A stretch of DNA of 32,795 nt from Clostridia bacterium (GTDB lineage Bacteria > Bacillota > Clostridia > Oscillospirales > CAG-272). The position numbers and the translations under genes are program-made. Below, in pieces: positions 1 to 32,795 of this stretch. Below the pieces are notes generated by a model. The model was not told where the DNA came from. It ran no database searches and saw only the letters and a list, made by a program, of their open reading frames with translations. Numbering within the stretch: position 1 is the stretch's first letter; each line of letters opens with the position of its first letter. The DNA is taken from positions 1-32,795 of the forward strand of contig JAFTUC010000023.1 of NCBI GenBank assembly GCA_017466445.1. The letters run 5' to 3'.

Positions 1-3000
1 ACCGTATGTCTTGGAAGTCAATCGCTCGTTTGCATCGAATACAAAGGTGTTGGTGGCAAGAATGTTTCCGTTTATATCGGTTTCAACGATCTTGGTCACG
101 TTGCCCTTGGCATCGTATGTATAATTATAGCATACTCCGCGTTCGTTGTCAATAAGCTGCTTCACTTTTCCGACGGAATCATAAGTCGCATTGCTGATAA
201 TTCTTTCGACATTATTCGTATCCGTGTACTTGCTGACAATGGGATTGCCGAGAATATCAGTCGTTACAGTGTTCTTTTCGTTTGAAGCATATTCGGTTGT
301 GATAACATCGTTTACATCATTAATGCCGGTTTTGGAATAACTCATCGACAAAAGTGTCGTGGTTGCTGCATTGTCGCCAACGGTTACCGTCTTGCTTCTG
401 CCAAGCTGGTCGAAGCTAAAACCAAAATTAAATCCATTGTGCGCAACACGCGTCAAATAACCGCGCGTGTAGAAGAACTGATTTTCGTTGGTTTTGTTCT
501 CAACAGTAGAGGACAAGGACATAAGATCGTCGGTGGTATCATCATAGGAGTAGTTGTATTCCTGACCGTTGACCGCAGTCTGTTTCAAAAGAAGATTGCG
601 AGAGGTGTCGTGCTGATAGGTCGTCTCGAGTTTTTCTCCGTTCAGCGTGTAGCGAGGATCACTTTCGGACTTTACAAAGGTTCCGTCCTGATAGCTGTGC
701 TCGGAGAACATATAGGTTCCGGGAGTGTCCTTGTGATAGGTCTTACGAGTCAATTCCTTACCATACGCGTTATAGGTGTACTCAATAACAAGTCCGCGAT
801 AATCCTGAGTCTTGATAAGATTGTGCTTGCTGTCATACTTATAGTCAGTAGTGTAACTGCGCCCATATCTGTCGATTACAGTAGTGCGTACAATATCAGA
901 ATCATCATCGGTATAATCGATGGTGGTAAGAACGCTATCCTTTTTGGTCGTAGTCATCTTAATATCCTTGCACTCACCGAATACATTGATCGAATCAATG
1001 GGAGTCTCGTCAGTTCTATAAGCATTTGTAGTAGAAATACCATCCACCGAGACGAGTCTTGCATTGGTAAAGTAACAAGTTCCGGTGTTACCGGTGTAAT
1101 CCAGCTTGACCGTAATACTGATCGGGCAACATTCTTTGTTCAAAACGAAGGGGATTGCGGCATACTGCCAACCGGTGTAGCCCACGTCATAGTTTTCAAA
1201 GTGTTCCTCGGCTTCACCGCCTTCATAGGTGACTTTGAGGCAAAGTCTGAACTTTGCACTGGAATTATCAGATTCCGCAGTAACGTTACCGGAGGCTTTC
1301 GCCCAAGCAGAGGCAACAAGGACGTTACCGTTCAGCTGACAATTACAAAGGTCAATCGTTTGTGACAAATATTTGCTATAACCTGAGGAAGTAAATCGAT
1401 ACGATTTCTTTCCGTTAATATAGCTTTGCGAGATGACGCTTCCACTGCCAACGGCAGACCAGCCAATAGGCTTGGAAGAACTGTTGACTTCGGTGAAGAA
1501 ACCATTCTGAATGAAGTTGGTTTCATCAGCAGAATCATTGCTCATCGACACAGACAAAGAACGGTATTTACCGATTCTACTGGTTTCCAAATTGTCAACG
1601 ATCGATTCGTAGCCGGAAATCTCGGTAATAGTAGATTCACTGATCTTAGAAGAGTCAGTAATATCGGTCATATCCTGATACGAGCTCAATTCACGACCGT
1701 TTGCATCAAACTTATAAACCGTTTTGATTTTGGTTCTATCGTTGACGATTGCGGTGGACTTGGCGCGATACTCAAAAGAGATAGAGTCGTCCTTAATTTC
1801 ATTGGATGTAGTAACGCTATTATCAACTACAATGGTATTGCCACTGATGGAGAGTGTTTCTACGCGTCCGTTAGTATCATACCCAATGGTGTGTTTGATG
1901 CCGGTATAATCAATCACCTGTTCGAGTCGTGAGTTGGCGCCATATACGAACTGTGTCTGGAGAGTTCCCTCGTTAGAATAAGCTGTATCAGCAGAAGGAT
2001 AGGTGATTGAGGTCAGCTCACCGGAGGAATTGTAATCGTACAGAATTGCACGATCCATGTCACCGTTATCAACAATCTTGGTCAGCATTCCGGAGTTATC
2101 ATAATACAACTGCGCGGAATGGTTAGTTCCGTCTACAACGCTGCTAAGTCTGCCATTGGTGTAGTTGAGGCAGCTTACGTTGCCGTTTGTGTCGATAAGC
2201 TGGATAAGCTTGCCGGCACTGTTGAAAGTCATCTTGTTACCTTTTTCATCAGTCAAGATGTGGGTGGTTGCGTGACCGCAAACACAGTTGCATTCTTCCT
2301 TATAGGTAAGTCCAAGACCGGCATCATCGGTAATCTCACCGTTCGCATTGGTATCGTTATACGTAAAATAATGACGCTTACCCTGTGCGTTAGTATAGAC
2401 AGCTTTGATACCGTGCTTTCCAATAACCTCCAAGGTCTGTTCTACAGAAAGCTTCCATCCCTTACCGTAGCGGTTAACAGAATTCGCATCCTCATTAACA
2501 TACTCGTGTCTATACAAGTGCGAAATAGACAGCGGCAGTTTGACACCTTCTGCAGTTACATCACCGTGAGCAAAGGACATCTTACCTGTGAACAGATTGA
2601 TGGAGCCAGTTCCGGCTCTGCCGTTTTCAAAAGTGTGGAACTTCTGGTGGTCGGAATACATATCAGTACTGGTATATTCAATATACATCTTGGGATGGTA
2701 CTTGTAATTTGCGTACAGAGAATATAGGTCAATATATGTAGAAACGCAATTACCGTTGCAACAGCAAGGATCCTCATTGTTCTTCTTAATAACGATGCAC
2801 TTTTCTTTTACAAAGGTTTTGGTAGGATCGTACCACCGTTCCATTGCAGCTGTCATATCGATCTCAAGCTCTCTCTCAGCGAGACGATGTTCTCCCCGAA
2901 GAGTATCAATTGCTGTCTCCATAGTGAGATTTTGTACATTTTCCCATTTGAAAGAATCAACCGAAAGAGTCTTTCCATCTGGATCGACAACAGGGGCAAT

Positions 3001-4077
3001 CGTGTAGTCTTCAATACTACCATTGTAGGATGCATAAGCTTTTTGATGGATAATCAAACCTGCTTTAGTAATCTTGAATCCATCAGCGAGTGTAGGAAGG
3101 CTAAACCCAATATACAAACGATGGATGTTTCCACAAGAATCTACACCAACACGTCTTCCGGCGTTTGTGTCAGATGCCGATACCTTGTTCCCGTTAGAAC
3201 AGAGTTCCACCATCTGAAGGCTGTTACCGCTATACCATGAGATCTCTACACGCGGATCGATCACAACAGGATATGCGCGTTCGGGATCGGAAAGCCAATC
3301 GCTATCCAGCACCAAATCAAGGAAGGTGCCCTCATCCATCTTGCGGATCTCATAATGAATATCGTCGCAAAAAGCGTCGTTTGCGTCTTCCATATACGCG
3401 GGAGGAATCTTCATTTCAGGCATTTCTGAACCAAGATCGTCATCATCGCGAACAAGCGATACTACCTTTTTGTCTTCGCTCAGAACAGGAAGCAGCCCTT
3501 TGAACTTCATCTGGAATGTGAATATTTTACAGTTGGGATTCTTTGTAAGAACGATGGATTCCTTCACGCCGTCATCGGAAACATCGTATTCCAAATCGAC
3601 ATTGGTATCAGCTCTTTCGTACTTTACAGAAGGATGATCACCGATATCCCAAGGATCGCGTTTCATCTTGTTAGCAAAGGCTGCCATTGACTTTTTGCGG
3701 CGAGATGTGCTTCTCGGGATAAATTTCCACGAGATTTCTCGATTGTCTTTTTCTACGGTGACAAAGTGTTCTTTGCCTTCTGTCTTTGGCAGTCTAACCT
3801 TGAAGCAAGGCATAATTGCTTCATAATCGGTATCTGTTTCCGTAACTTCAGACGAGATATCCACAAATTTTCCGGTATCGGGATTCAACTTGTGGATTGG
3901 ATGGTCATACATGACCGCCATGAAGTTACCGTTTTGAAGGCGGAAATGCTTGATATTCGCTCCGCGCTTCGAGGTGTCTTCATACAACACCTTCGATGTT
4001 GAAGGCTTCTTTTCTTCAAGTGTTAATTCTTCAACTTCAACATCATTGATAAAAAAATCTTTGTTTTCGTTAATCAT
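1..4077 (-). CDS. RHS/YD-repeat protein with DNRLRE-type N-terminal region, 3' end beyond the window
   Basis: The frame is open from an ATG at 4077 to the left edge (1,359 codons visible, no stop), so the C-terminus, where RHS proteins carry a variable and often toxic domain, cannot be seen. The ATG follows GAAAGGAAAC at good spacing. Residues 1-280 are an acidic beta-rich region; about 285-460 resembles a DNRLRE (disaggregatase-like) domain; at about 480-500 a segment containing SINLFTG opens the RHS core, followed by many degenerate YD repeats (GRxxxxxYDxxGN type). A block at about 855-1000 (QNGFF...GWSA...YRF) looks like a carbohydrate-binding module. There is no signal peptide or membrane segment at the N-terminus, so the export route is unclear. 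It lies 17 bp downstream of the DNRLRE-like gene, in the same operon. Family known: WapA/RHS-type polymorphic proteins. Function here (surface adhesin, effector or toxin delivery) is inference. Confidence 0.9.
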   Translation of the reverse strand, partial: MINENKDFFINDVEVEELTLEEKKPSTSKVLYEDTSKRGANIKHFRLQNGNFMAVMYDHPIHKLNPDTGKFVDISSEVTETDTDYEAIMPCFKVRLPKTEGKEHFVTVEKDNREISWKFIPRSTSRRKKSMAAFANKMKRDPWDIGDHPSVKYERADTNVDLEYDVSDDGVKESIVLTKNPNCKIFTFQMKFKGLLPVLSEDKKVVSLVRDDDDLGSEMPEMKIPPAYMEDANDAFCDDIHYEIRKMDEGTFLDLVLDSDWLSDPERAYPVVIDPRVEISWYSGNSLQMVELCSNGNKVSASDTNAGRRVGVDSCGNIHRLYIGFSLPTLADGFKITKAGLIIHQKAYASYNGSIEDYTIAPVVDPDGKTLSVDSFKWENVQNLTMETAIDTLRGEHRLAERELEIDMTAAMERWYDPTKTFVKEKCIVIKKNNEDPCCCNGNCVSTYIDLYSLYANYKYHPKMYIEYTSTDMYSDHQKFHTFENGRAGTGSINLFTGKMSFAHGDVTAEGVKLPLSISHLYRHEYVNEDANSVNRYGKGWKLSVEQTLEVIGKHGIKAVYTNAQGKRHYFTYNDTNANGEITDDAGLGLTYKEECNCVCGHATTHILTDEKGNKMTFNSAGKLIQLIDTNGNVSCLNYTNGRLSSVVDGTNHSAQLYYDNSGMLTKIVDNGDMDRAILYDYNSSGELTSITYPSADTAYSNEGTLQTQFVYGANSRLEQVIDYTGIKHTIGYDTNGRVETLSISGNTIVVDNSVTTSNEIKDDSISFEYRAKSTAIVNDRTKIKTVYKFDANGRELSSYQDMTDITDSSKISESTITEISGYESIVDNLETSRIGKYRSLSVSMSNDSADETNFIQNGFFTEVNSSSKPIGWSAVGSGSVISQSYINGKKSYRFTSSGYSKYLSQTIDLCNCQLNGNVLVASAWAKASGNVTAESDNSSAKFRLCLKVTYEGGEAEEHFENYDVGYTGWQYAAIPFVLNKECCPISITVKLDYTGNTGTCYFTNARLVSVDGISTTNAYRTDETPIDSINVFGECKDIKMTTTKKDSVLTTIDYTDDDSDIVRTTVIDRYGRSYTTDYKYDSKHNLIKTQDYRGLVIEYTYNAYGKELTRKTYHKDTPGTYMFSEHSYQDGTFVKSESDPRYTLNGEKLETTYQHDTSRNLLLKQTAVNGQEYNYSYDDTTDDLMSLSSTVENKTNENQFFYTRGYLTRVAHNGFNFGFSFDQLGRSKTVTVGDNAATTTLLSMSYSKTGINDVNDVITTEYASNEKNTVTTDILGNPIVSKYTDTNNVERIISNATYDSVGKVKQLIDNERGVCYNYTYDAKGNVTKIVETDINGNILATNTFVFDANERLTSKTYG

Positions 4078-4094
4078 TTTGTTTCCTTTCTTTT

Positions 4095-5294
4095 TTAGTT
4101 TTTTAATTTGATTTCCAATATCTGAGGAGCCGAATAACAATCTCCTGTAGATATTGCAATAAAGTCGTCTTTGCCTTTCGGCTTTTTTAGAATTAGTCCT
4201 TCATTGTAGATCAATGTGCGATCGGTACGATTTACAAAAATCGTGGTTACATCAACTGTCAGATATCTGCAATTGTTATTTGAAACAGTAATTTTAGGAG
4301 ATGCGTTAACCTTTTTGTTCCAAGTAGAACCAAAACTGCAAAAGCGTTTTTCGGGAATGTAAACATCAACATTTTCAGGACTACCGTTTAAAATCGGAAT
4401 ATGAAGTAGTACTTTTTCAATACGTTCAGATACGATATCAGGAATTTTTGAAAAGTCCGGTCTTGAATATAGCCACTGTTCTCCAAACTCATTTGTTCTT
4501 CCGATAAAGCCAACAGCTCCGTAGGCATTGTTAACATCCGGATGAGCGCTTTCTACGGTTGTATCTTGAAACAATTTAGGTTCATATAAATTCACCTCGA
4601 ATATAAGACATCCATTTTTTCCGGAATGAAACAGGGAAATATCATAGGTTTGATTGCCTTTATCCAAATACTTTATTTCAGCCGGTAAAGCTCTGTTCTT
4701 TTCATCCCGTGCGTATAAGCTTGCAACGGAAAGAAAGGGCTTGAATTTTTCTTTCATTACCGAGAAACACAAGGAATTAAATCTTATGCTATCTTGTTTT
4801 GCCTCTGATTTAAGCTGTAATTGAAAACGATTTCCTTTCACTGTGAAACGCAATCCACTTAAGGTCGGAGTGATAATAACATTCGACTTGGAAGCAGTAT
4901 CTCTTTTATATATTTCAGGAACTTCCGACATGGTAATCGTGCACCTACCATCATTGTTTTCAAAGATACAATGATGGTGATTTACTGAAATGAGTCCGTT
5001 TGTGCCTTTGAATATTGCTCCGGTTTTAGTTGTTGTGAAATTTGTCTGAACCAAAGTTTTTGTTTTGATATTGTATATTGGTGTACTGAAACAGTAGGCT
5101 GTATTCCCAACTGATTCTTTTACCATAATACGATATCGGTTACTATTCCTTCTATCGATAATAAAATCGCTCATACCTCGAAGATATTTTATTTCTTTTA
5201 AGATCGCATTATATTGGTAGTCATTTTTGCTGCTCTTTATATTTATCACCTCCTGTTCAGAGCACTGTAAAATCCAATGGTTAGCCGGTGTCAC
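4095..5294 (-). CDS. DNRLRE-like beta-sandwich protein preceding the RHS gene
   Basis: Up to 399 residues. The C-terminal part (about 232-399) has the look of a DNRLRE domain: a YGAVGFIGRT start, an extended beta region with W and Y residues, and a terminal APQILEIKL strand like the APxLxIxY ending typical of these domains. The N-terminal half is beta-rich and not recognised. No signal peptide or membrane segment is seen. The coordinates use the outermost legal start (GTG at 5294), which has only a weak GGA upstream. The one strong ribosome-binding site, AGGAGGTG at 5247-5254, lies inside this frame and would place initiation near 5240, where the codon is ATA; the next ATG is at 5174. The true start is therefore uncertain. 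The gene is visibly more AT-rich than the biosynthetic operon beside it. It shares an operon with the RHS gene and probably a common structure or export route, but its role is unknown. Confidence 0.75.
   Translation of the reverse strand: MTPANHWILQCSEQEVINIKSSKNDYQYNAILKEIKYLRGMSDFIIDRRNSNRYRIMVKESVGNTAYCFSTPIYNIKTKTLVQTNFTTTKTGAIFKGTNGLISVNHHHCIFENNDGRCTITMSEVPEIYKRDTASKSNVIITPTLSGLRFTVKGNRFQLQLKSEAKQDSIRFNSLCFSVMKEKFKPFLSVASLYARDEKNRALPAEIKYLDKGNQTYDISLFHSGKNGCLIFEVNLYEPKLFQDTTVESAHPDVNNAYGAVGFIGRTNEFGEQWLYSRPDFSKIPDIVSERIEKVLLHIPILNGSPENVDVYIPEKRFCSFGSTWNKKVNASPKITVSNNNCRYLTVDVTTIFVNRTDRTLIYNEGLILKKPKGKDDFIAISTGDCYSAPQILEIKLKN
5238..5254 (-). promoter_or_regulatory. Strong Shine-Dalgarno without a canonical start codon at normal distance
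   Basis: On the minus strand AGGAGGTG (5254-5247) is followed by ATAAAT and then ATA (5240-5238), in frame with the DNRLRE-like protein and at ideal spacing. No ATG, GTG or TTG occurs at a usual distance; the GTG at 5249-5247 is part of the ribosome-binding site itself. Either a rare ATA start is used, or initiation occurs elsewhere and the site is fortuitous. Confidence 0.5.
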
Positions 5295-5363
5295 TTTGTT
5301 CCATAGGATATAAATATAAGTCGTTTTACAGTCTGCGCACTACTGCATTACGACTATGGCTGT

Positions 5364-5402
5364 AGTATAAATGTTAACCACGACAGTTAGTGTCATAGTT
5401 AA
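5364..5402 (-). promoter_or_regulatory. Operator/promoter copy 1, in front of the DNRLRE-RHS operon
   Basis: The 27-bp imperfect palindrome at 5375-5401 reads TAACC-AC-GACA-GTTAG-TGTC-AT-AGTTA on the plus strand. Five bases beyond it on the minus strand is a -10-like TATACT (complement of 5364-5369). The far flank carries an A-tract/T-tract. The same palindrome, with the same 5-bp centre and the same distance to a -10-like element, precedes the HTH regulator at 10893-10930. No good -35 hexamer is seen 17 bp upstream, which would fit an activated promoter. Assignment to the island's regulator is inference. Confidence 0.75.
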
Positions 5403-5410
5403 AAAGTTTT

Positions 5411-5492
5411 TTAATAGTGCTCGTAATAACCAAAACCGGATGGGGAGTTGCAAGATGAACCGTCAAAGTACCCACAAGAAGGACAAACGCTT
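5411..5492 (-). other. Possible frameshifted Cys/Gly/Tyr-rich tail of the CYTH gene
   Basis: The CYTH frame stops at a TGA right after a GGG run. Dropping one G would continue the protein for 27 residues (contains SVCPSCGYFDG and ends in GYYEHY) to a TAA at 5413-5411, just before operator copy 1. The tail's GYFDG echoes the GYFDSYSG that precedes the stop, which suggests it belongs to the same protein. It has no ribosome-binding site of its own. It could be a genuine frameshift mutation, a sequencing error, or chance. Confidence 0.4.
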
Positions 5493-6179
5493 TCACCCGG
5501 AATAAGAGTCGAAGTAACCGCGCATGTAGTCGTCGGGATCCGAGTAGTCAAATGCAGTGGTATTGCTTTGCTTTTTATCAGAAATAGACTTTTGTTCTGC
5601 CACATTAATGGGACTCATTTTCTCGAAAAATCTGTTAGATTTACTTGGTACGCTTGGAAGATTGGCGGCGCTTTCCTTGTAGGCAAGGAAACATTTGCGA
5701 CGTGTGAGCATATCTTTGAAAATCTTCAAGATCGCTTGTGCATCCTTTTCGTGTTCGGGCGTATACTCGATTTCAAGCTCAAAGTCTTTGTGACCGAGAT
5801 ATTCGTTCTTATCAAGCACAGCTTTATAGTGGGCGTCCTTGAGCACAACGCAACGTTTGGTAACAAGCTCACCATGAAGCTTCAATCCCATATCGGTAAA
5901 CGCATTGCTTTCAAGCCCGTTGCGGATTTCCATTTCGGTTTCCGTACTCTGATCGCTGCCTGATGCGTGCTTTTTCATCGTTGCCGTATACTTTCCGTCC
6001 TTCAAACGGATACGGCAGGTCGTGTTCTGACGGTTCATCGAGAAGTCGTCGGTGTCAAAGTAGTAATTGACCTGTGTGGTGATGGGCTTTTGGATCAAAG
6101 GACTCTCATAGCCTAAGTGTTCCATCAGATAGTCATACTCATCTTCTGTGAGCAGTAGCTTCTTTTCAAGTTCAGTCAT
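5493..6179 (-). CDS. CYTH-domain (triphosphate tunnel) protein
   Basis: 228 residues. The N-terminus has the CYTH signature ExExK as E3-L-E5-K-K7, followed by QVNYYFDT (about 36-43), CRIRLKD (about 55-61) and the acidic strand FELEIEY (133-139). These charged residues line the tunnel that binds triphosphate and metal in the CYTH/TTM superfamily, as in Bacillus YjbK-like proteins. Family members hydrolyse inorganic triphosphate, thiamine triphosphate or nucleoside triphosphates, or cyclise ATP; the substrate here is not predictable. The last 60 residues or so are low-complexity and end in a DDYMRGYFDSYSG tail that may be frameshifted. The ATG overlaps the ligase stop by 4 bp and follows AGGAGG, so translation is probably coupled. 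It is the last gene of the biosynthetic operon, and no terminator was recognised after it. Confidence 0.8.
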   Translation of the reverse strand: MTELEKKLLLTEDEYDYLMEHLGYESPLIQKPITTQVNYYFDTDDFSMNRQNTTCRIRLKDGKYTATMKKHASGSDQSTETEMEIRNGLESNAFTDMGLKLHGELVTKRCVVLKDAHYKAVLDKNEYLGHKDFELEIEYTPEHEKDAQAILKIFKDMLTRRKCFLAYKESAANLPSVPSKSNRFFEKMSPINVAEQKSISDKKQSNTTAFDYSDPDDYMRGYFDSYSG

Positions 6180-7549
6180 AATCTTTTCCTCCTGATAATT
6201 TTTCCCGAGCCGTTTTTGGGAAGCTCATCCAGCAGCTCAATAACAGACGGCACTTGGAAAGAGGGAAGTACTTTCATACAAAGCTGCTTAACCTCTTCCA
6301 CCGAAGAAAACGCTCCGACAAGCTTCATACCGATTTGTGTACCGAATGAATTCTGAAATCCGTAAACGAGGACTTCTTTGACGCGGAGATCCTGTTTGAC
6401 GACACCCTCAATTTCAGCAGGGTAAACGTTCATACCGGATTTGATGATCAGATCGTCGTTTCTTCCTTTGATTTTGAGGAAACCGGCATCGTTGATTATC
6501 GCAATATCGCCAGTACAAAGCCAGCTGTCTTTGAGCACCCTTGCCGTCTTTTCAGGCTCGCGATAGTATCCGAGCATTACGTTGTGACCTTTTACGTAGA
6601 GGATACCTTCCTCATTTGCGTGGCAGAGGTTGCCTTGCTCGTTCAAAATCTTGATTGATACCGATTTTAAAGGAATTCCTACGAAATCGGGATACTCTTC
6701 AAAATATTCGGGTGGCAAATAGCTGACACGAGGGCAGGCCTCAGTGAGCCCATAGATGTGATAAATCCTACAAGTTGGGAATGCCTCACGGATCTTCATA
6801 CCGACTTTAGCACTCATACATTCTCCGCTGATGGAGATATGACGGAGTGTTGCGGATGCGTTACTTCTGTTGAATCTTGCCATAATGGAGAGAAGCGTAG
6901 GTGTTCCGCAGAAAGCGGTGATACCATGCTCCTTGATCAGCTCAAGCATCTTGGTAGGATTGAACTGCTCGGAGTAGAAACGAATATTTGCGCCTCTTAC
7001 GATTGCGGTCAGAAATTCACCTGTGAGAACCGCACAGTGATACAGTGGACGTGCGATCAGAATCGTGTCACTCTTATCCAAAGTGAAATAATCGGCAATA
7101 TCCGAAACGTTCGTCAAGACATTTCGTTCACTGAGCATAGCCCCCTTGGGTTTACCGGTCGTTCCGGATGTACACATAATCAAGGCAGGATGCTCATCGG
7201 GAGCGATATACTGACTATCCTTGAGCTTGTACACAGTGATCTCACCGTTAGTGTCCATAATAATAGCATCGGGGCTGATCGTATCGAGAATCTTATTGCA
7301 GTGCGCTTCACCGTACCTCACAGAAAGGGGAACGGCGGTTACACCTGCTGCTAAGCAGGCGAGAAGGGACATCGCGGCAGCCATTTCGGAGGAGCAGAGA
7401 ATGGCGCAGCATTCCACGCCGTTCAATCTCTTCTCAAAGCATTCTGCCCAGATCATTGTTTCCTCAAAAGAAAGGGATGCTCCGTTTTCACAGATCTTTT
7501 GCTCGGGATTCTTGAGCATATGCTCCTTTATATAGTGCCAAAGCTTCAT
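6176..7549 (-). CDS. AMP-forming acyl ligase (ANL superfamily), probably loads the neighbouring ACP
   Basis: 457 residues with the full set of adenylating-enzyme motifs: phosphate loop TSGTTGKPKG (127-136), aromatic/Glu motif YGLTEA (266-271), ribose-binding TGD (346-348), hinge GRNDD (362-366) with IKSGMNVYPAEIE, and catalytic Lys in NGSGK (K450). The family activates a carboxylic acid as acyl-AMP and passes it to CoA or a carrier-protein thiol. A free-standing ACP gene two positions upstream in the same operon makes that ACP the likely acceptor (inference). It is shorter than typical long-chain acyl-CoA synthetases (about 500-560), so a small or medium acid is plausible. The acid itself cannot be read from the sequence. 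ATG 7549 follows AAAGGAG and overlaps the previous gene by 4 bp. Confidence 0.88.
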   Translation of the reverse strand: MKLWHYIKEHMLKNPEQKICENGASLSFEETMIWAECFEKRLNGVECCAILCSSEMAAAMSLLACLAAGVTAVPLSVRYGEAHCNKILDTISPDAIIMDTNGEITVYKLKDSQYIAPDEHPALIMCTSGTTGKPKGAMLSERNVLTNVSDIADYFTLDKSDTILIARPLYHCAVLTGEFLTAIVRGANIRFYSEQFNPTKMLELIKEHGITAFCGTPTLLSIMARFNRSNASATLRHISISGECMSAKVGMKIREAFPTCRIYHIYGLTEACPRVSYLPPEYFEEYPDFVGIPLKSVSIKILNEQGNLCHANEEGILYVKGHNVMLGYYREPEKTARVLKDSWLCTGDIAIINDAGFLKIKGRNDDLIIKSGMNVYPAEIEGVVKQDLRVKEVLVYGFQNSFGTQIGMKLVGAFSSVEEVKQLCMKVLPSFQVPSVIELLDELPKNGSGKIIRRKRL

Positions 7550-8556
7550 TTTACATCGTCTCCTTTCGCTTCTTCAATCAGCTTTTCCAAGATTTCCTTT
7601 TCCCTCTCCTTCAAGCTTAGAAGTTTCTTTTGGATCATCGGTAGAACCGAATTTCGCTGTTTCATATGGTGTGCTGCGTAGAGCATACGGCAGTTGTCGG
7701 CTTCGCGCACAACCGACTTGTATGCGTTGCTGAAAGAATGATCCAATGAAAGCGCATCCTCGATCAGCTTGATTCTTTCAAGCATAACCTTCTTGTGCTC
7801 CCAGATCATTCGGAACACGCGGCGGTCCATTTTCTCATAGGGAATAGATCCGTCGTACAGCTTGCCGACGTACTTTGCGATGTAGTCGTGAACTACGATT
7901 CCGGATACCGTTCCTTCCTCGGTCTCGAGATACTTCTCAAGGTTGGAATCAAGATACTCGGCAATTTTCTTCAGTGCGGTTTCGTGAGAGAATACGATCT
8001 GATCCCCCTTGGGCTTGATACCGCAAATGCTTCCGTATTGCTTCTTTTTGAACTGTGCTTTCCTTCCTGCATCAAATGATTTCTGCGTGGTCCAGAACTT
8101 GTGATAGATCCAGTTCTGATCGTAGGAGTAGATGCAGTAGGTCTTATTCTCCTGATCGTATCCGCAAATGCAACCGTCGTGATTGAAATGTCGTTCGTGA
8201 TACCAGCTTTTACCCTCAACGTAGTAATCGTCGATTCCGCTGAAGCAAACATAATATCCCGCATCGAGAAGCTTACGGATAACGAAATGCACGTGACCTT
8301 CAAGAAACTGCATTCCGTACCACTTCTTGTCGAAATGAGGGTTCACATTCCAAGAGGATTCTGCTATACCGATTTCGGGAGTGGTAAATCCATTCAGAAA
8401 CTTTCTGGTACAGGTAAGGATCATGACCTGATTCAGATACCAGTTTCGGATCGAAGGATTATTGACAAGAACAGCCGTGCCGGGACCTTGATAATGATAG
8501 GTGCTGTAAAGCGGTTCAACAAGAGGAAGCTCAATCTTCTTTTTTATTTTCTTCAT
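7546..8556 (-). CDS. BtrH-like putative ACP-dependent acyltransferase
   Basis: 336 residues from the ATG at 8556, which has GGCGGTGAG upstream; a longer frame to 8619 lies inside the ACP gene and lacks a ribosome-binding site. The region 84-134 (GHVHFVIRKLL, GYYVCFSGIDDYY, HFNHDGCICGYD) followed by YCIYSYD resembles the N-terminal domain of BtrH. In butirosin biosynthesis BtrH moves an acyl group from an acyl carrier protein to an aminoglycoside. That likeness comes from pattern recognition, not alignment. Candidate catalytic residues are C49, H120, H123 and H126. The C-terminal part (about 190-336) is helical and ends in a charged coiled-coil-like stretch. The gene overlaps the ACP by 26 bp and the ligase by 4 bp, which supports transfer of the ACP-bound acyl group to an unknown amine or alcohol acceptor. 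Confidence 0.6.
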   Translation of the reverse strand: MKKIKKKIELPLVEPLYSTYHYQGPGTAVLVNNPSIRNWYLNQVMILTCTRKFLNGFTTPEIGIAESSWNVNPHFDKKWYGMQFLEGHVHFVIRKLLDAGYYVCFSGIDDYYVEGKSWYHERHFNHDGCICGYDQENKTYCIYSYDQNWIYHKFWTTQKSFDAGRKAQFKKKQYGSICGIKPKGDQIVFSHETALKKIAEYLDSNLEKYLETEEGTVSGIVVHDYIAKYVGKLYDGSIPYEKMDRRVFRMIWEHKKVMLERIKLIEDALSLDHSFSNAYKSVVREADNCRMLYAAHHMKQRNSVLPMIQKKLLSLKEREKEILEKLIEEAKGDDVK

Positions 8557-8797
8557 TGTTCTCACCGCCTGCATACTTTTCCACAAGATCGACAACCTGC
8601 CATACGTTGACGAGATCAAAAGGATTCATATCCGATTCATCCAACGTAATCTGGAAGTTTTCTTCGAGCATCATAAGAAGCGTTACCATTTGAAGACTGT
8701 CAAGACCGAGATCGGATTGAAGCTCGTGCTCAAGACAAATCGTTTCGATTCCGCTAAGTTCGGATAAAATTACACATACTTTATCAAAGAATTCCAT
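8531..8797 (-). CDS. Acyl carrier protein
   Basis: 88 residues with the ACP fold pattern and the phosphopantetheine attachment motif LGLDSLQMV, with S34 as the modified serine. The flanking helix-2 pattern (MVTLLMMLEENFQITLDESD) is typical. The C-terminus is a charged Asn/Glu/Lys tail. It is not in a fatty-acid operon: neighbours are an AMP ligase and a BtrH-like protein, so it is probably a dedicated carrier for the pathway. No phosphopantetheinyl transferase is seen in the window, so a host enzyme or one elsewhere on the island must activate it. The start overlaps the kinase-like gene by 14 bp and follows AAGGAG; the end overlaps the BtrH-like gene by 26 bp. Confidence 0.9.
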   Translation of the reverse strand: MEFFDKVCVILSELSGIETICLEHELQSDLGLDSLQMVTLLMMLEENFQITLDESDMNPFDLVNVWQVVDLVEKYAGGENNEENKKED

Positions 8798-9428
8798 TGC
8801 GAAGCATCTCCTTTACTGCATTTTTTACGATACCGTAGCACTCATCCTCGGACTGCATAGTTGAGATGAGAATGCCTCCGTTGGCGGTGCAGATATCTAC
8901 GTATTCCTTGCGGAGCTTGTATTGAAGCTCCATGTCAATGTAGCGATCCTTTTCTTCGGGACGACGACGAACACGTGCAACCGCTTCCTCCACGGGAACG
9001 TCAAAGAAGAAGGCGATATCGGGCATGATTACCGATTCTGCGATTTCGTAGATCCAAGCATCCTTTTCAAATCCTCTTGCACGAAGATTGGCGAGGCAGG
9101 AATAGAAATATCTGTCGCTGAGAACGATCTTGCCTTGCTTCATTTCGGGTTCGATTACTTTATTGACGTGCTGCAAACGATCACTTGCGGCGAGCAGAGA
9201 AAGACTGCGGTAATCAAAGGCATCGTGATCAGGGCAGTCCATGTAGGTTCGGAAGATTTCCGAATTACGCACCGCGTTGGTGGGCTGCTTTGTTACAAAT
9301 AGCTCGTGCTCTTTTTCAAGATCGGTAATGAGGCGCTTCATCATTGTCGTCTTACCGCATCCATCAAGACCGCAGAACGTGATGAGGAAGCCGGGCGTTT
9401 CATTTTTTCGCATATTAAGGTGCTTCAT
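8784..9428 (-). CDS. Thymidylate-kinase-like P-loop kinase
   Basis: 214 residues from the ATG at 9428, chosen because AAGGAGG lies 9 bases upstream; a TTG three codons earlier is too close to that site. The P-loop GLDGCGKTT is at 20-28, a DRY motif at 105-107 (SDRYFYSCLA), and an Arg-rich LID-like segment (RRRPEEKDR) at 154-162, as in dTMP kinases. The usual TREPG motif is changed to TKQPT (46-50). The change and the operon context argue against a housekeeping tmk and for phosphorylation of a pathway intermediate. Duplicated Tmk-like kinases occur in several specialised-metabolite and surface-polymer clusters. The gene overlaps the nucleotidyltransferase by 14 bp and the ACP by 14 bp. Confidence 0.8.
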   Translation of the reverse strand: MKHLNMRKNETPGFLITFCGLDGCGKTTMMKRLITDLEKEHELFVTKQPTNAVRNSEIFRTYMDCPDHDAFDYRSLSLLAASDRLQHVNKVIEPEMKQGKIVLSDRYFYSCLANLRARGFEKDAWIYEIAESVIMPDIAFFFDVPVEEAVARVRRRPEEKDRYIDMELQYKLRKEYVDICTANGGILISTMQSEDECYGIVKNAVKEMLRNGIL

Positions 9429-10500
9429 TTTCGTCAACCTCCTTCAGATCCTCGGCTCGCGCTTCCATGAAGAAGCGCTCGGTTACGTCGTTTGTTTGAT
9501 ACTTCAATACCTTCTTATCCTTTGGGGAAGCAACTCTCAGACAAAAGTCGGGATCATCCTCAAGTACTACGTTAGCAATACCGTAAGCAAAGGTGTTGTC
9601 CATATCGAAAAGTCCCATCGTTTCAAGAACCGTATAAGCGCAGACCTTTTCCATACCGAGTTCGGTGGCTCTTGCAAAAATTCTTTCAAGCTGTGCGTCG
9701 GTCATTTCCGAGAGCAGCATATAGATGTCGCAGTACTTATATAACGTCATATCGCGGTGCATCTCGATCCACGGAAGCGTAGTAGCTTCCTTGTAAAGAT
9801 GCGCGCAAAGATGGATAAAAAAATCTGCGTCATCGAGCATAGGAATGGAAAGCTCTTTTTCGTTCTTGATGCAAACGTTCGATAGCATATCCGAAAGCGT
9901 ATCGCCAGTGCCATTCTTATAGTCGAGGGAGAAGTTGATGTCTACCTCGAAGAACTTCATAAACGGAAGATTGACTTCCTTGATGTAGGGAACCGTTTCG
10001 CCGCGCATCATCTTGGACTCAATGATCTCCTGTCTTGTTGCGGGGACAAATTCGCCGTTTCTTATGTTACCCTGCATGAACCCTGCGGAAGAGAGGAGAT
10101 GACCGATTGAGGTAACGTCTTTCGGTAAAACGAGCAGATCCACGTCATTCGAGGTTCTGTAACCGTCAGGATAATGAGCGCACAGATAGGCACCCTTGAG
10201 CATAGCAACCTTGCAGGTACAGGGAGAGAGAATCTCGGAAAGCATAACGATACACTTCTCGAAGCTATCGTTCTTTTGAATATTCTGATCGTATGCTGTA
10301 CCGAGGGAATTACGGAATTCACGGTTAACTTTTCCCAGAAGATTGTGTCTTTTAAGTGTGCCGTAAGCCACGCCTTGCATCCTATTGAAGAAAAGTTGTC
10401 CAAGAACCGTGGGGGTAGCAAACTCTAAAAGGGAAGTGTCAAACCAGTTTTCCTTAAATTTGCATAGTGCCTTAAATAATTGTTTTTCTTTTTCTTTCAT
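9415..10500 (-). CDS. Nucleotidyltransferase-fold protein (NTP_transf_5 type)
   Basis: 361 residues. The core pattern is LKGAYL (101-106), then YRTSNDVDLLV (114-124) with metal-binding D119 and D121, and a later acidic strand FFEVDINF with D187. This matches the uncharacterised nucleotidyltransferase family found beside lasso-peptide and other natural-product genes. All three expected acidic residues are present, so it is probably active, transferring a nucleotide to an unknown substrate. The N-terminal 80 residues and C-terminal 130 are helical. The ATG follows AAAGGA and lies 17 bp after the regulator, making this the first enzyme gene of the operon. The pairing with a kinase next door suggests sequential phosphoryl and nucleotidyl transfers (inference). 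Confidence 0.75.
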   Translation of the reverse strand: MKEKEKQLFKALCKFKENWFDTSLLEFATPTVLGQLFFNRMQGVAYGTLKRHNLLGKVNREFRNSLGTAYDQNIQKNDSFEKCIVMLSEILSPCTCKVAMLKGAYLCAHYPDGYRTSNDVDLLVLPKDVTSIGHLLSSAGFMQGNIRNGEFVPATRQEIIESKMMRGETVPYIKEVNLPFMKFFEVDINFSLDYKNGTGDTLSDMLSNVCIKNEKELSIPMLDDADFFIHLCAHLYKEATTLPWIEMHRDMTLYKYCDIYMLLSEMTDAQLERIFARATELGMEKVCAYTVLETMGLFDMDNTFAYGIANVVLEDDPDFCLRVASPKDKKVLKYQTNDVTERFFMEARAEDLKEVDENEAP

Positions 10501-10517
10501 ACTAAGATCCTTTCATT

Positions 10518-10865
10518 TTAAATTTTGGGTTTGGTGTACTGCGAGATAAGAAATCCGAGCAGTTTCTTTTCATCGGATGTAAGTAACAAAGCAGTCTCGT
10601 CAGCTGCAGCGTATACCTTATGTAATACATCGAGTTCTGCATCCGTCATATACATACGATCCATAGAATAACCTTCGATAACGTATACACCGCCTCCGTA
10701 TTTTCCGGACTGTGTAAAGATCGGCTCGGTTCTGCTCAGGATTTCTATATCACGCTGAATGGTTCGAGGGGAAACACCGAGCTCCGATGCCAAATTATGT
10801 GTTGTTTCATATCTGCGCCGGCACAGTATTTTCATAATTTGGTGTCTTCGCTCGGCTGTTCCCAT
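10518..10865 (-). CDS. Short HTH_11/DeoR-like regulator without WYL domain
   Basis: 115 residues. Start chosen at 10865: GGAGGTG lies 7 bases upstream, and the ATG six codons earlier overlaps that site. Residues 1-60 form a winged helix of the YafY/DeoR type (LASELGVSPRTIQRDIEIL, then a SGKYGGGV wing). The rest (MTDAELDVLHKVY...LLGFLISQYT) is a short helical tail. Most relatives carry a WYL sensor domain (about 300 residues in total); this one ends before it. The gene is directly preceded by a 27-bp palindrome that also occurs before the DNRLRE/RHS operon, so autoregulation plus control of both island operons is the natural reading. The signal is unknown. Confidence 0.85.
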   Translation of the reverse strand: MGTAERRHQIMKILCRRRYETTHNLASELGVSPRTIQRDIEILSRTEPIFTQSGKYGGGVYVIEGYSMDRMYMTDAELDVLHKVYAAADETALLLTSDEKKLLGFLISQYTKPKI

Positions 10866-10892
10866 ATAGTCTATCACCTCCATTACGCCATT

Positions 10893-10930
10893 AGTTTAAA
10901 CGCTAACCTAGACAACTACTGTCGTGGTTA
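10893..10930 (-). promoter_or_regulatory. Operator/promoter copy 2, in front of the HTH regulator operon
   Basis: The near-perfect 27-bp palindrome at 10904-10930 reads TAACC-TA-GACA-ACTAC-TGTC-GT-GGTTA. On the minus strand a -10-like TAAACT (complement of 10893-10898) follows after five bases, the same geometry as copy 1. The stretch between operator and -10 is also conserved (GTTAGCGTTTAAACTA versus GTTAACATTTATACTA), and both copies have an A/T-tract on the outer side. This is probably the target of the regulator it precedes. Confidence 0.78.
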
Positions 10931-11048
10931 AAAAACTTTTTGAAGATGATAATAGTATGATAGAATTTAAACAACTGAGCGTAACAGCTTATCTTTTCAC
11001 ACATCCTCTTCTAATAATTTTTCTAACAAACATCCCGAAAACGAGAAA

Positions 11049-11120
11049 AACCACGCAAAGTGCGCGGTTGTGGGATTTTATGAAGTTTGATAGAAAAATC
11101 CGCATAAATATCGGATTTTT
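11049..11120. terminator. Two tandem hairpins upstream of the tRNA fragment
   Basis: Hairpin 1 (11049-11069): AACC-A-CGC, loop of five, GCG-C-GGTT. Hairpin 2 (11094-11120): AAAAATCCG, loop of nine, CGGATTTTT, with T- and A-tracts suited to termination in either direction. They lie in the gene-free stretch 10931-11171 between the regulator promoter and the attachment site. Nothing else was recognised there. Confidence 0.55.
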
Positions 11121-11171
11121 AAGGAACTCAGACGCCCTGCAAATTACTCACACGAACTAATATCTATTAAA

Positions 11172-11223
11172 TTCAGGTTCTTATGATCGCAAGGTTGTGC
11201 AGGTTCAAGTCCTGTCGCCCGCA
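11172..11223 (+). other. 3' half of tRNA-Leu(CAG): probable integration (att) site
   Basis: The sequence runs from the anticodon loop TTCAGGT (11172-11178, anticodon CAG) through the 3' anticodon stem TCTTA, a variable arm GATC-GCAA-GGTT, a T-arm (GCAGG/TTCAAGT/CCTGT, 11199-11215), the acceptor strand CGCCCGC and discriminator A at 11223. Upstream of the loop, tRNA identity stops: TTAAA cannot pair properly with TCTTA, and no D-arm or 5' acceptor strand exists. A break at the anticodon loop is typical of tyrosine-integrase attachment sites. Because the displaced 3' end keeps the downstream terminator, the inserted element should lie to the left. No integrase is present in the window. Confidence 0.85.
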
Positions 11224-11262
11224 TACACAAAAAGCACGGCATATGCCGTGCTTTTTGTGTAT
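11223..11262 (+). terminator. 40-bp perfect palindrome, terminator of the former tRNA gene
   Basis: ATACACAAAAAGCACGGCAT is followed directly by its exact reverse complement, a 20-bp stem with A- and T-tracts. It starts at the tRNA discriminator base, as expected for a tRNA terminator, and can work on both strands. Its 28-bp core recurs at 15778-15805. Confidence 0.85.
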
Positions 11263-11387
11263 CCAAGTAAACCGAGTTGAACCTCGCAAATCCGCAGGAT
11301 TTGCTGATCGGCGCAAGGGGAAATAAGCGAAAAAGTGAAGCGTCGGCGCCGATTTAGGTTCGTAAGTCCTAACGGAAGTATACACAA
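11255..11387. repeat. Cloverleaf-like nested inverted repeats at the island junction
   Basis: Nested perfect pairs: TTGTGTAT (11255-11262) with ATACACAA (11380-11387); GAACCT (11279-11284) with AGGTTC (11356-11361); hairpin CAAATCC-gca-GGATTTG (11287-11303); ATCGGCGC (11307-11314) with GCGCCGAT (11346-11353). The left arm is shared with the preceding terminator, so the two structures compete. No protein is encoded. It could be a MITE/REP-like repeat or a structured RNA. The rest of the gap up to 11562 holds only the ThuA promoter and ribosome-binding site. Confidence 0.55.
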
Positions 11388-11493
11388 GAGCAACTATCCA
11401 TAATGAGCCAAAGGGGTCAAAATGCTATCATTTGTTTGAGATTTCCAGACGATATCTGTTCGAAAAGTGCAATAAAATTGGTTGTAAAATCTA

Positions 11494-11522
11494 TTGTCTA
11501 AGCTAAGAGTAGGAAGTATAAT
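11494..11522 (+). promoter_or_regulatory. Sigma-A promoter of the ThuA operon
   Basis: TTGTCT (11494-11499), 17-bp spacer, TATAAT (11517-11522). The ribosome-binding site GGAGGGTG precedes the ATG at 11563. Confidence 0.8.
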
Positions 11523-11562
11523 GAAATCAAAAAAAACATCATAAGGCGGAGGGTGACACAAA

Positions 11563-12339
11563 ATGAGAAGAATCAACGTTACAATATGGAACGAGTTCGT
11601 CCATGAAAAGGAAGATAGGATAAGAAAGATATATCCCGACGGCATTCACGGTGCAATAGCTCAGATGCTTGGACGTGACAAAAAGTACAATATAAGAATT
11701 GCAACTCTTGAAATGGAGGAGCACGGACTTACCGAAGATGTGCTGAACGCTACTGATGTGCTTATCTGGTGGGGGCACTGCGCTCATTCTGAAGTATCTG
11801 ACGAGGTCGCCACGCGAGTCAGGAACAGGGTGCTTGGCGGCATGGGACTTATAGTTCTGCACTCGGGACATCGTTCTAAGCCGTTCGTCATGCTGATGGG
11901 CATGGATTGTAGGTTAAAATGGCGCGAAAACGACGAAAAGGAACGCATATGGGTCATCGAACCGGCTCATCCCATCGCGCGCAATCTTCCTGAATATATC
12001 GAGCTTCCCATGGAGGAGACGTACGGTGAAAAATTTGACGTTCCGACCCCCGATGAGCTTGTGTTTATAAGTTGGTTTTCCGGTGGAGATGTTTTCAGAA
12101 GCGGGTGCTGCTACAAAAGAGGAAACGGAAAGATATTTTATTTCAGACCCGGTCACGAGGAATATCCTACCTTCTACCGAGAGGATATCTCGCAGGTAAT
12201 AAAGAACGCCGTAGATTGGGCAGCTCCGACTAACGGACCGATATCTACAGTCGGTCATTGGGAAGCACTCGAGAAGGTCGAGGATAAGTTTGCGGGAAGA
12301 CCGGACAGCGAAAGACTTCACACGTATATTACTAAATAA
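11563..12339 (+). CDS. ThuA-like protein (trehalose-utilisation family)
   Basis: 258 residues. The ThuA family's class-I glutamine-amidotransferase-like fold is visible in order: VTIWNEF at the start, [16 protein letters not shown] (about 63-78), [14 protein letters not shown] (about 94-107), [27 protein letters not shown] (about 129-155), and [14 protein letters not shown] near the end. ThuA proteins are linked to disaccharide catabolism in rhizobia and often sit beside Gfo/Idh/MocA dehydrogenases, as here (26 bp to the next gene). The exact reaction is not established; a role with 3-keto-sugar intermediates has been suggested for the family. No signal peptide, so cytoplasmic. It has its own promoter at 11494-11522 and is the first gene right of the putative island. 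Confidence 0.88.
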
Positions 12340-12365
12340 ATACCTGATAAGAAAGGAAAATAAAA

Positions 12366-13424
12366 ATGGAAAACAAGATATTAAGAGTGGGAATTATCGG
12401 TATGGGCAGAATATCCGGGGCTCATATCGACGGTCTGAAAAAGGCCGAAGACGTAAAGATCGTTGCGGTATGCGACATAGATGAGCAAAAGCTGAACGCG
12501 GCAGGTGATCGACTTGAGATCGCCCCTGAATACAGATTTACAGATTATCACGATCTTATCTCCTGCGATATCGTTGACGCAGTTGAGATATGTACACCGA
12601 ACTATCTTCATGTGCAGATGGCTTGTGACGTTATCTGCGCGGGTAAACCGGTAAATATTGAGAAGCCGCTAAGCGATACGTATGAAAAAGTACCCGCTCT
12701 TCTCGAGCTTCTCGAGAAATATCCGCAACCCAATATGATCTGCTTCTCATACAGATTTCTTCCTGCAGTTCGCTATGCGCGCAAGCTGATCGGAGAAGGA
12801 AAAATAGGAAAGATACTTACTGTGAATATTGAGTATCTCCAGTCCGGTTCGTTCGTTGAAGGTCGTAGAATGGAGTGGAGATTTGTAAAATCAAAAAGCG
12901 GAACAGGTGCTATCGGAGATCTTGGCGTTCATCTGATAGATATGACAAGATACCTTATCGGGGAAATAACTTCGGTGTGCGCAAGAAAAAGAACCTTCGT
13001 GAAGCAACGTAAAATGCTTGACAGCGATATAATAGGCGATGTAACTACCGACGATTACTGCTCGTTCCTTGCTGATATCGAGGGTGGTGCTGTTGCAAAC
13101 TTCACAGTTACACGCTGCGCTCACGGTCATTCCAATACGATAAAGTATGATATTTTCGGAACGGATGGCGTTATTTCTTTCAATCTTAACGATCCATGGG
13201 AGTTGTGGCTCTGTCTCGGAATTGAAGAGGTAAAGACTGTAGGTCTTCATCGGATAAGCGTGCCGGAGGAATATTTAGCTTCTCAGGAGCAGAGCTTTGT
13301 CGATATCGCGCTTGGCAGATTTAAGGAAGAGGCGGCGGATATAAAAGAAGGAGCGGTGTGCCAAAAGATCGTGGATGCCGTTGCGCTTTCGTCCGATGAA
13401 AACAGATGGATAGATATCGTCTGA
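12366..13424 (+). CDS. Gfo/Idh/MocA family NAD(P)-dependent oxidoreductase
   Basis: 352 residues. An N-terminal Rossmann domain begins with VGIIGMGRISGAH (8-20); the conserved EKP motif is in VNIEKPLSDTY (about 97-107), whose Lys is catalytic in the family; GDLGVHLIDMTRYL (about 183-196) carries the GxxxHxxD signature of the C-terminal alpha/beta domain. The family oxidises or reduces sugars, inositols and related polyols with NAD(P). The substrate cannot be named. Together with the upstream ThuA-like gene it probably forms a sugar-conversion pair in the cytoplasm. ATG 12366 is preceded by AAGAAAGG. No terminator separates it from the MATE gene 31 bp downstream. Confidence 0.9.
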   Translation: MENKILRVGIIGMGRISGAHIDGLKKAEDVKIVAVCDIDEQKLNAAGDRLEIAPEYRFTDYHDLISCDIVDAVEICTPNYLHVQMACDVICAGKPVNIEKPLSDTYEKVPALLELLEKYPQPNMICFSYRFLPAVRYARKLIGEGKIGKILTVNIEYLQSGSFVEGRRMEWRFVKSKSGTGAIGDLGVHLIDMTRYLIGEITSVCARKRTFVKQRKMLDSDIIGDVTTDDYCSFLADIEGGAVANFTVTRCAHGHSNTIKYDIFGTDGVISFNLNDPWELWLCLGIEEVKTVGLHRISVPEEYLASQEQSFVDIALGRFKEEAADIKEGAVCQKIVDAVALSSDENRWIDIV

Positions 13425-13455
13425 TCAGTACCGTCACTTGTGGAGATAAATCATC

Positions 13456-14850
13456 ATGTCTATAGGTAAACATGAAATAAATATGTGCGAGGGATCGCTG
13501 TTTGGAAAGATCGTGCGCTTTACTCTCCCACTTATTGTTATGAATGCTTTACAACTGTTCTATACAGCTGCAGATATGATCGTTGTAAGTAGATTTGAGG
13601 GAGATCTTGCGGTTGCAGCAATCGGAGCTGCTTCTCCGCTTATTACGCTTATAGTGAATGTTTTTATCGGTCTTTCGAGCGGTGTGAGCGTATGTATAGG
13701 GTATTATATTGGCGCAAGGCGCGAAAATGATATAAAACGTACTGTAGAGACCTCTGCACTTCTTGGTATCGTATCGGGACTCATAGTTGCCGTGATCGGT
13801 GTGTTGGCATCGGGTCTGTTTCTTTCATGGATGGAAACTCCTGATGATATTTTTGCTTTTGCGACATCGTACGCAAGGATCTACTTTTTGGGAGCGCCCG
13901 CTAATCTGCTTTTCAATTTTATGTCAGCGGTGCTTCGCGCAAGGGGTGATACCGGGAGACCTCTGTATATCCTTTTGATTTGCGGAATAGTAAATGTTTT
14001 ACTTAATTTTATCCTAGTAGGTTACTTTGGGATAGGCGTGATCGGAGTAGCGATCGCTACCGTTGTTTCTCAGTATCTTTCTGCCATTATAGTATTGATC
14101 GTCATGGTACACGACGGAGGGGCGTATGATTTTTCGTTCAGACGCTTGCGTTTTCATAAAGATATACTGGGAAGACTGCTGGCGCTCGGACTTCCGTCGG
14201 GTATTCAAAGCTCGGTCTTTTCGATATCCGGTATGATTATTCAGTCGGCTGTAAACTCCTTTGGCAGCGTGGCAATAGCAGGGAATACCGCGGCCGGAAA
14301 TATTGATACCTTTTCCTATATAGCGTTCAATTCCTTCCAGACTACCTGTATCGCATTTGTTTCTCAAAACTACGGAGCAAGGAATATGAAACGTGCGGAA
14401 AGAGCCTTCAAGCTGTGTATGATTTCAGCCGTCGCAGTAGCAATTCTTACCGGTTGGTGCTTATGCTTTTTCTCGGATATATTGCTTGAATTATATCTTC
14501 CGGGGGAGATATCGGCCATATCCTTTGGCATGGTGCGAATGAAATATATATGTATTCCGTATTTCATTCTCGCGCTTATGGATGTGACTGTCGGAGCTCT
14601 TCGAGGCTTTGGAAGCTCGCTGGTTCCGACTGTAATTTCGATTATAGGCTCATGCGGAATTCGTGTGCTTTGGATATTTACCGTCTTTAAGGCGTATAAA
14701 ACTCCTGACATCCTATATCTTTCGTTTCCTATTGCGTGGCTCGTGACCTTCGTCTCTCTTTTGATCGCGTATTTCTTCATCAAGAAAAGAAGAGAAAGGG
14801 AAATGGCTTTGCAAACCGATTTTTTTGAAACTTTGAAACAAAAAACTTGA
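13456..14850 (+). CDS. MATE-family multidrug/metabolite exporter
   Basis: 464 residues, about 12 predicted membrane helices in two similar halves. The first half begins GSLFGKIVRFTLPLIVMNALQ with AADMIVVSRF (MATE N-terminal pattern). A second-half counterpart begins near GRLLALGLPSGIQSSVFS, followed by NTAAGNIDTFSY. MATE proteins are cation- or proton-coupled antiporters in the cytoplasmic membrane. It follows the Gfo/Idh/MocA gene with a short gap and a GGAGAT ribosome-binding site, so it is probably co-transcribed. Export of a sugar-related product or of a toxic compound are both possible. The last codons overlap the promoter of the AraC-type regulator. Confidence 0.9.
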   Translation: MSIGKHEINMCEGSLFGKIVRFTLPLIVMNALQLFYTAADMIVVSRFEGDLAVAAIGAASPLITLIVNVFIGLSSGVSVCIGYYIGARRENDIKRTVETSALLGIVSGLIVAVIGVLASGLFLSWMETPDDIFAFATSYARIYFLGAPANLLFNFMSAVLRARGDTGRPLYILLICGIVNVLLNFILVGYFGIGVIGVAIATVVSQYLSAIIVLIVMVHDGGAYDFSFRRLRFHKDILGRLLALGLPSGIQSSVFSISGMIIQSAVNSFGSVAIAGNTAAGNIDTFSYIAFNSFQTTCIAFVSQNYGARNMKRAERAFKLCMISAVAVAILTGWCLCFFSDILLELYLPGEISAISFGMVRMKYICIPYFILALMDVTVGALRGFGSSLVPTVISIIGSCGIRVLWIFTVFKAYKTPDILYLSFPIAWLVTFVSLLIAYFFIKKRREREMALQTDFFETLKQKT

Positions 14851-14875
14851 TTTGTCGGTAAATGAGTGATATAAT
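14847..14875 (+). promoter_or_regulatory. Promoter of the AraC-type regulator
   Basis: TTGATT (14847-14852), 17-bp spacer, TATAAT (14870-14875). The -35 overlaps the end of the MATE gene, so the regulator can be expressed separately from the upstream operon. Confidence 0.75.
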
Positions 14876-14908
14876 TTTCTTACCCGAGTTTCACGTAAGG
14901 AGGTACCT

Positions 14909-15730
14909 ATGGAGGATCGAGAGTATATTTCCTTTTCGGAGCTGTGTGCGCTTGATTTTGATATAACCGATATTTTTGCCATGCGGCAAAAATGGCAAAA
15001 GGGCGCTCTGTTTCATATGGATCATCCAAGAAAGAGCAGTGCTGTCATATATCTTAACGGATGTGAGGGCGTTTATTATACGTCCCTTGGTCAAACGGTT
15101 AACGCACAGCGTAAAAGCCTTCTTTGCCTGCCGGCACGTAGCGAATACAAGTGTCTTAACGGGGAATGCGGATCGGAATTTCCCGACGTATATCTTGTTG
15201 AATTCAATGTAGTAAAGGACGGTAAAATATTGACCTTCGGTCGGTCGCCCTTTATTATAGATAGTGTCAATTCTTATGTCATAGCTGATATTTGCGTTGA
15301 GATTATAAAAAATTACGAGGCTTCGGTCCGCTCGTATCCGGCACTTAAGGCGTCTGTGTATAAACTTCTTGCATATATCGGTCGCGAAGAAACACTTTCA
15401 AGGGGTAAACGCTTTGACTCGATCGCTACGGGAATAGAGCTCCTTGAGGCAGACGTTATGAATGAAAGCTCGATCGATGAGATAGCGAAAATGTGTGGTG
15501 TCAGCAGCGGCTGCTTCAGAAGGCTTTTTAAAGAATATTCCGGTATTACACCGGGTGAATATCGGATGCGCGTCAAGCTTGATAAAGCGAAACAGATGCT
15601 TCTCGGAAGTAATGCCGGAATAGAACGGATAGCCGAGGATGTCGGATTTGAAAGCAGTGCGTATTTTTGTAGGATCTTTAAGAAAAAAAGCGGTATGACG
15701 CCATCAGAATACAGAAAATTTAATACGTGA
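14909..15730 (+). CDS. AraC-family transcriptional regulator
   Basis: 273 residues. The N-terminal half (about 1-150) is a beta-rich, cupin-like sensor (FHMDHPRKSSAVIYLNGCEGVYYTS region). The C-terminal 100 residues hold the two AraC helix-turn-helices: IDEIAKMCGVSSGCFRRLFKEYSG followed by ITPGEYR, and IERIAEDVGFESSAYFCRIFKKKSG ending in MTPSEYR. The ATG at 14909 follows AAGGAGG. Position and strand suggest it controls the ThuA/oxidoreductase/MATE operon in response to a sugar or similar ligand (inference). A TTTTTGCC-atgc-GGCAAAAA inverted repeat lies inside its coding region at about 14974-14993. A bidirectional terminator follows. Confidence 0.9.
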   Translation: MEDREYISFSELCALDFDITDIFAMRQKWQKGALFHMDHPRKSSAVIYLNGCEGVYYTSLGQTVNAQRKSLLCLPARSEYKCLNGECGSEFPDVYLVEFNVVKDGKILTFGRSPFIIDSVNSYVIADICVEIIKNYEASVRSYPALKASVYKLLAYIGREETLSRGKRFDSIATGIELLEADVMNESSIDEIAKMCGVSSGCFRRLFKEYSGITPGEYRMRVKLDKAKQMLLGSNAGIERIAEDVGFESSAYFCRIFKKKSGMTPSEYRKFNT

Positions 15731-15776
15731 TATCTGACGAAAAACAATCGTAAATTCAAACGGTATCACTTATCGT

Positions 15777-15806
15777 AAAAAAGCACGGCATATGCCGTGC
15801 TTTTTT
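15777..15806. terminator. Bidirectional terminator between convergent genes
   Basis: A perfect 30-bp palindrome: AAAAAAGCACGGCAT followed by ATGCCGTGCTTTTTT. It serves the AraC gene (ends 15730) and the ABC exporter gene (ends 15813). The core is the same as in the 11223-11262 palindrome. Confidence 0.9.
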
Positions 15807-15812
15807 GTCTAA

Positions 15813-17660
15813 TTAACTTTCGCGATATTTCCTGGATTGAAGCTCAAACATTTCCGCGTATTTGCCTCCGAAATCAAGCAGCTCTGTATGAGATCCCTGC
15901 TCGATAAGATGTCCTTTTTCAAACATGTAGATCTTGTCGGCTATGCGTGTCGTTGAAAGTCGGTGCGATATAAATATTACCGTTTTTTCTGACGTGCGCT
16001 CAAGGATCGATCTGTTCAGATTGTATTCCGCATTCGGATCTAGCGCGCTTGAAGGCTCATCCATAATGACGATAGGGAAGCTTTTGGCAAAAACTCGTGA
16101 AATCGCGATCTTTTGAGATTCTCCTCCCGATAGATTAGTTCCTTTTTCATCGAATTCTCTTGTAAGATGCGTGTGTATCCCGTCCTCGAGCGTTGATAGC
16201 TTTTCGGTGAAATCGGACGCCTCAAGAGCATCAATGACCGTGCTTTCCATTTCATCGGAATATTCTCCGTTCATTACGTTTTCCGCAATCGATGTTGCAA
16301 AGATCTTGAAATCTTGAAATACGGTTCCTATTTTCGAGCGGTATTTTTCTATATCGTACTGACGTATGTCAACTCCGTTGTAGAGGATCTCGCCTTCGCT
16401 CGGGTCGTAAAGACGCATTATGAGCTTTATGAGAGTGGTCTTGCCCGCTCCGTTGTATCCGACTATTGCTATCTTTTCACCCTTGTTTATTTTGAGGCTT
16501 ACATTGCACAGCGCATCGTTTGCTTCAGCGTCCGTGTGGGATTTGTGATCCGCGTCGTGGTACTGATATTTCGGATGCGAAGCAAATTCGTAGGAAAAGC
16601 TTACGTTTCTGAGCTCAAGACTTTCAAATTCGGGTACGTCCTCCGTCCCGCTTTTTACCTTGTTGTCAAAATTCATAAACTCAAGGTATTTTTCCACGTA
16701 AAGAGAATGCTTGGGATATTTCGTTATGCGTTGGATAAGATCTACGAGCATCCAACGTATGCGAAATACGACTCCGACGCTTGCTACCATACTGCCTACG
16801 GCAAGCCCCTTTCCGAGCATGGATATCATGTATAAAATGATACCGAATACGGTAAGTGTTCCGAGCGCCTCGAATCCGAGACCGAATATAAGGAAATATT
16901 TCTTTCCGTATTTCATATCGCACTCGATAAGCTTTTGAGTGTTTTCGTCGTACTGCTTTTCAAGAAGCTCGCTTGCGTGACTGATACGTATCTCCTTTGC
17001 GTGATCGGACAGACGGTAGACTCTGTTTATGTATCCCTTTTTTCTGTAAAGCGGATTGCTTTCCTTACTGTGAGCAAAGCTTACCTTGTTGCCGATCAGA
17101 TTGCAGATCACCGTTACCGTGCAGGATGCAAACAAGATCAGCGCGACTGTCGGATCTACCGTCAAAAGCAGAGTGAAAAGGGTGGAGGATGCCACTATGC
17201 GGTTTATAAGCTTTCCGGTATCCTCTATTATATCGACCGCCCGCCTGTCGGACTCGTTCATGGCCCATACAAAATCATTGTAAAATTCGGGATCGTCAAA
17301 GCATGAGAGGTCTATCGAGCGTGCCTTTGCGAACATCTCCTCGTGCATGCTGAGATGGAGCTTTTGCCGCATAAGAGGATTTTTTATCCGCCAGTACCAC
17401 TGATCAAATGCGTACGCAAGTAAATAGAATGTGGCCATAACGGCGATTATTTTTGCGGCGTAAGAAAAGGAACAGCCGGCGCCTACCGCATTGAGTAGCT
17501 TGTAGCTGAATATCGCAGTGGCTGAATTTATAAGACCCCATATAACGCCCTCGACTATCATCAGTATGAAATATTCGGGAGTGTGCTTTGCTATTTTTCC
17601 GAGCATTATGGCATTGTTTTTGATTATCGAGGAGAGCCTTTGTCTTTTTTTCTTATTCAT
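15813..17660 (-). CDS. ABC exporter half-transporter (membrane domain fused to ATPase), second gene
   Basis: 615 residues. N-terminal membrane domain (about 25-320), C-terminal ATPase. Walker A GYNGAGKTT (401-409), Q-loop VFQDF (447-451), signature LSGGESQK (510-517), Walker B VIMDEP with D534 and catalytic E535, and the switch His in FISHRLS. All ATPase residues appear intact. An unusual His/Asp-rich insert of about 20 residues (region of HPKYQYHDADHKSHTD) lies near the start of the ATPase domain and could bind metal. The gene overlaps the upstream ABC gene by 8 bp, so the two probably form a heterodimeric exporter in the cytoplasmic membrane. Substrate unknown: drug, peptide or lipid. Confidence 0.88.
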   Translation of the reverse strand: MNKKKRQRLSSIIKNNAIMLGKIAKHTPEYFILMIVEGVIWGLINSATAIFSYKLLNAVGAGCSFSYAAKIIAVMATFYLLAYAFDQWYWRIKNPLMRQKLHLSMHEEMFAKARSIDLSCFDDPEFYNDFVWAMNESDRRAVDIIEDTGKLINRIVASSTLFTLLLTVDPTVALILFASCTVTVICNLIGNKVSFAHSKESNPLYRKKGYINRVYRLSDHAKEIRISHASELLEKQYDENTQKLIECDMKYGKKYFLIFGLGFEALGTLTVFGIILYMISMLGKGLAVGSMVASVGVVFRIRWMLVDLIQRITKYPKHSLYVEKYLEFMNFDNKVKSGTEDVPEFESLELRNVSFSYEFASHPKYQYHDADHKSHTDAEANDALCNVSLKINKGEKIAIVGYNGAGKTTLIKLIMRLYDPSEGEILYNGVDIRQYDIEKYRSKIGTVFQDFKIFATSIAENVMNGEYSDEMESTVIDALEASDFTEKLSTLEDGIHTHLTREFDEKGTNLSGGESQKIAISRVFAKSFPIVIMDEPSSALDPNAEYNLNRSILERTSEKTVIFISHRLSTTRIADKIYMFEKGHLIEQGSHTELLDFGGKYAEMFELQSRKYRES

Positions 17661-19488
17661 TGACGCTCACCTCGCTTCCAAGATAATTTTCCGCTTGCCT
17701 TCGGAACATTTCCGCGTATTTGCCGTTCTTTGAGATGAGCTCTGCGTGCGTGCCGATCTCCGCTATCCTTCCGCTATCCATAAGTATTATTTTGTCAGCG
17801 AGGACCGCTGAGGACAGACGGTGAGATATAAATATAACGCTGCGCCCTTCGGTAGCCCTCATCATGTTTTCGAACATTTTGTACTCTGCTATAGGATCGA
17901 GAGCGCTTGAAGGCTCGTCGAGTAAGAGAAACGGCCTTTCATCTGCAAATACACGTGCGAGAAGAACCTTTTGCTGCTCGCCAGTTGAGAGATTTGCTCC
18001 GTTTTCGTCGAATTCTCTTGTGAGTATCGAATCAGCCTTGTTTTCAAGGAGCTCAATCCTTTCCCACGCTCCGCTTTCCTTAAGAGCATTTTCGACCCGC
18101 TCAGGATCCCCTTCTGCTTCCGGGCGGAGAAGGATGTTCTCACGAACGCTCATTGAGAACATTTTGAAATCCTGAAACACGGTGCTGAAAAGATCTCTGT
18201 ACGACTGCGACTCAAGCTCCTTGATGTTTTCTCCCTCAAGCAGAATCTCTCCGTTTTGCGGGTCATAAAGACGGAGCAAAAGCTTTACAAGCGTGCTTTT
18301 TCCCGACCCGTTGCTTCCGACAAGCGCGATGCGCTCTCCCTTTTTCCAGATGAAGGATATATCGCTGAGCGCATTCTTGTCACTTCCGTCATATCTGAAT
18401 GAGAGATTCTTTACCGATATTTCGCCAAGACACTTGTCTGCGATCTTATCTCCCGAAACGACCGTGATCTCGTGATCGAGAAAGGTCCTCACGTCCTCTA
18501 AGAAAAGAGCGTGCTCGCCGAATTCTGCAAGATTCTGTACGAGATTGTTAAGACAGTATGATATCGTACCGATAGAGGTAAGCACCACGATGCAGTCTCC
18601 GATCGTCATACCTCCGTTCGCGCTTCCGAGCTCTATCGCGCTCCAGACCGAATATAGGGTCGCTCCAAGTACGGTTATGACCTCAAGACCTATCCTTTGA
18701 ACGTAACCGTATATCGCTTTTTTTCCTCCGTACTTTTTAGTGAGAGACTTGAAGTCTCCGTATGCCTCTCGCAGGTCACGGAGCATACTTGCGTACATTC
18801 CTCCGATACGCATCTCTTTTGCGTATTCTCCGAGATAAAAGGTTCGCTTTACATAATCGGTACGCCTTGTTACCGGCTTTTTTGCGACCTCAAGATCGTG
18901 ATTTGCCACGTTTTCAAGGCGGCGGAAAAATCCGAGAAGGAGCGGGAAGAGCCCGAAAACAGCGAGCCACGGATCGATTATAAAGAGAAGGAGCGAATTC
19001 GCCAGAAGAGCGATGATCCTCGAAATAAGGTTGTCAAGAGTGTACATTACCTTCATCACTCGGTTGTACGCCTCGTCCATAGCCTTTACGTAATTGTCGT
19101 AAAACGCAGGATCCTCATAGCAGGCAAGCTCTAATTCGGACGCCTTTTTAAAAAGCATCTTCTCAACGTGGGCTCCCACAAGCTTTTGCTTTATGGGAGA
19201 GATCACGTTCCAAAAGTAATTGAGCGCCAGATAACATATCAGGGTCGTTATTCCGAGTATCAGGGTAAAGCGTATTACACTTTCGATGCTGTCGCCCTTT
19301 TCAATGCTGTTTACTATCCTTCGCAGCAGATATCCCTCGCCAAGGAATCCGAGAATACCGTACACGAGCGAGGAGCCGAGATATACGGAAAGATATATGG
19401 GAGATGCTTCCCAGATTACCTTGAGCGCAAACAGGTTGTTTGACAGTGTTTGCCTAAGCGGCAGTTTTTTCTTTTTTTGATCCTTCAA
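17653..19488 (-). CDS. ABC exporter half-transporter, first gene of the pair
   Basis: 611 residues from the TTG at 19488, chosen because AAAAGGAGG (19500-19508) lies at normal spacing. An in-frame GTG at 19548 would start inside a terminator hairpin, though GGAGGG lies 11 bases upstream of it. The membrane domain spans about 20-310; the ATPase has Walker A GSNGSGKST, Q-loop VFQDF, a variant signature LSTGEQQK (Thr for the usual Gly), Walker B LLLDEP with the catalytic Glu, and FISHRLS. It pairs with the following gene. Expression is probably controlled by attenuation: promoter, structured leader and terminator all lie between 19519 and 19714. Confidence 0.88.
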   Translation of the reverse strand: MKDQKKKKLPLRQTLSNNLFALKVIWEASPIYLSVYLGSSLVYGILGFLGEGYLLRRIVNSIEKGDSIESVIRFTLILGITTLICYLALNYFWNVISPIKQKLVGAHVEKMLFKKASELELACYEDPAFYDNYVKAMDEAYNRVMKVMYTLDNLISRIIALLANSLLLFIIDPWLAVFGLFPLLLGFFRRLENVANHDLEVAKKPVTRRTDYVKRTFYLGEYAKEMRIGGMYASMLRDLREAYGDFKSLTKKYGGKKAIYGYVQRIGLEVITVLGATLYSVWSAIELGSANGGMTIGDCIVVLTSIGTISYCLNNLVQNLAEFGEHALFLEDVRTFLDHEITVVSGDKIADKCLGEISVKNLSFRYDGSDKNALSDISFIWKKGERIALVGSNGSGKSTLVKLLLRLYDPQNGEILLEGENIKELESQSYRDLFSTVFQDFKMFSMSVRENILLRPEAEGDPERVENALKESGAWERIELLENKADSILTREFDENGANLSTGEQQKVLLARVFADERPFLLLDEPSSALDPIAEYKMFENMMRATEGRSVIFISHRLSSAVLADKIILMDSGRIAEIGTHAELISKNGKYAEMFRRQAENYLGSEVSVNE

Positions 19489-19518
19489 ATCCTTATAAAC
19501 CTCCTTTTCGGACTCAAT

Positions 19519-19548
19519 AAAAAAGTGTGCCCCAAGTAGAGGGCACAC
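19519..19548 (-). terminator. Intrinsic terminator in the 5' leader of the ABC exporter operon
   Basis: On the minus strand GTGTGCCC (19548-19541), loop TCTACTTG, GGGCACAC (19532-19525), then six T (19524-19519). It lies between the promoter and the ribosome-binding site. GGAGGG a few bases upstream can pair with the overlapping CCCTCT, giving an alternative antiterminator. Confidence 0.8.
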
Positions 19549-19590
19549 CTAAAAACGCACCCTCCGTTTGTTGCTACACAAAGTTTTCAT
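19549..19590 (-). CDS. Possible leader peptide of 13 residues (MKTLCSNKRRVRF)
   Basis: ATG at 19590 to TAG at 19551-19549, immediately next to the 5' arm of the leader terminator. A ribosome at the end of this frame would cover that arm and favour read-through. Against it: no clear Shine-Dalgarno precedes the ATG, and the ATG sits in the closing region of the leader hairpin. Known precedent: B. subtilis bmrCD, a heterodimeric ABC exporter controlled by a leader peptide. Confidence 0.3.
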   Translation of the reverse strand: MKTLCSNKRRVRF

Positions 19591-19679
19591 GACCGAAACG
19601 AGTACGAAAACAAGGAGTATGCATTTTTACCGAAATAAAAACAAATACTCGTCCGATCAGATTATTAACTTTGTGTAGC
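19573..19679 (-). ncRNA. Structured 5' leader RNA of the ABC exporter operon
   Basis: The predicted transcript starts at about 19679-19680 and begins with GCTACACAAAGTT (19679-19667), which pairs perfectly with AACTTTGTGTAGC (19585-19573). Inside, TGATCG-GACGAGTA pairs with TACTCGTT-T-CGGTCA (one bulge). An apical TTTTTA-TTTCGG-TAAAAA hairpin follows. An alternative pair, GAGTAT with ATACTC, excludes the second helix. With the downstream terminator this looks like a riboswitch or attenuator. No known class was recognised. Confidence 0.65.
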
Positions 19680-19685
19680 GATACT

Positions 19686-19714
19686 ATTCTACTATATTCC
19701 CTTCAATTTGTCAA
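19686..19714 (-). promoter_or_regulatory. Promoter of the ABC exporter operon
   Basis: On the minus strand TTGACA (19714-19709), 17-bp spacer, TAGAAT (19691-19686). Transcription would start right at the 5' strand of the leader's closing stem. Confidence 0.8.
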
Positions 19715-19741
19715 GTGCGATATTGAGATCTTGTTTAAAGA

Positions 19742-19769
19742 ATACCGCAAGCATTGCCGCCTGCGGTAT
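19742..19769 (-). terminator. Terminator after the PH-domain protein genes
   Basis: ATACCGCA (19742-19749) pairs with TGCGGTAT (19762-19769), with a GC pair inside the loop. On the minus strand it is followed by a modest T-rich stretch. It lies just after the YdbT-like gene. Confidence 0.65.
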
Positions 19770-19775
19770 CGTTTG

Positions 19776-21296
19776 TTAAAGTATCAACAGATCCTCCATT
19801 TCCTTTGAAAGTCCGTCCTTTTGAATGTGGACCTTGATCTCGTTTGACATTTCGTTTGTTTTTATGTGCATAACAAGACTTGTAATTCCCGCTTTTTTGC
19901 GAAGCGGCGTGGTTACGTTTTCCGCGGCAGTAAGATTTTTTGTCATAAACACCGTGATGTTTTTCGTGAATCCACCGTAATAAGCGGTTATCTTACCACT
20001 GCTTATAGCAAGACCGTTCGTTTTGTAGCTGAGAACAGCACTTAACGTTTTTATAATAAGCAGTATGACCGCCACGCCTACTGTCACAAAGCAAGTGGTC
20101 GCGATAAGTGAAGATGAAACACTTAATATCAGCATAGTCAGAACAGTCTGTAAAAGAACTGCGCCCGTTACTATGGCGAGAAAGAGCATGAAATAGGACA
20201 TAAAAGGGAAAAAGGAAACCGACTTTGTCTGCTTTTCATCCGGAATGTAGTCGGGTAATACCTTTTCAAGGATCTCTCTTACCTCATCGTATTTGCAAAA
20301 GGGAACAAGCACGCCGAGATCTGCGCTATTACTGTTATCTCCGTCAAGCGTATATCCGATGACCTCGAGCTTTATTGTAGCAAATCCAAGCGCTCTTTGA
20401 ACGAGTCCTTGAGATATCTTGAGGGCCTTGATCCTGTCATGGCTGAACGTGTTCGTTTGACGCTCTAAAAGTCCGTATGAGATCTGAATTTCCTTGCCGC
20501 GTCTTGTGATCTTAAAGTCGTGATATCCGATGAACGAATGGATCATAGTTCCGATAAAGGAAATTACGGAGAGGATAAGGATCGCACTTAATGTGATCAG
20601 ACCTGAATATATAAAATACTGTCCCCACGTACCGAGTCCGTCAAGACTAAGCACCGATTTGGCAATACCTGTAACGGTGATTGCCGATATTCCAAGCACG
20701 GCGGTAAAGAATGCGGTCGAGGCTATGCTTATCAGCGTGTACAGCATTTTTCTTTTAGAGGTAAAGCTGTACAAGATGTCATTATCGGAGAGTAAGATCT
20801 CTTCCTGTGCGGACTCAGCGTTTCGCTTGCCGCCCTCTTTTAAAGCGTTTAATTCGCGTATAAGCGCGTCGACAGTCCCCGACTTCTCAATAACGGTTAT
20901 CTCTGCAGTGTGAGATGTGTTGGCAGATCCGCTGTCGAGTGTCAAGACCGCAATACCGAATATCCGGTAAAGGATTCCTTGCTTTTTGTTTATCGCGTGT
21001 ATGTTCGTATATTCCAAAACGGAGCTCTTTTTAAACAGTACACCCCTGCAGCATTTGATCTCCTTTTCGGTCAGCTCGTAGCCCGAGGTCATGTAGTACA
21101 CGATTCTGTATGCGACAAAACAGAGATAGGTTATGATAAACGCCATCGCGAAAAAGGGAATTGCCGCGAGAATATCATCCTTTTTGGCTGTTTCGTCAAG
21201 AAAAAAGTCTCCCATAAATATGTACGCTATTACAAGACAGGTGAGAAGATCGGAGATCAGCGCGGAATAAATATATCCTTTGTCAAATCTCTTCAT
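19776..21296 (-). CDS. ydbT: PH-domain membrane protein, YdbT-like
   Basis: 506 residues. Several membrane helix pairs alternate with bacterial PH (bPH2) domains: helices at about 10-70, first PH at about 70-150 (YELTEKEIKCCRGVLFKKSSVLEYTNIHAI), helices at about 180-270, second PH at about 275-350 (FKITRRGKEIQISYGLLERQTNTFSHDRIKALKI), helices at about 365-425, and a last PH-like segment. This layout and the partnership with a short YdbS-like protein match the Bacillus ydbS-ydbT pair, where the proteins are linked to resistance to heterologous bacteriocins and to membrane stress. The ATG at 21296 follows GAGGAG and overlaps the preceding gene by 14 bp. Confidence 0.82.
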   Translation of the reverse strand: MKRFDKGYIYSALISDLLTCLVIAYIFMGDFFLDETAKKDDILAAIPFFAMAFIITYLCFVAYRIVYYMTSGYELTEKEIKCCRGVLFKKSSVLEYTNIHAINKKQGILYRIFGIAVLTLDSGSANTSHTAEITVIEKSGTVDALIRELNALKEGGKRNAESAQEEILLSDNDILYSFTSKRKMLYTLISIASTAFFTAVLGISAITVTGIAKSVLSLDGLGTWGQYFIYSGLITLSAILILSVISFIGTMIHSFIGYHDFKITRRGKEIQISYGLLERQTNTFSHDRIKALKISQGLVQRALGFATIKLEVIGYTLDGDNSNSADLGVLVPFCKYDEVREILEKVLPDYIPDEKQTKSVSFFPFMSYFMLFLAIVTGAVLLQTVLTMLILSVSSSLIATTCFVTVGVAVILLIIKTLSAVLSYKTNGLAISSGKITAYYGGFTKNITVFMTKNLTAAENVTTPLRKKAGITSLVMHIKTNEMSNEIKVHIQKDGLSKEMEDLLIL

Positions 21297-21777
21297 TTTT
21301 CAGCTCCTCAACTCTTGCTTCAAGACTGCGCTCAAGCTCATCGATCATCCTGCTTGCCTCACTTGTGGTAAGGGTGGAGATGTCAAAATTTGATCCTGCG
21401 GTCGAGATTGTAATGTCGCTCAGCTTCAGCATCATCATAATGGGACCTTGATTCCTATGAAGATCCTGTATCTGACAGATGGGGATCACGACTCTGTGCC
21501 TGAAAATCACCCCTTGATTTACGACGATGCGCTTGTCGTCATAACCCCATGAATACATATTGTAGCGTAGTATCGGCATTATAAGGGTGAGTACGAGAAG
21601 TAAGAATACGGGTATCCCTACCGACAGTAAAACGGCAAGTGTAAGGCTGAAGGATGCTTTGTTGGCATGCAGTATTGCGGCACTGCCTGCAAAGATGCCA
21701 AGAAGTATGAGTGAGATAACAGATGCACGGACGTACCATAATTTGAGCACACTTTTGTCAAGTTTTTTCAGTTCCAT
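21283..21777 (-). CDS. ydbS: PH-domain membrane protein, YdbS-like
   Basis: 164 residues: two membrane helices at about 15-70 followed by one bPH2 domain (YSWGYDDKRIVVNQGVIFRHRVVIPICQIQ...) with the usual IPICQIQDLHRNQGPIMMMLKL pattern. The C-terminus is a charged helix (MIDELERSLEARVEELK). It precedes the YdbT-like gene in an overlapping operon and has its own promoter (21802-21830) and ribosome-binding site GGAGGAAC. Function as for its partner: probable membrane-stress or bacteriocin-tolerance protein; the mechanism is unknown. Confidence 0.82.
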   Translation of the reverse strand: MELKKLDKSVLKLWYVRASVISLILLGIFAGSAAILHANKASFSLTLAVLLSVGIPVFLLLVLTLIMPILRYNMYSWGYDDKRIVVNQGVIFRHRVVIPICQIQDLHRNQGPIMMMLKLSDITISTAGSNFDISTLTTSEASRMIDELERSLEARVEELKNEEI

Positions 21778-21801
21778 ATGTGTTCCTCCAACTTTTTTTA
21801 C

Positions 21802-21830
21802 AGTATATCACGACTCACTTTTTGTGTCAA
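21802..21830 (-). promoter_or_regulatory. Promoter of the ydbS-ydbT-like operon
   Basis: On the minus strand TTGACA (21830-21825), 17-bp spacer, TATACT (21807-21802). Confidence 0.82.
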
Positions 21831-21875
21831 TACCCGGCTACAAAAAACGAAGGATTTGATCTATAATAAAGCTAA

Positions 21876-21906
21876 TTAAAAATAAGCAGCGGGAGCAAGC
21901 TCCCGC
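21876..21906 (-). terminator. Terminator after the GH3 gene
   Basis: GCGGGAGC-AA-GCTCCCGC (21889-21906). On the minus strand it is followed by GCTTATTTTTAATT. It separates the GH3 gene from the ydbS-like promoter. Confidence 0.85.
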
Positions 21907-21952
21907 CATACGCTATGAAACTGAATTCTCCGCTGAAAATGCAAAGGAAAAT

Positions 21953-24112
21953 TTAAATAAGGGTGAATTTTTGGGTAAATCTCATATGATCCGCATAGCC
22001 TACCGACAGGGTAAAATCGCCCGGCTCGGATATATATCTGCACTCAGAATCGTAGAAGCGGAGCATGTCCTCACGTATAAAGAAATCCAGCGTTTTGCGC
22101 TCTCCTGCGGCAAGAGAGATCTTCTCAAATGCGATGAGCTCCTGAACAGGTCTTACCGCCGAGGCTACGAGATCGCAAAGATAGAGCTGAACGACCTCTT
22201 TTCCGTTTGTGTCACTGTCATTTCTGATGGTGACCGATACTTTTAAGGTGTCATCCTTCGTTATTTCATTTTTGTCAAGAACCATGCTTTCGTATACGAA
22301 ATTACTGTAGGATAAGCCTTCTCCGAAGAAGAAAAGAGGAAGATCACCGCAGTCAAGATAGTCGGAAACACAGATCTCGTGTTTGTCGTCCGAATTCTTT
22401 TTCGGACGTCCCGTCCTTGTGCGGTCGTAATATATCGGGCACTGTCCTACATGCTTGGGGAAGGTCATGGGAAGCTTTCCGCATGGATTTGCCATTCCGA
22501 GGATAAGTTTTGCCGCGGCAAGTCCGCCCTGCGTTCCGGGATGCCACATTTCGAGTATGGCGGCCGCCTTTTTCTCAAGATTCACAAGAGTTAAGGGTCG
22601 TCCGTTAAAAACAAGTGCCACGGTATTTGAGTTGACCGAGGTGACCGCGTCTATAAGCTCATCCTGAACTCCGGGAAGTGATATATCCACACGGCTCTGT
22701 GCCTCTCCCGAGTAGCCCTGAGGCTCTCCGACGCACAGTATAACGGCGTCTGCGTTTTCGCATATTTCTACTGCTTGTGCGATCTTGTCCTTGGAAGGAT
22801 CGTCGATGCTCGCCTCGCATCCGAGAGCCCATTTTATCTCGGTGTGGGGTAAAAGTGCTTTGAGTCCGTCAAGCACGCTGATGCAATCCTTGTTTTCGCC
22901 CATTGCCGCCCACGTTCCCTTGATAGCCTGACTGTTTGCAAACGGACCTACCACGGCAAGCCTTTTTATATTTTTGTTTAAGGGAAGTATACCGTTGTTT
23001 CTGAGAAGGACCGCGCTCTCAAGCGCCGCGCGCTCGGCGATCTCTTTGTGCTCGGGGCAAAGGAGTACGTCGCTGTTTTCGATCGATCCGTGGTACGGAT
23101 CCTCGAAAAGACCGAGACGCTTTTTAAGCTCCAGGATCCTCATTACCGAACGGTCAACGATATCCTCGGATACCCTTTTGCTTCTGACGAGATCGGCAAG
23201 CGTGTCGTAATATGCGCGGGATACCATCTCGATGTCGCAGGAGCAGTCGAGCGCCATTTCGCCCGCCTCAGACAGATCCCTTGCGACTCCGTGAACGCAG
23301 AGCTCGTATATTGCCTCCCAGTCGCTTATTACCACTCCCTCAAAGCCCCACTCGTCACGCAGGATCTTTTTCATAAGGAATTTGTTTCCCACGGACGGCA
23401 GACCGTTAAGATTATTGAAGGAGGGCATTACCATAGTCGTGCCTGCGTCTATGCACGCCTTGTATGCAGGGAGATATCTTGAACGGAGAAGACGCTCGGA
23501 GATCTCGACCGTGTTGTAGTCACGTCCCGCCTCGGCACCGCCGTAAGCGGCAAAATGCTTTACGCAGGTGGCAAGAGACTCCGGACTTGAGATGTCATCC
23601 TTCTGAAATCCCTTTACCTGAGCCTCGCCCATTTTAGAGGCTAAAAGCGCGTCCTCGCCGCAGCTTTCGGCGACCCGTCCCCAGCGTGCGTCACGCACGA
23701 AATCGACCATCGGTGCAAAGGTAAGGTGTGTACCCTCGTGAGAGGCCTCCCGAGCCGCCATATGGGCGCATTCCTCCATAAGAGAAGGATCAAACGATCC
23801 CGCCATCGCAAGCGGAATAGGATATATCGTGCGATATCCGTGTATTATGTCACGCATAAATATCAAAGGGATCTTGTTTCTGTCGGTCGCAAGGTGACGG
23901 TCCTGTATCTCTCTTTTGTGCTTTGCGTTGAGCCCTCCGATGCAGCTTCCGATCATAGAAAGACCGTGCTCGTCGAGATCCCATTCCTGTGCGGGACCGG
24001 TAAGCTCGCCGTCGGCTGAGTCGAAAAATATCGCGCTGAGCTGGATCATCTGTCCTATCTTTTCTTCAAGCGTCATTTGCTCCAAAAGAGCCTTAAGATC
24101 TACTGAACTCAT
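21953..24112 (-). CDS. Glycoside hydrolase family 3 beta-glycosidase, cytoplasmic
   Basis: 719 residues. Catalytic TIM-barrel domain (about 1-330) with RDIIHGYRTIYPIP, KHFAAYG (K185-H186) and the nucleophile Asp in GVVISDW (D264). The alpha/beta sandwich domain (about 350-600) has the probable acid/base Glu in SGEAQSR, then LPGVQ and WHPGTQGG; a C-terminal FnIII-like domain follows (about 620-719). Size and order match BglX/beta-xylosidase-type GH3 enzymes. There is no signal peptide, so it acts on imported oligosaccharides. The sugar specificity (glucoside, xyloside, other) cannot be read. It is a single-gene unit with its own promoter and terminator; no transporter is adjacent. Confidence 0.93.
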   Translation of the reverse strand: MSSVDLKALLEQMTLEEKIGQMIQLSAIFFDSADGELTGPAQEWDLDEHGLSMIGSCIGGLNAKHKREIQDRHLATDRNKIPLIFMRDIIHGYRTIYPIPLAMAGSFDPSLMEECAHMAAREASHEGTHLTFAPMVDFVRDARWGRVAESCGEDALLASKMGEAQVKGFQKDDISSPESLATCVKHFAAYGGAEAGRDYNTVEISERLLRSRYLPAYKACIDAGTTMVMPSFNNLNGLPSVGNKFLMKKILRDEWGFEGVVISDWEAIYELCVHGVARDLSEAGEMALDCSCDIEMVSRAYYDTLADLVRSKRVSEDIVDRSVMRILELKKRLGLFEDPYHGSIENSDVLLCPEHKEIAERAALESAVLLRNNGILPLNKNIKRLAVVGPFANSQAIKGTWAAMGENKDCISVLDGLKALLPHTEIKWALGCEASIDDPSKDKIAQAVEICENADAVILCVGEPQGYSGEAQSRVDISLPGVQDELIDAVTSVNSNTVALVFNGRPLTLVNLEKKAAAILEMWHPGTQGGLAAAKLILGMANPCGKLPMTFPKHVGQCPIYYDRTRTGRPKKNSDDKHEICVSDYLDCGDLPLFFFGEGLSYSNFVYESMVLDKNEITKDDTLKVSVTIRNDSDTNGKEVVQLYLCDLVASAVRPVQELIAFEKISLAAGERKTLDFFIREDMLRFYDSECRYISEPGDFTLSVGYADHMRFTQKFTLI

Positions 24113-24146
24113 AGTTTCCTCCGTGCGGTAAATGAAATGTGATATA

Positions 24147-24176
24147 ATTATACTATCTTGGGAGACGTGTTGTCAA
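24147..24176 (-). promoter_or_regulatory. Promoter of the GH3 gene
   Basis: On the minus strand TTGACA (24176-24171), 18-bp spacer, TATAAT (24152-24147); ribosome-binding site GGAGG just before the ATG at 24112. Confidence 0.85.
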
Positions 24177-24217
24177 TCTTATATTTTTACATTATTTAAG
24201 GTGTGAAAAGTAAAAAT

Positions 24218-24243
24218 AAAAACGCAGATCCCTCTGCGTTTTT
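24218..24243. terminator. Terminator after the fakA-like gene
   Basis: AAAAACGCAGA (24218-24228), loop TCCC, TCTGCGTTTTT (24233-24243). The A/T tails suit either strand; it ends the MarR-DegV-DAK2 operon. Confidence 0.9.
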
Positions 24244-24257
24244 ACCGATAAATATGA

Positions 24258-25973
24258 TCATTCCACAACGAAAATGAAGGGATATATCTCCTGACCTCCG
24301 TCTATAAAATAGACCTCCGCGTCGGGATGACTCTTTGAAAGATACGTGCTGAGCTCCTCCTGCTCCTCGGGCGTTGAATCCGTACCCCTGAACACGGTAA
24401 GCATAAACTTTTCGGGCATATCAAGTAGATAAGAGGCAAGCTTTTTCGTTGCCAACATTCTGTCCGGCTCGGAGACAACGATCTCCTTTCCGATAATTCC
24501 TATCGTGTCTCCGCTGTTTATGTGAATGCCGCTTATGTCGGCATCGCGGATAGATGGTGATATGTATGCCGATGTGACTCTGTCAAGCACGTCATTGAGT
24601 TCGGAAAGAATCTCCTTTGCACTTTGAGCTTCAAGATTCATGCAGGAAAGAGCAACGTATCCGGTGCCGATGCTCTTGCTGGGAACGACGTATATGCGCG
24701 CTTTTTCGTAAAGATCTCCCGCCTGCTGCGCCGCCATAAAGATGTTTGAATTGTTGGGGAATACGAATATGTTTTCTGCGTTTATATTTTCAAACGCACT
24801 GATGAAATCGCTCGTTGACGGATTGTTCGTTTGTCCGCCGAAGATCACCTCGTCGCTTCCGAGATCTCTGAAAAGCTGCTCGACTCCCGGTCCGTTGCTG
24901 ACCGTTACTATACCGTATTTCTTAGGCGGAGCAACCTCCTTTTTCTCGGGCTCGGGCGCTGACTGTGAGATATCCCCGGACTCGGTGTGCTGAAGGGACA
25001 TGTTTTCGATCTTTACGGTTATGAAGTCACCGTAGGCAAGACAGTATCCGAGCACCTTGTCGGGCGTGAAGGTGTGTACGTGTACCTTTACTATGCTTCC
25101 TGTCATAAATGCGACTATAGAGTCTCCGAGCTCCGAAAGGAAGGCTTTCAGCTTGTCAAGATCAAAGGTGGATACGTCAGCCTTGCCGTTTCTGAGCTGA
25201 AGAAGAAATTCGGTGCAGTATCCGAAGGACATATCGCTGTTTTCGTCAAATGCGGATGTGCTCGGTGCGGACACCCTTGCGACAGAATAGTCAGCGCTCT
25301 CGTCGGAGACATCTTCGCCGTTAAGTACACGGTTGAAGCCCTCCATTATGTAAAGAAGACCGGCTCCGCCACTGTCTACCACTCCCGCCTCCTTGAGAAC
25401 CGAAAGAGCCTCGGGCGTTCTGTCAAGAGAAGCGTGCATCTCCTTGACGAGGTCGGCAAAAAGCGAACGTATCGTGCTCTTTGGGGTGATGTTTGCGACC
25501 GCATATTCGACCGCCTCTCTTGCGACTGTGAGTATCGTTCCCTCGGTAGGGGTCATTACCGACGAATAGGCCTGCTGAACACCGAGCTCAAGCGCGTGTC
25601 CGAAGGTCACGGGATCGGCTTTTTCGGAACCGTCAAGTCCCTTGGCCATGCCTGCAAAGAACTGAGAAAGTATAACTCCCGAGTTTCCTCTCGCACCGAG
25701 AAGCATTCCGTGAGACAGAGTCTTCATTACCTCCGCAAGGTCGTCCGAATCTATGTTTTCGATGGCGGCAATACCGCTTTCGATGGTCATTCTCATGTTG
25801 TCGCCCGTATCGCCGTCCGGAACGGGGAATACGTTCAGCTTGTTTACCTCTTCGGCGTTGGAGCGAAGGCGCTTGGCTCCGCCGATAGCCATCTTCGAGA
25901 GAAGAAGACCTCCGAGATATTTTATGTTGAGACCTCCGAGCTTGGAGGCTTTTTTCTTCTTTTTTGTTGCCAT
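24258..25973 (-). CDS. fakA: Fatty-acid kinase ATPase subunit (FakA/YloV-like, DAK2 domain)
   Basis: 571 residues from the ATG at 25973, 10 bases after AAAGGAG; a TTG three codons earlier is too close to that site. The N-terminal DhaL/DAK2 kinase domain carries the metal/ATP-binding NVFPVPDGDTGDNM (47-60; D53, D55, D58) and GARGNSGVILSQF. The middle domain and the C-terminal DegV-like/FakA domain follow (GIVTVSNGPGVEQLF, GGQTNNPS). FakA phosphorylates fatty acids held by a FakB protein, feeding exogenous acids into phospholipids. The FakB candidate lies directly upstream. Start region is Lys-rich. Length fits the family (about 550). Confidence 0.9.
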   Translation of the reverse strand: MATKKKKKASKLGGLNIKYLGGLLLSKMAIGGAKRLRSNAEEVNKLNVFPVPDGDTGDNMRMTIESGIAAIENIDSDDLAEVMKTLSHGMLLGARGNSGVILSQFFAGMAKGLDGSEKADPVTFGHALELGVQQAYSSVMTPTEGTILTVAREAVEYAVANITPKSTIRSLFADLVKEMHASLDRTPEALSVLKEAGVVDSGGAGLLYIMEGFNRVLNGEDVSDESADYSVARVSAPSTSAFDENSDMSFGYCTEFLLQLRNGKADVSTFDLDKLKAFLSELGDSIVAFMTGSIVKVHVHTFTPDKVLGYCLAYGDFITVKIENMSLQHTESGDISQSAPEPEKKEVAPPKKYGIVTVSNGPGVEQLFRDLGSDEVIFGGQTNNPSTSDFISAFENINAENIFVFPNNSNIFMAAQQAGDLYEKARIYVVPSKSIGTGYVALSCMNLEAQSAKEILSELNDVLDRVTSAYISPSIRDADISGIHINSGDTIGIIGKEIVVSEPDRMLATKKLASYLLDMPEKFMLTVFRGTDSTPEEQEELSTYLSKSHPDAEVYFIDGGQEIYPFIFVVE

Positions 25974-26011
25974 GACAGACAATCTCCTTTGTGCTCAGAT
26001 CTTGATAACTT

Positions 26012-26887
26012 TTATCCGCGACTCTTTCCTATAAAGAACAGAGCGAGGGTACCGGGACCCGAATGGGCGCCTATGACGGTTCCGACGTCTGTTATGAGAT
26101 CTACCTTCGCGCCGTATCTTTTCGATAAGATATCGGCAAGCATTTCAGCATCCGAGATGCAATCACCGTGGGAAATGAATATATCGGCACCGTCGAGCTT
26201 TTCCGCGAGCTCACCGTATTTGTCGGCAAGCGCGTTTATCGACGTGCGTCTTCCGCGTACCTTTGTTACGGGAACGAGATGACCCTCGTTGTCCATGTGA
26301 AGCACCGGCTTTATTCCGAGCATGTTACCGAAGAATGCGGCGGTGGCGCTGACACGTCCGCCTCTCTTGAGATAAACAAGGTCGTCGACCGTAAACCAGA
26401 TAGAGATCCTGAATTTTATGTCTTCGGCGTATTTGGCGACCTCTTCAAGAGATGCGCCCTCTTTTTTCTTGTCGAGCACGAGCTTGAGAATAAGACCCTG
26501 ACCTGCCGATGCGGCACGTGTGTCCACGGTGAATATTTTTCTTTCGGGATATTTTTCAAGCACCTGAGCGGCGGCAAGGCGCGCGGAATTGAAGGTGGTG
26601 CTGAGCCCCGAGGAAAATCCGATATAAACTATATCAAGTCCCTTTGATAAAAGCTCCTCGAATGCGGAGGCAAATCCCTCAGTGTTGACAGCGGATGTCT
26701 TGGCGACAGCTCCCTCCCTCATTTTTGCGTAAAATTCGGACACGCTCATATCCTCGTTCGAGTATTCCTTTTCGGAGCCGTCAAATCTGAAATTGAGACT
26801 GCGGAAGGGAACACCCCACTCTTTCAAAAGCTCGGGAGATATGTCGCATCCCGAATCGGTCATTATTATAAAATCGTTTTTTTCCAT
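26012..26887 (-). CDS. DegV-family fatty-acid-binding protein (FakB-like)
   Basis: 291 residues. The N-terminus IIMTDSGCDIS (7-17) is the DegV start; FSSGLSTTFNSAR (about 93-105) and the late region ITDVGTVIGAHSGPGTLALFF match DegV/FakB lipid-binding proteins, which present a fatty acid to the FakA kinase. The ATG follows AAAGGAG at ideal spacing. It lies between the MarR regulator and the fakA-like gene in one operon, which strongly supports the FakA-FakB pairing. Chain specificity of the bound fatty acid is not predictable. Confidence 0.9.
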   Translation of the reverse strand: MEKNDFIIMTDSGCDISPELLKEWGVPFRSLNFRFDGSEKEYSNEDMSVSEFYAKMREGAVAKTSAVNTEGFASAFEELLSKGLDIVYIGFSSGLSTTFNSARLAAAQVLEKYPERKIFTVDTRAASAGQGLILKLVLDKKKEGASLEEVAKYAEDIKFRISIWFTVDDLVYLKRGGRVSATAAFFGNMLGIKPVLHMDNEGHLVPVTKVRGRRTSINALADKYGELAEKLDGADIFISHGDCISDAEMLADILSKRYGAKVDLITDVGTVIGAHSGPGTLALFFIGKSRG

Positions 26888-26924
26888 TTTATTCTCCTTT
26901 AGATTAGTGTATGTGGAAATACAG

Positions 26925-27371
26925 TCAGTTATTGTAGCTGTCGCAAATTTCCTGAAGATTTTCGCTTATTACGAGAAGTCCCCTGTAGAGTATGTCACGT
27001 TCCTGTTCGGAAAGTCCTCTGTCAGAGTCCTCAAGAATACTGTCGATACGTTGATTTACGTATTCGGCAATGTGAGTTCCGGACTCGGTAAGCACGAAGG
27101 AGCGCTTGTATTTACCGTGAGAGGAATCGGCAGTCCTTATGTATCCGCTTTTTTCAAGATACTCTACCGATCTCGATACCGCCGCTTTATCCTCGTCGCA
27201 GATCTCGCAAAGCTCCTTGGCAGTAAGCTCCTGCATGGTGTAAAGATAGTAAAGGCAGGATACGTGAGAGCTTTTCAAGTTGTATTTTGCCATCTCCTCG
27301 GTCTTGATCCTTGTTATAAGACGCCTGATTTTGGCAGTTAAAAGGGTAAATTCTTTAAATCTGTTCTGCAT
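26925..27371 (-). CDS. MarR-family regulator of the fatty-acid kinase operon
   Basis: 148 residues with the MarR winged helix: ELTAKELCEICDEDKAAVSRSVEYLEKSGYI (about 48-78) followed by the wing (SSHGKYKRSFVLTESG). Helical dimerisation segments lie at both ends. The promoter of this first gene overlaps a perfect 8-4-8 inverted repeat, so autorepression is likely. FabT, the fatty-acid-synthesis repressor of streptococci, is also a MarR protein; a FabT-like role in sensing acyl-ACP or acyl-phosphate is possible but inferred only from the neighbours. The spacing from AAGGAG to the ATG is long (about 14). Confidence 0.88.
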   Translation of the reverse strand: MQNRFKEFTLLTAKIRRLITRIKTEEMAKYNLKSSHVSCLYYLYTMQELTAKELCEICDEDKAAVSRSVEYLEKSGYIRTADSSHGKYKRSFVLTESGTHIAEYVNQRIDSILEDSDRGLSEQERDILYRGLLVISENLQEICDSYNN

Positions 27372-27402
27372 AATGTTCGGTTACTCTCCTTAATACGGAG
27401 AA

Positions 27403-27435
27403 ATTATAGCACAATATTGTTGATATGTCAACAAT
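27403..27435 (-). promoter_or_regulatory. Promoter and MarR operator of the MarR-FakB-FakA operon
   Basis: On the minus strand TTGACA (27431-27426), 17-bp spacer, TATAAT (27408-27403). The perfect inverted repeat ATTGTTGA-N4-TCAACAAT (27416-27435) covers the -35, a typical position for repression. Confidence 0.85.
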
Positions 27436-27634
27436 TTTGTTAAACTGTTAAGATATCGTTTACTTTTTGGCAAATAAATGACTAAAAAGAAGGCTCTTTC
27501 TGCTTGCTTTCCGGTAAGATGACTTGAATATCCCATAAACTATACCATATCGGCAAGAAAAAATCAAGAGGCGGAAGGATTTATTAAGTCAGTGTTAAAT
27601 AAAAGTAAAAAAGTTTTAATTAATAATATTATGC

Positions 27635-27663
27635 TTGAAATGGTGAAAGAGCGCGTATATAAT
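27635..27663 (+). promoter_or_regulatory. Promoter of the alarmone synthetase gene
   Basis: TTGAAA (27635-27640), 17-bp spacer, TATAAT (27658-27663); ribosome-binding site AAGGAGG before the ATG at 27688. Nothing else was recognised between 27436 and 27634. Confidence 0.82.
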
Positions 27664-27687
27664 CGAAAATCGTAAGGAGGCTTTGAT

Positions 27688-28473
27688 ATGGTCGAAAGTA
27701 ATGGTAATAAAAGCAGCGGAATTGATTTTATCGTAGAGCTTCAGGGACAGGATAGCTCGATACCTGACGATATAGATAATATCGTTTCACTTATAGGAAA
27801 AGAAAAACTTGAGGTGTTTGCGAAATACCGTGAGATGCGTATGATGTATGCCTGTGCTATAAAAGAGATAGAGACTAAGTTTGAGGTGCTTAGTAGTGAA
27901 TTTGGTGTGCGTACTCTGAGAAACCCCATAGAGTCTATTTCCACCAGATTAAAAAGTAATGCAAGCATTATAAAAAAGATGAAAAATAACTGCGTGGAAA
28001 TGACGCTTGAATCTATGCGGAAAAATATACGTGATATAGCCGGAGTGCGTGTTATCTGCTCGTATATTGACGATATTTATACCCTTGCCGATGCGCTGAA
28101 ATCGCAAAGTGACATAACGGTAATAGAAGAGAAGGACTATATAAAAAAACCTAAAACAACGGGATACAGAAGCCTGCATCTCGTTGTCAGCGTCCCTGTC
28201 TTTTTTGCCAATAATAAAACGGATATGATGGTAGAGGTGCAGATACGTACCATTGCAATGAATTTTTGGGCGAGCTTAGAACACGAGATAAAATATAAGC
28301 GAAAAACTGCAGATGATGACGAGATAAGCTTGGGACTCCGCAGCTGTGCCGAAACTATATTCGAACTCGACAAGCGGATGCTCTCTCTGAGAAGGCTGGC
28401 GGATGAGAGATATGCTCTCAATGAAAACGAAAGCCTTATGCAAAGGCTTTCCCGAGGATATCTTGAGAATTGA
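27688..28473 (+). CDS. Small alarmone synthetase (RelQ/YjbM-like (p)ppGpp synthetase)
   Basis: 261 residues. The RelA/SpoT synthetase domain is visible in order: RLKSNASIIKKM (about 87-98), DIAGVRVICSY (about 116-126), DYIKKPKTTGYRSLHLVV (about 149-166) with the GTP-contacting Tyr/Arg region, and VEVQIRTIAMNFWASLEHEIKYK (about 182-204) containing the catalytic Glu-x-Gln-x-Arg. There is no HD hydrolase, TGS or ACT domain, so it is a single-domain synthetase that transfers pyrophosphate from ATP to GDP or GTP. The N-terminal extension of about 40 residues is acidic. Single-gene unit with its own promoter; the downstream ABC operon has a separate promoter. Confidence 0.92.
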   Translation: MVESNGNKSSGIDFIVELQGQDSSIPDDIDNIVSLIGKEKLEVFAKYREMRMMYACAIKEIETKFEVLSSEFGVRTLRNPIESISTRLKSNASIIKKMKNNCVEMTLESMRKNIRDIAGVRVICSYIDDIYTLADALKSQSDITVIEEKDYIKKPKTTGYRSLHLVVSVPVFFANNKTDMMVEVQIRTIAMNFWASLEHEIKYKRKTADDDEISLGLRSCAETIFELDKRMLSLRRLADERYALNENESLMQRLSRGYLEN

Positions 28474-28514
28474 CCGCGATAACGTATGTTAATAAAAAAA
28501 TACACCGTATGCTC

Positions 28515-28543
28515 TTGAAATTTTAAATATTTTGATGTATAAT
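28515..28543 (+). promoter_or_regulatory. Promoter of the right-hand ABC exporter operon
   Basis: TTGAAA (28515-28520), 17-bp spacer, TATAAT (28538-28543). Confidence 0.82.
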
Positions 28544-28582
28544 ATTTGATTGTATATCTGATAAAGAAAGGAATGATTTCGG

Positions 28583-30322
28583 ATGTTCAAACGATTGCTC
28601 GGTTGTGTAAGAGAGTATAAGCTGTCTACGATCCTTACTCTTATATTCATAACCGGCGAGGTCGTCATAGAAGTTTTCATACCGTTTGTTACCGCCGATA
28701 TGGTCAACCGTATCGAAAAGGGAAGACCGCTTAAGGAGGTCGTGCTTATCGGACTTGTGCTTTTTGTGATGGCTATACTGTCGCTCTGCTGCGGAGCTAT
28801 TGCGGGATACACCTGTGCGAAAGCGTCGTCGGGATTTGCGAAAAATCTCAGAGGCGATCTTTTCCATAAGGTGCAGACCTATTCATTTGAAAATATAGAC
28901 AAATTTTCGACTTCGTCTCTCGTCACAAGAATGACGACCGATGTAAGTAACGTTCAGATGTCCTTTATGATGCTGATACGTATAGCGATAAGAGCTCCCC
29001 TTATGCTGATTTTCTCGATCGTTATGGCGTATATTATGGGAGGACCGCTCGCAACGGCATTCGTTGTGATAGTGCCTTTCCTTGCCTTCGGACTTTTCAT
29101 AGTTGCAAGAAACGCGATGCCCGCATTCAGAAGGGTGTTTAAAAAGTACGACAGACTTAACGAATCGATAGAGGAAAACGTTCGCGGAATGAGAGTCGTA
29201 AAGGGCTTTTCCCGTGAGGAGTACGAAAAGGATAAGTTCGGAAAGGCGGCTGAAAATATCCGTGCCGATTTTACAAAGGCGGAAAGGATAGTTGCCTGCA
29301 ACAACCCGCTTATGCAGATCTGCGTCTATTTTAATATGGTATTCGTGCTTCTTATCGGATCGAAGCTTATAGTTACTACAGGCGGTGAGCTTATAAACGT
29401 CGGTGAGATATCCGCGATGCTTACCTACGGAATGCAGATACTTATGCAGCTTATGATGATATCGATGATCTTCGTAATGCTCACGATGTCGCTTGAATCT
29501 ATGAAAAGAATTTACGAGGTCCTCTCGGAGAATTCCTCGCTCACAAATCCCGAAAATGCGCTTTCCGAGGTTTCTGACGGCTCGGTAGAGTTTGATAACG
29601 TAAGCTTCAAGTATTCGGAAAAGGCTGAAAAATATGCGCTTTCGAATATAAATATAAAAATTCCGTCCGGATCTACCGTAGGTATCCTCGGAGGAACCGG
29701 ATCGAGTAAATCTACGATAGTCCAGCTCATCCCCAGACTGTACGATGCCACCTCAGGATCGGTAAAGGTCGGCGGAAGGGATGTAAGAGAATACGACCTT
29801 GACGTGCTCAGAGGCGAGGTAGCGATGGTCCTTCAGAAGAATCTGCTTTTCTCGGGAACTATCAGGGAAAATCTCAAATGGGGTAATGAAAACGCGAGTG
29901 ATGAGGAGATAATAGAGGCTTGTAAGCTCGCTCAGGCTCACGAATTCGTAAGCGGCTTTCCGGACGGCTACGATACAAAAATAGAGCAGGGCGGAACGAA
30001 CGTTTCGGGCGGTCAGAAGCAGAGACTCTGCATCGCAAGAGCGCTTCTCAAAAAGCCCAAAATACTTATTCTCGACGATTCCACGAGCGCGGTCGATACC
30101 AAGACCGATATGCTCATAAGAAGGGGATTTAAGGAATATATCCCCGAGACCACCAAGATAATTATCGCGCAGAGAGTAGCTTCCGTAAAGGATGCTGATA
30201 TCATCGTCGTTATGGACGGCGGACGTATAAGCGACGTCGGAAATCACGAGGAGCTTCTCGAGCGCAGTGAGATATACCGCGAGGTCTATTCTCAGCAGAC
30301 GGGCGGAGGTGATATGCAGTGA
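28583..30322 (+). CDS. Heterodimeric ABC exporter subunit with degenerate ATP site
   Basis: 579 residues; six-helix membrane domain (about 15-305) then ATPase. Walker A reads GGTGSSKST, with Ser in place of the last Gly; Walker B reads LILDDSTSAVD, with Asp where the catalytic Glu is expected; the signature VSGGQKQRL is canonical, and the switch His is replaced by Gln (IIAQRVAS). Such changes mark the non-hydrolytic site of heterodimeric exporters (BmrC/BmrD type). The partner gene follows with a 4-bp overlap. Exporter in the cytoplasmic membrane; the substrate (drug, lipid, peptide) is unknown. The ribosome-binding site AAAGGA is weak and somewhat distant. Confidence 0.9.
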   Translation: MFKRLLGCVREYKLSTILTLIFITGEVVIEVFIPFVTADMVNRIEKGRPLKEVVLIGLVLFVMAILSLCCGAIAGYTCAKASSGFAKNLRGDLFHKVQTYSFENIDKFSTSSLVTRMTTDVSNVQMSFMMLIRIAIRAPLMLIFSIVMAYIMGGPLATAFVVIVPFLAFGLFIVARNAMPAFRRVFKKYDRLNESIEENVRGMRVVKGFSREEYEKDKFGKAAENIRADFTKAERIVACNNPLMQICVYFNMVFVLLIGSKLIVTTGGELINVGEISAMLTYGMQILMQLMMISMIFVMLTMSLESMKRIYEVLSENSSLTNPENALSEVSDGSVEFDNVSFKYSEKAEKYALSNINIKIPSGSTVGILGGTGSSKSTIVQLIPRLYDATSGSVKVGGRDVREYDLDVLRGEVAMVLQKNLLFSGTIRENLKWGNENASDEEIIEACKLAQAHEFVSGFPDGYDTKIEQGGTNVSGGQKQRLCIARALLKKPKILILDDSTSAVDTKTDMLIRRGFKEYIPETTKIIIAQRVASVKDADIIVVMDGGRISDVGNHEELLERSEIYREVYSQQTGGGDMQ

Positions 30323-32259
30323 ACGGCAGACATAAAATGCCACCCGGCAAGCGTAAGATCGATAAGGGAACGCTCGGAAGAGTAATAAAGCTTCTCTTTA
30401 AGTCCTATCCCGTGCTCGTTCCCGTGACACTGTTTTGTATAGTATTTTCGGCAGTGGTCGCCTCGATACCGTCAATGTTCATTCAGAAGGTGCTCGGTGT
30501 CGTTGAAGCCTATATGAAAAATGGCTCTACCGATTGGACGGCGGCGGTGAAGGAGATCGCTCCGACCATTATAGTGCTTGTGATACTCTATATCATATCG
30601 CTTATATTCATAACCACCTATACGCAGCTTATGGCACATATAACTCAGGGATTTCTCTGTAAGATGCGTCGTAAGATGTTTGACGGAATGCAGAATCTTC
30701 CCATAAAGTATTTCGATACGCATAAGCACGGCGATATCATGAGCCACTATACAAACGATATAGACGCCCTGCGTCAGCTCGTTTCGCAGTCTCTGCCGCA
30801 GCTTATACAGTCGGCAATAGTCGTTGTTACAGTCCTTTCCCTTATGCTCGTATACAGCGTGTGGATGACCCTTGTAGTCCTTGTCGGAGTCATTGCCATG
30901 CTTTTTGTCTCAAAGGTGATAGGCGGAGGCTCGGCGAAATATTTCATACGTCAGCAGAGAGCGATGGGTACTGCCGAGGGCTATATCCAGGAGATGATGA
31001 ACGGTCAGAAGGTCATAAAGGTCTTCTCGCACGAGGCAAAAGCAAGCGAAGAGTTCGACCGTATAAATAACGAGCTTTACGAGGATAGCTCCAAGGCACA
31101 CGCGTACGCAAATATGCTCGGTCCGATAATCGGTAATATCGGTAATGTGCTCTACGTGCTCTGTGCGATAGCAAGCGGAATCTTCCTGCTTTCCGATGTT
31201 ACGAATATCAGTATAACACAGGTCGTCGGTATTCCCGCAAAGGTGTTCACGATAAGCCTGCTCGTTCCGTTCCTCAATATGACCAAGCAGTTTACCGGAA
31301 ACGTAAATACGCTCTCTCAGCAGATGAATACGATAATCATGGGTCTTGCGGGAGCAAAGCGAGTTTTCGAGATCATGGACGAGATCCCCGAAAAAGACGA
31401 CGGATACGTCACCCTTGTCAACTGCGAGATCGATGACGCGGGAAATATCACCGAATGTGAGGGACATACCGGTCACTGGGCGTGGAAGCATCCGCACGGG
31501 GACGGAAGCATCACTTATGCCGAGCTCAAGGGTCACGTTACCCTTAACGACGTGGATTTTGCTTACGAGGAGGGTAAGGACGTACTTCACGGAGTCACCG
31601 TCTACGCCGAGCCCGGACAGCAGGTAGCGTTCGTTGGCGCTACGGGAGCGGGCAAGACGACTATAACGAACCTTATAAACCGTTTCTACGATATAGCGGA
31701 CGGAAAGGTGCGCTACGACGGAATAAATATCAATAAGATAAAGAAATCCGATCTCAGACGCTCGCTCGGTATCGTGCTTCAGGATACCAACCTTTTCACC
31801 GGAAGCGTAATGGAAAATATCAGATACGGACGTCTTGACGCTACCGATGAGGAGTGTATCAAGGCGGCAAAGCTTGCGGGCGCGGATGATTTTATCACGA
31901 GACTTCCCGACGGATATAATACCGAGCTCAGTAATAACGGCTCTAACCTTTCGCAGGGACAGAGACAGCTTATCGCGATAGCGCGCGCTGCAGTCGCGGA
32001 TCCTCCCGTTATGATACTTGACGAGGCGACATCCTCGATAGACACGAGAACAGAGGCTATCGTTCAAAAGGGTATGGAAAAGCTAATGGAGGGAAGAACG
32101 GTCTTCGTTATCGCGCACAGACTTTCGACTATAATGAATTCGGACGTCATAATGGTCCTTGACCACGGACGCATCATAGAGAGAGGAAATCACGAAACGC
32201 TGCTTGCCGAAAAGGGCACCTATTATCAGCTTTATACAGGCGCATTTGAGCTGGAGTAA
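30319..32259 (+). CDS. Heterodimeric ABC exporter subunit with catalytic ATP site
   Basis: 646 residues starting at a GTG (30319) 7 bases after GGAGGTG, overlapping the preceding stop by 4 bp. Membrane domain at about 25-340. A linker insert of about 60 residues (with HTGHWAWKHPHGDGS) sits before the ATPase and is seen in other Clostridia exporters of this type. Walker A GATGAGKTT, signature LSQGQRQL (Gln for Gly, the changed signature usual in the partner of a degenerate subunit), Walker B VMILDEATSSID with catalytic Glu, and switch VIAHRLS. Together with the upstream gene it forms one canonical and one degenerate ATP site. Confidence 0.92.
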   Translation: MNGRHKMPPGKRKIDKGTLGRVIKLLFKSYPVLVPVTLFCIVFSAVVASIPSMFIQKVLGVVEAYMKNGSTDWTAAVKEIAPTIIVLVILYIISLIFITTYTQLMAHITQGFLCKMRRKMFDGMQNLPIKYFDTHKHGDIMSHYTNDIDALRQLVSQSLPQLIQSAIVVVTVLSLMLVYSVWMTLVVLVGVIAMLFVSKVIGGGSAKYFIRQQRAMGTAEGYIQEMMNGQKVIKVFSHEAKASEEFDRINNELYEDSSKAHAYANMLGPIIGNIGNVLYVLCAIASGIFLLSDVTNISITQVVGIPAKVFTISLLVPFLNMTKQFTGNVNTLSQQMNTIIMGLAGAKRVFEIMDEIPEKDDGYVTLVNCEIDDAGNITECEGHTGHWAWKHPHGDGSITYAELKGHVTLNDVDFAYEEGKDVLHGVTVYAEPGQQVAFVGATGAGKTTITNLINRFYDIADGKVRYDGININKIKKSDLRRSLGIVLQDTNLFTGSVMENIRYGRLDATDEECIKAAKLAGADDFITRLPDGYNTELSNNGSNLSQGQRQLIAIARAAVADPPVMILDEATSSIDTRTEAIVQKGMEKLMEGRTVFVIAHRLSTIMNSDVIMVLDHGRIIERGNHETLLAEKGTYYQLYTGAFELE

Positions 32260-32269
32260 AATAAGAAAT

Positions 32270-32297
32270 GACCCCGACCTGAAATAAGGTCGGGGTC
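32270..32297. terminator. Terminator between convergent genes
   Basis: An 11-bp stem, GACCCCGACCT (32270-32280) with AGGTCGGGGTC (32287-32297), loop GAAATA, followed by GTGCGTTTTA. It ends the ABC operon; the gene on the opposite strand stops at 32315. Confidence 0.88.
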
Positions 32298-32314
32298 GTG
32301 CGTTTTACAGTAAA

Positions 32315-32794
32315 TTATTTGATTATGCCGCCGCCCCATTCGACAACGGTGAATCCTTTTCGGATAAATCCGCCGAACTCCTGAGGCTCGATCTCGATTG
32401 GCTTTGTGAGAGGCTTATACGTCATGAAAACGCGAAGCAGACTGTCGGGCATAGGATCGATTATCAGATCGCATACGTCGGTATAAGCCTCCCTTTGGAA
32501 GGAGATGAGATTGTATTCGTTTTCCTGTAGCAGGGGAAGCCAGTAGATTATAAATTCGTTTGCCTCTCTCGGAGTAAGTCCGATCTTAGGGAGTATTTCG
32601 GTGAGGAAATCTGCGGTGTCCTCACCCTTTACACAAAATCCCTTGGAAAGATCCGGCTTCATATTCGAGATCCCTTCCCAATACAGGCAGTAATATTCCT
32701 TGCCGTCGGGGAAGATAAGCGTGCCGTCGGGACGGGCGGTGAAATTCTGCCAACCGTTTTCGCCGTGCTCGGGATAAGTGCAGGTGAGTTCTCC
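32315..32794 (-). CDS. Conserved hypothetical protein, 5' end beyond the window
   Basis: The frame is open to the right edge (159 residues visible), so the start is missing; an internal ATG at 32662 is not the true start because coding continues upstream (DGTLIFPDGKEYYCLYWEG). The C-terminal part (PKIGLTPREANEFIIYWLP, then ISFQREAYTDVCDLIIDPMPDSLLRVFM, ending GFTVVEWGGG) belongs to a family I have seen as uncharacterised proteins in Clostridia, but I cannot assign a function. The visible part has no membrane segment. Aromatic, acidic and beta-rich. Confidence 0.8.
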   Translation of the reverse strand, partial: GELTCTYPEHGENGWQNFTARPDGTLIFPDGKEYYCLYWEGISNMKPDLSKGFCVKGEDTADFLTEILPKIGLTPREANEFIIYWLPLLQENEYNLISFQREAYTDVCDLIIDPMPDSLLRVFMTYKPLTKPIEIEPQEFGGFIRKGFTVVEWGGGIIK

Positions 32795-32795
32795 G

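Follow-up and report, generated by a model that had tools for sequence, protein, structure and literature searches.

The closest described systems to the locus reported here are CcbD/LmbD (lincosamide condensation), CtaG (closthioamide) and BtrH (butirosin). CcbD uses a small acceptor as substrate, and AziU3/U2, from azinomycin aziridine formation, is described in a review as an aziridine synthase for which sulfate displacement is implicated. Two further systems concern giant proteins: Gram-positive RHS proteins of the WapA type with a DNRLRE domain, among them Streptococcus suis WapA with its cognate SrtB and a SecF-like partner (PMC12704120), and holin-dependent (type 10) secretion, e.g. TcdE or the release of the Yersinia entomophaga toxin.

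The window, i.e. the whole stretch of DNA that was analysed, comprises 32,795 nt of a Clostridia bacterium (GCA_017466445.1, contig JAFTUC010000023.1), whose genome, labelled G000, is an incomplete assembly. Re-examination of the ORFs confirmed all six genes between 5493 and 10500 on the minus strand, and their coordinates bear out the overlaps of 14, 14, 26, 4 and 4 bp between successive genes given in the initial annotation. An HTH gene and an operator, both absent from that six-gene list, are also parts of the operon. The features are as follows.

10903..10931, no strand: palindromic operator, consensus TTAANCNNGACANNNNNTGTCNNGNTTAA, 5' of the HTH gene and the operon
10518..10865, minus strand: short regulator of the HTH_11/DeoR type (Pfam), heading the operon; the ORF opens at 10883 and the conserved start lies near 10865
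9415..10500, minus strand: NTP_transf_5 nucleotidyltransferase with polymerase-beta-like fold (Pfam, 1.8e-28)
8784..9428, minus strand: thymidylate-kinase-like P-loop kinase (Pfam Thymidylate_kin, 1.3e-27); ATG start, ORF opens at 9437
8531..8797, minus strand: acyl/peptidyl carrier protein (ACP) with DSL motif, Ser34 (Pfam PP-binding, 6.7e-9)
7546..8556, minus strand: BtrH-like protein of predicted CcbD/CtaG/AziU3 fold (structure model); ATG start, ORF opens at 8619
6176..7549, minus strand: AMP-forming acyl/aryl ligase (Pfam AMP-binding, 5.3e-60, and AMP-binding_C)
5493..6179, minus strand: CYTH triphosphate-tunnel domain protein, accessory (Pfam CYTH, 8.8e-15)
5374..5402, no strand: second copy of the operator, 5' of DNRLRE/RHS
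4095..5294, minus strand: stand-alone DNRLRE (CBM96-like) protein (NF033679); start uncertain, no obvious signal peptide
1..4077, minus strand: RHS protein with DUF6531 and RHS repeats, truncated at the contig end; no obvious signal peptide

The five core genes (nucleotidyltransferase, kinase, ACP, BtrH-like protein and ligase) occur together in 34 of the 42 places at which the BtrH-like gene was inspected, the loci having been gathered via one gene. Neighbourhood comparison shows that the gene order is kept in other genomes, and the five-gene set recurs, with its order largely intact, down to relatives whose BtrH-like proteins have only 36-41% identity to that of the window. We distinguish class I, with the arrangement of the window (32 places), from class II, in which an ABC pair joins the same core (four loci). 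A set conserved across genomes, as had been anticipated, is thus found for the five core genes. CYTH is not a constant member, being present in only 19 of the 32 class I places and in all four of class II, whereby some contigs stop before the CYTH site. Purifying selection acts on the HTH gene as well as on the six others, with dN/dS of 0.04 to 0.23 in 18 of 27 gene comparisons (against L026, L027, L028 and L031; dS is saturated in the remaining nine). A phage origin of the core was rejected because relatives of the BtrH-like protein are absent from viral_contigs (10 pattern stretches, none confirmed) and from phages, and a plasmid origin because a single weak plasmid match of 25% identity was obtained. 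Likewise a tRNA integration site near 11180-11260, a region with the look of a degenerate tRNA end, was dismissed, as ARAGORN finds no tRNA in the window.

The confident model of the BtrH-like protein matches CcbD, CtaG and AziU3 over nearly the full length (Foldseek, AziU3 being the top match) and consists of a papain-like core and a C-terminal helical domain, as in the BtrH/CcbD/CtaG type. The proposed fold is hence upheld by the model, whereas a match to Pfam BtrH_N (PF14399) over cut-off was obtained neither for this protein nor anywhere in G000; the other suggested families (NTP_transf_5, Thymidylate_kin, PP-binding, AMP-binding and CYTH) were all matched. A sequence search of the BtrH-like profile against solved structures gave nothing significant. 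Aligned by sequence and not by coordinates, the column of the template catalytic Cys corresponds to H21 and holds His 33 times, Asn 3, Gln 2, Pro 1 and Cys 0 times (n=39), while H126 within an H..GYD-type motif is found in 39 of 39 proteins. Absence of the Cys is not unique to this family, because two of 11 BtrH_N-type reference proteins (L116 and L118) likewise have none in the catalytic column. As the N-terminal catalytic Cys is missing, ping-pong chemistry of the butirosin type is probably ruled out, and judged from the alignment the BtrH-like protein probably works differently. The comparison with butirosin side-chain addition made in the initial annotation therefore does not carry over directly, and butirosin-like transfer via the usual Cys is weakened as a candidate.

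The active-site motifs of the other enzymes of the operon are conserved at the sequence level. Ser34 of the ACP is present in 36/36 proteins, and the ExExK motif of CYTH (PF01928, 8.8e-15) in nearly all that were aligned (E3 22/23, E5 23/23, K7 22/23). The nucleotidyltransferase reaches 100.2 bits against PF14907 (cut-off 31.2) and at about residues 78-298 has the same fold as MenT and the ANT/Lnu nucleotidyltransferases; a sequence search against solved structures (PDB) gave no significant match. The kinase scores 97.2 bits against TIGR00041 (dTMP kinase; cut-off 83.25). In G000 it is the second, lower-scoring copy beside a further Tmk elsewhere (160 bits), and in G012 it is the sole copy seen. 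Eleven alignment columns consistently separate 35 operon Tmk-like kinases from three other copies.

In the genome of the window the operator occurs at only two sites, ahead of the operon and ahead of the DNRLRE/RHS genes. In relatives it additionally precedes Rv2525c-like/Ig-like, RHS or XhlA/holin genes. In this group of Clostridia-related gut bacteria one DNA switch appears to govern the operon together with giant RHS or adhesin-like proteins, which supports the suggested co-regulation as far as a common operator sequence can indicate it. The HTH gene was found in 27 of 41 loci. The leader 5' of it is conserved and could be aligned in 12 loci; six of these gave no Rfam match at gathering thresholds, and viral_contigs contain no copy of a 22-base segment of this leader.

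Of 29 class I operons followed by 1.5 kb of sequence or more, 27 have giant-protein modules on their 3' side; on the 5' side such modules are found in 6 of 24. In 16/41 loci the DNRLRE gene overlaps the final gene of the operon or begins less than 100 bp from it, although start choice inflates some of the overlaps. The DNRLRE protein of the window matches NF033679 at 1.5e-7 (31.6 bits, below the cut-off of 34) and the RHS repeats match PF05593 at 1.2e-12; a variable C-terminal toxin domain, if any, would lie beyond the contig end, and the L031 relative has PT-HINT. By a crude rule, a signal-like N-terminus is missing in 14 of 16 long RHS proteins and in most of the giant partner proteins (DNRLRE, RHS, Ig-like, Rv2525c-like). 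Between the window and L031 the 3' block (CYTH, DNRLRE, RHS) is ~91% identical and the core ~61%, indicating that one cargo kind can accompany divergent cores. In the genomes L043 and L044 a BtrH-like gene lies near RHS and no full-length core nucleotidyltransferase was found; L044 moreover has Amidase_3 inside an XhlA/holin block without operator match. The Hol44 holin (PF16079) is present under the operator in G035, and this family was not found in the incomplete assembly of G000. As RHS is common in the group (23/59 genomes) and PF05593 has no match in the operon-bearing G020 and G035, linkage was judged by proximity and operator alone, and genome-level co-occurrence was dropped.

From the gene set and its conservation, the predicted folds with their conserved motifs, the operator sequence and the linkage we infer, tentatively, a regulated carrier-protein (thiotemplate) pathway whose small free phospho- or nucleotidyl-acyl product would be deployed with the giant proteins. 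The carrier-protein pathway of ligase, ACP and BtrH-like protein proposed initially is supported. The operon would be run as a discrete pathway by its own HTH regulator, which presumably binds the operator. The ligase would convert a carboxylic acid to acyl-AMP and load it onto the phosphopantetheine arm of the ACP at Ser34. The BtrH-like enzyme would take over the ACP-bound group and join it to an acceptor or cyclise it, using His126 with no Cys nucleophile at the usual place. Nucleotidyltransferase and Tmk-like kinase may then add nucleotidyl and phosphoryl groups to acid, acceptor or conjugate, and CYTH, where present, may handle a triphosphate. By the single switch the conjugate would be made alongside giant DNRLRE, RHS, Ig-like and Rv2525c-like proteins, joined in some genomes by a holin module.

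Several observations count against this reading. The genes read include no recognisable enzyme for building an acceptor, the BtrH-like protein lacks the canonical Cys, and L043 and L044 keep BtrH-like genes near RHS without the full-length core nucleotidyltransferase. A search for ABC pairs revealed none of the class II type adjoining class I operons, and the class II loci that have one are few and all from metagenome bins. The window has ABC pairs at 15813-19548 and 28583-32259, the nearer one 7 kb or more away from the BtrH-like gene with a divergent gene block between. They were rejected as the missing exporters; the nearer pair resembles the ABC proteins of class II no more than those of RiPP-like loci.

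It is possible, if somewhat less likely, that the pathway instead builds a group for the DNRLRE, RHS or Ig-like proteins, which would be activated or anchored once the BtrH-like enzyme, or a partner of it, has attached this group to them. RTX toxins are acylated from acyl-ACP, and in outline such a modification might resemble this or S. suis WapA, a precedent for a cognate sortase and SecF-like partner. The DNRLRE genes close to or overlapping the operon end fit protein modification better than a free product. The 3' position of the modules, the restriction of the operator to operon and DNRLRE/RHS in the window's genome, the mostly missing signal-like N-termini and the core-less BtrH-like genes of L043 and L044 also point this way. 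However, the class II core has an RHS/DNRLRE neighbour in 0/4 loci, the kinds of partner protein are unrelated to one another, and one cargo kind stands beside divergent cores. Moreover CcbD is described as taking a small acceptor. To our knowledge the same holds for the other known enzymes of the CcbD/CtaG fold.

Improbable in our view is a product that alters the producer surface for display or release of the giant proteins, or shields the producer. Holin-type or cell-wall-active genes under the common operator in some genomes (XhlA/Hol44 holin, Rv2525c-like), and Amidase_3 in the L044 block, would fit, whereas the core has no envelope-biosynthesis enzyme and no Hol44 holin was found in the incomplete G000 assembly. 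A chance neighbourhood with no common pathway is hardly credible: bacterial genes often overlap and a single gene served to collect the loci, but the gene set persists in distant relatives and recurs in class II, which already contradicts it.

The pairing of a carrier-protein operon with RHS or adhesin-like giant proteins was not found described in the literature searched: openly licensed papers on the gene set, NTP_transf_5, RHS with holin and ACP, holin secretion, DNRLRE and the enzyme fold gave no such system among the matches listed. Possible, though less likely than not, is a wider picture of a hitherto undescribed system in gut Clostridia that serves as a weapon or for display. In it one HTH regulator would control a Cys-less BtrH-fold pathway jointly with giant RHS, Ig-like or carbohydrate-binding proteins, most of them without signal peptide, the phospho- or nucleotidyl-acyl product would be attached to these proteins for activation or anchoring, and the cargo block would be exchanged between resident cores. 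If true, thiotemplate biosynthesis and RHS-type contact/display proteins, usually separate fields, would be joined under one operator, and activation, anchoring or accompaniment of giant RHS proteins lacking signal peptides would become testable. A Cys-less branch would also be added to the CcbD/CtaG fold, bearing on the transfer of carrier-bound groups without a covalent enzyme intermediate.

A likeness of the regulon to type 10 secretion lies in the XhlA/holin module that stands under the operon's operator in some genomes, and in giant proteins of which most have no signal peptide; the regulon differs by its dedicated carrier-protein operon and by a window genome in which no Hol44 holin was found. 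With WapA-type proteins it shares DNRLRE, DUF6531 and RHS repeats, and PT-HINT in the L031 relative. In contrast to these, DNRLRE is a separate protein here, the long RHS proteins mostly have no signal-like N-terminus by the crude rule, and the companion is a carrier-protein operon and not a sortase or SecF-like protein. With AziU3 the fold is shared. CcbD and CtaG are resembled in structure over nearly the whole length, BtrH_N-type proteins by profile, and further shared features are an ACP and a ligase encoded alongside in the operon and the conserved His in an H..GYD-type motif. Unlike them, the window family has no Cys at the catalytic position and no Pfam BtrH_N match, and its operon adds a nucleotidyltransferase, a Tmk-like kinase and the linkage to RHS-type proteins.

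Six minus-strand genes of the window were re-found where the initial annotation had placed them, including the overlaps of 14, 14, 26, 4 and 4 bp. Pfam assigns five of them to NTP_transf_5 (nucleotidyltransferase, NTase), Thymidylate_kin (kinase), PP-binding (ACP), AMP-binding with AMP-binding_C (ligase) and CYTH, while the search returned nothing over cut-off for the sixth, the BtrH-like protein. The operon also includes a short HTH gene as its first member, which runs the same way as the six and precedes them by 17 bases. In comparisons with loci L026, L027, L028 and L031 from other genomes, dN/dS was 0.04 to 0.23 for 18 of 27 gene comparisons, dS being saturated in the remaining nine. Further features of the window are:

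10518-10865, minus strand: HTH gene
10903: palindrome before the operon
5374: palindrome before the DNRLRE/RHS genes
11180-11260, minus strand: stretch upstream of the operon resembling a degenerate tRNA 3' part

ARAGORN calls no tRNA in the last stretch, which is possibly an old integration site.

The BtrH-like gene was detected in 8 of 59 relatives by a single-protein search (E 1e-3; some matches weak, one a stretch with stops) while a profile search of 394 genomes of the order detected it in 23, weak matches included. A nine-row profile run once over the GTDB genome collection yielded 41 loci (42 places counting the window), with remote relatives under-sampled, since the scan required conserved BtrH-like motifs and gene calling relied on local profiles and a simple ORF caller. 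The titles are nearly all those of metagenome bins of Clostridia and related bacteria, and animal gut samples are the source of several. NTase, kinase, ACP, BtrH-like gene and ligase are all present at 34 of the 42 places, hence the proposal that the gene set is kept together in other genomes holds for this five-gene core. The core is incomplete at L043, L044, L049, L057 (a very short contig), L062, L063, L065 and L066; L062, L063 and L066 stem from a single genome (G012, the same as G557), whose locus L045 has the full core.

Two arrangements were distinguished after the loci had been inspected. Class I comprises 32 places including the window, 30 with the complete core, in the order HTH, NTase, kinase, ACP, BtrH-like, ligase and CYTH. 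Of the six genes proposed to act together, CYTH is not constant (19/32); owing to contig ends this count and that of the HTH gene (26/32) are lower bounds. Class II (L050, L053, L060 and L064) starts with two ABC genes, followed by NTase, kinase, ACP, ligase, CYTH and BtrH-like gene. Clear counterparts of the L050/L053 ABC pair occur in L060 and L064 (653 to 680 bits) and in none of 31 class I loci compared. The window covers more sequence than these loci and has two weaker pairs (129 to 199 bits) at least 7 kb from the BtrH-like gene. Pfam indicates exporter-type ABC proteins in L050 and L053 (= L018), and a nitroreductase in L060 and L053. AraC-type regulators are likewise indicated for L050 and L060, the former also having a phosphopantetheinyl transferase; the remaining class II genes were assessed from their size and position. 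In a quick tree the four class II BtrH-like proteins group with that of L066 (94% SH-aLRT, fork drawn open). A ~290-aa protein without Pfam match lies between kinase and ACP in two class II loci (L050:7034-7903, L060:7076-7942).

RiPP-cluster-like genes adjoin BtrH-like or core genes in L053:8837-18153, L062:1675-10978 and L066:9690-16636. By sequence reading these are short Cys-rich peptides, subtilisin-like and ABC genes, with a radical SAM protein in L053. The BtrH_N (PF14399) proteins L097 and L098 of the relatives G003 and G011 adjoin proteins that read like NTP_transf_5, hence the pair may recur outside the operon.

When two mismatches at most are tolerated, the palindrome upstream of the HTH gene matches in 6 of 11 whole genomes and its reversed control in G075 only. 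Exactly two places carry it in the window's genome, and the co-regulation of DNRLRE/RHS with the operon suggested initially is borne out as far as the common operator sequence goes. Two places each were also found in G020 (ahead of the operon and of an Rv2525c/Ig-like block) and G035, where one stands ahead of the operon and the other heads an XhlA-holin module. No match lies in G012 and G154, which have cores, or in G001-G003, of the window's genus, where the BtrH-like gene was not found either.

A related pattern has 41 sites in 705,134 bases (window and 41 loci), its reverse one. By our own tally, 24 of these precede the HTH or first core gene, two were allotted to neither group, and 15 precede DNRLRE, RHS, Ig-like, Rv2525c-like, XhlA or phosphoesterase genes. 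Of the sites at such modules, all but the window's DNRLRE site are independent; that site, together with those on the HTH side, went into building the pattern. At least one site occurs at 25 of 32 class I places (all but L039, L040, L045, L046, L048, L051 and L057), none in class II loci.

A conserved leader upstream of the HTH gene is made up of ACTTGTTAA and ATCAAGA blocks, after which comes a terminator-like hairpin (e.g. L036:7520-7628). It is seen in 12 loci (L034, L036, L038, L041, L047, L049, L052, L054, L055, L056, L058 and L059), with 26 invariant columns among sequences of which several are close kin. An Rfam search of six of them gave no match. The leader possibly acts as an attenuator or a regulatory RNA. 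It is preceded by a small ORF with CxxC motifs (57-73 aa in 11 of 12 loci), reminiscent of phage Com zinc ribbons; that of L036 has no Pfam match.

Counting only class I places that have 1.5 kb or more of sequence on the side in question, a linked-protein gene lies within 6 kb downstream in 27 of 29 and upstream in 6 of 24 (in L051 a phosphoesterase only). The two lacking one downstream are L046 and L039, which has a divergent DNRLRE/RHS pair upstream. Class II has none on either side (0/4). By Pfam, the window's RHS protein contains DUF6531 and RHS repeats, its relative in L031 PT-HINT, L044 and L035 Big_2 plus RHS, L034 and L035 Rv2525c-like domains, L036 a Hol44 holin and L044 Amidase_3. 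XhlA denotes a weak Pfam match under cut-off, and the 948-aa protein of L027, labelled RHS, has no Pfam match; other labels derive from phmmer with the linked proteins as queries (E 1e-6), and may switch between RHS and Ig-like (L029). The holin PF16079 occurs in G011 and G035 and was not found in G000 (the window's genome), G012, G020 and G387, four genomes that have the core; the holin part of the system is not general. Phosphoesterases with a hydrophobic N-terminus lie near XhlA/holin genes at L036:13748-14659 (Pfam Metallophos) and, labelled by similarity, at L034:3340-4428, L048:12662-13552 and L043:13197-14150; separate operator copies precede those of L034 and L043.

Between the window and L031, identity per 250-base step is 0.56-0.67 in the core (mean ~0.61); from a jump inside CYTH onwards it is 0.78-0.99 (mean ~0.91) through DNRLRE and RHS. 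In agreement, dS is 0.60 for CYTH versus saturated or >2 for other genes. The simplest reading of these alignments is that the cargo block was exchanged between loci whose resident cores diverge.

The operon has a conserved gene set, a predicted carrier-protein acyltransferase fold and conserved catalytic motifs, and has an operator sequence in common with the giant proteins; the pathway chemistry we infer. Because of the class II surroundings we tentatively favour a free small molecule as its product, a reading that might well be wrong. Ranked below it, and rather doubtful, is an action on the linked giant proteins, for which the class I linkage to their genes, the closeness of DNRLRE genes to the operon and the BtrH-like genes adjoining RHS in L043 and L044 argue. 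The genomes of these two loci show no full-length core NTase, with one partial match (5e-9) in that of L043.

By a simple hydrophobicity rule on uncurated starts, a signal-like N-terminus is missing from 18 of 20 DNRLRE, 7 of 8 Rv2525c-like, 9 of 10 Ig-like and 14 of 16 long RHS proteins, compared with 112 of 212 other genes >200 aa. Among the RHS proteins, those of L052 and L058 carry such an N-terminus. The carbohydrate-binding family CBM96 is related to DNRLRE members, according to PMC9971899. The polymorphic toxin WapA of Streptococcus suis contains a DNRLRE domain, and for WapA proteins PMC12704120 reports a signal peptide and, in S. suis, a cognate sortase and SecF-like partner.
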